Positions 1-64,000 of a stretch of 64,000 bases of DNA are shown one piece after another. This DNA comes from Notolepis coatsorum (taxonomy: Eukaryota; Chordata; Actinopteri; Aulopiformes; Paralepididae). The translations under genes were made by a program, and so were the position numbers. Every line of letters starts with the position of its first letter. The stretch's first letter is position 1. The notes beneath the pieces are model-generated. The model ran no database searches. It saw only the letters and a list, made by a program, of their open reading frames with translations, and was not told the origin of the DNA. The DNA lies in contig OZ020594.1 in assembly GCA_963971535.1 (NCBI GenBank), positions 118,455,127 through 118,519,126 of the forward strand, in the 5' to 3' direction.

Positions 1-138
1 GACTGATTTGAGCAATTGAATGAGCCGTTGACGTCACATTAATGCATTTGAGAATAAAGAGATAAAACTTCATTCAAAAGAAAAATATTCGAAACACGGG
101 TCTCTTGTCCATTGACGGATACACAATGGATATATCCC

Positions 139-212
139 GTCTGGCACAGTGGTGCAACGGCTAGTGCTCACTCCTGTCAAGCGGACGACCCTAGTTCGAA
201 ACCCCGCGTTTT
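139..212 (+). other. tRNA-like sequence (SINE head), left arm of foldback
   Basis: It contains an A-box-like TGGTGCAACGG and a B-box-like AGTTCGAAACC, and the region between resembles the anticodon arm of tRNA-Asp (CCTGTCAAGCGG). A T-run that could stop RNA polymerase III follows at about 224-230. The flanks do not pair as an acceptor stem, so it is not a working tRNA gene. Confidence 0.5.
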
Positions 213-385
213 CCAATATAATTTTTTTGGAATATAATATTAATGAGTATACGCAAAAGTAGCCTAGTTTTAAGTTAAAATATTATAAATCTACATGCAT
301 TGAGGATGTCATTCTTTATATAGCTCTCAAAGTGCACCAAATTGAATTATTTACATTGCAAAAAGAAAAACAAAAAATAGAAAAA

Positions 386-452
386 GGGGGGATTCGAACG
401 CGGGTCGTCCGCGTGAAAGGCATAAGGACCAACCATCACACCACGGTGCCAG
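386..452 (-). other. tRNA-like sequence (SINE head), right arm of foldback
   Basis: Read on the minus strand it starts TGGCACCGTGGTG and carries a canonical B-box GCGTTCGAATCCC, followed by a T-run (379-375 on the plus strand as A's). The middle, GCCTTTCACGCGG, is like a tRNA-Glu or Asp anticodon arm. It mirrors the unit at 139-212 but is diverged from it. An acceptor stem is not evident. Confidence 0.5.
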
Positions 453-674
453 ATAAATAAAACATCCACCATACATCCATCAATGGACAAGAGAGCCGTA
501 TCCTTATTCTGAAAGAGTTGAACTAATTATTTTCGCTAGCAAGATCTCATTTAATTATTCAATCCATAAGCCTACTGCCAGCAGGCACGTTTAAAGAAAT
601 ATAATCTGATTGATTGGGGTAATGAGGGACTTAAAATTAGCCTATAGATTATGCATTTAACTTGTCGGCGAGGC

Positions 675-746
675 TATTGAGCCGTACTGCATTGTACCCA
701 TTCTGCAATCTGTTAATAAAGTTTTAAATCAATCAATCAATCAATG
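675..746 (+). mobile_element. L2-type LINE 3' terminus with (TCAA)n tail
   Basis: The sequence ATTGAGCCGTACTGCATTG, then a stretch ending in CTGTTAATAAAG and a (TCAA)n tail, is the same 3' end found at least ten more times in this window. In the minus-strand copies at 53-58 kb and 60.8-62.4 kb this end follows a LINE reverse transcriptase ORF, which identifies the family. It is a 5'-truncated stub. Confidence 0.75.
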
Positions 747-961
747 TCTTTAGAAAATCAAGATTTCTGCGATCGACACCTGCTGTCTTTTCAGCTGAAG
801 CGGCCGCGCGCAATTATCCTGAGTCTCAAGTCTGGTTCAAATGAACGAGACTGAATCAGCGTTCGAGGAACAGGAAAATCCCGGATTCAAACATCGGGTT
901 AATTGAATCTGGATAATGGGACTCTTGATCGACTTAGTTGAACCAGGTACGGGGAATAGGG

Positions 962-1424
962 CCCAGAAAAAGACCTTTGTCTTGTTTACATCGGGGTCCC
1001 CCATTTTCAATTCATCAGGACATTTATGACATACACACAACTCACACCACAGCCCTCGTCTGCTCCCGGCTGCCCTTGGGGGGAAGGAAGGACGACGGGA
1101 TGGGTTAAGCGCAGAGGAGTATCGCATCGGCGATCCTAAAGACAATGCATGCGTGTGTGTTCCGGTGTGTGTGTGCCGCTAACATTGAGTGTCGTTGCAT
1201 GCCAATTAAAGACCTCTGCGACAGGTACTGCATTATTATTATTATTATAGATATACAGAACTGTGAAATAAAAAGAGATCATAAAATATTTACATCCGAA
1301 GGGGAAGAAACTGTACATTGGTGGGGGGGGGGGATTTGGACATTTACCGGGGCCAGTTTCTAATTGCAGCCACCCGTAGGTGCTCTTTGAGAGTGGTTTT
1401 GAAGGAGGGTAGGTATTCACATTC
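962..1424 (-). mobile_element. L2 LINE 3' fragment (end of ORF2 plus 3' UTR), interrupted by a SINE
   Basis: On the minus strand from 1424 the sequence encodes the usual C-terminal end of the L2 protein (a Leu-Arg-x-x-Ala-Ile-Arg-Asn-Trp-Pro type ending near 1365) and runs into the G-rich 3' UTR. After the nested SINE it resumes with the UTR motif AAATGGGGGACC near 1005. The tail itself is missing, so the copy is cut at both ends. Confidence 0.7.
1059..1250 (+). mobile_element. SINE 3' fragment with (ATT)n tail, inserted in L2
   Basis: It matches the 3' part of the complete tRNA-headed SINE at 43197-43630, sharing CTGCTCCCGGCTGCCCTTGG and GGGATGGGTTAA, and ends in (ATT)n at 1232-1248. The tRNA head is missing. 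It lies inside the minus-strand L2 fragment and so is younger than it. Confidence 0.7.
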
Positions 1425-1585
1425 CTTCAGGGATGGGGGACCCTGATGTAAACAAGACAAACGTCTTTCTCAGGTCTGCATCCCCTTAACAATTGTGTGT
1501 ATTGAGCCGTACTGTATTGTACCCATTCTGCTATCTGTTAAATAAAGTTTTCATTCATTCATTCATTAATTCATTCATTCAAGCC
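1425..1585 (+). mobile_element. L2 LINE 3' terminus with (TTCA)n tail
   Basis: Starts with GGGGGACCCTGATGTAAAC and ends in TAAATAAAG followed by (TTCA)n. It is the same 3' UTR as at 59.9 kb and 60.6 kb. It abuts the opposite-strand L2 fragment ending at 1424. Confidence 0.75.
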
Positions 1586-1984
1586 CCCACCACTCATTAA
1601 CCCCTCCCACAAGTCTGTACGATGAACGGTTCATGAGCTATGAAAGGGGCGGGGCTTATTGCAATGGTCAATAATTAATTCATAAATAATTGTAATGCAT
1701 GTATATCAATGACAATAGGTTCACTATGGCATGTCTATATATTGTTAACAGGTGCCAGAGAGCTGATTACCAGCGAACCTGTGTAATATCACCCTCTTGT
1801 GGTGAAAAGCTATAACTTCATACTGAATATGCATTTCAATGATGGAAATTAATTAATTTAAAATACTTTTAAAATACTAAACTGCCCTATTGTGAGGTTA
1901 GCTGCGGACAGAGATAGACAGGTGGACAGAACCAACCTGATGGAGATAATTATTATATATATATATATAGTGTAGAGGCACTAC
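1586..1984. other. Unassigned AT-rich stretch with short (TA)n
   Basis: No ORF or element boundary was recognised. A (TA)n run is present at about 1954-1969. Confidence 0.5.
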
Positions 1985-2234
1985 ACTACAGTGACAGTGG
2001 CTCAGGTGGTAGAGCAGTCGTCTGGCAATCCGGAGGTTCCCGGTTCGATTCCCGCTCCTCCTGGGCAGCGTGTCGATGTGTCCTTGAGCATGACACTTGA
2101 CCCCTAATTGCTCCCGATGAGCAGGTTGGCACCTTGCATGGTCGCCTCCGCCGTCTGTGTGTGAATGAATGGGTAAAATGTGAGTAACAAATTGTAAAGC
2201 GCTTTGGATAAAAGCGCTATATAAAAAAAAAGCA
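1985..2234 (+). mobile_element. Full-length tRNA-derived SINE
   Basis: The head GTGGCTCAGGTGGTAGAGC is an A-box of tRNA type and GGTTCGATTCC is an exact B-box about 40 bases later. The 3' end GCGCTTTGGATAAAAGCGC followed by an A-run is a LINE-like tail widely shared by fish SINEs. It is transcribed by RNA polymerase III in the family and depends on a LINE for mobility. Confidence 0.85.
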
Positions 2235-2269
2235 GCCATGGCTGCGTTTGCACTAAACCAACATTCATC

Positions 2270-2517
2270 TCTATGTGGGGGAATGTTGGGAAAGTTAACT
2301 TTCTACATGAACTAGTTCAGTTCACAGTTCACAATTTTTAAAATGAACTAGTTCAGTTCATAGTTCATAATTAAAAAATTTGAACTAAAGTTCATGGTTT
2401 CAAAAAAGAACTAATTTATAGTTTATAGTTTTTTTTTTTTTTTTTAGTTATTTTTTCAATACGTTGCTGGCTGCGAACTATTATTTGTAAAAATTATTAT
2501 ATCTATGTGGGGGAATG
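2270..2517. mobile_element. 216-bp AT-rich insertion flanked by 16-bp direct repeats
   Basis: TCTATGTGGGGGAATG occurs at 2270-2285 and exactly again at 2502-2517. The sequence between is AT-rich and contains repeated GAACTAGTTCAGTTCA motifs and a T(19) run. Exact direct repeats of this length are typical of retroposition target duplications. The inserted family was not identified. Confidence 0.55.
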
Positions 2518-2732
2518 GTATCCAACAAACAGTAAAGTAGCAACGGAGAATGAGACACTTGTTTTAAATTAAACCATTATTTTATTTTTCTGCCTAGGTT
2601 ACGTCTCTAAACTCTTACTGACATAAAGAAATCACTTCCTGTTCCTTATATTATGGGGAGAGGGGGAGGGGTTAATAGGTTAAACTCACAACATTAAGAG
2701 ATTTCTCACAAATTAATAATATAGCCATACCA

Positions 2733-3253
2733 ACAGCTACCCTCCAACCCTGCAGCAGCTACCCACCAGCCCTGCAGCAGCTAGCTACCAGCATCTACCC
2801 ACCAGCCCTGCAGCAGCTAGCTACCAGCAGCTACCCACCAGCCCTGCAGCAGCTAGCTACCAACAGCTACCCACCAGCCCTGCAGCAGCTAGCTACCAAC
2901 AGCTACCCACCAGCCCTGCAGCAGCTAGCTACCAGCAGCTACCCACCAGCCCTGCAGCAGCTAGCTACCAGCAGCTACCCACCAGCCCTGGAACAGCTAC
3001 CCACCAGCCCTGCAGCAGCTAGCTACCAGCATCTACCCACCAGCCCTGCAGCAGCTAGCTACCAGCAGCTACCCACCAGCCCTGCAGCAGCTAGCTACCA
3101 GCATCTACCCACCAGCCCTGCAGCAGCTAGCTACCAGCAGCTACCCACCAGCCCTGCAGCAGCTAGCTACCAGCAGCTACCCACCAGCCCTGCAGCAGCT
3201 AGCTACCAGCAGCTACCCACCAGCCCTGCAGCAGCTAGCTACCACCAGCTACC
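2733..3253 (+). repeat. Minisatellite, 36-bp unit (about 14 copies)
   Basis: The unit reads approximately AGCTACCCACCAGCCCTGCA + GCAGCTAGCTACCAGC. Variants carry CATCTACC instead of CAGCTACC, and one copy is shortened near 2990. It lies directly upstream of the LINE ORF1 at 3426, so it may be the repeated 5' UTR of that element. Confidence 0.9.
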
Positions 3254-3425
3254 TGAGGGAACCTGTGTCTGGCCTGTTGGTCTCCTGCCTGCCTGCCTGC
3301 TTACTACCAGTCTGGGTCAGCCTTCCTGGGACTGCTTCACTGCCTCGGTCCTGTGGACTGCAAGGTAGGGCACTATGCCTACCTCACCTCCCAGATGCAA
3401 TTGATGCCTCCGCCTGACCCAGAGA

Positions 3426-4576
3426 GTGTCCATGCTGGAAGGGAGAATATCCATGCTCTACAGTATCAAGGAAGATGAGCACCTCTTGGACTCTTTGTTT
3501 GAGGCATCAAAAATCCTTCGACATGACCTGAGTGACTCAATCATCCCTGAGGAACCAGCCCCTGAGGAACCAGCCCCAGGAGACGCAGATCCGACCCCCT
3601 CAGCTCCACCCCCTGCAGGTGCCGATTCATCTGACCCAGAGGTTTTTCTGGGTCGTGTAGCTGGTACCTCAGTTATGGAGGAGTTGGGTAAGACAGTACT
3701 GTACACACAGCCTGAAGAGCGATGGACCCGAGAGGGAGCTAAGTCCAAGCGGCCCCCCACAAGCTCCACCCCGGACCCGTGGTCTTTGGCTGGTCGGGGC
3801 CATCCCCGGGGAAACCGTATCCCCCATGTTCACCAGTCCACCCCTCCGGTATTCACTGCCAATCCCTTCTCTGTCCTGGATGATGACTTCCCCTCGATCA
3901 CCTCGGCCGTTGCCCAGTCATCCAGTAAAAGTAGTGAGCGACGTCATCTGTTAAGATTAGCAGTTAATCTGGTCGTTCTTTCTCTCCCAAGTCAGCTGAG
4001 ACCCTACAGCCAGTCTTGCCACGACCATCCGGTCCCCCAAGGCCTCGCCTGGCCTCAAAACTGTCCCTGTCTCCACCAGTGACAATCATAATAGGCGACT
4101 CGATAATCAGACGCGTCTCGGTCAAAAATGCACACACTGTGGTTTTTCCATGTGCCACAGTGGCGGTCATCACGGATAAAATCCAAGAGGTTATGACATC
4201 CTTCCCCGCTGCTGATTGGCTCATAGTGCACGCAGGTACAAATGACGTTAGGAAACAGCAGTCTGAGCTGTTAAAGCATGATTTTATTCAGCTGTTTGGT
4301 GTACTGAAACATCTTCACTACAGCGTCAGTATCTCCGGCCCCACCCCCTCTCCTGGCCGTGGCCTTGGCCGCTTCTCCAGACTGCTAAGCCTAAACACCT
4401 GGCTCCAGTCCGCTTGTCGTACCCACAACGTGAACTTTATAAATAACTTTGACCTCTTCTGGCAGCGTAGCAATCTCTTTGCAGTAGATGGTCTCCATTT
4501 AAACTCACAGCAGACCCAGACTGTGGCACTACTCGCCCACGCTCTGCCTGGTGCTGACAGGTCCCTCAACCATTGA
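3426..4576 (+). pseudogene. LINE ORF1 with SGNH-esterase domain (frameshifted)
   Basis: The first part (3426-about 3950) gives a Pro/Glu-rich protein. After a frameshift near 3950-4016 the second part reads as an SGNH/GDSL-type hydrolase. Visible motifs are the nucleophile block IIIGDSIIRR, then HAGTNDV, then DGLHLN, which supply Ser, Asn/Asp and Asp/His of the catalytic set. ORF1 proteins with such an esterase domain are known from CR1/L2-clade LINEs, where they are thought to help RNA binding or membrane association. A 122-bp gap separates it from ORF2. The frameshift makes it a relic. Confidence 0.8.
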
Positions 4577-4698
4577 CGTCCCCCTGATCCCAGCCCCTAC
4601 CACAATAGTTCCTCCATGTACTATAGTATTGCAATTGGGCTAGGATCACATAATAATAGTGTCAAAAACACCCCTGTCAGAATTAGTAGGCCCACTAA

Positions 4699-5830
4699 AT
4701 GGAGAGAGAGGAAAGAAGCCTAGAAGAAGTCTTCAGCCCGAAAGGACTTCACTTTATGTCTTCACCTGGTCATTATGTTGAGCATCCCACTGTGAGTCCT
4801 GCTGATCACTACTCCCCCAATACTCCCACAGTAGTTAATATTACCCCCCCCCCCCCCCCTCCCTCCTCTTCAGGCCTACCAATTTTCGAACTTGGACCTC
4901 ATACAGTAAATAATATCCCGGTTTTAATCACAAACCGTTGTCCCACTATACCTGGTTATAGACATCGGTCTGTTGACCACAGTGTGCTGGCTAGTCTAGC
5001 CAGACCGGCTAACGTGAGTACTCAACCTGATAAAAACATTATCATTGGGCTTTTTAACACACGATCGCTTACTGAGAAAGGTCTGCTACTACAGGGTCTG
5101 CTGACCGATCGTAAATTGGATTTCTTGAAATTTGGCAGATACCGAATGACTTTCACAACTTAATGAGACTACTCCGCATGGGTATGTTTACATCTGTCAA
5201 CCCCACCCCTCCGATAAGCGAGGAGGTGGTCTCGCGATAATCTACAATGAGAAGTGGCAAGTGTCCTCATTGACAGTTCCTGTGGACAAGTCATTTGAAT
5301 GCATTGCTATTCAAATTCATGGTCCAACGCCTACCATTCTAGTGACTGTCTACAGACCACCAAAGCCAAATAGAGATTTTATAGATGAACTCTCTGCCTT
5401 TTTAACTTCACTAAACTTATTGTCTCCTAATATTTTACTGCTGGGGGATTTTAATGTTCATATGGACAATATAAACAATTCTACTACCAAGGAGCTCACA
5501 TCTTCCCTGGACAGCTGTGGATTTCACCAATATGTTGACTTCCCTACTCACTCCAAAGGACACACTTTGGACTTAGTGTGCTGCTCTGGTGTCGCAGCCC
5601 AAAACTGTACTGCGTCTGACCTGCCCATCTCTGATCACAAGTTCATATCTTTTAATGTCATCCTGAAGACACACAAAACAAACGTGTCACGTTCCATCTC
5701 TTTCAGGAATATTAGGAACATCGATGTACCTGCTCTATCCAGTGAACTTATTAATAACCTTTCCTGTCATGACAATGAATCAACCTGTGATGAACTGGTC
5801 TCAATGTACAACAATGGACTCCATAACCTC
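4699..5830 (+). pseudogene. LINE ORF2 5' part: apurinic-type endonuclease domain (frameshifted, 3'-truncated)
   Basis: The frame from 4699 gives a linker and then the start of the endonuclease (FNTRSL, LTDRKLDFL). A frameshift near 5140-5200 moves the reading to the frame open from 5261. There the family motifs YRPP, LLLGDFNVH, HTLDLV and LPISDHKF are seen in order. These mark the metal-dependent endonuclease that nicks target DNA. The protein ends around HNLFN at 5830 where LINE sequence stops; no reverse transcriptase follows. LINEs normally lose the 5' end, so loss of the 3' end points to a later rearrangement. Confidence 0.85.
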
Positions 5831-5837
5831 TTTAATC

Positions 5838-6066
5838 TGGAGGGGCTCTGTGTCCTGGGTTTGGCTGAGCTGTGAGGACTGAGGTTTCTCTTCATCATGT
5901 TCACTCTTCACAGAGACAGGAAGCTCCTCTCCCTCCTGACTGATCCAGAGTTCCTCCTGTTCCTCTTTCATCTGTAGGGGCTCTGGCTCCTCCTGGACCA
6001 GACTGGGGCTCCTCTCCTGCTGCTCAGGGGGAACCTCCTCTTCACAGACAGGGAGCTGTGGGGGGT
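5838..6066 (-). pseudogene. Exon fragment of a teleost C2H2 zinc-finger gene (acidic N-terminal region)
   Basis: On the minus strand a splice-acceptor-like polypyrimidine/CTGCAG (6072-6067) leads into an open frame reading PQLPVCEEEVPPEQQ, then EEPEPLQMKEEQEELW and SVKSEHDEEKPQ. This Glu/Gln-rich segment is characteristic of the exon preceding the finger array in large fish zinc-finger families. No finger motifs follow; the similarity ends at about 5838 at the LINE junction. It is either a captured exon or the remnant of a deleted gene. Confidence 0.75.
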
Positions 6067-6072
6067 CTGCAG

Positions 6073-6399
6073 GGAGGAATAATAATAATATGAATAACAA
6101 ACAAAGATGCAGTAGATAACTCTGCAACTGAAAGTAGAAACACAATCGATCAATTATTGTTTGGCTACAAAACCAGAAAATCTCAATCATGCCTCATCAC
6201 GCTGTCAATCACAACTTGGAGGTTGATCAGATGTTGTCAGGAGGTGAAAATGTAAACAAACAGAGTGAGACTTGAGGTTCTCCAAACTAAACAAGGTAAC
6301 TATGGATAGCTGAAATACTTATGGATTGTTAGCTTGACCAATTACCTTTTTTACTTGAGTTGGGGCAACTGTTGTAATTCCTACACTGTTCACCGGATT
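6073..6399. other. Unassigned sequence upstream of zinc-finger exon
   Basis: If the exon at 5838-6066 is real, the part next to it is intron. It contains a short (ATA/TAA)n. No coding frame or element was recognised. Confidence 0.4.
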
Positions 6400-6536
6400 T
6401 AGATGTAATTAAAGCTGGAAGTCTGCACTAGAAGCACACCTTTATTTCATTCCAAGTCCATTATGGTGTTGTACAGAGCCAGAATTAGTAAAATTGTGTC
6501 AATGTCCAAATAATTATGGACCGACTGTATAAAGTC
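6400..6536. mobile_element. Terminal fragment of a Tc1/mariner-like transposon
   Basis: The stretch containing ATTAAAGCTGGAAGTCTGCA and ending in AATAATTATGGACCGACTGT resembles the end region of common fish Tc1-like elements, whose inverted repeat ends in a sequence of this type. No transposase frame and no matching second end were found. Confidence 0.6.
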
Positions 6537-6554
6537 AGAATATAAGCCCCAGGG

Positions 6555-7545
6555 GTGAATGGAGTCCCCCACCGGGTTTATAAAAGTGCACCTGATGTAC
6601 TCAGATTCTTGTGGAGGTTATTGAGAATAGTATGGGATAAACAGGTTATACCAAAAGCTTGGGTTAGAGCAGAAGGAATCCTAATCCCCAAGGAGAAAGA
6701 GTCCTCACTGTTAAGCCAGTTTCTGACTATATCCCTCCTGAATGTAGAAGGTAGGGCTGTCCCCGACTAAGGATTTGGATAGTAGACTATGATTAGCCAA
6801 AATTTGCCATTAGTCGACAAAAAAAAGAAGGTATATTTTAAATTTTTTAATTCTTTTATCATTCCATTTGGGCTGTGAGGGGTGCTTAATGTCTGAAGGA
6901 GTCGACTTCTTGTCCTCTGCAAAAGCATGCAATTGGTCCACTGATGGATACATCTTGATATTTGTCTAGTCATCTAGTGTGTTCATTAGATGGGTGAAAT
7001 CCTCTTTCAGTGCCTCTGTGCCTGTTTTCTTAGGCAGTTAGCCTCTGGTATGCGTGCCATTAGCGTTAGCCACGCTTCTAGGCCTCTTTTATTTTCGAAA
7101 GAATTATTAAAAAAATAAATAAAATGTTGTATTCGACTAAGAGGTTGGCAGTCGACTACGGCTCCTTTCGACCGATTAGTCGACTAATAGGGGTCAGCCC
7201 TAGTAGAAGGTAAGATTTTCTTAACTGTAATGGCACAGAGGCTAGCAAACTACCTAGAAAGGGACAGCAGTGCAGAAAGCAGTGCAGAAAGCAGGAATCC
7301 CAGGGTTTGCTGGATGTATAGAACACACAAGCATGATATGGCACCAGATTCAATCAGCCAAGATAGAGAAAAGAGACTTACAGGTGGTATTTCTAGAGTG
7401 GTTGTTAACAAGAAAACAGTTAAATTCATCCAGAGGACTTTTCATGTTGATCATGGACTGACGAGCATAACATCTGGCAATCCAGCTCGTCAAAGAAGCA
7501 AGCAAACTCTGCAGCACAGGAAAGCTCAGACTTCATAAGTTCGTC
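6555..7545 (+). pseudogene. LINE reverse transcriptase fragment, split by a hAT MITE
   Basis: The first block (6555-6751) encodes VWDKQVIPKAW, GILIPKEKESS and ISLLNVEG, motifs of the fingers region of a non-LTR reverse transcriptase. After the MITE the second block (7211-7460) continues with LANYLERDSS, a GIPGFAGCIEHTSMIWHQI segment and KRDLQVVFL, where the first catalytic Asp block would begin. A 14-bp duplication (GCAGAAAGCAGT) and a deletion after VVFL break the frame. It differs from the L2 and Rex1 copies here and may belong to a site-specific-type LINE clade. Confidence 0.7.
6752..7202. mobile_element. hAT MITE (451 bp) with perfect 8-bp target duplication
   Basis: The ends are TAGGGCTGTCCCC and GGGGTCAGCCCTA, inverted with one mismatch. 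The flanks GTAGAAGG (6744-6751) and GTAGAAGG (7203-7210) are an exact 8-bp duplication, as the hAT superfamily makes. The interior has TAGTCGAC-type palindromes and no transposase ORF, so it must be moved in trans. Confidence 0.9.
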
Positions 7546-8293
7546 TCCAACAGGAATCAATACCAAAGGAAGAGTGAGCCGAAAGTGTCAACCTGGACAT
7601 GGCTTGGAAGGGAGTGATAGCTTAGATATGCAGACTTGGCAGCAGAAACTGAACAGTGAGGATGTAAAGCTAGGGTTTGTCCGGCGGAAGTAGGATGCAG
7701 AGGATTTATAGCACGATCGGCTTCACCATTATTGGGAGAGTTGGGGATTCGTGGGCGGAGCTTGAAAAAAACGGTAAATGAGATGTCAGTGGATTTGGTT
7801 GAGAAATAATGTCAGCTGGGGGCCAACGTAACCAAAGGGTACGAGTATTCCTTTTCTTCTCTGTTGTTGCTGTTTCATGTGTAATATTGTAGGAATTGTA
7901 CTTTTGACATAGGATAACAGGGAGGTGTGGCGTGTGAATATCATGGAAAAGTGGGAGCTGGCATGGGGGGGGGGGGGGGGGGTGGTTCTGGCTGGAACTA
8001 ACCGCTGAGCCCGAGGTTGTGGGCCTAACTTGAAGAAACACCAGTGAAGGGAGGCGCCCACTTGATAACTCTGGTTATATGCTGACTTCTGTTGCTTTTT
8101 ATTTATCTGCATGGTGGGGTTCTTCATTGAGCGTGGGTGTAATATAAATAATGTGTAAGAGTCAATTCACTGGTAAAGTGCCATATGTTATATTGTATGT
8201 ATTTGTTTGGATTTCTGCCTATGCATTGTGCCTGCCAAGTTGGGTTCATGGCAGCAGTTCCCTTTGCTCACCAGTAGGTGGCTTACCTGGCTG
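7546..8293. other. Unassigned sequence with a poly(G) run
   Basis: No coding frame or terminal repeats were recognised. A G(18) run lies at 7965-7982. Confidence 0.4.
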
Positions 8294-8302
8294 CGTCTCG
8301 TT

Positions 8303-8733
8303 TTTTACCAACGGATTTCCAGTTCCGCGTTCGCGTTCTGCGATCTGATTGGCCACTGACGTTTCTGGTGCGATCTGATTGGCCACTGACGTTTCTGGTC
8401 ATGTGACATGTGCGCCCAATCGCGTGACGGCTGTTTCTGCGCCCATTTCCGCCTCGAACAGCCAGCAAACGACCTAATGCCTAGTTTATCACTGGTTAAG
8501 CTTAGGCGACTCTTTCCAAGTTGGTTAAGGTTAGAGTTTGGAATCAGGGCTGGTGTTCTATCGCCCTGCTCTAAGACAAACTCTAACCTTAACCAACTTC
8601 GAAAGAGTGCCTAAGCTTAACCAGTGATAGAAACAGGCGTCACACGATTGGCGCAGATGTCACACGACCAGAATGGTCAGTGGCCAATCAGATCGCAGAA
8701 CGCGAATGCGGAACTGGAAATCCGTTGGTAAAA
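8303..8733. mobile_element. Palindromic MITE, copy 1
   Basis: The left end TTTTACCAACGGATTTCCAG is the inverse of the right end near 8714-8733, and the arms remain complementary inward through the CAGAACGC and GATTGGCCACTGAC segments to a centre near 8555. A second direct GATTGGCCACTGACGTTTCT copy sits in the left arm. No ORF belongs to it. Confidence 0.8.
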
Positions 8734-8992
8734 GTAATCAGGCTACCTGGCTACTTAAAGTGTGATGGGACTGATGGCATGCAGGTGTGTTAGTAATCAG
8801 GCCACCTGGCTACTTAAAGTGTGATGGGACTGATGACATGCAGGTGTGTTAGTAATCAGGCTACCTGGCTACTTAAAGTGTAATGGGACTGATGACATGC
8901 AGGTGTGTTAGTAATCAGGCTACCTGGCTACTTAAAGTGTAATGGGACTGATGACATGCAGGTGTGTTAGTAATCAGGCCACCTGGCTACTT
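8734..8992 (+). repeat. 59-bp minisatellite, array 1
   Basis: Unit begins AGTAATCAGGCTACCTGGCT and ends CATGCAGGTGTGTT. There are four full copies plus a partial one, with CTACC/CCACC and GTGATGG/GTAATGG variants. Confidence 0.9.
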
Positions 8993-9483
8993 GAATGAAT
9001 GAATGAATGAAAAGTTTATTTCTTGGACATGTTATTCTTCTTATTTCTTCAAACAACTCACAGTGTCTTGATCCGTCAGACCAAACAATCATAACAACAA
9101 ATTAAAAAAATCCTTAAAGAAAAAAAGAACATTTAAAAAAAAGAACAAAGAAAAAACAGGAATTATAAACAAAAGAGCAATGTGTTTTTCCAAAAAAAAG
9201 GAGTAGAGGGAAGCTTAGCTTATTGATCCCTACCCCCTTACATTTGTATTTGTTCTTACATTAATATTACTAGAATTTACATAATTTAGTATATTACAAT
9301 ATAGAATATTATTTTTACTTATATTAAAAGTTTACAATAAAAAACATGATTCACTTGACAGCAGTGAATATAGTACATCACTACATACACAATATAACAT
9401 AATTTTGTTTATCCTCACTACTAATTTCTGTATTTTTCTAATGTGTATTTTTTTAACGGCTTTTTAAATTGTGCCACATGTCT
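8993..9483 (-). mobile_element. LINE 3' end with (TTCA)n tail, copy 1 (cut by duplication)
   Basis: On the minus strand the sequence ends with ATAAACTTTTCATTCATTCA. It is the same element as at 10242-10839 but lacks that copy's coding end. Confidence 0.8.
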
Positions 9484-9492
9484 CGTCTCGTT

Positions 9493-9923
9493 TTTTACCA
9501 ACGGATTTCCAGTTCCGCGTTCGCGTTCTGCGATCTGATTGGCCACTGACGTTTCTGGTGCGATCTGATTGGCCACTGACGTTTCTGGTCATGTGACATG
9601 TGCGCCCAATCGCGTGACGGCTGTTTCTGCGCCCATTTCCGCCTCGAACAGCCAGCAAACGACCTAATGCCTAGTTTATCACTGGTTAAGCTTAGGCGAC
9701 TCTTTCCAAGTTGGTTAAGGTTAGAGTTTGGAATCAGGGCTGGTGTTCTATCGCCCTGCTCTAAGACAAACTCTAACCTTAACCAACTTCGAAAGAGTGC
9801 CTAAGCTTAACCGGTGATAGAAACAGGCGTCACACGATTGGCGCAGATGTCACACGACCAGAATGGTCAGTGGCCAATCAGATCGCAGAACGCGAATGCG
9901 GAACTGGAAATCCGTTGGTAAAA
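9493..9923. mobile_element. Palindromic MITE, copy 2
   Basis: Near-identical copy of 8303-8733 carried by the tandem duplication, not an independent insertion. Confidence 0.85.
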
Positions 9924-10241
9924 GTAATCAGGCTACCTGGCTACTTAAAGTGTGATGGGACTGATGGCATGCAGGTGTGTTAGTAATCAGGCCACCTGGC
10001 TACTTAAAGTGTGATGGGACTGATGGCATGCAGGTGTGTTAGTAATCAGGCCACCTGGCTACTTAAAGTGTGATGGGACTGATGACATGCAGGTGTGTTA
10101 GTAATCAGGCTACCTGGCTACTTAAAGTGTAATGGGACTGATGACATGCAGGTGTGTTAGTAATCAGGCTACCTGGCTACTTAAAGTGTAATGGGACTGA
10201 TGACATGCAGGTGTGTTAGTAATCAGGCCACCTGGCTACTT
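9924..10241 (+). repeat. 59-bp minisatellite, array 2
   Basis: Same unit as array 1, five full copies plus a partial one. The extra copy relative to array 1 shows unequal exchange or slippage after the duplication. Confidence 0.9.
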
Positions 10242-10839
10242 GAATGAATGAATGAATGAAAAGTTTATTTCTTGGACATGTTATTCTTCTTATTTCTTCA
10301 AACAACTCACAGTGTCTTGATCCGTCAGACCAAACAATCATAACAACAAATTAAAAAAATCCTTAAAGAAAAAAAGAACATTTAAAAAAAAGAACAAAGA
10401 AAAAACAGGAATTATAAACAAAAGAGCAATGTGTTTTTCCAAAAAAAAGGAGTAGAGGGAAGCTTAGCTTATTGATCCCTACCCCCTTACATTTGTATTT
10501 GTTCTTACATTAATATTACTAGAATTTACATAATTTAGTATATTACAATATAGAATATTATTTTTACTTATATTAAAAGTTTACAATAAAAAACATGATT
10601 CACTTGACAGCAGTGAATATAGTACATCACTACATACACAATATAACATAATTTTGTTTATCCTCACTACTCATTTCTGTATTTTTCTAATGTGTATTTT
10701 TTTAACGGCTTTTTAAATTGTGCCACATGTTTACTCAGTTTGATGTAATCGGGTAAATTATTCCACAACTTCACTCCACACACCGATATGCACATGCTTT
10801 TCAGCGTGGTGTGTACCATTGGTTGTTTGAGATTCCCCC
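10242..10839 (-). mobile_element. LINE 3' end (last codons of ORF2, UTR, (TTCA)n tail), copy 2
   Basis: Minus-strand translation near 10800-10670 gives GVKLWNNLPDYIKLSKHV followed by QFKKPLKKY and a stop. This is the usual C-terminal end of L2/Rex1-type reverse transcriptases. An AT-rich UTR and the (TTCA)n tail follow. The copy is 5'-truncated. Confidence 0.8.
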
Positions 10840-11303
10840 CACCTGGCTACTTACAGTGTGATGGGACTGATGACATGCAGGTGTGTTAGTAATCAGGCTA
10901 CCTGGCTACTTACAGTGTAATGGGACTGATGACATGCAGGTGTGTTAGTAATCAGGCTACCTGGCTACTTACAGTGTAATGGGACTGATGACATGCAGGT
11001 GTCTTAGTAATCAGGCTACTTGGCTACTTACAGTGTAATGGGACTGATGACATGCAGGTGTGTTAGTAATCAGGCTACCTAGCTACTTACAGTGTAATGG
11101 GACTGATGACATGCAGGTGTGTTAGTAATCAGGCTACCTGGCTACTTACAGTGTGATGGGACTGATGACATGCAGGTGTGTTAGTAATCAGGCTACCTGG
11201 CTACTTACAGTGTAATGGGACTGATGACATGCAGGTGTGTTAGTAATCAGGCTACCTGGCTACTTAAAGTGTAATGGGACTGATGACATGCAGGTGTGTT
11301 AGT
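10840..11303 (+). repeat. 59-bp minisatellite, array 3
   Basis: About eight more copies of the same unit, here mostly with CTTACAGTG in place of CTTAAAGTG. They resume directly after the LINE 3' end, which suggests the LINE inserted into an older single array. Confidence 0.9.
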
Positions 11304-11704
11304 AACCGGTAAGAGTTAATTGTATGGTGTAAATAAATACTCTGTTGAGTATTATCGTAACGGACCTTGTGGACATTCTGTCTTTGATCTGACGAGTAGC
11401 CACAGACGCGTCAATTACGTTCTAGCGGGTTCTCAGCCACCTCACTGGCTTGTAGGTTTATTGTTTTTTTATTCACTAGTTAATTCAAGCCTTTATAGAA
11501 TGTTTAGAGATTAAAGTCAACATTTATGACGTCAGACTAAAGAGATAATGTTTACAGATTAAAGTCAACATTTATAAAGTCAGAATAAAGTAAAAATCTT
11601 TAGATTAATCTCTTAAACCCTAGCCATATTTTCAGAAAATTCACTTAAAAGTAAACAGCCAAGTAAATGGAGGATTGCTCCACTTCTACAAGGTCCATTT
11701 GCAT
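11304..11704. other. Unassigned sequence
   Basis: No gene is visible. A near-repeat of TTTAGAGATTAAAGTCAACA occurs at about 11503 and 11548. Confidence 0.4.
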
Positions 11705-11790
11705 GTTCATGGTATCTAGGGACATGTATAATAATAATAAATAGGATTTTAAGAGAGAAGCGCCTTTCTCAGACTCAAGGACACTGTACA
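11705..11790 (-). mobile_element. LINE/SINE 3' tail with (ATT)n
   Basis: On the minus strand CCTTGAGTCTGAGAAAGGCG is followed by (TTA)n, a tail form common to fish retroposons. Only this terminal part is recognisable. Confidence 0.45.
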
Positions 11791-11799
11791 AGGAAAGGG

Positions 11800-12640
11800 T
11801 AGAAAAAAAGAAAATATTTAGAAAAAACAAAAGATAAAAAATTAAATGATGAATATGTGTATAGTAACAACAGGACCTGTGAATGTATGGACCTCTGGGA
11901 ATGTATTCTCAGTGTCAGATATATTGTGTATGTTACTATGCTTGAGTAAATTGTAATGAACCAAAGGAGAATATCAATTATTATTATTTAAGTTTTTTCC
12001 ATCTTTGACGGTGAATAACACCATGCTAACATTGACCAGACATGAGATTTACCTGAACTGATTTAGCACCTTCATGAGATCAAGTGTACAAAATATCTAA
12101 GCAAATTAATAAAGGGCAGATGATTTACAGGTTTTTTTGTAAATATAGTACTGGATTTTGCCATCCAGACACATGCAATTTGAAATGAAATGAATATAGA
12201 ATATAAGGCCTAAAGATTACCTTATTATGGCCAAGTCATACATCAATGGATCAGATCCAATGGCAGACTTAAATCTGGATTTAGTATGTGGTAGTTTATC
12301 AACCAACCTGTGTGAAAATGTACCATCCTGCCCAGAATGGCGAAATTGGAAAAGGTAATTTGCACATTACACATTAGAAATTCAAAGACACTCCTTCCTA
12401 AATTCAACCAGAGACTGTCTGCAGTTTCATCTCCTGGGGAGGTGATGAGATTAGCAGTTGAGTGATTTAGCATTTACAGCCTTAAGATCAAAGAACCTTC
12501 TGGTAGACATCGAGCCTACAAGCCTGAACACACAGGAAACACACAGGAAGCCTGGGGTTCACAAGGGAGGGAGGGAAGATTGCCAGGTGTGGCGGTTGCT
12601 ATCCCCCCCCCCCCCCGGTGAACAAAAGGCACCACTTAAA
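11800..12640. other. Unassigned stretch, no recognised gene
   Basis: AT-rich, with only short frames. A C(14) run lies at 12603-12616. Confidence 0.4.
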
Positions 12641-12709
12641 TAGCTTACATGAAAGGGTTCCCCTTTTAAAACCGTTTGGGTTTTAAAACTGTTGGGGAAA
12701 CGCCCACTA

Positions 12710-12850
12710 AGAAATTCCGTTCTGACGTCACTTTCGTGGACTAGCCTATTGACAGACAGAGCTATTGTTTCTCCAATCAGTAAGCTCGGTAAGGCTCAGA
12801 CGGATACGCCCGCTTGACGTAAAATTAGGGGCGGAGATCTAGATTTGAAT
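12710..12850 (+). promoter_or_regulatory. Promoter-like segment upstream of env block
   Basis: Within 120 bp there is a perfect CRE-type TGACGTCA (12723-12730), a CCAAT box in CTCCAATCAG (12771-12780) and a GC box GGGGCGG (12828-12834). This spacing is that of an RNA polymerase II promoter or a retroviral U3. It fits expression of the envelope block downstream, but no transcript evidence exists here. Confidence 0.45.
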
Positions 12851-13446
12851 ATGACAGGCTCCACAGAGGGAGAAAAAACAGAACTCCATGAAGAATACAA
12901 CCCTCAACACCCAATCTACATGCTCCCTTTGACTCGAGGTGGACCGATCGGCGAAAACACAGAGAGACGGCTTCTGAAACACCATTGAAGGACGAAGAAC
13001 GAGAGCGGCTTATAGCTACAAGCTTTTTAGGTTATATTGAATATTTAGGCTAAAGTCTGATAAACCTCGGCATAGGGAGGTCTTCTATCAGATTTTATTG
13101 CAAGTGACTCTTTCAAATATTTGATTTGTAATTAATGAAATCCTTTTTTATTAAACCAACAGATTTTTCAAAACTGCTCCGAACTCGATTTCTTCAAAGC
13201 CGCCGTTTTCTCTGTTGCTGACGAGCAGAAAACCATTTCCTGGTTTCTGCAGTTTGTATGTAGAATAGAACTTCTTGGGCTTGGTAAAGTAGAACACAAC
13301 GCAGATAGGTTAAGCTAGGAAGATTACTACATTTATTGGTGCTGTGGCCCTAGAATTATTACGACCGTTCGATCGAGAACAGAATTTTTTTACTTCATTT
13401 TTTTCACCTCAACAAGTCGTCATCGCGGACCGGAGCTGATAACACA
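12851..13446 (+). other. Candidate leader exon or LTR R-U5/PBS region of the env block
   Basis: It holds ATTAAA at about 13151 (possible poly(A) signal of an LTR) and TGGTGCTGTGGCCC at 13337-13350, which begins like a retroviral primer-binding site. It ends in AACACAG/GTGAGTG at 13446, a good splice donor. It could therefore be a proviral leader or the first exon of a captured gene. No second copy of the putative LTR was seen downstream. Confidence 0.35.
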
Positions 13447-15187
13447 GGTGAGTGATTATGGAGTGTACGGGAGTTCAATTCGAGCCTAGAGGGGGGTTGC
13501 TAAGATATTGCCTCATATAGGAATATATGAAGTAAAGATGAGAGGCCTCATGTTATTGTAATATGAAGACGTAGTGGTGGCACAAACTATCTGATTATGG
13601 GGTGGTCAAAGCGTCGGATGGCAACAGATGGAAGGCTTTATTGATCAGAGAGCTCGGTAATCTGGTTGGCGTGCGACAGGAGCGCGTCCTGAGCATATAA
13701 GAACCCTAGAATATATTCTCAGGAAAAGGGGCGCTATGATAATTGGTAATTTTTGCGTGTCCTGAATGGGGAGAGAGCCGTGTATGGATGGGCTCTGTCG
13801 CTATTTAGAACATGTAAATCGGCTTGGTATAGATGAATTAGGATCTGCATGAATCGGGGAACGTTGTTGTGCGATTACAGGATTATCACGTAATGGTTAA
13901 TATAAACGGGGCTGGCGTGTTCAGGAGGCTTCAATAATAATAGTTTGCTGGCTGAGCATGGTAGACAGGACATGTGTCTGCGGGAAACTATCGGCCGAAT
14001 TAAATGAAGATATATGTTCGTCTTTAGGGCATAATATCGAGCGGATCTGAGAGATCCTTTTTAATCTTGAGCATACCGGCGTGTTGATTGATTGCGTGCG
14101 CTGTGATGGATGGGGGACGAGGCGCTTGGGAACATTTCGGTTAAAAGACTGATTAAGTACTTATTGAGGATTCGATTAAAGCGCTATAGTGAACTTAAAC
14201 ACTGGCTATAGTACGGTGTGCGATTACGCTTGATCTTGTGTTTAGTAGATGCGCGGTAGTTATTGAATAAAGTGTAACGGAATGTGAGATCTGCCGCGGG
14301 CGTTCGGGTTCTATAATAAGTAAGCTTGAGAGGATGTGTATGTTATTGCAGTTATGGTTAGGCATGGCAATGATGTGTGTGTTTGGGTATGAGTGAAAGG
14401 ATTTATGGTTGTGTTGTACGTTGCGTGATGTAGTATGGATTAAATCTGTAAATTGGCACTTACAATATGACTGAGAACGGTTTTTAATGTTGAACCTGGT
14501 GGGCACGCTATGTCCGCTGCGCCACCCAGCTATGCATGGAGGGGCGCGTGCATGCTCGTCGAAGCTCGTGCTGGACAAAGCGCGTTCTCGTCAGAACTTG
14601 TGCGTATCGTAGCGCGCGGCTAGGCTAAGCTACATGCTACAATAGCTCGTCGCGGCTCGCTTGGGGTTGTTCAATACTGTATGTTGTGAATGGGATGATA
14701 TTGCAGTGTAACTGGATTGTCATTTATGTTGGATGGGTCGTGTGAGTTTGCGGTATTGGCTAATGTTTAAATGGTATTGGCTGAATGTTTGAACGAATGC
14801 AGGATGTGTGGGGAATGAGTAGGCCGTGTGGGAGATGCGCGCATGCGCACTTGTGAGAGAAGACATTGTGTGTGAGACGTGAAAGAGTGGAATGAATTGG
14901 GATGTGGTTAAAAGTGCACTAGGTGGCGCCAGAGTCAACCTGGGGATTCAGTCCGGCCTGCTGAAGCAGGTTGGAGGGGGTCCTGGGGTGAGCTTGTGAT
15001 GCGCGGCCGTTTTAAGTGGAGCGCAGTGGTCGCCATTTTAGACGGGGCTGGGGTGGCCATTGTAAGGGGTTTATGTTTTCGGAGTGATGTGGTAGGTACT
15101 GCGCTAGGGGGCGGTAGAGGCGTCATTTGGACTCCCGTCCTGGGCAGTATGTCGTGCGTGGCTTTTGTATGGTTGAATGTATGTGAT
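13447..15187 (+). other. Putative intron of env block, unique G/T-rich sequence
   Basis: No ORF with recognisable similarity is present. Composition is G/T-rich on the plus strand, like the env ORF and unlike the A-rich gag-pol at 19.7-26.7 kb. Confidence 0.35.
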
Positions 15188-15446
15188 GTCCCTTTGTTGG
15201 GCCTACCCCCTCCCCCCCTCTCTCTCTCTCTATCTCCCTCTCTCTCTCTCTTTCTCCCTCTCTCTTTCCTCACACACCCTTGCCTCCATATCTCTCCCTC
15301 TTTACATTTCTCACTCTCTCTCACCCCCCCCCCTCTCTCTCTCTCTTATCTCCCTCTCTCTCTCTCTTTCTCCCTCTCTCTCCCCACACACCCTTGTCTC
15401 CATATCTCTCCCTCTTTACATTTCTCACTCTCTCTCACCCCCCCCC

Positions 15447-15486
<40 letters not shown>

Positions 15487-15602
15487 CCTCTCTCTCTCCA
15501 CACACACCCTTGCCTCCATATCTCTCCCTCTCACTCTCTCTCCCCCCCCCCTTTCTCTCTCTCTATCTCCCTCTCCCTCATTACATTTCTCACTCTCTCT
15601 CA

Positions 15603-15657
<55 letters not shown>

Positions 15658-15897
15658 CCTCTCTCTCTCCGCACACACCCTTGCCTCCATATCTCTCCCT
15701 CTTTACATTTCTCACTCTCTCTCACCCCCCCCCTTCTCCCTCGATCTCTCTCTTTCTCCCTCTCTCTCTCCCCACACTCCCTCCCTCCCTCTTTCCATCT
15801 CTCCCCCCCCCCCTCTCTCTCTCTCTATCTCCGTCTCTCTCTCTCTTTCTCCCTCTCTCTCTCCCCACACTCCCTCCCTCCCTCTTTCCATCTCTCT

Positions 15898-15930
<33 letters not shown>

Positions 15931-15988
15931 CTGCCTCTCTCTCTCTCTGCTGCCTCTCTCTCTCTCTGCTGCCTCTCTCTCTCTGCTG

Positions 15989-16029
<41 letters not shown>

Positions 16030-17058
16030 TTCTCCCTCTCTCTCTCCCTTTTGCTCTCTCGACCCCCCCCCTCTCTCCCTCTCCCTCTCTCCCTCTCTCT
16101 CTCCCCACGCCCCCTAGCCTCCCTCTCACTCCCTTTTTCTCCCTACACTCCCTGTACCCTCTTCTCCTCTCTTACACTTCTATCTCCTCTCTAACTTTCT
16201 CTCTTTTCTCTCTCTCTCTCCCTCTCTCTCTCCTTCCCCCTCCACGGGAGGCGGTTGGGCAGTTGCAAAGTATGGCGTATTGTGTGATATGTTTTACGGT
16301 TGGGAGCAGGTCTGTTCGGGACCACGTGCCCCCCCCCTCCCCCTCCATTGCCTCTTTCTCTCCCTCTTTCCTCCCCTTTATGCCTTTCCTTTCTGGTCTC
16401 CCCCGTTTCCCTCCCCTTGCACTTTCTCTCCCTTACCCCCCCCCTCTCCTTTTTTCCTTCAGCCCCCCTCTCTCTCACTCTTTCCCTTTGCACTCTCTCT
16501 CCCTTCCTTTCCCCCCCCCCCCTCTCATTTTTTTTTTTTTTATTTCTTTCCCTCTCTTTGCTGCCCCCCTCCTTTTCTCGCTCACTCTTTCCCTTTGCCC
16601 CCCCCCTTCTGCATGGTTTTCTTCCTCTCTCCCTTTCCCCCCCCCCTCTCTCCTTTTTTCTTTCCCTCTCTTTGCTGCCCCCCTCCTCTTCTCGCTCACT
16701 CTTTCCCTTTGCCCCCCCCCCCTTCTGCATGGGTTTCTCCCTCTCTCCCTTTCCCCCCCCCCCTCTCTCCTTTTTTCTTTCCCTCTCTTTGCTGCCCCCC
16801 TCCTCTTCTCGCTCACTCTTTCCCTTTGCCCCCCCCCCTTCTGCATGGGTTTCTCCCTCTCTCCCTTTTCCCCCCCCTCTCTCCTTTTTTCTTTCCCTCT
16901 CTTTGCTGCCCCCCTCCTCTTCTCGCTCCCTCTTTCCCTTTGCCCCCCCCCCTTCTGCATGGTTTTCTCCCTCTCTCCCTTTTCCCCCCCCCTCTCTCTC
17001 ATTTCTCTTCAACCCTCCCACTCCATCCTTTGCCTCACTTGCTGAGCCCCTCTCTCTC
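15188..17058 (+). repeat. Polypyrimidine tract, nearly 1.9 kb, with two internal VNTRs
   Basis: Almost pure C/T on the plus strand. The left half repeats a block of roughly 120 bp marked by CCTTGCCTCCATATCTCTCC. The right half repeats a block of about 115 bp marked by TTTGCTGCCCCCCTCC near 16557, 16672, 16788 and 16904. Long Ser/Leu/Pro frames through it are a by-product of the repeat. Mirror-like polypurine-polypyrimidine DNA of this length can form triplex structures. Confidence 0.95.
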
Positions 17059-17333
17059 TCCCCCCTCTTCCTTCTTAAGGCCGGCATGGAGATACATGTT
17101 TGCCCTCTGGCCCGGTCCTCTCTTGACCGGTCGGCGGTTTCGTTGCGGCCTTTTTTCTCCTGCCCTACTTGGGGTGCCGGGGTGTCCTAGTATTGTGTTT
17201 AGGTTGGGGTCTTCGTGTCAGTGGACTGTGGTGTGTGTAGTTATAAAGTTGTGTTGTTGTTTGTGGGGATTGCAGGACATATTAGGATACGCGCCGGTGA
17301 TGGAGGAAGGAGGAGGAGGACGGAACATTCGAC

Positions 17334-18671
17334 ATGGTTCCTGGTTTGAGTGACAGTAGTAGGCGGGTGCTTCGGGGGTGTGCTGTGGAGGTGGTTTGGT
17401 TGTGTGTGTTGGTCGGTACGATAATGTATGATCCATATCAGCGACCTGAACAGCCAGAGGTGGTGGTAGTGGGTAGAAGGTCGCTGCCAGACCATCGCGG
17501 GAATCTGTTTTTGGGGGTGGCTAAAATGGCTAATAAGTCAGATTGCTATGTGTGTGGCTTGGCCCCGCAAGCGGCCGACGCGGGTCTTCCTCTGATTGCG
17601 CACCCCTTAACGAAGTGTCATGCCAATGTGTTGAGAGACGTGCCTCTCCCTCGCCTGTGCGACGGGGTGAGTCATGATAAGATATTGAGGTATTTGGGCC
17701 GGGAGTTGGGGTCGAATAAGGCTGTGGGTTATGCAGGGCTAAAGGACAGTAGCCCCATTCCAGTGGCGTTTAGAGCGGCTGGGTTTGAGATGTGCGTAGA
17801 GGGGAGGTCCGGTGGTAGGAACGTGGGCTATTTGGACGGCTGCTTGGGTGATAGTGGAGTCTGGGGTAAGGATTCGGAGGCGCCAGCCCCTAGTGGGGCA
17901 TTTTGGATTTGTGGTGAGTTTGCGTACGCCGCATTACCAATTAAGTGGAGGGGTAGGTGTGCATTGGGGTATTTAGTGCCGGCTATGAGGGTGTCAGATG
18001 TTTTGCCAACACTTCCCAGGTCAAGGAGAAGGAGGGATGCGGACCACTTTTTCAGGGTGGCATTTCCCTGGTATGGGACGTATGCGAACATGGGTGAACT
18101 GGACCATCTAGCTCGAGTGTTTGAGGATATGGCGGCTACGACCGCGAAGGGTATGACCCTGGAGGCTCAAGAGCTACGGTCCTTAAGACTGATGGAACTG
18201 CAGTCAAGGACAGGTTTGGACTTCCTGTTGGCGAGTTCAGGAGGCATGTGTGCGTTGATTGGTCAGGAGTGCTGCACATTTATCCCAGAAAATGATATAG
18301 GTGGCTTACCAGCGATTATAGAGCATTTGAAGAATATTACTAGGGAGATGCAGCCCGCGCGGGAGGACTCGTGGGAGGACTGGGGTCATAGTTGGATGGG
18401 CTATATAGGATGGACGATTGTTAAGTATCTGCTGTGTGCTGTGGTGATGTTTGCGGTTATAGTTGTTTGTGTGAATGTAATCAGGGTGTGTGTGGCGTAT
18501 GTGTTCAGGACTCTCGGCGCGGCTGGTTCTGCGTCTGAGGACCCACACTGCTCGACTGCACCTGCGTATACGATGATGGTGGTAAGGGATGGCGCGGAGG
18601 GTGGCAGGGTGGGTGTGGGCGTTCCAATAAAGCCGAGATGCCCGGTGTACGCGCTGGCAACTATTCTCTGA
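17334..18671 (+). CDS. env: Retroviral envelope glycoprotein, uninterrupted ORF
   Basis: The 445-residue product has the plan of a class I retroviral Env. Residues about 15-30 form a hydrophobic signal segment. The surface subunit carries a CXXC motif (CYVC, 71-74), known in gamma-type Envs to pair with the transmembrane subunit. A furin-type site RSRRRR lies at 230-234. The transmembrane part has an immunosuppressive-like region and the CX6CC motif (C306, C313, C314), then a membrane anchor at about 363-395 and a 50-residue tail. N-linked sites include NKS (67) and NIT (344). The start has a good Kozak context (GACATGG). A splice-acceptor-like TTGCAG ends at 17275. There is no frameshift or stop, in contrast to the neighbouring gag-pol. 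AATAAA occurs inside the ORF at 18626. It may be a fossil, a co-opted gene or part of a rearranged provirus. Confidence 0.85.
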   Translation: MVPGLSDSSRRVLRGCAVEVVWLCVLVGTIMYDPYQRPEQPEVVVVGRRSLPDHRGNLFLGVAKMANKSDCYVCGLAPQAADAGLPLIAHPLTKCHANVLRDVPLPRLCDGVSHDKILRYLGRELGSNKAVGYAGLKDSSPIPVAFRAAGFEMCVEGRSGGRNVGYLDGCLGDSGVWGKDSEAPAPSGAFWICGEFAYAALPIKWRGRCALGYLVPAMRVSDVLPTLPRSRRRRDADHFFRVAFPWYGTYANMGELDHLARVFEDMAATTAKGMTLEAQELRSLRLMELQSRTGLDFLLASSGGMCALIGQECCTFIPENDIGGLPAIIEHLKNITREMQPAREDSWEDWGHSWMGYIGWTIVKYLLCAVVMFAVIVVCVNVIRVCVAYVFRTLGAAGSASEDPHCSTAPAYTMMVVRDGAEGGRVGVGVPIKPRCPVYALATIL

Positions 18672-19085
18672 TCTGGGTGGTGGACATTCAGGGTTGGGGA
18701 GTGGGAGGGCCGGAGCGTGCGTGTGGGTGTGGGGCGGGGGACGTTCCTGGACGACCGTACGTTGCCGTTGGCGAGATAAGGTTGTGTATGCAATTGTGTT
18801 TTTTTCCATAGTAGGTACGTTTGGATTGACTGTATGATGTGGGGCGGTGTACCCGGAGTTCGGTGTTGGGTCTGGTCGGCTATGCATGGCCGTCCGGCAG
18901 GGCACTGGACTCTGGGGATATTGGCCTGAAGGACGGGATAAGTTGCCGGGATGCTGACTGCTTTGTGCCTGTGGTGAGGTGTGTTCAGACCGCTGTGGAG
19001 GGGCTGTCAGGGTCTCTTCAGTAAACAGGGTTGGCACCTCACGGCGTGCGTGGCGCGGCGTCCGTGGCATTCTTTAGGTTATCTC
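18672..19085 (+). other. Region 3' of env, no recognised gene
   Basis: GC- and GT-rich, same composition as the env block. No LTR matching 12.7-13.3 kb was seen. Confidence 0.4.
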
Positions 19086-19121
19086 TGGGGGACACGTGTC
19101 TGAGTGACAGGTGTCCCCTGG
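19086..19121. other. Hairpin-forming inverted repeat before putative LTR
   Basis: GGGGGACAC and GTGTCCCC are complementary across an 18-base centre that itself starts GTGTCTGAG. It sits just before the G-run that could be the polypurine tract of a provirus ending here. Confidence 0.5.
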
Positions 19122-19127
19122 GGGGTG

Positions 19128-19534
19128 TGGTACTGAATAATGGAAAATAATGTGAAAAAATGGATGTAACTATACTAATCAAGATGTTTTTGTTTTCCGA
19201 GGAGTATCAGAATTGGAGCGGAATCAAGCGGAAGTAAAGGAGAGCCGAAATTCGAAAAAAATAGGAACCCAGTGTGTTGACAGAGATCGAACGAGAAGAA
19301 AAACAGGGAGTAGAAACTGGCGGTATCACACACATGTATCAATTACAAATGTCTCGTGTTTAAGAGTGTATGAGGAAAGTAAAAAGATACTCATACAGTG
19401 AATGAAAAGAACCTCTCAGGAATTTGATTATAAAGACAGAGTAAAGTACAAGTCCGGTTGATAAATTAACAAGAACTGTTGTCATTGTGTGCTCTGATCT
19501 CCAGCAGTTCGATTGGACACGCGGAACACCACAA
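19128..19534 (+). mobile_element. Candidate 5' LTR of the gag-pol provirus
   Basis: It begins TGTGGTACTG immediately after GGGGGG and ends ACACCACA, giving TGTGG/CCACA termini. A splice donor CAG/GTAAGAA follows at 19541, then gag. Composition turns A-rich exactly here. A convincing primer-binding site was not identified, and no second LTR is present because the 3' side runs into a BEL element. Confidence 0.45.
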
Positions 19535-19732
19535 ATCAGGTAAGAATAGGAATTTCAGGTGAACAAGGGACAGAAGAGAATAGGAAGGGCCCACAGTGCC
19601 ACTATTGGCTGTCCGAGTAGGAGTCAGTCACAAGAAGCATAGACACCTACACTTAGATAGGGATTACAGAAGATACTTTTCTGCCTGTTGCCATTGTTAC
19701 AAGATAAAGAAGATAAGAGAAACTTTAGAAAA

Positions 19733-22312
19733 ATGGGGAGAAAAAGCGCATATAAGAAAATGAAAGCCACAACCAAATCAGATAAGTCGACCATAATTGG
19801 ATGGATGGAAGAGAGTCCAGTACAGATTATTGCCAACGAACACGACACAACAAAAGGTAACGAATATTACTTGGAAAAAGCAATCTATGTATCAAAAAGA
19901 TGGAATGAAAGATGGAAAACGCTTGCGAAACGTTGGCCGGTCGAGGGTTCTTTTGATTTAGAGTTAATAGCTGATATACGAATGCTAATTAAGACATATG
20001 CATACCACGGGGGCGACGTGGCAAGGGCAAAGAAATATTTGCAAGAAACAACAATGATAGAATCTTATGCACGGGAAGCTGAGAGAAGAGATAGTGAGAA
20101 AAAGGCCATAGCAAATGGCAATGATGCAGACAAACCAGTAGAGGAGGTAGTCCCGGTCACCATAACTCCCCTGGCCCCTAGCACAGCACCTGTCACCGCC
20201 CAAAGTGCAGTTCAGTTAGCCTCACCCACCCCAGCCTCCTATCTTATTGCCCAACAGGAAAGAATTGAGGGAGCTTTAGCACCCCCGCCATATGCCAGTA
20301 GGAATGGGGGGCCAATATACCCCATCTTACCTGTATTAGAGATGACGAGTCCTTATGAAATGACAGATGATGCGGGGAACAAAGAGACGGGACAAGCAAA
20401 GACATCAATTCAGCTGATAGCTAGGCAACCAGACAGTTCAGCCCAGACTCGGTCAGACAGAGAGTATGCGGCCGCCTCACGGCCAAGGGAAGGGATGGAA
20501 AGGATGTCAGAGCGAGCTAGAGTGATCCAAGAAGCTGAAAGGATGGGAAAGGAAGGCTATGAGACAATGTTAAAACAGAAAGATTGGGCAAGGATGAAGG
20601 CAACCTATGGCCATCCTCTAGGAGTTTCTGACCACCAGAGAGGGTATGACCACCAGAGAGGGTTTGACCACCAGAGAGGGTATGACCACCCGAGAGGGTA
20701 TGACCACCAGAGAGGGTATGACCACCAGAGAGAGTCTGTCCGCCAGCCGGAGTACTTACAAAGCCCCCCAGCTCCTGCGCCCCACTCCGTATACCAAGCT
20801 CTCCCTTCCCCCCAACCCCAGTCCAGCAGGGGGGTAGACCCTGGCAGTTTCGAGGTTGGTCTCACGAAATCACAGTGGGTGGATGTAGATGCAGTAGGTA
20901 AGAAGCCGGAGGCTATCGACATCGAACTTGGGGGGCAGATGATACAGATAAAAGACGATCTGACAGGGATAGACCAGGCGCTCGTGGATTTGGACAGGGA
21001 CCACGTTGACATAATAGGGCGGTTTACGAGCCACGACTCTACAAAAACTGATGGGGCAGATGAATATAAAGAGATCATGAGGATACGGGCTGGCATTGAG
21101 GGAAAACTAACCGCCCTGCAAGACAAAAAAGCAGAGCAGAAAAAAGCCCTCCAGAAAGTAGAAGATGCTGTAAGGGAGAGAATGCAGACCAGATCACAGA
21201 CGAAAAATAAGCAAGCCCCTGTCCGCATGGCTCCTATAATAGTCAGAGGACAGGACCTGGAATATCACCCCTGGAAGGCGTCGGACATGACACAGGTGAC
21301 TGAGAAATTGCCGCCCCTCCAGAATGGGGCCAACCCATGGATTGCCCAACTGGAGGAGTTGATGGTCGGACAAGAAATGGCAATGGGGGATGTCAAGAAA
21401 ATATTGACAACCGTGATGGGAAAAGACGGCATGGAAAGGATACTGGAGACGGCTCACCTGCATGGCCATGTGGGGACTGGAGCGCATGATGCGGACCCGT
21501 TCACACGGTACAGGGGAGTAACGTGGCTGGCCCTACGAGACACCTATCCAACGAGATTGCACCCAGACCAAATTCAGATTGGTACTCTGGGGGCAACAAT
21601 CCACCCCAGGCTGTACGTACGACAAGCCTATGCCGCGTGGAAGAATACAACTGGTCAGGAGGCAGGACTTGACCTTATGCATGAAGCCACGTTAAGAGCC
21701 AAGATTGAAAACGGCCTCCCCCTAGAGGTAAGACAGAAATTGGCCGAGGTGGTGTCATTGTCAAGTATGGCAGTAAACTTATATATTGATCAAGTGGTCC
21801 ATTACGTTGAACTGTATCGGAAAAAAGAGCAAAGGACAAAGGAGAAGGATATGGATCAACAACGTAAGATCATGTATCAACAGCCAACCGATGCAGGGAA
21901 GGTAGTGGAATACCTTCAAGCCTTAGTCCAGGCCCCACAACCAAGAGGTGGGACAGGCGATGAAGGGTAACCACAGGAACAAAGACAGGCTCAAGCGGGA
22001 ACACAAGGGGGTCATGCGCCGGAACAACAACAAAGGTCAAGAGGAGCAACCGGGTGGCAACCACGAGGAAGAGGTGGAGGCAGAGGCAGGAATCCGAATG
22101 GATACGTGTTTCGGCGGGTGGAGTGTTGGAGGTGCGGGGAGACTGGCCATCTCGCACGGGACTGTGGACAGGACTACCAAGCCAGAGGGGGAGGAACTCG
22201 GGGGGGAGACCGGGGAAGAAATTGGCAAGGCCAAGGCCCACCCCGAGTTCAAGACCCTAGTGAGAACAATGGCCCGGTAAATCCAGCAAGAGGGCCAGAT
22301 GAACCACTATGA
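19733..22312 (+). pseudogene. gag: Endogenous retrovirus gag (one internal stop)
   Basis: The start at 19733 is chosen because it gives Met-Gly-Arg-Lys, an N-myristoylation signal for the matrix domain. An upstream in-frame ATG at 19688 lacks this. The order is: matrix; a late-domain PPPY at about residues 184-187; six to seven YDHQRG hexapeptide repeats (20630-20745); a coiled-coil region; a capsid-like region; and, after an in-frame TAA at 21968-21970, the nucleocapsid with one zinc knuckle CWRCGETGHLARDC (22124-22165). The frame closes with TGA at 22310-22312, and protease continues in the same frame. This is the gamma/epsilon-retrovirus arrangement, where pol is made by stop readthrough. 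Confidence 0.85.
20630..20745 (+). repeat. 18-bp coding tandem repeat in gag (YDHQRG)
   Basis: The repeat unit is TATGACCACCAGAGAGGG, six to seven copies with small variants (FDHQRG, YDHPRG). It lies between matrix and capsid and keeps the frame. Confidence 0.9.
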
Positions 22313-22740
22313 AGAGGCCCAGAGAGTCCAATGGGGAGGTGTCAGCTGTCAGTGTCGTCTTTGAGGGAGGAGCCTATTGTGTGCGTAACGGTGAATGACA
22401 AATCTGTCGAGATGATGGCAGACACCGGTGCGGCCAACACGGTAGTACAACCCCAAGACGCGACGCACCTAACCATGTAACCATGTCCGGTCGATACGTA
22501 CGGACAATTGGATTTGAGGGAGTAAACCAGCTGACGCCTGTTACCGATCCTGTGACTCTGAGATATCAAGGCAGGGAAGCGACTCTCCCTGTGCTGGTCT
22601 CGGAAAGCACACCCATTACCTTACTTGGCCGAGATGGGCTGGGGTTACTGGGGATGGACATTAAATGTACTGCGGAGGGTTGCGTGATAGCCGAACGAGA
22701 AGACCAGTACTATCAGATGGTACAACGAATCGACAGTCAA
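22313..22740 (+). pseudogene. pro: Endogenous retrovirus protease (frameshifted)
   Basis: The active-site motif MADTGAANT starts near 22415 (DTG at 22421-22429). The frame then meets a stop at 22478-22480 within a local duplication of AACCATGT and resumes one frame over at 22483. The C-terminal motif ITLLGRDGLGLLG matches the closing segment of retroviral proteases. It would act as a dimer to process Gag-Pol; the break prevents this. Confidence 0.85.
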
Positions 22741-23265
22741 CCACCAGAGATTTATTGTCTAGGGGGACTGGACCAAGAACTGCTTGGTCCAGCCTTGCAA
22801 TGGGAGAAATGTATCACTGCCAATATGCCTGAAGCAAGTGATCCAAAGACCCCCTATCATTGCACTCTGCAGTATCATAAAGATGCAGACTCGTCACAGA
22901 CTAAGGAGTGGCTGAGGGTGCAACCTGACAAAGTACAGCTGAATGCTACCGATATCATATTGGGGCCGCAGGGAGCAGCGCTACGTATTGCACGGAGCGA
23001 CTATCTGCATAAAGAGCACGGCATTATGGACAGTGTTCCCCATGTGACTTTGAAGGTAATCAGCTCATGTGATCAACAGCACATAGGCGAAATGATGAAA
23101 AAAGCCGAAGGGATGGAATTTGAACAGATGAAAGAAAACAAACGGATCTGGATAAGCCCTGATAAAAGGTTTATTAAGATCATGGTCCAAGGCACAGGGA
23201 TGGGTCGTCCCCAAACTGTGCAACTATCCCAAGAGACACTGGGAGAACTCCCTAATGCATCAAGC
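22741..23265 (+). pseudogene. Pol segment between protease and RT with two H-x-T motifs (2H-phosphoesterase-like)
   Basis: About 175 codons, open in the frame of the second protease part, lie between protease and reverse transcriptase. They contain YHCTLQY (His codon 22858) and VPHVTLKV (His codon 23041), 61 residues apart, with a GPQGAALRI strand-like segment between. Two H-x-T/S motifs in paired repeats are the hallmark of the 2H phosphoesterase superfamily (LigT-like, viral 2',5'-phosphodiesterases, phage Acb1). Standard retroviral Pol has no such domain here. The assignment rests on motifs only; the spacing is short for the superfamily. Confidence 0.5.
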
Positions 23266-24146
23266 CTCCAAGAGGACATGATGGAGGCGGTGCCTGAGAT
23301 GCTGTGGGCAAAAAACAGCACTGACATTGGATTAATCAAGTCCGCTCAACCTGTGAAGGTGGAGCTTAGACCTGGGGCCACCCTGCCTTGGAAAAAACAG
23401 TATCCATTGAAGGAGAAAGCGGTGGCTGGAATCGAGCCACAAATCAAAGGACTTTTAGCTGCAGGAGTCCTACGGAAAACAACTAATCCCCGGAGCAACA
23501 CGCCGTTGCTACCGTGGAGAAGCCTGATACCTCTTACCGGCTGGTGCATGATTTAAGAGCTATCAACGAGGTGTTACTTGACTATCCATCAGATGTCCCC
23601 GACCCCCATGTGCTATTGACATTTATCCCGTCGAAAGCTGAATACTTTACGGTTATAGATTTGTGTAGTGCATATTTTAGTGTGCCCTTGAGCAAGGAGT
23701 GCCAGCATTTTTTTGGTTTTACTTATAAGGATGAATATTATGAGTATACTAGGATCCCTCAGGGACTAAAGCATTCGCCACACATATTCAACAAAATCCT
23801 AAGGGAGGATTTAGAGGGGTTGGATAAGGTCATGACCTCTAGGGTCATTCAGTACATGGATGATCTGATACTGTGCGCGGACGATCAGACAACATGTCAT
23901 CGCGATTCCGTGAAACTGTTGCAGCTGTTGGCGGAAAACGGCCATAAAGTGTCGTTGAAAAAGTTGCAATATTGTAAACCTAAAGTGATCTATTTAGGAC
24001 AAACAATTTCACAGGGCCATCGGGCTATTTCAGAAGAACATTTGGTGGCCATAAAGACAGCGCCCAAACCTGTGACGGTACGACAGCTAATGGGATTTCT
24101 GGGTATAATGGGGTACAGCTCTCCATGGGTCGAGAACTATACGTAA
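23266..24146 (+). pseudogene. pol: Endogenous retrovirus reverse transcriptase (frameshifted)
   Basis: Fingers begin near VKVELRPGATLPWKKQYP. A frameshift lies at about 23508-23520, after which the frame gives YRLVHDLRAINEV, FTVIDLCSAYFSV (first catalytic Asp), RIPQGLKHSPHIF and QYMDDLILCA with the YMDD pair at 23853-23864. Stops TAG and TGA-containing sequence at 24144-24150 end it. The motif set is that of class I retroviruses. Confidence 0.9.
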
Positions 24147-24149
24147 ATA

Positions 24150-25110
24150 GTGAAACCATTGAGAGAAATGATGAAAGAAGTGGGCGTTGATAAACTGAGT
24201 AGTAAAGTGGTATGGACCGAGGATGGCTCACGGGCATTCGAAACAATCAAGTCCCGACTGTTAGAGGTGCCGGCCCTGGCTTTGCCTAACTATACCAAGA
24301 AATTCATACTCTACGTCTCTTCTTCTCCAGATCAGAAGCAGGCGTGCGCGGTGTTGGCCCAGAACACAGGGGTGGGGGCGCGACCGCAGCCGATGGCGTA
24401 CTACTCAATTGCCTACTCGGAAGTAGAGATGGGGATGGCTCCATGCTACCGAGAAATGGCTGGAGTGTATACGATGTACGAAAAAGCCGCAAGTATTATG
24501 ATGGGATATCCAGTGGATATCATGGTGAGGCATGACTTAAAGAGTCTGTTGGAGTCCGGTAAATATGCACTAACGATGCCTCGCATTAAACATTACTACA
24601 GACTTTTGGAACAGGAAGACGTGACGCTGGTCAGGTGTTCCATAACGAACCCGGCAGCTGACATCCCTACGCCTGAGGATGGAGAACCCCACGACTGTAT
24701 AGTTGAAGCCGAGAGGTACTCTAAACTCAGAGCAGACTTGCAGGCGTTTCCATTTAGCAGTCCAGATCTGGAATTATGGACTGACGGCTCTTGCTATCGA
24801 GTTGGCGAGGGACTAAAAGCAGGCTACTCCGTGGTAAGGTCACAGGGCGAAGGGTTTGTGGTGGAAAAAGCCGAATTTTTTATTTCGGCACAGTGTGTAT
24901 TTGGCACAGTGTGGAAAGGGCGAGGTTTTAAGAAAGCTGATGGAAGCGCCATAAAACATTGTAGTCAGATTAAACGGTTGTTAGAAGCAATTATGAAACC
25001 AAAACAGATTGCGATAATCAAGTGTGCTGCCCACCAGTCAGACGAGTCGAAAATAACTTGAGGAAACAAAAGAGCAGACGAAGCTGCCAAGGAAGTGACA
25101 GGTGCCGACA
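24150..25110 (+). pseudogene. pol: RT connection and RNase H (internal deletion and stop)
   Basis: The connection domain runs to about 24700. RNase H starts with LELWTDGSCY (first Asp, near 24780), then GYSVVRS. Between VVEKAEFF and FGTVWKGRGF the segment that should hold the catalytic Glu and second Asp is missing. KCAAHQSDE follows and a TGA stands at 25059-25061 before NKRADEAAKE. The RNase H is therefore inactive. Confidence 0.85.
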
Positions 25111-26678
25111 GAGCAGGTAAGGTGTTGGTTATCACACACGGAGTTGAGTTAGAGGACAAGATAACCTACAAGGATGTTTTGACTTTCCAGGAGGAGGCTA
25201 GTCAGGTAGAACGGAACCTCTGGATAACCAGGGGAGCTTGTCAGGATGATTCAGGTTTGTGGCGCGACATCAATGGATTTGTGGTGGCTCCTGCTGGCCT
25301 GGTCGGACTGCTGATCCACACGGCTCACGACTTTTGCCATGCGCATAAAGGAGAGGTAAGGAGAAAAATTTGAGAATATGGCTTTTGGGCGCCAGATTTG
25401 AACAGTCAAATTGATCATGTGCTAAAGAGATGTGTAATATGTTTGAAAAACAATATACGTAAGGGGATTAGTGTGTCACCAGGACATATCCCCACGCCCA
25501 ATGGCCCAATGCGAGACCTTGTAATTGATTACATTGACATGATTAGGCCCATTAATCAGAAGAGATATATTCTTGTCGTTGTCTGTCGTTTTTCAAGGTG
25601 GGTGGAGGCATGCGCCACCCGGCACAAGGATGCAGCATCGGTGGCTAAGTTCTTATGCCAAGAGGTAATTCCCCGTTTTGGTTTAATGGACAGAATCAGT
25701 TCGGACAATGGCAGGGAATTCGTTGACAAGACTGTGCGTTTAATACTCCAACATTTAGGCATAAAACAGCGATTGGGGGCCGTTTATCATCCGCAGAGCC
25801 AGGGGATGGTGGAACGCATGAACAGGACGCTAAAAAACAAGCTGGTAAAGATCTGTCAACACACAGGATTGAATTGGCTGAACGCTCTCCCTTTAGCATT
25901 GATGGCATGCCGGTCAAGCGAGGTTCGCGGACTGCGTCTGACACCGCACGAAATGATGTTAGGTCGCTGCATGGTAGTACCAGGTTTGCGCGCGACAGGC
26001 AAAGGTCCGAGTTTGGACACCCTGGACAACGATATGCGTGAATACGTAAAATACATGTCAAAGATACACAGAAATATTCTGGATCATGTCTCCAGTAGAC
26101 AGGAGCATGAAACCGGGGAGGAGGTGAATAGGCAGACTACACCTCAAATCATACCAGGCGACTACGTTTATGTTAAAGTATTTAGACGCAAGTGGTTTGG
26201 CGCGAGACGAGAAGGGCCATACAAAGTCGTTCGAGCCACCGAGAGGGCTTTACAAATCCAAGGATCACCGATGTGGTTTCACGTTACTCATTGTGTAAAA
26301 GCAATCGATACGGACCAAGAATGGGAACCTGAACCACGAGACCTTGACGATGAAACCGGGGCGTCGCAACCGTTACATGAAGGCGAAGTGGAAGCGGCGG
26401 AGGATGAAATTGGGGTGGCGCTAACCCCAAACGATGGGGAAGATGCGAATGATTATGGCGAGCCAGACCGAGGGGACCACGATTGGCCACGAGTAGAGGA
26501 TGAGGGTTTTTTACAGGAACCAGACAGAGGAGAAGATTATGAATTGGAACATAATAATTTCTACTCTGTGGATTTGGAGAAGGTACCAGAAGAACCGGAG
26601 GAACCAGTGCTTAGCACAAGCCCGGAACGAGATACTCGACCACAACGAGTCATCAAGAAGCCTCAACGGTATACATAG
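25111..26678 (+). pseudogene. pol: Endogenous retrovirus integrase with long acidic C-terminal tail
   Basis: The zinc-binding part has His residues in HTAHDFCHAH and the CVIC pair, split by a stop at 25371-25373. The core supplies VIDYIDM, SSDNGREF and GMVERMNR, the D, D and E of the catalytic triad. EGPYKVVRA is the GPY/F module. About 100 residues of acidic, Pro-rich tail with EPDRG repeats extend to 26678. From 25398 the frame is open for 426 codons. Confidence 0.9.
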
Positions 26679-26956
26679 GCGAAAGAAGGGATAGTGTAAC
26701 TGATAGGCCTTGGAGAGGGCGTGTATATATAAATCTTTCATTTTTCATTAGCTGAGCTCTCTCCTTTTTTTTAGAAATGTTTAGATAGTAAATGCAATGT
26801 AAAGTCTTTTCTTTCAGAGTGGATTGCACAAAATAGACACGTTTGGTTAAAAAAACACATAAGTATAGTCTAAACCTGGTAATTGGTACGATCATCTTTT
26901 TGCATAAAGGGACGGACCTAGACTGAAGTGAAATTGATATAACTGATACATTGTGT
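26679..26956. other. Junction between the retrovirus and the BEL element
   Basis: It has a TATATATAAAT at about 26729 and CTTTCAG at 26812-26818, which could be remains of an env splice acceptor or LTR, but neither env nor an LTR copy is present. Both flanking elements are truncated toward it. Confidence 0.4.
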
Positions 26957-29900
26957 ATAATCTTGTCAGCTAGTACTTGGCTGTACCTCCACATTCTTCG
27001 GCCGTTCGCTTCTTCGGGCCTGTACATTGTCTGGGGTAGCGCGGGGTCCAGCCGCCCCATTAGGAGTGTGTTGGGGGTGACTGGGTCGACATCTGCTACA
27101 TCACTGGAGACGTAACCGAGGGGCTTTGAGTTCAATACTCCCTCGATCTCCGTGAGGACTGTCATTAGGACTTCCTCTGCCACAGTCTGGGCTCCGAGTA
27201 CGGCATACAGGGCTGTCTTTATAGAACATACTTCTCGTTCCCAGGTTCCACCGAAGTGGGGTGCGTTCGGGGGATTAAACTGGAAGTCAACCTGGGCTGG
27301 AGCGAGGTGGGTCTTAAGTTCTGGGCCCATAGCTTGGAAGCTCTCTCTCAGCTCTCTTTCTCCGCCTTTGAAGTTGGTCCCGTGATCAGACAACAATGTA
27401 GACGGTTGTCCTTTCCGTGATATGAATCTCCGGAAGGCCATAAGGAATGAGTCTGTGCTCATGGTCGGAAGGAGCTCGATATGTATCGCTCTGGTGGTCA
27501 TGCATTTGAATACAATACCCCACCGCTTCTCGGTGCCTCTTCCTCTCTTTATATACAACGGGCCAAAACAGTCCATGCCTGTGGAGTGGAATGGCTTGTC
27601 GCCGATTCGGAGGCGACAGGGGGGTAGGTCAGCCATCCGTGGTATGCTGGGCTGCGCGCGCCACTTACGGCAGTCTAGACAGGTTCGCTGGAAGCGCCGT
27701 ACTGCTTCTCTCCCTTGTAATATCCAATAACGACGTCTGATCTCCGCGAAGACTCTCTCTGCTCCTGCGTGGTGCACATCCTCGTCGTATTTCTTTATGA
27801 TCAGCTCTGTGACCTTGTGTCGGCTGTTCAAGACGATCGGGTGCTTAATGTCATCTGGTAGATCGGGGGCTCTCCGCAGGCGACCACCCACTCTGATGAG
27901 ATTATGTGCGTCACTCTCTGGTGCCAGGTGAATCAGTCTGCTGTCTGATGGGACGGGGTTTCCTCCCTGTAGACAGTCTAGCTCATCGGGGAACGAGTCT
28001 CTCTGGGCTCGTTGTAGTAGAAGAAGTTCTGCTTCTTCGTAGTCAGCTGCTGACATGTCAGTGGTGGACTGAATCTCTGGGTGGTGCCGCAGGAATGTCC
28101 TTTGTTGCGCACTCTCTAGGGTAATGCAGTCATCTATGTTCGGGTCTGTGGAGGCAACAGTGCTCAGTCCACAGAACATAGGCTTCTTGTTCTCAGCCTC
28201 CTCGCTACTTGCTTCCCTCGGGGTGGGCGTAGGCCAATCTCCTTCCGGGAGCTGGAGGAATGCTGGTCCGTCACTGTAGATGTTGCGACGGGTTAGGTCA
28301 TCCAGGGACATTCCCCGGGTGATGACGTCAGCTGGGTTGTGTTTGGTATCCACATACCTCCAGCTTGCTTCTTCTGTTAGTTCCTGAATCTCGGTGACTC
28401 TGACTCCCACGAAGACTTTGTATCTGCGTGAATCAGACTTAATCCATGTGAGTACTGTCGTGGAATCTGACCACAAGATTGTTCTATGCACCGGAATGGT
28501 GAGTTCACGTTGGATTAACGTGGCTAGATGCGCTCCTGCGAGGGCTGCGCAGAGCTCTAGACGTGGGATAGATTGTTGCTTACGTGGGGCTATCCTTGAG
28601 CGGGCCAGTATGAAAGCAGTGTGTATCTCTCCTCCCATCTCTTGGGCACGCAAATAAGCAACCGATCCGTAGGCTACTTCGGAGGCATCGCTGAAGACGT
28701 GTAGCTCAATCTCGCATGTCTCTGGCCTCACTGTGGATGGGAAGTAGCTGCGGCGTATATTGACACCTGGGAGTGAGCGGAGTTCCGTCTCCCACTCTCT
28801 CCATGTTGAGGCAAGGTGTGCGGGTATTGGGTCGTCCCAGCCCTGGTCCTTGTCCCATAGTGCTCGTACAATCATCTTTGCCCTGGTGGTGTAAGGTAGA
28901 ATACATCCCAGCGGGTCATATTGTCTGGCGAGTGTTCTGTACACACTCCGTCTGGTGGTCGGTATCGCCGCCGACCTTCCTTGCTCTGGAGCCAAGGGTT
29001 TGTGTCTATAGTGGAGCGAGTCTGTTTTGAAGCGCCAGACTAATCCTAGTGTCATTTCTTGGGCTTCTCCTGGGATTGTCGCCATCCAGGTCTCGCTGCT
29101 GGCAGCCTTGTCTGCGGAGGAGAGGCTGCGCAATACGTGCGGGTCACTGCTGGCCCACTGCCTGAGATCAAAGCCTCCTTTGATTAGGGAGGCGCGTAAC
29201 TTGATTAGGAGAGCCTCGGCTTCTTCTTGAGTCGAGACGCTTTGTAGACAGTTGTCTACGTAGAAACTGTTCTTCACACTGTGTTGGACCTCTTCATCTG
29301 CTGCTGGGTCCTCTGTGACGTGTTTCTGTAGTGCAAATGTAGCACAGCACGGGCTGCATGTGGTTCCGAAGGGGAGTACTTCCCACTGGTAGATGGATGG
29401 GTTCTCATCTCCGATCTTCTCTCTCCATAGGAACCGTAGCAGAGGCTTGTCCTCCTCTACTAGTCTCACTTGCAAGAACATCCCTTTGATATCCCCGCTT
29501 ATAGCCACCTTGTCCTGGCGGAAGCGCAGTAGCACGCCTAGTAGGGAGGGGCCGAGTGTGGGGCCGGGCAAGAGCTCTTTATTCAGATTTTGGGATCCGA
29601 TCTGGTAGCTGCAGTTAAACACAATGCGATCCTTGCCATTGTGATGGACCTTGTGATGCGGCACGTACCATGATTCGGTCGTCTGATCGGCCTCTTTAAT
29701 GTCAATCTTTGTTACGTGTCCCGCTGTGATTAGCTTCTCAATCTCAGCTCGGTACACACTCTGTTGAGCGGGGTCTTTGGCTAGGCGCCGCTCTGTGTTC
29801 AGTAGATAGCGCTCCGTGGCGTCTTTCTTTGCGTGAAAGGGGGGCATTCCCTCTCGCCTCAGGAGTGGAGTTGCGTATCTCATCACTCCGCCGACTGTGA

Positions 29901-30264
29901 CTCTCTTTGTCCCCTGCTCGAGTAGGTGGATGGCGTAAATGTCTTCTTTAGAGCGAATGTCTTTCTTTTCGTTCTTAAAGGGCATTGTCTCTAGGGTCCA
30001 TAGCCTCTCGACATGCTGCAGGAGAGTGGTGTCTTCTTCTGTCGTTCTGGAGTGGAAGCAGCTAGTGGCTGCGGTTCGGTTGAGAGATTTAGCGAGGGGG
30101 CCTTGCAATGTCCATCCTAGGCGGGTCCCGACTGCTGCAGGACAGCCTCGGGGACCTGTATGGACCCGGTCAATCGGGACTATGAGTTCTGCATGGTCGG
30201 AGCCTATCAACAGGGTCGGGGTAGCGCCGTCTATGAGCGGGATAGGTAATTGGCGCAGGTGCAC
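26957..30264 (-). pseudogene. pol: BEL/Pao pol: RT, RNase H, integrase (3'-truncated)
   Basis: After a frameshift at about 30262 the minus-strand frame is open for over 1,100 codons. It carries the end of the protease (PIPLIDGATPTLLIGSDH), RT motifs KDRIVFNCSY and SFYVDNCLQS, RNase H (HVFSDASEVAYG, LWSDSTTVLTWI, KHNPADVITRG), the HHCC region (HHAGAERVF, CLDCRKW) and integrase core (GMDCFGPLY, LLSDHGTNF, GVLNSKPL). The RT signature reads YVDN where most RTs have YxDD; similar forms occur in vertebrate BEL elements. Recognisable sequence stops at WRYSQVLADKI near 26957. Confidence 0.9.
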
Positions 30265-32903
30265 ATATTTATCAACTTGGTGACAGGGTAGGTGTACTGC
30301 GAGAGTCCTATTTCTTGGCTGGTGAAAGCATTTGTGATCTTGTACCGTCGCTCTGGCTGCCCGTTGGCTGCAATAGTGAAGGAGACATTCTCGCCCTTTA
30401 TCGTCTTTAAATCTCTTCTTATTGTCCGAATCGTCATTTCGTTCTTGCTCCCCCGCAGTCCCAGTTGAGTCGCAGCGGAGGCGAGCAGAAGGGTCTTCTC
30501 TGACCCGTCATCAAGGACGGCGTAAGTGTCCATGACTTTATCCTGGTAGCTCAATGTCACACGGACTACCTTTAAGAGCACTTGAGCTCCGTTGCTGCTG
30601 GCGGGGTCAATGTACATGACACTTGCCTTGGTGCCGCTCCGTGGTGCAGGTATAGGCCGTCTTCCGTTACTATCGTGTAGTATATCTAGATGGGCTCCAT
30701 CGCACCGGCTGCACCTTTTCTTTAGGCGGCATTCGGCTGCCATGTGGGGCCGCGCACATCGATAACAGCGCCGGTTGGACTTTATCCATTGGCTCACTTC
30801 TTCTGCATTCATCTTTGTGAATGAGTCACATTGTGACAGCCAGTGTTCTTTCTCACAGTAGGGACACGCTATCTTCCACTTCTCCTTTCTCGAGGGGGTG
30901 CTGTGACTCTTACTGCTCGGTACTGACTCTGATTGGTGCATGACAGTCACCGATCTTCTTCCATCACTTATTCTCCTGGGTCCCTCTCTGGAGCTTGGCG
31001 TGCTCCGCCCGAAGGTGTCCAGTCGTAAGCTGCTGACCTCTCTCGCCAAGAAGTCGGCCAGATCAAGGAGGGATGGCTCGGGGCCGTCGGGATCTCGGTA
31101 GTCCCTCTGCCGCCGAAAGCGCTCCTGTCTTGCGGGTGGCAGCTTCTCCAAAATCCTCTCAACGTTAGAGTTGGCGTACAGCTCATGCCTGCCCTTCTCC
31201 CGTTGAGCTCCCAGCATCCCCACCAGGGACTGCACTTTGATTGACAGGTCGTCCAGTGAGCGATTGTCTGTGGCTGGGGGTAGGCGGTCAATATGCCTTA
31301 TCTCCTGGATTACGTAATCCCATATACGTCCATATCTTTGATCCAGCGCTGCAAGGGCCGCTGTGTATGGGGTCGAGGAGGTAGCATAGGCTAGCGCTAT
31401 ATTGTGCGCTCGCGGTACTTTCAGGTGCTTCAATAATATTGCATACTTGTGGCGTTCATCAGCGACATCCACCATCATTGTCTCTAAGCACATCCGGAGC
31501 TCCGTGTACTGTGCTCGACTCTCATAGGCGAAGTCCGGGAATGACGGCGTGGCGTTGTATGACGCTGTGGATGGCTGATACATCGGCGAGCGTTGGGGGA
31601 GAGACCTCCTGGGCGAGTCCCCTCTTGCGCCTCGCTGTGGGCTGGTACTGGCAGGGTACCATGGCCCGCTGGTCCAGGTACTGTTCCTCGGGGCTGGTCG
31701 TGCGTCGTGCTCACCCGTAAATAGAGTCGGGGGTCTGTAGCGCAGCGCCGCGGGGGTATAGCCTGGACTGTATGGGACCTCCTGGTCCGGTGGAGTACTG
31801 TGCTGTCGTCGGGCTTGGTTCTCCTCTTCTCCCTCTTCTTCTTCTATCAAATCTTCCAGATCTTGTAATCGTTTATTTAGCTTCTCCGCAGTGTAGGCCG
31901 CTCCTTCCTTGTAGCTGGGTCTCGCTTGGACCGGTATGGGAAGGGGGTCTGCGGGGGGTCTAGACTCGGTCTGTTGGTCAAGTTCAGGGTCGCTTGCTCG
32001 TTGCGGTGACGCTGCTCTTGACTGCTGTCTCGACGAGTTCCTTGAGCCCCTGGCGGAGGGAGAGGGAGTTGTCCTTTTGATCAGCTGCTCTATTAGTTGC
32101 GCTTGTAGTCTGTCGCGCTCTGCGTCTCTTTGGGCACCGGCAGCGGCACGCTGGGCGTCGGCGGCGGCGCGCTCTGTTTCTCTTTGGGCACCGGCAGCGG
32201 CGCGCTGGGCGTCGGCCCGGTCTCTTGCCATATTCTCTTCCATCTGGAAGCGTCTCATCTCCAGACTTGTGCGCTGTTCTTCGCTCCGTTGCTGTGCTTG
32301 GAGGTGTTCGCGCTCGCTGGTCGCCTGGGCTTGGAGACGTTCGCGCTCGCTAAGCGTCTGTGCTTGGAGCCGATCGCGTTCGGTAGAGGCTGTCAGGCTG
32401 ACGAGGAACGCCTGTTGTAGTATCCTCTCCGCTTCGCTGGGGGAAGGCGGTAGTGGAGGTGAGCCTCTTCTGCGTGAACCGCTCCTGGGGGTACTCGTTG
32501 GGGAGTCCTGGAGCTCTAGTTCCTTGGCGCTCTCCTCTTCTTCTTCCGTGCAGAGTTCTCTCTCTGTAGGGTTGTCTTCCTCCCGGGGCGTGTCGGGGAC
32601 TACTTCTTTAGTAGTGGCGGGGGGTAAAGGCATGTCAATTCCCTCCTGGTCTCCACCGTGGGCTTGGTCAGTTACATTAGGACCTACTAGGGCCTCTGTG
32701 GTCGGGGAAACCTGGTCGTTAAGGTCAGACATAATTTTACTTTCTACTTTTACCACGTTTACCGTTTGTCGAAGGCTAGGTAGTTGACTGACAGTGTAAG
32801 CCTCTAAGTACTGAGGTGTCTGTCGTCTGCGCCGCGGGCGTTCTAGGTTAGGAGGATCGTTTCGTGGAGTGTTCATCATAGGCCATTTCGATATTAATAA
32901 CAC
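30255..32903 (-). pseudogene. gag: BEL/Pao gag and protease (frameshift into pol)
   Basis: The frame opens at 32903; a second ATG at 32876 (MNTPRNDPP) is an equally likely start. A strongly charged coiled coil with repeated ERxRLQAQ and DAQRAAAGAQR motifs spans residues about 165-275. The Gag core is followed by three zinc knuckles (CPYCEKEHWLSQC, CYRCARPHMAAEC, CSRCDGAHLDILH) and an aspartic protease with AVLDDGSEKTLL. BEL elements encode gag and pol in one frame; here a single small deletion near 30262 shifts it. Apart from that and the lost 3' end the element is almost intact. Confidence 0.9.
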
Positions 32904-32928
32904 TATATTAATATTACACTAGTTACCC

Positions 32929-32945
32929 TCCGGCTCGAAGGACCA
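32929..32945 (-). other. Primer-binding site of BEL element
   Basis: On the minus strand TGGTCCTTCGAGCCGGA follows two bases after the LTR end (CAGCTACA). Its place just inside the LTR and upstream of gag marks the tRNA primer site. Confidence 0.75.
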
Positions 32946-32947
32946 AT

Positions 32948-33896
32948 TGTAGCTGAGGGGTACAATTCCCTGACTGTATTGTTAGATATGATATTTAATA
33001 CCACTACCTCATGTACTTTAACTTCTGGCCACCCAGTACAAGATATAAGTATGATGAACACTTTCCCACCTGATGAAACGAACCAACACAAATGGACCAA
33101 ATCGAATATTTAATACAGCAAAGGGTGTATACAACATTCACTTAATTACATTTATGATTTGAAATGTTGAGTATGCACTTTTATGGCAAATGAGTATTCG
33201 TAGGTAAATCAACATTGAATGTCCAATCTCTGGTTGTGCAGGGAGTAAGTATACAACCTGGAATATTTAGGAAACGATAGCGATGGTACTTAAATGACTA
33301 TAGCTGGATACACTAAGGGGGGGGGGGGTCCCGCTGGTTGTAAGACAGTAGGAGGGGGGGGTTAGAGAAGCCGCTGGCGGTATCCCATCTGGCCGACGGT
33401 GTCTTGGGAGAATCCAAAGTCTTAGACACAGTGCCCACAGAACCTCGGGCCGCAGACGAATACAGCTGGACCCTCTGTGGAACGGTATCTGCCGGTCCAC
33501 AACGGAGAGACGTGGTGCGACCTCACGTGTAGAGCGCCGCCTCACCTGTAGTCCTCTCCGGGGGGTAATTCCAACACTCGACAGTGTTGGCCTTTATCCA
33601 TGGAATAACCAAAGCACACAAAGCATAATCCAAGAGCCGTGGAAGGCTCGCCGTCGTTGGGTAGAGTAATCCAATATACAGGTCCAGTCGCTCTTGACCC
33701 GGAGCTCCTCGGATGCAATCACCACTAGGGGTCTGACCAGCCTGGATAAGCGTCCAGATAACGTCAGGAACGATGGGGGTACTGATAACTGTAGAACTCG
33801 AACCGAACGATGCACCATACATAAATAGACTATTATTAGCTTAATAGAATACGTCCAACTCGACGGTATGGTGCCAAACTATGACCATTCAACTAT
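32948..33896 (-). mobile_element. BEL/Pao 5' LTR (truncated)
   Basis: The minus-strand end GAATTGTACCCCTCAGCTAC matches the end of the solo LTR at 40263-41588, and similarity (clearly diverged) continues to about 33890, for instance ACCGTCGAGTTGGACG against ATCGTCGAGTTCGACC. The LTR's first ~450 bp are missing; the sequence switches at 33896 to the gypsy-LTR minisatellite. Confidence 0.8.
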
Positions 33897-34458
33897 TGTC
33901 TAACCATGTCTAATGTAACCATGTTAATGTTACCATGTCTAATGCAACCATGTTATAATGTTACCATGTCTAATGCAACCATGTTATAATGTTACCATGT
34001 CTAATGTAACCATGTTAATATGTTACCATGTCTAATGTAACCATGTTAATGTTACCATGTCTAATGCAACCATGTTATTATGTTACCATGTCTAATGTAA
34101 CCATGTTAATATTACCATGTCTAATGCAACCATGTTATAATGTTACCATGTCTAATGTAACCATGTTAATGTTACCATGTCTAATGCAACCATGTTATAA
34201 TGTTACCATGTCTAATGCAACCATGTTATAATGTTACCATGTCTAATGTAACCATGTTAATGTTACCATGTCTAATGCAACCATGTTATAATGTTACCAT
34301 GTCTAATGTAACCATGTTAGTCTAATGTAACCATGTTAATGTTACCATGTCTAATGCAACCATGTTATAATGTTACCATGTCTAATGTAACCATGTTAAT
34401 GTTACCATGTCTAATGTAACCATGTTAATGTTACCATGTCTAATGCAACCATGTTATA
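33897..34458 (+). repeat. Minisatellite in gypsy LTR, left arm
   Basis: Alternating units of about 29-30 bp built on ACCATGTCTAATG followed by TAACCATGTTAATGTT or CAACCATGTTATAATGTT. The Met-Ser-Asn-Val-Thr reading frames through it are by-products. Confidence 0.95.
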
Positions 34459-34897
34459 ATGTTCAGGCCTACCCGACCATGCAGCCTGCATGGTAGAGCT
34501 AGTATTGTCCAGCAACACTCAAACCTTTGAGTGTCCAAAAGGTGATAAGTCCTGGGTTGATCCACATCTTAGAAAAAGGAAAGGCAAAAATAGTAATCCA
34601 CTGGGAAGCACCACTGCAGCTGACCTGTCCTTGGTTACTGAAGAATCTTTTAGGAGGCCTGGCAAAATTCCTCCTTCCTCTCACAATAGCAGTAGCAAAC
34701 AAAACTCCATGAGGCCATGATTCCAATCCAAGATGGCCCCCCTGATGGTTGGGACCGCCCCTAACCACACCCATACCTGGAATCTTAAAGGTCAAGTGAC
34801 CCAAATATGCTGACATTGGCACATCCTAACATATTGGGCCCACACTTCACTTATCAACACATTGACATCTTCTTCATAAAGTAACGCATGTTACACA
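33897..34897 (-). mobile_element. Ty3/gypsy LTR, left arm (partial, with minisatellite)
   Basis: Read on the minus strand the LTR begins TGTGTAACATGCG at 34897 just after the polypurine tract. Its far part is a minisatellite and it is cut at 33896. It mirrors 42734-44479. Confidence 0.7.
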
Positions 34898-37800
34898 TCC
34901 CCCCCACCAAGCGTAGTACCACCGCCATAAAACATCTTCATGTTCTCAACATGCAAGGTTTCATGGGTGGTGGGACTGCTATCCATGGCTACTCTGTAGT
35001 TCACTGACCCTAAATGTCTGAGAACTGTGGCTGGCCCTCTCCACTTTGGAGCAAGTTTTGCCATAAACATGACCTTGGCATCAGACTGTGGGTGCAGCTT
35101 AACCCATACCTTCTCTCCTACTTGGTATGTGACAGGAGACCTCCTTCTATTGTAGCTTCGAGCTTGATGCTCCTGGGCCTGAGCCACATTTTGCTGAACT
35201 TGTTGCAGGATTTGCTGTTGCCTTTCTAACATGGAGTAGGCCTTTTGGTCCGGCTTGGGAGGCTGATATAGAAGTCGCTCCAGAGGTCCTTTCAATTTTC
35301 TTCCCAGCGCAATCTCTGCGGGAGTGAACCTAGTACTCTCATGGTAGGCGGTGTTGATGGCAAAGCGGAACTCGCCCAACCACAGATCCCAATCCTGATG
35401 CTGATCTTTGACGTAAGAGGCCACCATGGTCTTCAGGTTTCTGTTGACTCTCTCGGTCAAGTTAGTTTGGGGGTGGTAGCTTGTGGTCAGTTTTTTTACT
35501 ACACCCCACTGGCGACAGAGTTCTTTTAAGAGATGGCTGGTGAACTGTGGACCCCTGTCAGATAAGAGGTACTTTGGGGTTCCCCAACGAAGGAAGATCT
35601 CCTGTCTGAGGATATGTATTATCTTTGGTGTTTTGGAGTCTCGTAAAGGGAAGTGTTCCACCCACTTAGAACAGTAGTCTACTATAACCAGAAGATACGG
35701 ATTCCCCTTCTTACTTCTGGGGAAAGGACCCATCAAGTCAATCCCCAACATCTCCCCTGGTTCGCTGACCGTGGTGGACTGAAGGAAACCCGCCGGTTTC
35801 TGACACCCAGGTTTGTACTGCTGGCATATGAGACAGTTCTTTGTATAGGCCCACACATCATTCCTGACTTGAGGCCAGTAGGCTACCTCCAGCAGTCGCA
35901 ACAGTGTCTTCAGCCTTCCCATGTGACCACTAAGCGGGTTGTCATGATAATACTTCAGAAAGGACTCCCTTAGTGATCTAGGCACGAAAAGCTGTAACTT
36001 GTGGCCTAGAGTTTGACCAGGTATTCGTCTGAACAGGATTCCATTTTCAAGAACATAGACTATCCGACTTGCTTTAGGATTTCCTTTTCCTATCTCCTCC
36101 ATCAACGCTTGTGATTCTGCGTCAGCAGCTTGGGCGTCAGCAATCTCTGCCCAATCCGTTGGTAGATCGCATCCCGAAGAATCACTTTTGTTCTGCTTGG
36201 TCACACAGGCCGCAGCGATGGAGTCTGGGGTTGTGAATGCCCGTGACAAAGCATCAGGTACCACGTTCAATTTTCCCTTCCGGTATACCACCTGGAAATC
36301 AAAATCCTGAAGCCGAATGGTCCACCTGATGAGCCTTGATGTGGGTTTGGGGTTGTTGAAAGCCCAAACAAGGGCAGCGTGGTCGGTAATTACTTCAAAC
36401 CGTTGACCCTCGATCAAGGCCCGCCACTTCTCCACGGCCCATACAACAGCAAGACATTCTCGCTCTGCGACAGAATAGTTGATTTCAGCTGGCTTCAACA
36501 ATCTCGAGGCAAAAGCAAGAACATGGTCCTGTCCGTCTCTCTGCTGGGTCAGTACGGCTCCCAAGCCAATCCCACTAGCATCGGTCTGCAGTGTGAATGG
36601 CAGGCTGTAGTCTGGCTGTTGCAAGATAGGAGCTGACTGGAGTGCTGCCTTGAGGTCCTCGAATGCGCCTTGGCACTCTGGTGTCCATTGCCATTTTACA
36701 TCTTTCTTTTTCAGGGCATTAAGGGCTGCAGACCGTTCTGCAAACCTAGGAATGAACCTATGGTACCAGCCCACCATTCCCAGAAAACGTGCGACCTCCG
36801 GTAGTGTCCTGGGAGTAGGAAAGGCCTGGACTGCCTCAACCTTTTGGTTGTCGGTGACAATTCCCTCGGTAGTCACAATGTGTCCAAGGAACTGCAAGCG
36901 GTGTTGCATTAAGTTGCACTTCTTGAGGTTCAAGATGAGGTTTGCCTTCTGCAGGCGGAGAAAAACATCAGCCAGATCCTGAAGGTGCTGTGCTTCAGAT
37001 TTTGAATAGACTATAATGTCATCTATGTAAACAAAGCACGTGACTCCCTTAAGATCGGCTAGCACCACTTCCATTAAGCGCTGAAACGTAGCAGCAGCAT
37101 TCTTCAAGCCAAAAGGCATGACTCTAAATTCAAAGAGTCCGGCATGGGTCACAAAGGCAGTTTTCTGCCTACTGGCTGGATCCATCCTCACCTGCCAGTA
37201 GCCACTTTTGAGGTCTAAGGTGCTGAACACCTTTGCACCATTCAGCGATTCCAAGATTTCATGAATGTTTGGCATAGGGTAGGCATCAAGAGGGGTCTTG
37301 GAGTTGAGACCCCTATAGTCCACACAGGGGCGATCGCCTCCATCCTTTTTCTTAACGATTACCATAGGCGCAGCCCAAGGAGACTTGGAAGGTTGGATAT
37401 CGCCTTTTTCCAGCATGGACTTCACTTCCCTATCCACCACAGCCTTTTTCTTCGGTGAGACCCGATATGCCTTTTTTCGAACTGGCTGCTCATCTGTCGT
37501 TTGGATGGTGTGTGTCACCACCTCTGTTTGCCCAAGCTGCTCTGAACAGACCTTTGGCCACTGGAGTAGAAGGTGATGTAGGGCTTCCTTGGTGGACTGA
37601 TCCATGTCAGCCTTGCTGACAAGTACTTGGAGATTGACTTCTTGCTGGGCTACAGGGGTTGCTGCTAAGTACAGCCCCACCAAGGGCTTCCTCTTTTCAT
37701 CCCAGTGACCCTCCCATCCTACCTCCTCTTGAAGAAAGCGATGGAACTGGAGTTTCCCTCCATGCCTAATCCCATATGTCCCCGACTTAAAGTCAAGTTG

Positions 37801-37903
37801 GATTCCCGTCTTAAACAGGAAGTCAAGGCCTAACACAACTGGGAAGGCCAAGTGTTCTTTGCTCATAACGTAGGCATCCATCAGCCATAAGTCCTCATGC
37901 AAA
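34891..37903 (-). pseudogene. pol: Ty3/gypsy pol, left arm (5'-truncated, long open frame)
   Basis: The frame is open for about 1,000 codons but lacks gag and the start of protease. It begins near the protease end (FPVVLGLDFLF), then RT (DRPCVDYRGLNSKTPLDAYP, STLDLKSGYWQV, VYIDDIIVYS), RNase H (LQTDASGIGLGAVL, VAERECLAVVWAVEKW), the integrase zinc region (HMGRLKTLL, CLICQQYKPGC) and core (GIDLMGPF, LLSDRGPQF, NLTERVNRNLK), and a chromatin-end type tail closing at GGGDV. Only truncation makes it non-functional; no internal stop is seen. Confidence 0.9.
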
Positions 37904-38036
37904 GAAGAAAAAGGCTGTGGTGGATAGGGAAGTGAAGTCCATGCTGGAAAAAGGCATTATCCAACCTTCCAAGTCTCCTTGGGCTGCGCCTATGGTAATC
38001 GTTAAGAAAAAGGATGGAGGCGATCGCCCCTGTGTG

Positions 38037-38989
38037 TAGAGCTGCCGCGATTACCGCATTACCGCGGTATCGCTGTTACATCACGCCCACCGCAAGAGTA
38101 GGCTGAATACCGCGTCACCGCTGTTTTTTTTTTATAATAATAAAGTACCCTTCTCTCGTTGGGCTTGCGGCTCTGCAGATATACCCTACTCCTCTATCGA
38201 GGTTCCAAGCGACCCTATTGGGTACCAGAAAAGTAATGTGAAACATTGCAGACCACTGATTGGTCAGAAGAGAGACGCGTCACACGTTGGATCGTCTTGC
38301 AGTGCTTTTACTTCCTGAATCTCAGCCATTGATCAGAGCTCACAGTCACAACACGGCTAATATACGTTAGCTCCCACCGGAGACCGGAGTGGATTACCGA
38401 CGTACCGTCGCTCCTCAGGGAACGAGGCATAATGATTTTACTGCAACGAAATGTTATAATAAAAGCCCTTCGTTCTATACACTTGTCTGATTGAAAACTT
38501 TATTAACAGACCGCAGAATGGATACAACTCTGCACGCTCTGAGCAAAGAAAGGAACTGAGATATGAATTGAGTAGCGCTTGCCTTGCTATGGTCCGGTAA
38601 ATACGAACGTGTAACTATATAACGTAATGCCACAAAACGAATGCCTTTGTAATCATAAGTAGTAACGTTATAATAATAATAATAAGAAGAAGAAAGGGTC
38701 GGGGGGTAACCGGCGGGCGCGCCGCTACCACCCCTGCCCGCGACACAGAGGGGATACTTCGAATCCGTGTTTCACTTTTAACTAATTCGTGCTTGCCGAA
38801 TCCCAAACAATATTCATGCTGCAAAGTCATCCTCTAAAGATAGACATTTAGACTAGAGGCAGGCTATATGCTATAAAGAGTAGACTAAAAAAAAATGCAT
38901 TCAAACTTTTTTTGTGTGTGTGTGTGTGTGTGCGGAAATATTTCGCAAATTTGTGCAGTAAGGAAAACATCAATACCGCGGCAGCTCTA
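38037..38989. mobile_element. Non-autonomous hAT element (953 bp) in gypsy right arm
   Basis: The ends TAGAGCTGCCGCG and CGCGGCAGCTCTA are perfect inverted repeats. The flanks CCTGTGTG at 38029-38036 and 38990-38997 are an exact 8-bp duplication of gypsy sequence. No transposase frame is visible inside. Confidence 0.93.
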
Positions 38990-40262
38990 CCTGTGTGGAC
39001 TATAGGGGTCTCAACTCCAAGACCCCTCTTGATGCCTACCCTATGCCAAACATTCATGAAATCTTGGAATCGCTGAATGGTGCAAAGGTGTTCAGCACCT
39101 TAGACCTCAAAAGTGGCTACTGGCAGGTGAGGATGGATCCAGCCAGTAGGCAGAAAACTGCCTTTGTGACCCATGCCGGACTCTTTGAATTTAGAGTCAT
39201 GCCTTTTGGCTTGAAGAATGCTGCTGCTACGTTTCAGCGCTTAATGGAAGTGGTGCTAGCCGATCTTAAGGGAGTCACGTGCTTTGTTTACATAGATGAC
39301 ATTATAGTCTATTCAAAATCTGAAGCACAGCACCTTCAGGATCTGGCTGATGTTTTTCTCCGCCTGCAGAAGGCAAACCTCATCTTGAACCTCAAGAAGT
39401 GCAACTTAATGCAACACCGCTTGCAGTTCCTTGGACACATTGTGACTACCGAGGGAATTGTCACCGACAACCAAAAGGTTGAGGCAGTCCAGGCCTTTCC
39501 TACTCCCAGGACACTACCGGAGGTCGCACGTTTTCTGGGAATGGTGGGCTGGTACCATAGGTTCATTCCTAGGTTTGCAGAACGGTCTGCAGCCCTTAAT
39601 GCCCTGAAAAAGAAAGATGTAAAATGGCAATGGACACCAGAGTGCCAAGGCGCATTCGAGGACCTCAAGGCAGCACTCCAGTCAGCTCCTATCTTGCAAC
39701 AGCCAGACTACAGCCTGCCATTCACACTGCAGACCGATGCTAGTGGGATTGGCTTGGGAGCCGTACTGACCCAGCAGAGAGACGGACAGGACCATGTTCT
39801 TGCTTTTGCCTCAAGATTGTTGAAGCCAGCTGAAATCAACTATTCTGTCGCAGAGCGAGAATGTCTTGCTGTTGTATGGGCCGTGGAGAAGTGGCGGGCC
39901 TTGATCGAGGGTCAACGGTTTGAAGTAATTACCGACCACGCTGCCCTTGTTTGGGCTTTCAACAACCCCAAACCCACATCAAGGCTCATCAGGTGGACCA
40001 TTCGGCTTCAGGATTTTGATTTCCAGGTGGTATACCGGAAGGGAAAATTGAACGTGGTACCTGATGCTTTGTCACGGGCATTCACAACCCCAGACTCCAT
40101 CGCTGCGGCCTGTGTGACCAAGCAGAACAAAAGTGATTCTTCGGGATGCAATCTACCAACGGATTGGGCAGAGATTGCTGACGCCCAAGCTGCTGACGCA
40201 GAATCCCAAGCGTTGATGGAGGAGATAGGAAAAGGAAATCCTAAAGCAAGTCGGATAGTCTA

Positions 40263-41588
40263 TGTTACGAAGGATCAGATTAAACCGAATATATATATTT
40301 ATTACTTGATATATATTGCATAGTATTTGTATATCGTTTGATATCCCTTGTATATTCTTTGTACATATACACGGAATATCCCTTTTACCTAGTACAGACC
40401 ATAATATTTCGTTCTCCTATTGGATAGCGATCCACTAGGCGCCACTGCCATACCCCCAAGGTCTAGTTCAAAGTCACCGCCAAAGACAGGCCTGGACATG
40501 ACCGGCTCTGCGCAAGAATATGAGACAGAAATAAGGCTGGTACTAGTTTGTTCACCTAACGTATAAATACGGCGCAGGTGAATACAGAAGTACTGTTAAC
40601 CAATAAGTTGAAGCCTCACACCACGATACAACGTGCTGTGAAGTGGGCCCGTTTTGCCCCGAAATAGAGCCTTGAGACCGCGTGCGAATTGATAGCTGAA
40701 GTGTCAGAGTTTAACGCTGTATCGTCGAGTTCGACCTATTCTATTATTTAAGTAATAGTCTATTATGTATAGTGTATCGTGCGGCTACCGTTCTACAGTG
40801 ACCAGCATTACCAACGCTTCCTCGTACCAAGCTAGTGTGCTTATCCAGGCTGGGCGGCTTAACCTGGTGCCGTCATCCGAGGAGCCCTAGACGAGAACCG
40901 TGTGGATATGTACACTGGATAACCTACACCGGCGACTACAGAGCCCTTTTCGGCTGGATTATTGCTTTGGTCCTGTATCTGATGGAGCGGAGAATCGTCT
41001 ACACCCACAACTGTGTGGGATTTACCCTGTGAGGAGCATCGTCGAGCCCGCCTCTAGGACGCCTGAGGCTGGCTAGCTTTCTTCCATGCTGCACCGCATA
41101 CCGGAGAATAGCTGCTGCTTTCGTCTGCCGATCAAGGGAGTAATGTACCGTCTCCCGTAGCTGGAGCTTATTGATTCCCCGGTGATCCAGACTTTGCATT
41201 CGAACATTCCTCCCCCTGCTGGCCTACAACCGGAGGGACCCTACTAGTATCTCCCGCTGCCCTACTAGTGTACCATAGATATAATTCCTACGATACAGGT
41301 GGTATTCATTATCTCCTGCGTAATATTCTAATGGACTTACGCTCTTGACCTATTCATGCACATTCTTCGCCTTACAAGCGCGACTCTAAGTAAAGTAATG
41401 TAATATAATCTTATTGCTGCTAATAAATATTCTTCTAAACGAGTACTTGTGTGAAACCGTGTCATTGTGGAGGTGTTCATCTCATATACCTGTGTACTGT
41501 ATGGCCAGTAGTAATGTACATAAGACAGTAGTGGTTTAATGATACCATACTTATTAATACAGTCAGGGAATTGTACCCCTCAGTTACA
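40263..41588 (+). mobile_element. BEL/Pao solo LTR (1,326 bp) in gypsy right arm
   Basis: It starts TGTTACGAAGG and ends CCCCTCAGTTACA, with the 5-bp duplication GTCTA on both sides (40258-40262, 41589-41593), the usual BEL size. Its 3' half is a diverged relative of the BEL LTR at 32948-33896. With no internal region it must have arisen by LTR-LTR recombination. Confidence 0.92.
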
Positions 41589-43166
41589 GTCTATGTTCTT
41601 GAAAATGGAATCCTGTTCAGACGAATACCTGGTCAAACTCTAGGCCACAAGTTACAGCTTTTCGTGCCTAGATCACTAAGGGAGTCCTTTCTGAAGTATT
41701 ATCATGACAACCCGCTTAGTGGTCACATGGGAAGGCTGAAGACACTGTTGCGACTGCTGGAGGTAGCCTACTGGCCTCAAGTCAGGAATGATGTGTGGGC
41801 CTATACAAAGAACTGTCTCATATGCCAGCAGTACAAACCTGGGTGTCAGAAACCGGCGGGTTTCCTTCAGTCCACCACGGTCAGCGAACCAGGGGAGATG
41901 TTGGGGATTGACTTGATGGGTCCTTTCCCCAGAAGTAAGAAGGGGAATCCGTATCTTCTGGTTATAGTAGACTACTGTTCTTCCCTTCACGAGACTCAAA
42001 CACCAAAGATAATACATATCATCAGACAGGAGATCTTCCTTCGTTGGGGAACCCCAAAGTACCTCTTATCTGACAGGGGTCCACAGTTCACCAGCCATCT
42101 CTTAAAAGAACTCTGTCGCCAGTGGGGTGTAGTAAAAAAACTGACCTCAAGCTACCACCCCCAAACTAACTTGACAGAGAGAGTCAACAGAAACCTGAAG
42201 ACCATGGTGGCCTCTTACGTCAAAGATCAGCATCAGGATTGGGATCTGTGGTTGGGCGAGTTCCGCTTTGCCATCAACACCGCCTACCATGAGAGTACTA
42301 GGTTCACTCCCGCAGAGATTGCGCTGGGAAGAAAATTGAAAGGACCTCTGGAGCGACTTCTATATCAGCCTCCCAAGCCGGACCAAAAGGCCTACTCCAT
42401 GTTAGAAAGGCAACAGCAAATCCTGCAACAAGTTCAGCAAAATGTGGCTCAGGCCCAGGAGCATCAAGCTCGAAGCTACAATAGAAGGAGGTCTCCTGTC
42501 ACATACCAAGTAGGAGAGAAGGTATGGGTTAAGCTGCACCCACAGTCTGATGCCAAGGTCATGTTTATGGCAAAACTTGCTCCAAAGTGGAGAGGGCCAG
42601 CCACAGTTCTCAGACATTTAGGGTCAGTGAACTACAGAGTAGCCATGGATAGCAGTCCCACCACCCATGAAACCTTGCATGTTGAGAACATGAAGATGTT
42701 TTATGGCGGTGGTACTACGCTTGGTGGGGGGGATGTGTAACATGCGTTACTTTATGAAGAAGATGTCAATGTGTTGATAAGTGAAGTGTGGGCCCAATAT
42801 GTTAGGATGTGCCAATGTCAGCATATTTGGGTCACTTGACCTTTAAGATTCCAGGTATGGGTGTGGTTAGGGGCGGTCCCAACCATCAGGGGGGCCATCT
42901 TGGATTGGAATCATGGCCTCATGGAGTTTTGTTTGCTACTGCTATTGTGAGAGGAAGGAGGAATTTTGCCAGGCCTCCTAAAAGATTCTTCAGTAACCAA
43001 GGACAGGTCAGCTGCAGTGGTGCTTCCCAGTGGATTACTATTTTTGCCTTTTTCTAAGATGTGGATCAACCCAGGACTTATCACCTTTTGGACACTCAAA
43101 GGTTTGAGTGTTGCTGGACAATACTAGCTCTACCATGCAGGCTGCATGGTCGGGTAGGCCTGAACA

Positions 43167-44270
43167 TTATAACATGGTTGCATTAGACATGGTAACATTG
43201 CGGCACGGTGGTGTAGTGGTTAACACTGTCGCCTCACAGCAAGAAGGTCCAGGGTTCGATTCCCGCTTGGGGACCAGGTTTCCATGATGCCAGTTACCCA
43301 GGTGGGGTATCTCCCAGGCCTTTCTGTGTGGAGTTTGCATGTTCTCCCCGTGCTCGCAAGGGTTTCCCCCCCGATAAGATAAACCCAATGGAAAAACATG
43401 CACAACAACAAGATCGCTAACGCTGTGGCGTCCTTGACGAAGACGGACAGGAGCACTTGGATTGGTCCCCTGGCGCGGCTCACGTTGACGCCTGTCTGCT
43501 CCCGGCTGCCCTTGGGGGGGAAGGGCGACGGGATGGGTTAATCGCAGATACGAATTGCATGCATGCATCGCATGTGTGCCAATTGATGACCTCGGAGCAG
43601 GTCCTAAATTATTATTATTATTATTATATTAACATGGTTACATTAGACATGGTAACATTAACATGGTTACATTAGACATGGTAACATTATAACATGGTTG
43701 CATTAGACATGGTAACATTAACATGGTTACATTAGACTAACGTGGTTACATTAGACATGGTAACATTATAACATGGTTGCATTAGACATGGTAACATTAA
43801 CATGGTTACATTAGACATGGTAACATTATAACATGGTTGCATTAGACATGGTAACATTATAACATGGTTGCATTAGACATGGTAACATTAACATGGTTAC
43901 ATTAGACATGGTAACATTATAACATGGTTGCATTAGACATGGTAACATTAACATGGTTACATTAGACATGGTAACATTATAACATGGTTGCATTAGACAT
44001 GGTAACATTAACATGGTTACATTAGACATGGTAACATAATAACATGGTTGCATTAGACATGGTAACATTAACATGGTTACATTAGACATGGTAACATTAT
44101 AACATGGTTGCATTAGACATGGTAACATTAACATGGTTACATTAGACATGGTAACATTATAACATGGTTGCATTAGACATGGTAACATTAACATGGTTAC
44201 ATTAGACATGGTAACATTATAACATGGTTGCATTAGACATGGTAACATACGGTACATTAGACATGGTAAA
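43167..44270 (-). repeat. Minisatellite in gypsy LTR, right arm
   Basis: The same 29-30 bp units as at 33897-34458, inverted and about twice as many even without the inserted SINE. This shows array length change between the two arms. Confidence 0.95.
43197..43630 (+). mobile_element. Complete tRNA-headed SINE with (ATT)n tail
   Basis: The head CGGCACGGTGGTGTAGTGG holds the A-box and GGTTCGATTCCCG the B-box. A central GTGTGGAGTTTGCATGTTCT segment and the 3' part CTGCTCCCGGCTGCCCTTGG follow, ending in (ATT)n. It interrupts the minisatellite between TAACATT and TTAACATGG, consistent with a short target duplication. It is the full form of the fragment at 1059-1250. Confidence 0.9.
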
Positions 44271-44479
44271 CATTTATGTTGGGGCTAATGGACTGTAAAG
44301 CTGACGGGACCGTTCTTATTGGTTTGAGATGATTTTTGTTGTACCATACGTTGCTATGGGGTGCCCCATTTATTTTGATCTTCTTTTTGGTTAATACAAC
44401 ACTTTGAATTTAACACTGTTCCAGTACTCTCATTCTTTATAGCTGAACAGGTTTGTTTATTATTATCAAGCTTGTTACA

Positions 44480-45223
44480 GTAGCACCAGTGCTATGTGCA
44501 AAAAAAGTTAACGTACAGCCCTGTCGTAGGTGCATCTGTTAAAACCGCTTGCCCTGCCCGAGTGTTTAGACCCCGCCCCCACGCTGCAGCTTGGCCCAGA
44601 CAACAAGCCATATTGTTTCAAATGGAGTGCAATAGTGGCCGCAAGGCATTAGGCGGCGGTATCGGACCGTTGCGGTCTCAGACAGAGTGCCACACATGTC
44701 CACAGCACAGCAGGATGAATTATGAATGGAAATAGTGAATAAAAGAAATAACGATCATAATAACAAGTTTACTCGTTGTTGGCGTCCAACGATTGGCGGG
44801 CTATAACAAGTATACTCGTCATTGGTAATTAATGTGTTAAGGCCGAGCGGTCCGACAATCATTTCACAGCATAAATAGATCAATGCAGTCCGTATTAATT
44901 AATGCAGCGTTTTTCCCCCCAAATGTATCCAAGTGTAAAGACCCTAACCCTATGAAAACAGCAGTCAAAGTGTATATTTTCAGCACTACGTTTGTTTACC
45001 AATTACTTTAAGTGTTATATGAATACATATGAGTTTACAGAAATCTCAGCGCATTGAGTTGGAAACCGGCAGATATTGACGCAAGGAAATGGAGCAGCCA
45101 TATGCAAGTGTAGTCCTATGAAAGAAGAGACCCGGGACTTTCGATGGTGTTACGTGTGGGTGTGTTTGTACCCTGATCAGGTGTTCCCAGTGTGATGTGT
45201 AATGTCTGCTTGTAGTTCCCTGT
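44480..45223. other. Mostly unassigned; piggyBac-like right terminus at 44755-44840
   Basis: Ending at TTAA (44837-44840), the minus-strand sequence reads TTAACACATTAATTACCAAT then a repeated ACGAGTATACTTG motif, like a piggyBac-type terminus. A matching left end was not found. Confidence 0.4.
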
Positions 45224-45612
45224 CCTGGTCGCGTGAATATTAAAGGCAACCAACTTGTGTTCAGCGTTTCTCTGATTGGCCACACAGGCGCGTGGCAGAG
45301 AGTTGCGGCAGCGGCCGTCTTCCGTTGTACAATTGTTTACATCAGGCTGACCGCTGTTGTATTCGCAAATATGAGAGCCAGCAATATGCAGCTCCAGTTA
45401 ACCTAATGTATTCGCAAATATGAGAGCCAGCAATACGCAGCTCCAGTTAACCTAATTTATACCGTAATGAATCATTAAGAAAATATACCGCTAACTGGAA
45501 TATGTTGTTTCTTTACACATATGTTGGGATTATGTAATTGGTTTGTCATGACAAAACAATAAAAATCGCTACTTTACATCAGGGTGAACGCTGTTACGCT
45601 GCCACCACCCAC

Positions 45613-45785
45613 TTCAATGACAGAGCTCTCATATTTGCGAATGCATAAACTATATCTTAAATTATGGCTATGTGTCTAATATGGCTGTCGCGAAGTCATT
45701 GATAAGCGACAGCCATATTAGACACATAGACATAATTTAAGATATAGTTTCTGCATTCGCAAAATATGAGAGCTCTGTCATTGAA
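45613..45785. repeat. Near-perfect 79-bp hairpin with 14-base loop
   Basis: Left arm 45613-45691 and right arm 45706-45785 pair almost completely; the loop is GAAGTCATTGATAA. The arms share AATATGGCTGTCGC / GCGACAGCCATATT at the centre. Confidence 0.92.
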
Positions 45786-46077
45786 AGGGCTTCTAAGTTC
45801 TACAACGGAAGATGGCCGCTGCTGCTGGAGCTGGACCCAGTCAAGCCGGCGGCGGCGCACGGAAGCCGGGTGAAACCACCGCATCGCCCCGCTGGCGCTT
45901 CAGCAGCCTCCACTGATGTACAGTGATGAGCGAATCTGGTAGTTGGTTTATGACGTTAAAAAACGCAAAATAACATATAACGTTACAGTGTACAGTTTCT
46001 AGTTAATCAGTCAGGCGTCAGCCTCCACACTGATATACAGTGACACCCAGACTTTCTAGTTACAGTAGTGACGCGTG

Positions 46078-46252
46078 AATCGAGATAGTCCTAACAGTGT
46101 TTATTATTAAGAGTCAGATAGTCCTAACAGTGTTTATAGTCCTAACAGTGTTTATTAGTAAGAGTCAGATAGTCCTAACAGTGTTTATTATTAAGAGTCA
46201 GATAGTCCTAACAGTTTTTATTATTAAGAGTCCTAACAGTGTTTATTATTAA
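46078..46252 (+). repeat. Short tandem repeat, about 33-bp unit
   Basis: Copies of GATAGTCCTAACAGTGTTTA with TTATTAAGAGTCA, some shortened, five to six in number, inside the foldback element. Confidence 0.8.
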
Positions 46253-46603
46253 TTAACGTCATAAACCAACTACCAGATTTATTTTGCACCAGGGAACTTG
46301 AAGGTTCCTGCCGCGCTCGCGGCAAAAGGGGGCAGGCCAATCAGAGAAAAGCTGAACACAAGTTGATTGCCTTTAATATTCACGCGTCCTGGTCTTGTAG
46401 TTCTCTGTCGTTTCCCTCCCAGGTGTATCCATCTGTAATCAGCCCAGGTGTTTCTTGTCTCGTCATTCCCTTGTGTATAACTGTTCTGTTCTCCCCTGTG
46501 TGTGGTGGCTGATCCTGTCTGTACAGTCCTGTGGTTTGTTTGTTGTTACTTTATGTTATTTCTCTGGAGCCCAGGATTGGAACAAGCTGCCTATACCCAT
46601 CAA

Positions 46604-47351
46604 CAGGGACGTGCACAGGACTTTAGAGGGGCAGGTGCTCAAAGGCTAAAAAGGGCACTATACCTGTGTGTGTTTTAACTGAGCAAGCCCGATTTTTAAG
46701 GGCCCTTTTTGGGCGGGGGGGCCCCCTTTTTATGCTTTTTGGGGGGTTTTGGTGATCAAATATTGAATATTGAACTAATAATCAGTGCAGGAGCTCACTT
46801 ATCCTTGAAAGACACTTTTATCACTGACTTAAAAGGCCCATCTCCATAAATGTTCAGGGGGGAGGGAATAAGTGCTTACCCTACAGACCCCAAGAAGTGC
46901 TGTATATTCTGTATTGTTTAATATAAATGCATTTTTTATTCCAATCCCGATTTGTATTTGAGATTCCCAAATCCCATCAGACTTGACTTCTTCGTGTCCC
47001 TCAATGCGTGTAATACCAGCATTCAACTGTATGCGCCACAGCGGTTTCTATCATCATCATCATCACCACCCACGCTATGCATAAAATATATAGGTCCGCG
47101 GAGAGGCACGCTGAGGAGGCCGTGCAAACTGCAATGGAATATGGGGCATCTCTCTCTCTTTACCTAATATTTTGATTCTATCCTGACATTTTTCAGTTGG
47201 AAGGGCAGTCTATATGCGTAACGGTAAAAAAAAAAATAATAATAATATATTTTTATTTTATTAAATTTTTTCCAAAAAGGGCACTTTTTTGATGAGGCTC
47301 AAAAAGGCAGGTGCTCAAGCACCCCTTGGCCTCTATGTGTGCACGTGCCTG
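46604..47351. mobile_element. hAT-like non-autonomous element (imperfect termini)
   Basis: The left end CAGGGACGTGCAC and inverted right end GTGCACGTGCCTG match with one difference, and GGCAGGTGCTCAA recurs inverted inside each end. An 8-bp duplication was not found, so the boundaries are uncertain. No transposase ORF. Confidence 0.5.
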
Positions 47352-47590
47352 CATACCACTCTTCATACTGTTCATTCTGTTAAATGTTCATACTGTATAC
47401 ATCTTAGCACATTCATACCTACCTTTACTGTTTATTGTATTTATATATTATACATAATATGTAAGTTAAATTACACTGCACTTTACTGCTTCTTTTGCAC
47501 TTCTGGTTCGATCCTAAACTGCATTTCGTTGTCTCAGTACTTGTAGTCTGTGCAAATGACAATAAAGTTGAATCTAATCTAAATATCAAT
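47352..47590 (+). mobile_element. LINE 3' end with (TCTAA)n tail
   Basis: Contains AACTGCATTTCGTTGTCTCA and ends GACAATAAAGTTGAATCTAA, a fish LINE 3' end form. Coding sequence is absent. Confidence 0.6.
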
Positions 47591-47929
47591 CATGCCAGAA
47601 ACTACTCAATTAAGCCAAGAAAAGAAGTTTGGTCAACAGTAGAAAATATACAAGGCAAGCAATTGCATTCCACAATTCTTTTTTGCATTATAGGCCTATA
47701 ATATGTCCAGGTAGAGGGTAAAGGTCCAGTCTTCCACTCGTGTTGTTGGTAGTGCTAGATTCGGGCCTTGCTGTCATGACTGCTGCTCACAAACCTCAGA
47801 CTGGACGCACGCACGTCATTATAGTGGTAATTTATCCTAGAAAACAAAACGGAGATAGAGTTATGGAGTTGCACATGTACTCTACAACAACACGCATCTT
47901 GTATCTCTTCTCATCTTGAACATTTCCAT

Positions 47930-48006
47930 TCCACAGCATGCAAGCATCCTGCTTCAAGAGGTGTATGATTGTGTATGTGACAATAAAACTATTTGATTTG
48001 ATTTCA
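47930..48006 (+). mobile_element. LINE 3' tail with (GATTT)n
   Basis: GTGACAATAAAACTATTTGA followed by TTTGATTT repeats is a second LINE tail type. Only the terminus is recognisable. Confidence 0.5.
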
Positions 48007-48125
48007 ATATTTTAGAGGGTTTAGAGTTCACCCACCAGTTTCTGCTGTGGGAAACTTGGTATTTTAGTATACATATTTTGTTTGCTTAATCATAACATCT
48101 AACTTTTATAGATCGACGTCTTACC

Positions 48126-49470
48126 ATGGTTAGCTGTGCAGCATTTGGATGTACCAATCGGTCCGAGAAAGGGATCCGGATGTATGGCTTATTGGCTTCC
48201 CAAAAGACACAGACAGGAGAAGAAAAAGGTTGACTAGTTTATATAGTTTAACTAGTATACAGCTCAGACAACAACTTAAAGGTCAGGCCAGCTTGACTTA
48301 GATATGACATGGCCAAGTAAATCACATCTTGTTCTTTTTCTCGTTGTCTTCATATCAATCTTGTGACAGATACGACAAAACCCATAATCTCACCTTTGTT
48401 TACCTTTCTTGTCATTATCTTATTAATTTGTCATCTTAATTTGTCATATTTTAAACTGTGCATAATCTTTCTATGGCCATAGAAACGGATAATAAACTAT
48501 ATTCTATTTTTGATACAATTTGACTCATCTGAATTTCTACAGTTTCACTGTTTGGCTAATTTAAAATATTCCACAACAGGTTCAATGTGTTTTACTGTAA
48601 TATGTACATGACTACAATGAATTTGTGATTGACAATTATGGGGTAAAGTCTGGAATGATTCTGCAGGCACATTTTGAGGGAGAGCAATTCACAGCAAACT
48701 AAAAGGGCCAACTAAAATTGAAGGCTGATGCTGTTCCAACCATATTTGTGCATCGCCCTAAGCCCAAGAGGAGGAATAGTCCCGCTGTGAGAGCCAGCCC
48801 AAAACCTCCAGCACATGTTCATGCAGTGGCCAATGACCACACATATCCATATAAAGATGGAACCATGAGTATTAGGGGAGGTGTTTGACATGCTGAAGGT
48901 AGATGGCCTGACAGAGATGGAGAGGGAGTGTGTGCTGACTCTGGACGAGATGTCAATGTGACGTTACCCGGCCACACAGGAGAGGCAACACATGCATGTC
49001 TTTTTATGTTGGCAAGGGAGCATGACACGATGGAAACAAGTAGTGGCTTACCACTACAGTGGCAATTCCACTAATGGGGCAATTTATAAAGCAATCATCC
49101 TGGACATTATTGACAGAGCAGCTTTCATAGGGCTACATGTAATTAACGTCACCACACACATGGGCAGCCCTAATCTGGCAATGTGGAAGTGGACCTTTGG
49201 AGTGAACCACAACAAAACATCTGTCCCACATCCAGCAAGACCAGACAGTAGGCTATACTTCCTGCCAGACGTCCCACATCTGGTGAAGAACCCGAGGAGT
49301 GCCCTGGTCCATGGACAGACGTTTACAATTCCACCAGATTCCATAGAGAAAGAGAACCTCTCATCCAATGAAGTTTCAATTGGTCCATTGAAAGATTTTG
49401 GTGGATTTTCAAGAGGGGATGGTAATGAAAGAATTTGGGGTGAACAGGCAGCTAACTTATTTAATATATA
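48126..49470 (+). pseudogene. THAP-domain / P-element-type transposase relic
   Basis: At 48126 an ATG opens VSCAAFGCTNRSEKGIRMYG, the start of a THAP zinc finger (C2CH). A local duplication shifts FPKDTDRRRK into another frame. At about 48665-48760 the rest of the domain appears (FEGEQF, then DAVPTIF, the THAP AVPxxF signature). From 48890 the catalytic part reads ECVLTLDEM, then TRWKQVVAYHYSGNS, IGLHVINVT and FLPDVPHLVKN, as in P-superfamily transposases such as THAP9. Stops and frameshifts (for example near 48960) and missing segments make it a relic. Confidence 0.8.
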
Positions 49471-49471
49471 A

Positions 49472-50060
49472 TATATTGGCTTGACAAACCTTATAGTGCA
49501 GCTGTAGTTTCAAACCATTGGTCTATCATTGCCAGATTTCTTGGTCTGCTTTGTAAATCAGAAATATAGATCTGTTTTGCAAGATGCAAGCTAACCATGT
49601 TAGTTGAGCAACTTATTATGCATTGTAATCAGATGTGCTAATACGGTCGAAACTATGTGTTGCTCACTAACAATAAATCGAATAAACGAAGTATATATAA
49701 ATAATTTGAGGTAAATGTAACGTTAGGCCAATGCATTGGTTATGGTAACGTTAGCTAACTGCATTTAGAATCTAACAAGCTATTAACTTACGATAAACAT
49801 TAACTAAAGCTGGCTACATAAAATACCACTATTGACTAAATCCATGAGTCGTCTGCTAATGCGTTAAAAATGTAAAAAAAAATGCAGTAAGTAAAGTAAA
49901 CTTACTTACCAGCGAGTGCCCCTCGGAAAACAATGAAAAGTAATGGCGTTCAAGGCTGGAAAACGTTCACTGCTTGGAACTACGGACCGCCCATGAGGCG
50001 CTTCACTTCCACATTCCACGATAACAATGAAAGCCTATGAGAGTGTCACAACTCTTATTA
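49472..50060. other. Unassigned AT-rich sequence
   Basis: Contains TAACGTTAGCTAAC-like motifs frequent in fish DNA. No gene seen. Confidence 0.4.
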
Positions 50061-50067
50061 TATGGCT

Positions 50068-50122
50068 CTGATTGTACCCATTCTGCAATCTGTTAAATAA
50101 AGTTTTCTTTCATTCATTCATG
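50068..50122 (+). mobile_element. L2 LINE 3' stub with (TTCA)n tail
   Basis: TTGTACCCATTCTGCAATCT then TAAATAAAG and (TTCA)n, the same end as elsewhere; only about 55 bp remain. Confidence 0.7.
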
Positions 50123-50185
50123 ATGGCAGACCGATCCAGGGCGGAGGTCTCACATCGACATGCTGTCCGTTTCACCTGTTTTCTA

Positions 50186-50453
50186 CGGCGTTAGATTCTT
50201 TTTTTTTTTAAACTTTGGCCATTTCCCTGGCTCTTTTATACGTTTATCGCATTTATACTTGGTCAAGTTCGACCGACAGAAGCAGGCTGAAAGGGTTCAG
50301 ATGGGGGGGAAGACACTCTGGGAAAGGCACGGCTGCAGTCCGGGATTCGAACTCGCTCAGCCCCAGATCCGTGACGAGCACGGTTGTCCACGGCGCTGAA
50401 ATAGCACTCGCGGTACGTGGTGAGCTACTGGAGCTCCCCGGCGTTAGATTCTT
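50186..50453 (-). mobile_element. tRNA-headed SINE with perfect 15-bp target duplication
   Basis: CGGCGTTAGATTCTT stands at 50186-50200 and 50439-50453. The insert between is on the minus strand: its poly(A) appears as the T-run after 50200, and its head has a B-box GAGTTCGAATCCC near 50355. The duplication size is typical of LINE-driven retroposition. Confidence 0.85.
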
Positions 50454-51401
50454 AACACATTGACTGCCACGCTTCTATCCATCAATGTATGATCACTGCC
50501 ACCAGTCTAAGCCTATGGAGATGTTCACCTTCTTTGCAGGGCTATAACTTTTTTAATTGTATTGCTAAATTGACATTACTATGGCCCATTCAACATCGAT
50601 TATCTATCATTCAGGATGTAGGAACGTTATACTTTTTCATTAATAGATTCTTCCAAAAATACCGTCTAGAATATAATTATGTTTTTATCGTTTTCTGCAG
50701 TAATTCCTAGAATGTGAGTTATAGGCATAAACGCATATATAGATTATCAACTGCTGTTTATTGCCGATACACGCTATATTAAAAATTTCAACTGTACATG
50801 ATCCTAAACGTTATGACTCATCATGCGCGGATGAACGGGGGGGGGGTCGTTTATAATTCCGTGATCGTCAGTAAATGCTTTATGTAGTATGGGTTGATTT
50901 ATTGATCAGATGGTTTGTAAATAAAGAAATGTACAATCGCCTTGAAAATAACGTTACTGTCCTCTTACCGTTCACCGATGAGACTGGAGGAAAAAGATCC
51001 CACTTATTTGACGTCGATCGACTAGATCCATTTCCGGTTTGTGTGGCGCAATAAACGCCCAAATCATATCAATTATTGAGTTATGGCAGCGATCCATATA
51101 CACGGATGTGTGTCTAGAGTCCCGCAACAATATGTGACTGCCGGACGGATTTCCCAGATGCACCGAGATCACCAGATCCATTTCTGGTTGTAACTCGCCC
51201 GATCATCCACCAGGCGGCTGTATTGAAGCGTTGCACTGTTGTGCAGAGTCCCACTGTCTCAGCAGAGGCTGGGTGGCGGAATTATGAATAACATGGCGAA
51301 AAAATGAAATATGATCTCAATAACGTCGTACGCCGTGCTTTGGCAGAATTCGCATGACCAGCAAACCCGTCGTACAACGTGATTGGCGGTCAATGTGTTA
51401 A
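50452..51401. mobile_element. piggyBac-like MITE (TTAA-flanked)
   Basis: TTAACACATTGACTGCCACG at the left mirrors CGGTCAATGTGTTAA at the right (51387-51401), giving inverted ends CACATTGACYGCC and a TTAA duplication, the piggyBac signature. About 950 bp, no transposase frame. A G(10) run lies at 50838. Confidence 0.75.
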
Positions 51402-51589
51402 CCATCTGCAGCCTGACATCCACCAGGGTTATTTTCTCCTCCTGTACTGCTACCGCCTGTCACCTAGAGGGCCCTCCAACCTGGTGGGAGAGCTGTACAA
51501 AAGACGGCAGAACCATTGACTGCTCTTCCCACCACCTGAAAATGAGACATGGACCCATGTTTTTGTACTTGTGTTGATGTGTTATTGTA

Positions 51590-52192
51590 TTATTATAGCT
51601 ATTGTGTCTGCCCAGAACGCAGCCGCCCGTCTGATCTCCAACTTACCAAAGTCAGCCCATGTTACCCCACTTCTTAGGGACCTGGCTCCCCATCGCCGCA
51701 ACGAATTTGCTTCAAGGTCCTCGACCTGGCATATCGTGCAGCGAAGGGAACGGCTCCCTCCTGCCTCCGGTCAATGGTCTCTAACTACACACCCTCAAGA
51801 CCCCTCCGCTCTACATCTTCTGGCCGCCTCAGACCCACTCCTATCCGAGCTCCGGGGTGGGCCACAATGGTGGAACGAACATCCCACCACAGTTAGGACA
51901 GCCGAAACATGATCAATCTTTCGCCGTCAACTAAAAACACACTTCTTCAATCAATAACTGAAATTAAAAAAATTATAATAACACTCTTACTGTCTTATAC
52001 TATCATGCACTCCTCCTACTATACTAATATGTCTTTACTACTATGCACTCATCACTGCAGCACCCAAGTTTCAGCACTGTTTGATGAACATTGTTACTCA
52101 GTTGTAAGAGTCGTACCCTTCCTGCTGACTTGTCGTACAGAACCTGTAAGTCGCTTTGGATAAAAGCGTCAGCTAAATGACTAAATGTAAAT
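51590..52192 (+). mobile_element. L2-clade LINE 3' end with SINE-shared tail
   Basis: The frame opens QNAAARLISNLPKSAHVTPL and continues with LRDLAPHR, the C-terminal region of fish L2-type RT proteins, with frameshifts. It ends with CGCTTTGGATAAAAGCG and ACTAAATGTAAATGTA, a tail shared with several fish SINEs such as the one at 1985-2234. Confidence 0.75.
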
Positions 52193-52261
52193 GTATTCTT
52201 GTCTGGGAACCTACCTTCTTTTACGCCCAGGTCAATTTAGGTAGACATTTGAGCTTTTGCC

Positions 52262-52760
52262 ATGATATGACTAATACGTCTTGGATGGGACTATACGACA
52301 CTAGGTGGAACTAGGCTTGAATACGTCTCAGATGGCACTATACAACACTAGGTGGAACTAGAATTGAATACGTCTCGGGCAACTACGACACTACAGTAGG
52401 TGGAGTTGAATACGTCTCGGGCGACTACGACACTAGGTGGAACTAGGTTTGAATACATCTCAGGGGGGACTATGATGCTAGGTGGAACTAGAGTTGAATA
52501 CATCTCAGGGGGGACTATATGACTAGGGTTGAATACGTCTAAGGGGACTATATGACACTAGGTGGAACTAGGGTTGAATACGTCTCGGGACTATACGACA
52601 CGAGATGGAACTAGGGTTGAATACGTCTCGGGACTATATGACACGAGATGGAACTAGGGTTGAATACGTCTCAGGGGAGACTATAGACACGGTAGAACTA
52701 GGGTTGAATATGTCTCAAGGGGGACCATACAACACTAGGTGGACATGGGTTGCACATTTT
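52262..52760 (+). repeat. Degenerate minisatellite, about 40-50-bp unit
   Basis: Units contain GACACTAGGTGGAACTAGGG and TTGAATACGTCTC, with many indels; about ten copies. Confidence 0.85.
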
Positions 52761-53029
52761 ACAAAATTATGCTCAATATCTGTAGAGGCTTACTTTGATC
52801 TTTAATGTTGAATATTAAGCTTGTACTGCCAAATTCAGATGATAAATAAATCATTGAAGCTTGGCATCAAGCATTAAAGGCATGATGACAAGCGGACGGA
52901 GCAACTTAACCATGCACTCTGCACTGGGCTGTTTCTCCCCATCTCCTCCCCTCCCCTTTACTACAGATGTCCCTGAAACAAAACCATGAGTGAATGAACA
53001 GCAGGGTCATTACAATAGGCTGATCCTGT
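52761..53029. other. Unassigned sequence
   Basis: No gene or repeat recognised. Confidence 0.4.
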
Positions 53030-53100
53030 TGTACTCAAACCGTGACCCCAAAACCGAGGTACGTACCGAACCGTAGCTTCTGTGTACCGTTACACCCCTA
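53030..53100 (-). mobile_element. hAT terminus fragment
   Basis: On the minus strand TAGGGGTGTAACGGTACACA begins a segment with GGTTCGGTACGTACCTCGG, a form common at hAT-type ends in fish. No second end found. Confidence 0.5.
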
Positions 53101-53324
53101 TTGAGTAGAATTCAGTGAGCTCCAATGGGCACAAGGAGCAGTCCAGTCCAATAGGCAAAGCAAGACACGTTAACACACACCATATAACTAGAGTTATGAT
53201 AATAACTCGTTATATTGAGCCCATTTTAATTTAGTTATATTAAGGTCAGAGGTCAAGGAACGACTTTGACTTTGGTATTAAGGTCTCCACAGATTATCAC
53301 TCATTCCTCACGACCGACAATGGG

Positions 53325-53409
53325 ATCAAAATGGGGGACCCTGATGTAAACAGGACGAAAGTCTTTCTCTGGTCTGCATCCCCTTAAACAATTGTGTGTA
53401 TTGAGCCGT
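53325..53409 (+). mobile_element. L2 LINE 3' UTR piece, cut by an opposing L2
   Basis: AAATGGGGGACCCTGATGTA through GTATTGAGCCGT, then an abrupt switch to the tail of the minus-strand L2 that starts at 53410. Confidence 0.75.
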
Positions 53410-53857
53410 TGCCCGTTTGATTGAATGATTGATTGAAAAGTTTATTAACAGATTGCAGAATGGGTACAGTACAGTACAGCTCAATACATACAATTGTTAA
53501 GGGGATGCAGACCAGAGAAAGACTTTCGTCTTGTTTACATCAGGGTCCCCCATTTTCAATTCATCATAACATATATGACATACATGACATACAGATAGAC
53601 AGTACTGCTATATCTATACATTTATGACATATCAGATTTGCAAATACAGTACTGTTTGTGATACAAAAGTGTCCAGAAAAAGAGTGTATATACATTTGAC
53701 GTAGAAACTGTACATTGGAGGAGGTTGGGTGGGTGGGGGCTGTACATTGGAGGTGGGGGGGGGGGTTGGGTAGGGGGGGAACACACATTGTACACTGTAC
53801 ATTGGAATACTGACAAAGCCATACTTGGTCATTTACAGTACAACTAGGTTAGGACAT

Positions 53858-55450
53858 TTCAAGTTCAAGTTTCTTTAATAGTTGTTATACAAAATGCTTC
53901 TTACTGTTACGCTCCAGAGACTGTGCTAGACAAGATAAGTATGAAATAACATAGTATAGCATGTAAATTAGAAGTAAAAAATTAGGTCACAGTGTTCAGT
54001 ATAGACATATGTACAATGTTCGATGCAGAATAGACGTAACTGAGTTACCATATAATATACAATATACTATGCAGTGTACTAATATACAATACTATATAGT
54101 GCAAAGCAGAAATGGGATGAGGTACAATTTAGGTACAATTTACAGTAAGGTGTAGTTGTAGTGCAAATCCTTTATCAATAAATATAAAGTGTGTTTAGGT
54201 GATCTAAAGTGTCGAGAGTGGGTGCTGCAGTGTGTTGTTTGTTTAAAGTGAGTGTGCGTGTGGATGTGTGTGCTGTGTGCATTTGATGGTTGTTGTATAG
54301 TGTTTATTGTTCGTTGAGCAGCCTGATGGCCTGGGGATAGAAGCTTCTTCTGAGTCTTTCTGTGCTCGCCTTGAGACTCCGGTATCGCTTGCCTGACCGC
54401 AGCAGTTCAAAGAGGCAGTTGTTCGGGTGGCTGGAGTCCTTAATGATTCTCTTAGCCTTACCCCTGCACCGCTTGTTGTAAATGTTCTGGAGGGTGGGGA
54501 GCCCCCCTCCAATTGTACGTTCGGCTGAACGTGTCACTCTTTGTAGTCTGCTTCGGTCTTGTGCAGTGCTATTCCCAAACCAGGAGGTGATGTTGCCAGT
54601 CAGGATGCTCTCTATTGTACATGAGTAGAAGTTCTTAAGGATCTTCTGACTGACTTGGAACTTCCTTAGGCGCCTGAGGAAGTAGAGGCGTTGTCGTGCC
54701 TTCTTCACAACACTGTCAATGTGTGTGGTCCATGTCAAGTCCTCGGATATGTGGGCTCCGAGGTACTTAAAGCTGTTCACTCTCTCAACCGGTGCCCCGT
54801 CGATGCTGAGGGGGCTGTAGTCCTTGACCCCCGACCTCCTGAAGTCCACAATCATCTCCTTTGTTTTGCTGACGTTCAGGGAGAGGCTGTTTTCCTGGCA
54901 CCATCCCGCCAGGACCCTGACCTCTTCCAGGTAGGCCCTCTCGTCGTTTGCAGAGATCAGGCCCACCACTACTGTGTCGTCAGCAAATTTGATGATTGTG
55001 TTGTTACTCCGCTGAGCCACACAGTCGTGTGTGTACAGGGAGTAGAGGAGGGGACTCAGAACACAGCCCTGGGGGGCCCCTATGTTGAGGGTGATGGATG
55101 AGGAGGTGCAGTTGCCTGCTCTCACCACCTGGGGTCTGCCCGTCAGGAAGTCCAAGACCCACTGGCAGAGGTCATAGTTCAAGCCCAGGTCCCTGAGCTT
55201 GGCTATGAGTTTGGAGGGGACTATGGTATTGAATGCCGAGCTGTAGTCGATGAATAGCATTCTCACATAGTTCCCCTTCCTCTTGTCCAGGTGTGATGCT
55301 GCTGTGTGCAGCACATGGGCTATGGCGTCCTCCGTGGACCTGTTGGGGCGGTATGCAAATTGCAGGGGGTCCAGGTTGATGGGGAGGGAGGAGCAGATGT
55401 AGCCCTTTACTAGCTTCTTAAAGCACTTCATGGCTATGGAGGTGAGAGCT
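53858..55450 (-). mobile_element. Rex1-like LINE inserted in the L2 3' UTR
   Basis: It is 5'-truncated and ends on the minus strand with ATTAAAGAAACTTGAACTTG. The L2 3' UTR resumes immediately (ATGTCCTAACC). Confidence 0.8.
54304..55450 (-). pseudogene. Rex1-like LINE reverse transcriptase (5'-truncated, otherwise open)
   Basis: The open frame of about 380 codons starts inside the RT ([15 protein letters not shown]). Motifs follow in order: [31 protein letters not shown] (first Asp), [29 protein letters not shown] (FADD), [15 protein letters not shown] and FKYLGAHIS, then the C-terminus to [14 protein letters not shown]. There is no internal stop. The long open frame suggests a fairly young copy. 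Confidence 0.85.
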
Positions 55451-56801
55451 ACAGGGGCCAGTTTCGAATTGCAGTCTCCCGTAGGTGTTTTTTGAGAGTG
55501 TTTTTGAAAGTGGGTAGTGATTCACATTCCTTTACAGCTTTGGGTAGGGCGTTCCACATTGATGTGGCATAATTGCGAAACGTGTTTAGTCCCTTGTTTG
55601 AGCCGAATCTGGGTTTAACATGATTTGTGGAGCTCCCTCTGGTGTTGTGATCGTGGTATTCACTGACCTTTGGGAAGTATTTTGACATGTACATGGGTAC
55701 CTTGGTCGCGTAGTGTATCTTGTAGACCAGGCCCATTGCAAGTTACTGTACTCTGTCGTCTACTCTAAGCCATCCTAGGTTGTCAAAGTGGGCAGGGGTG
55801 AGGTGGGTTCTAGGAGTCAGGTCAAGCAGTAGTCTGACTAGCTTGTTTTGAGATGTTTGTAATTTGTTTTTTAGTGCCTTTGAGGTGCTTTGGTACCATG
55901 AGGTGCAAGCATAGTCGTAGTACCCTTGAATGAGTGCTCCTGCTAGAGTCTTCAGGGTATTCTTGTTTACCAGAGAGGAGATCCGGTACAAGAATCGAGT
56001 TTGTTGTTTGACTTTTTTTTATTACATTGGATGCCATTTTGTCACAGGAAAGATTAGCCTCTAGGATGGAACCCAGGTAGGTAATTTCATCTTTCCTTGT
56101 AACAATATTGTCACCCACTGTAACCAAGAAGCCGTCGGTCTTGCTGAGTTTGTTATTTGAACCGAAGAGAATGGACTCTGTTTTGCCCATGTGTAATGAT
56201 AGTTTGTTGTCGGCGAGCCATATGCAGATTTTGCCTAGTTCCGAGCTGAGGGCTTTTTCAACCTGTACCCTGTTCTTGTCAGAGACCAGCAGGGCTGAGT
56301 CGTCCGCAAACAGGAACAAGTTGCAGTCACAAGCTGACGACATGTCATTTGCATAAATTAGGAATAGTAGCGGTCCTAGTATGCTTCCTTGTGGAACACC
56401 ACAGCTCACTGTGGGGGGGGGGGGGGGTAGGGTACCGTTTACCTCCACCATCTGTTCTCTCCCCTCCAGGTAGGATTGTATCCAGCTCACTGATAGACTA
56501 TCAAAACCAATTGCTTTTAGCTTGTCAATCAGAATGGTGTGATTGACAGTGTCGAAGGCCTTTTGTAGGTCCAGCATGACCATGCCGCAGTATTTGCCCG
56601 CGTCCACCTCTTGTTTGATGTGGTCGTTCAAATAGAGAAGGCATGTGTCAGTGGAGTGGGATGTTCTTTTTTTTTTTGATCCACTTTTTCTCTCATTTTT
56701 CTATATTTTCTCCCATCCCAATTTCGTATCATCCAATTCAACCCTCCCCTGTCACGAACGCTGTTTCTTGCCTCCCACAAGCCGGCTGCAATGTGGACTA
56801 A

Positions 56802-57849
<1,048 letters not shown>

Positions 57850-58595
57850 TCATACATAGCACAAGTTCCCTCCGGTACTTGAGGTAACAGCAGTCGCATC
57901 TTTTCACCTGCGCAGCTCGATCTCTCAGTGGCGAGGAGTAACGCGTGGGAGGCTCACGCTGCCCCCGACACTTCCTGATTCTACTGCGCAGGCGCACCAA
58001 CCGACCTGTAGGAGTCGCTGTCCACAACGCCCGATCCCCACCCATCAGTTTCCCACCCCCTAATACGGCCAATGTGTATTAGTACGGACGACCAGCTAAA
58101 CTGAAAGCAATGTGGAGAGGCGAGCCCAGCGTCTCCGCATTCGTGGCGAGCGCCTTGCCCACTACGCCACGTAGCCGCCCTGGAGTGGGATGTTCTGAAG
58201 CCAGATTGGAATTCGTAGATTAGATTTTTTTCTGCAAGGTACTTTTCGATCTGTTCGTATACTATTTTTTCCATGACTTTCGAGATGGATGTAAGGATAG
58301 AAACAGGGCGGTAGTTGCCCGGGTCTAATTTGCTGCCCTTTTTGTGCAGGGGTGTTACTCTCGCAATTTTGAAGTCCTTGGGGACGTGTCCCTGTTTTAT
58401 GGAGAGGTTTATTATGTGTGTGATGACTGGGGTGATGGCGGCTGCTGAGTCTCTGAGGAATTTGGAGGGGATGTTGTCATGGCCAGTGGCCTTGTTTGGT
58501 TGGAGGGTGCTCAGTTTTTTGAGTACCTCATCTGTAGTTACCATTTCCAGTTTGAAGTCGTCTTTGTGGACGCCTAGGTTCTTGTAGTATGCTAC

Positions 58596-58668
58596 TATAT
58601 TGCGTACTGTATTGTACCCATTCTGCAATCTGTTAATAAACATTTCAATCAATCAATCAATCAATCAC
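58596..58668 (+). mobile_element. L2 LINE 3' stub with (TCAA)n tail
   Basis: GTACTGTATTGTACCCATTC then TTAATAAAC and (TCAA)n, directly next to the 5' truncation point of the minus-strand L2. Confidence 0.7.
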
Positions 58669-58839
58669 TGAATACGACCAAACCGGAAATACTATACTAC
58701 GGCTCACTAAGCTTACTTAAGTAACTTCTCCCTTGTCTCTGCTTAATTAACGCACATCTGAAATCTCTTTTGCCATCGGAAGACTCGCCTCTTCTTCCAG
58801 ACCGCCCGCCCTTTGGGCGGACCAATGTCGGGTCTATGT

Positions 58840-59275
58840 CAAATGTATATATACTCTTTTTCTGGATTTTTTTTTAGTATCACAAACAGTACTGTATTTG
58901 AAAATCTGGTATGTCATAAATGTATAGATGTAGCAGTAGCTACTGTCTATCTGTATGTCGTGTGTGTGTGTCATATGATGAATTGAAAATGGGGGACCCT
59001 GATGGAAACAAGACGAAAGTCTTTCTCAGGTCTGCATTGATTGATTGATTGAAAAGTTTATTAACAGATTGCAGAATGGGTACAGTACAGTACAGCTCAA
59101 TACATACAATTGTTAAGAGGATGCAGACCTGAGAAAGACTTTCGTCTTGTTTCCATCAGGGTCCCCCATTTTCAATTCATCATGCATCCTCTTAACAATT
59201 GTATGTATTGAGCTGTACTGTACTGTACCCATTCTGCAATCTGTTAATAAACTTTTCAATCAATCAATCAAACCA
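58840..59275 (+). mobile_element. L2 LINE 3' UTR and tail, interrupted by an opposing L2 fragment
   Basis: UTR from TGTATATATACTC through GGGGGACCCTGATGG to GGTCTGCA (59037), resuming at TGCATCCTCTTAAC (59182) and ending in (TCAA)n at 59275. Confidence 0.8.
59038..59181 (-). mobile_element. Short L2 3' fragment inserted in another L2
   Basis: The minus-strand 3' UTR and (TCAA)n tail, about 144 bp, sits between two TGCAT copies that form a 5-bp target duplication. Confidence 0.75.
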
Positions 59276-59359
59276 ACATTTGTCTATCTCTATAACAAAC
59301 ATAAGTTTGAACTGACACCAGTTGTGTTGACCGACAGCGCGGAGTAGGGTATATCTGCA

Positions 59360-60022
59360 GAGCCGTAAGCCCAACGTAAATGACCAATGTACAGTCATTT
59401 ACCTAGTATGGTTTTGTCAATAGTCCAATGTACAATTTTGTTTGTTTGTACAGAGTCTCCCCCCCCTCAATGTACAGTTTTGCTTGTTTATACAGTGTGC
59501 CCCTCCAATGTACAGTCATTTACCTAGTATGGTTTTGTCAATAGTCCAATGTACAATTTTGTTTGTTTGTACAGAGTCTCCCCCCCCTCAATGTACAGTT
59601 TTGCTTGTTTATACAGTGTGCCCCCCCCCCCCCCCCCCCCCAACCACCTCCAATGTAAATTACCCAGTATGGTTGTCAATATCCCAGTGTACCCAACCCC
59701 CCCCACCCAACCTCCTCCAATGTACAGTTTCTACGTCAAATGTATATACTCCCTTTTCTTGACTCCTTCTGTATCACAAACAGTACTGTATTTGCAAATC
59801 TGGTATGTCATAAATGTATAGATGTAGCAGTACTGACTATCTGTATGTCATGTATGTCATATATGTCCTGATGAATTGAAAATGGGGGACCCTGGTGTAA
59901 ACAAGACGAAAGTCTTTCTCTGGTCTGCATCCCCTTAACAATTGTGTGTATTGAGCTGTACTGTATTGTACCCATTCTGCAATCTGTTAATAAAGTTTTC
60001 AATCAATCAATCAATCAATCAA
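59360..60022 (+). mobile_element. L2 LINE 3' UTR and tail with internal 121-bp duplication
   Basis: The UTR with CCAATGTACAGTCATTTACC occurs twice 121 bp apart (59385 and 59506). A C(20) run (59622-59641), then the usual UTR and (TCAA)n tail follow. Confidence 0.8.
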
Positions 60023-60630
60023 ACGTCTGGGCGGGGCTTCGGGGCTTCGGGGCTTCGGGGCTTGTACTCGGTTACTCGGTTGGGCTTTGGCTCTGCAGAT
60101 ATCCCCTATTGGCTGACAAACTGCACCAGTGGAGCTCACGCGCCGTCGCGCGCAACAGATGGAACTTCAATCAAAGATGTCTCCACAACAACCAGGGCGC
60201 CGAGCAGCACGTCGGAGATAAAGCGACGTACACCTGGCAGGTCTGTGTGCTTCCTCGTTCACTCTCACGTATGAAAGACTATCCATTTCTCTCTCTCTGG
60301 GACATTGAGGCGGAACGGTGAGGATTTGCTCGAAGAAGGAGAACAGTAGCAACTTAAAAGTAACGCAAGACCACAGGAAGCAGTCTCACGGACTCTAGCT
60401 AACCTAGCTAACAATAGCTAACCGTTAGCTAATTAACGTTAGTTAGCTAAGCCTAAACCGGTGCTTGGTTACAGTTCCAGCTGTCAGGAATAACAGTGTT
60501 ATCATCACATTGCTGTTGACTGTGAAGATAACGCTACGTTATGTTGCTATGCGCTGATGATGACGACGATGAGCATTCCAAGTATTGTTTGAGCAATCGA
60601 AAGGGGATAGAGCAACCTATTCATTCATGA
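60023..60630. other. Unassigned CpG-bearing sequence
   Basis: Begins with four GGGGCTTC repeats. CpG density is raised around 60130-60240. GTTAGCTAAC-type motifs fill 60395-60450. It could be a promoter or the remains of an element; no frame was recognised. Confidence 0.35.
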
Positions 60631-60771
60631 TGAATTGAAAATGGGGGACCCTGATGTAAACAAGACGAAAGTCTTTCTCTGGTCTGCATCCCCTTAACAA
60701 TTGTGTGTATTGAGCCGTACTGTATTGTACCCATTCTGCAATCTGTTAAATACAAATTCCAATCAATCAAA
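60631..60771 (+). mobile_element. L2 LINE 3' terminus
   Basis: GAATTGAAAATGGGGGACCC through TTAAATACA and a short (TCAA)n; the usual TAAATAAAG is altered. Confidence 0.75.
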
Positions 60772-60818
60772 AACCTTACTGTCCGATATGCCATGGGTCT
60801 TGTTCTCCGTGTGGGTTT

Positions 60819-62372
60819 GATTGATTGATTGCAAACTTTATTAACAGATTGCAGAATGGGTACAGTACAGTACAGCTCAATACATGATACAATTGTTAAG
60901 GGGATGCAGACCAGAGAAAGACTTTCGTCTTGTTTACATCAGGGTCCCCCATTTTCAATTCATCGTAACATATATGACATACATGACATACAGATAGACA
61001 GTAGGCTACTGCTACATCTATACATTTATGACATACCAAATACAGTACTGTTTGTGATACAAAAAGAGTTCAGAAAAAAGAGTATATACATTGGGTAGGT
61101 GGGGGTGGGGGGGACTGTACATTGGAGGTGGTTGGGTGGGTGGGTGGGCGGGGGGGGGGGGGGGGTTGGGTAGGAGTGGGGGGGAGGTTGGGTAGGAGGG
61201 GTGGGTGGGGGACACTGTACAACTGTACAAACAAACCTGTACATTTGAATATTGACAAGACCATACTTGGTAATTTACTGTACATTGGGGGGGTTGTGTT
61301 CGGACATTTACAGGGGCCAGTTTCGAGTTGCAGTCTCCCTTAGGTGTTTTTTGAGAGTGTTTTTGAAAGTGGGTAGTGATTCACATTCCTTTACAGCTTT
61401 GGGTAGGGCGTTCCACATTGATGTGGCATAATTGCGAAACGTGTTTAGTCCCTTGTTTGAGCCGAATCTGGGTTTAACATGATTTGTGGAACTCCCTCTG
61501 GTGTTGTGGTCGTGGTATTCACTGACCTTTGGGAAGTATTTTGACATGTACATGGGTACCTTGGTCGTGTAGTGTATCTTGTAGACCAGGCCCATTGCAA
61601 GTTGCTGTACTCTGTCGTCTACTCTAAGCCATCCTAGGTAGTCAAAGTGGGCAGGCGTGAGGTGGGTTCTAGGAGTAAGGTCAAGTAGTAGTCTGACCAG
61701 TTTGTTTTGAGATGTTTGTAATTTTGTTTTTAGCGCCTTTGAGGTGCTTTGGTACCATGAGGTGCAAGCATAGTCGTAGTACCCTTGAATGAGTGCTCCT
61801 GCCAGAGTCTTCAGGGTATTCTTGTTTACCAGTGAGGAGATCCGGTACAAGAATCGAGTTCGTTGGTTGACTTTTTTTATTACATTGGATGCCATTTTGT
61901 CACAGGAAAGATTAGCCTCTAGGATGGAACCCAGGTAGGTAATTTCATCTTTCCTTGTGACAATATTGTCACCCACTGTAACTGAGAAGCCGTCGGTCTT
62001 GCTGAGTTTGTTATTTGAACCGAAGAGAATGGACTCTGTTTTGCCCATGTGTAATGATAGTTTGTTATCAGCGAGCCAGGTGCAGATTTTGCCTAGTTCT
62101 GAGCTGAGGGTTTTTTCAACCTGTAACTTGTTCTTGTCAGAGACCAGCAGGGCTGAGTCGTCCGCAAACAGGAACAAGTTGCAGTCACAAGCTGACGACA
62201 TGTCATTTGCATAAATTAGGAACAGTAGCGGACCTAGTATGCTTCCTTGTGGAACACCACAGCTCACTGGGAGGGGGGGGGGGGATAGGGTACCGTTTAC
62301 CTCCACCATCTGCTCTCTCCCCTCCAGGTAGGATTGCATCCAGCTCACTGATAGACTATCAAAACCAATTGC
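60819..62372 (-). mobile_element. L2 LINE copy B, uninterrupted 3' half
   Basis: The minus-strand order is ORF2 end, G-rich UTR and the tail at 60819-60840. This copy links the coding region with the 3' UTR and tail seen throughout the window. Confidence 0.9.
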
Positions 62373-62384
62373 TTTGGGAAGCAT
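61308..62384 (-). pseudogene. L2 ORF2 C-terminal half (open frame, 5'-truncated)
   Basis: The frame is open from the truncation near 62372 to the stop at 61308. It carries SCGVPQGSILGPLLF, LFLFADDSALLVS, the thumb region and the end TRNWPL. It lacks endonuclease and the first RT blocks and cannot act alone. Confidence 0.88.
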
Positions 62385-62507
62385 GTTTAGTTGTTTACCA
62401 CTACATATACAATAAAGTAATGTGTGAATAGCTAGCCAATGTTATCGATTTGTACAGTCTTCGGACAACAATCGTATTGTTTCTCTATCTGGTATAATGA
62501 TCGGGTC

Positions 62508-62700
62508 CTCAATCTTCAAGTTCAAGTTTCACGTTTCTTTTATTAATCATGTATGGTCAACGGTACAGTAGGAGCAGCACTAGATGCATTGGAGTACTAG
62601 TCATATAATGGTACACCAAGTAAGATAAAAAAAAAGTAAATAAACATGGAATAACACAAGTAAGAGATATAACACTATGTACATATATGAAAATGGGGAT
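62508..62700 (-). mobile_element. LINE 3' tail, Rex1-like
   Basis: On the minus strand the sequence ends AAAAGAAACGTGAAACTTGA plus ACTTGAAG, as at 53858. Only the AT-rich 3' UTR is present. Confidence 0.55.
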
Positions 62701-62761
62701 TTGTGTGTACAAGTGAGAGTGCATACAACAGTATTTGTGAGGGAGCGGCTCACACAGACAC

Positions 62762-63342
62762 TAGGCCTAACAAAAATAATGGTTGGTTTCAGGTTGCCGA
62801 CCGACCCTGCCGATTTAGGTGCGACCCAATATATTTTATGAGTTTTAAAAAAAAATTATATATTAAAAAAAAAAAAATCCTTTTTTTTTTTTTTTTTTTA
62901 GAATAAAGTTTCATAGAAATCTTAGTCAAACATTTAGTATTATGGATATTAAACATGCTGGCAGAGTACATGCATCCATGTTGTTGTGAACATTTTAACC
63001 CTTTCACTGCCACACGACAGCCGGTTAACCCTTTCACTGTGACAATACAGAAGGTTAGCCCTTTACTATCACACAACCGACGGCGATGCTCCATCATTAG
63101 CATCATTAGCTCCGCATCCGCTAATGATGCTAATGATGGAGCATCGCCGTCGGTTGTGTGATAGTAAAGGGCTAACCTTCTGTCGTGTGGCAGTGAAAGG
63201 GTTAATTAAATAAAGAAATTCCCTATCCATAGTCGCCGTGGGAAAGAATAAAAAATAAAATAAAAATAAAATAAATTCCCTACCTACCCATGGCCAAACT
63301 GACAACCAACCTGAAACCAACTATTATTTTTGTTAGGCCCTA
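62762..63342. mobile_element. Non-autonomous DNA element with long inverted ends
   Basis: Left TAGGCCTAACAAAAATAAT then GGTTGGTTTCAGGTTG, right the inverse with few differences. An internal A/T tract and a nested piggyBac-like MITE fill it. The target duplication is unclear. Confidence 0.65.
62995..63205. mobile_element. piggyBac-like foldback MITE (211 bp) nested in a DNA element
   Basis: TTAA flanks (62995-62998, 63202-63205) enclose inverted ends CCCTTTCACTGCCACACGAC. The arms pair almost to the centre (loop CTCCGCATCCG); the left arm has an extra 27-bp partial copy of the end. Confidence 0.88.
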
Positions 63343-64000
63343 CACATTCACCATTTCCCTTCGGATTGGACTGAGAACTGCACCCCCCCCCCCCCCCCAT
63401 CATTCATTTCATATAATTATTACATATTATCATACCTACAAACATTCATTCATAGTATCATACATACCTTCACATCCCTCCAAACATCTGTAGTGCTACT
63501 GTATTTATGAACATCACTCTCTCCTAAAGCTAGAGAGAACAGAGGGAGAACCCTTTGGAATGCAGCTGATCCTATGCTGAGGAAATCTCCACCTCTGCTT
63601 ATTTTTAAAGCAAACTACAATTTGCTCAAAATTCTCATCCAAAAGTAGTAGATAGATAATGGGTCATACATGTAGGTATGCATTTGGTTATGTGGGTGGG
63701 TAGGTTTGTGGGCAGGTGGGTGGGTTGTTATATATTATTATGTACACAGTATATGCATGTATGTACTGTGTGTATGTATGTTTGTATTAACACATCTTTT
63801 TAATGTATTCTGGTATTTTATAATATGCATATTTTTGTATTTTTGTATGTTTGATTTTATAAAACAGGGGAAGTTCTTGATACGCCTCTAGGCTTCTAAC
63901 TTCTCCTTCACAATCGTTATAACTTATTATGTATTGTTTTTACTTCTGTTTAACTGTGTTAATAAACAAACAAACAAACAAACAAACCCTCCAATCAGTG
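63343..64000. other. Unassigned end of window; LINE-like (AAAC)n tail
   Basis: A C(15) run at 63385-63399, (GGGT/TATG)-rich stretches near 63690-63780, and TTAATAAACAAACAAACAAA at 63958-63986, which looks like another retroposon tail. No gene seen. Confidence 0.4.

What the first reader, a model, noticed from the sequence alone, without database searches (positions are those of the whole stretch)
22741..23265. Possible 2H-phosphoesterase domain built into a fish retroviral Pol between protease and RT
Seen: about 175 codons between the protease end (LLGRD) and RT carry YHCTLQY and VPHVTLKV, two H-x-T motifs 61 residues apart with a strand-like GPQGAALRI between. Known: paired H-x-T/S motifs define 2H phosphoesterases, which include viral 2',5'-phosphodiesterases that blunt OAS/RNase L signalling and phage Acb1, which destroys cyclic nucleotide signals. 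Inference: an ancestral retrovirus may have carried a nucleotide-signal-degrading domain in Pol, perhaps aimed at cGAMP. Canonical retroviral Pol has no domain there. The spacing is shorter than usual, so this is a hypothesis.
Basis: partly seen in the sequence, partly recalled or inferred. Interest (0 to 1): 0.88.

Follow-up and report, generated by a model that had tools for sequence, protein, structure and literature searches.

The report
2H phosphoesterase inside fish retroviral Pol
A decayed fish retrovirus in this window carries, inside its polymerase protein, a small domain predicted to fold like a nucleotide-cutting enzyme (most like the myelin enzyme CNPase); such domains have been mentioned before in fish retroviruses, but what this one does there is unknown.

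The parts
22732..23226 (+). 2H phosphoesterase-like domain (model residues 8-172)
22858..22866 (+). first catalytic-type motif His-Cys-Thr (ORF residues 154-156)
   Evidence: His 24 of 24, Thr 22 of 24 (one Ser, one Met)
22963..22989 (+). GPQGAALRI stretch between the motifs
   Evidence: largely conserved in the family
23041..23049 (+). second catalytic-type motif His-Val-Thr (ORF residues 215-217)
   Evidence: His 26 of 26, Thr 25 of 26 (one Ala)
22352..22700 (+). retroviral protease remnant, broken by a frame change around 22.43-22.50 kb
   Evidence: tblastn of long relatives, frames 2 and 1; EIAV/HIV protease matches, weak (E 0.015 and 0.84)
23293..25061 (+). RT and RNase H region, with a further frame change near 23.4-23.5 kb and in-frame stops
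   Evidence: RVT_1, RT_RNaseH_2, RNase_H; frames
25374..26678 (+). integrase with MLV-type C-terminal domain
   Evidence: rve, MLVIN_C
19661..22312 (+). gag-like frame with CCHC zinc knuckle (CWRCGETGHLARDC), in two open pieces of one frame
   Evidence: no Pfam gag family matched; 'gag' rests on position and the knuckle

Best explanation
The segment is a 2H phosphoesterase domain, most like the catalytic domain of CNPase, built into Pol between protease and RT of a family of fish class I retroviruses. Shown: motifs, conservation, predicted fold, fixed place in Pol. Inferred: the two H-x-T pairs form one active site in which one His activates water and the other protonates the leaving group, opening a 2',3'-cyclic phosphate or a related phosphodiester without metal. 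Being part of Pol, it would be made in small amounts, packaged in the particle, and be present when reverse transcription starts. Its substrate is most likely an RNA 2',3'-cyclic phosphate end or a small nucleotide; which one is open. The window copy itself is a dead relic.
Against: The kept model has mean pLDDT of only 63, and the other four models had 37-40. No Pfam 2H match reaches its curated cut-off, and unrelated families also matched single members (LEH at E 0.0093, DUF2014 at 0.042), better than the single Acb1 (0.12) and 2H-SAK (0.15) matches. A profile search of the PDB by sequence found no 2H protein. The ThpR profile comparison had probability 3.7% and one of 60 column shuffles scored higher. 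Relative P0004 has Met and Ala in place of both Thr. CNPase's Arg307 (two before the second His) has no counterpart in the window copy (Val), and spacing is 61 against 79. No activity was measured.
Confidence: 0.75

Rival explanations
1. The domain is a virion-delivered counter-defence enzyme that destroys a host nucleotide signal (cGAMP or 2',5'-oligoadenylate), like the 2',5'-phosphodiesterases of coronaviruses and rotaviruses or phage Acb1. (This overlaps with the best explanation: same enzyme class, a definite target.)
For: It shares its fold with MHV ns2, rotavirus VP3 and Acb1. Fast divergence around fixed catalytic residues suits contact with changing host partners. [quoted passage not shown]
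Confidence: 0.3
2. The domain has the 2H fold but is no longer an enzyme and serves RNA binding, dimerisation or spacing in Pol.
For: 2H folds can bind nucleotides without known cutting (recalled, AKAP18). One relative (P0004) lost both Thr.
Against: Both His are invariant and Thr is kept in 22 of 24 and 25 of 26 rows, which a non-catalytic role would not require.
Confidence: 0.15
3. The H-x-T pair is a coincidence and the segment has another fold, or is a diverged protease or RT extension.
For: Family profiles and PDB sequence searches are weak; model confidence is modest.
Confidence: 0.05

Closest known systems
CNPase catalytic domain (mouse/human CNP; goldfish RICH)
   Different: 7-12% identity; motif spacing 61 not 79; no Arg two before the second His; neighbours are protease and RT, not a kinase-like domain
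2H domains of fish retroviruses, including Walleye dermal sarcoma virus (Mazumder 2002, as cited in PMC9503650) and CNPase frames in epsilon-like fish ERVs (Basta 2009, as cited in PMC4977317)
   Same: 2H / CNPase-type domain in a fish class I retrovirus
   Different: Neither original paper was held, so whether theirs is this same domain, at the same place in Pol, could not be checked
Viral 2',5'-phosphodiesterases (MHV ns2, rotavirus VP3 C-terminus) and AKAP7/AKAP18
   Different: Weaker match than CNPase; the 2024 survey of viral PDE captures (PMC10835031) has no occurrence of 'retrovir' in its main text
Phage anti-CBASS Acb1
   Different: No closer than other 2H enzymes; no evidence on cyclic oligonucleotides

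Membership tests
2H phosphoesterase superfamily | Two H-x-T/S-hydrophobic motifs, conserved | tested here: met
   His 24/24 and 26/26; Thr/Ser 23/24 and Thr 25/26
2H phosphoesterase superfamily | Two-lobed fold of duplicated strand-helix-strand units | tested here: met
2H phosphoesterase superfamily | Reaches a curated family profile (a database criterion, not a defining trait; distant 2H members share little sequence, PMC5283653 abstract) | tested here: not met
   LigT_PEase best 20.0 bits against cut-off 23.3; 2_5_RNA_ligase2 best 19.9 against 27
2H phosphoesterase superfamily | Both His meet in one active site | not testable with these tools
2H phosphoesterase superfamily | Metal-independent phosphodiesterase activity | not testable with these tools
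CNPase family | Catalytic domain fold | tested here: met
   Best structural match, 162 residues aligned
CNPase family | N-terminal P-loop kinase-like domain | tested here: not met
   Upstream is retroviral protease, downstream RT
AKAP7-like viral 2',5'-phosphodiesterases | 2',5'-oligoadenylate cleavage | not testable with these tools
   -
AKAP7-like viral 2',5'-phosphodiesterases | Closest to AKAP7/18 in structure | tested here: inconclusive
Class I (gamma/epsilon-like) retrovirus | Protease, RT, RNase H, integrase with MLV-type C-terminus | tested here: met

The most novel reading that the evidence does not exclude
A long-lived lineage of fish retroviruses carries in its Pol a CNPase-type 2H enzyme, packaged in the virion, that disarms a host nucleotide signal or repairs cleaved RNA ends during early infection: a retroviral counter-defence or RNA-repair enzyme distinct from the AKAP7-derived viral phosphodiesterases.
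Probability: 0.3. Interest if true: 0.8.

Novelty: new member of a known kind. Interest (0 to 1): 0.5.

Why it matters
Orthoretroviral Pol is usually thought of as protease, RT, RNase H and integrase, with few additions (recalled). A conserved enzyme of another class in that line-up, delivered with RT, would be a handle on what fish retroviruses must overcome early in infection. CNPase itself is reported to block assembly of HIV and other primate lentiviruses by binding Gag (stated in PMC5434554, passage), so a CNPase-like domain in a retrovirus invites a direct test. That fish retroviruses carry 2H domains has been noted (Mazumder 2002, as cited), but no study of what they do appeared in the listings of the ten literature searches made here (open-licence papers only, lists capped).

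Tried and rejected
Tried without result: relatives in the viral contig collection (none confirmed); in annotated phages (none); a profile search of PDB sequences (seven matches, all ribosomal protein L28, chance level); NCBIfam (one unrelated weak match in 12 members); LTR pair by self-comparison of the window (no repeat pair of 80 bp or more close around 17-27 kb; low-complexity filter on). PHROGs gave phrog_4163 (unknown function, best E 7.2e-4, on residues 126-163 of the window's piece, outside the motifs) and phrog_755 'RNA ligase' (best E 0.046) in 5 of 12 members each; not pursued. A ThpR profile was built from close bacterial relatives; it is too narrow to give significance, though His aligns to His. 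ThpR itself found one phage record, not useful. Considered and dropped: that the pair of motifs is chance; that the domain is an AKAP7-type capture (CNPase matches better; not excluded). The row 7aor_ar (a trypanosome mitoribosome chain) was not identified.

Full report
What is there. The finding lies in a decayed endogenous retrovirus on the + strand. Gag-like frames run 19661-22312 with a CCHC knuckle. Pol follows: comparison with three long relatives places it at 22352-26585 in three frame segments, so the window copy has at least two frame changes (near 22.5 and 23.5 kb) besides in-frame stops, and is dead. RT, RNase H and integrase with an MLV-type C-terminus are recognised by Pfam; the solved RTs matched are of murine leukaemia virus type (type partly recalled). 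The questioned segment lies in one open frame, 22399-23556. In it residues up to 86 match retroviral proteases (weakly) and residues from 299 match RT; in a PDB sequence search at E up to 10, residues 87-283 match nothing.

HCT at 22858 and HVT at 23041 are 61 residues apart, with GPQGAALRI between. Shuffling this frame gives such a strict pair in 0.12% and a loose pair in 1.5% of 20,000 cases, so the motif pair alone is suggestive, not proof.

Relatives. Three protein searches returned 25 related proteins. Twelve carry species names, nine species in all: Dicentrarchus labrax, Phyllopteryx taeniolatus, Micropterus dolomieu, Mugil cephalus, Scortum barcoo, Metynnis hypsauchen, Scophthalmus maximus, Prochilodus magdalenae, Syngnathus typhle. 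All nine are teleost fish, characins and percomorphs among them (classification recalled); 13 proteins carry no species name. Six of the 15 proteins (P0017-P0020, P0023, P0024) carry protease, RT and integrase Pfam domains in one chain, and the domain maps between protease and RT. So the place in Pol is a family trait, not an accident of this copy.

Conservation. In 26 rows (window plus 25), 24 cover motif 1 and all 26 motif 2; two (P0010, P0025) start after motif 1. His-1 24 of 24; Thr-1 22 of 24 (Ser in P0003, Met in P0004); His-2 26 of 26; Thr-2 25 of 26 (Ala in P0004). Spacing is 61 in 22 of 24, 60 in P0002, 58 in P0004. Of 160 domain columns 23 are invariant (gaps left out of the count), both His among them, while the residue just before His-1 is among the most variable (148 of 160 columns are less variable). 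In seven full-length Pols the domain's mean pairwise identity is 0.59 (residues 130-290 of P0017) against 0.74 for a stretch of RT (residues 340-560; the script's printed label gives other numbers); of the 80-residue blocks only those at the integrase tail are lower. Domain and RT distances correlate over 14 proteins (Mantel r 0.61; 4 of 5000 permutations as high), which fits long joint descent; many tree supports are low. These rows are related, so the counts are sequences, not independent events.

Sequence profiles agree but weakly. In 12 of the 26 rows (alignment A3), LigT_PEase matched 7 and 2_5_RNA_ligase2 matched 7, best E 7.7e-4; none reached its cut-off. Acb1 (0.12) and 2H-SAK (0.15) came up once each, no better than unrelated families that also matched one member (LEH 0.0093, DUF2014 0.042). 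In the 14 members of alignment A2, LigT_PEase matched 4 and 2_5_RNA_ligase2 2. LigT_PEase hits motif 2 in the window copy and motif 1 in some relatives. Against E. coli ThpR relatives, hhalign aligned His to His at both motifs, E 0.012 for one comparison, but probability only 3.7% and 1 of 60 column shuffles scored higher; the reversed control scored 10.3 against 21.8. A profile search of PDB sequences found no 2H protein.

How it may work. In CNPase, His309 activates water and His230 donates a proton to the leaving 3'-oxygen, Thr232 and Thr311 help hold the phosphate, Phe235 stacks on the base, and Pro225 lies in a loop at the edge of the cleft (PMC4643303, passages seen). Counted from the first His, the fish domain has Pro at -5, Thr at +2 and an aromatic at +5 (Tyr in 23 of 24, Phe in one), the same offsets; this is a comparison of offsets, not a superposition. 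CNPase's Arg307 has no counterpart in the window copy. I infer a metal-independent phosphodiesterase opening 2',3'-cyclic phosphates or a related bond. Its place in Pol implies low-level synthesis with the other enzymes and delivery in the particle; that is inference from retroviral biology in general. Two substrates fit that setting: RNA ends (genome or primer tRNA) carrying cyclic phosphates, and small nucleotides, host signals included. I hold the first kind somewhat more likely because CNPase is the nearest fold, and cannot exclude the second.

Known or new. [quoted passage not shown] A 2016 review (PMC4977317, passages) says that some epsilon-like sequences of ray-finned fish occasionally include additional frames for a CNPase or macro domain proteins, citing Basta 2009. 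Neither original is held. The 2024 survey of viral phosphodiesterase captures (PMC10835031, searched by term) does not contain the word stem retrovir. So the kind is known; whether this family and its fixed place between protease and RT is described I could not check. I file it as a new member of a known kind.

Limits. The window's own genome could not be searched, the second model and the viral structure library were not available, model coordinates were not given, and no codon-level data for relatives were at hand.

Noticed in passing
17301-18671 (+): A 456-aa open frame with the C-terminal part of a gamma-type Env (TLV_coat, E 2e-9) lies upstream of gag on the same strand; perhaps the end of a neighbouring or tandem provirus. 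No env was recognised after pol, but not every frame there was scanned.
   Followed up: partly
26653-30507 (-): A 1284-aa open frame on the other strand, by its look a BEL/Pao-type polyprotein (recalled, no call names it), overlaps the last bases of the integrase frame.
   Followed up: no
33903-44274: Two copies of an LTR-retrotransposon Pol (RT, RNase H, integrase; gypsy-like by recall) in inverted arrangement, with arms 98.3% and 99.8% identical.
   Followed up: no
about 20600-20720 (+): Tandem repeats of a GYDHQR-like unit inside the gag-like frame.
   Followed up: no
15185-17040: Almost 2 kb of CT-rich microsatellite and minisatellite repeats just before the env frame.
   Followed up: no
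54307-55521 (-): An RT frame (LINE-like by recall) ends in a match to ALKBH8_N (E 1e-16).
   Followed up: no
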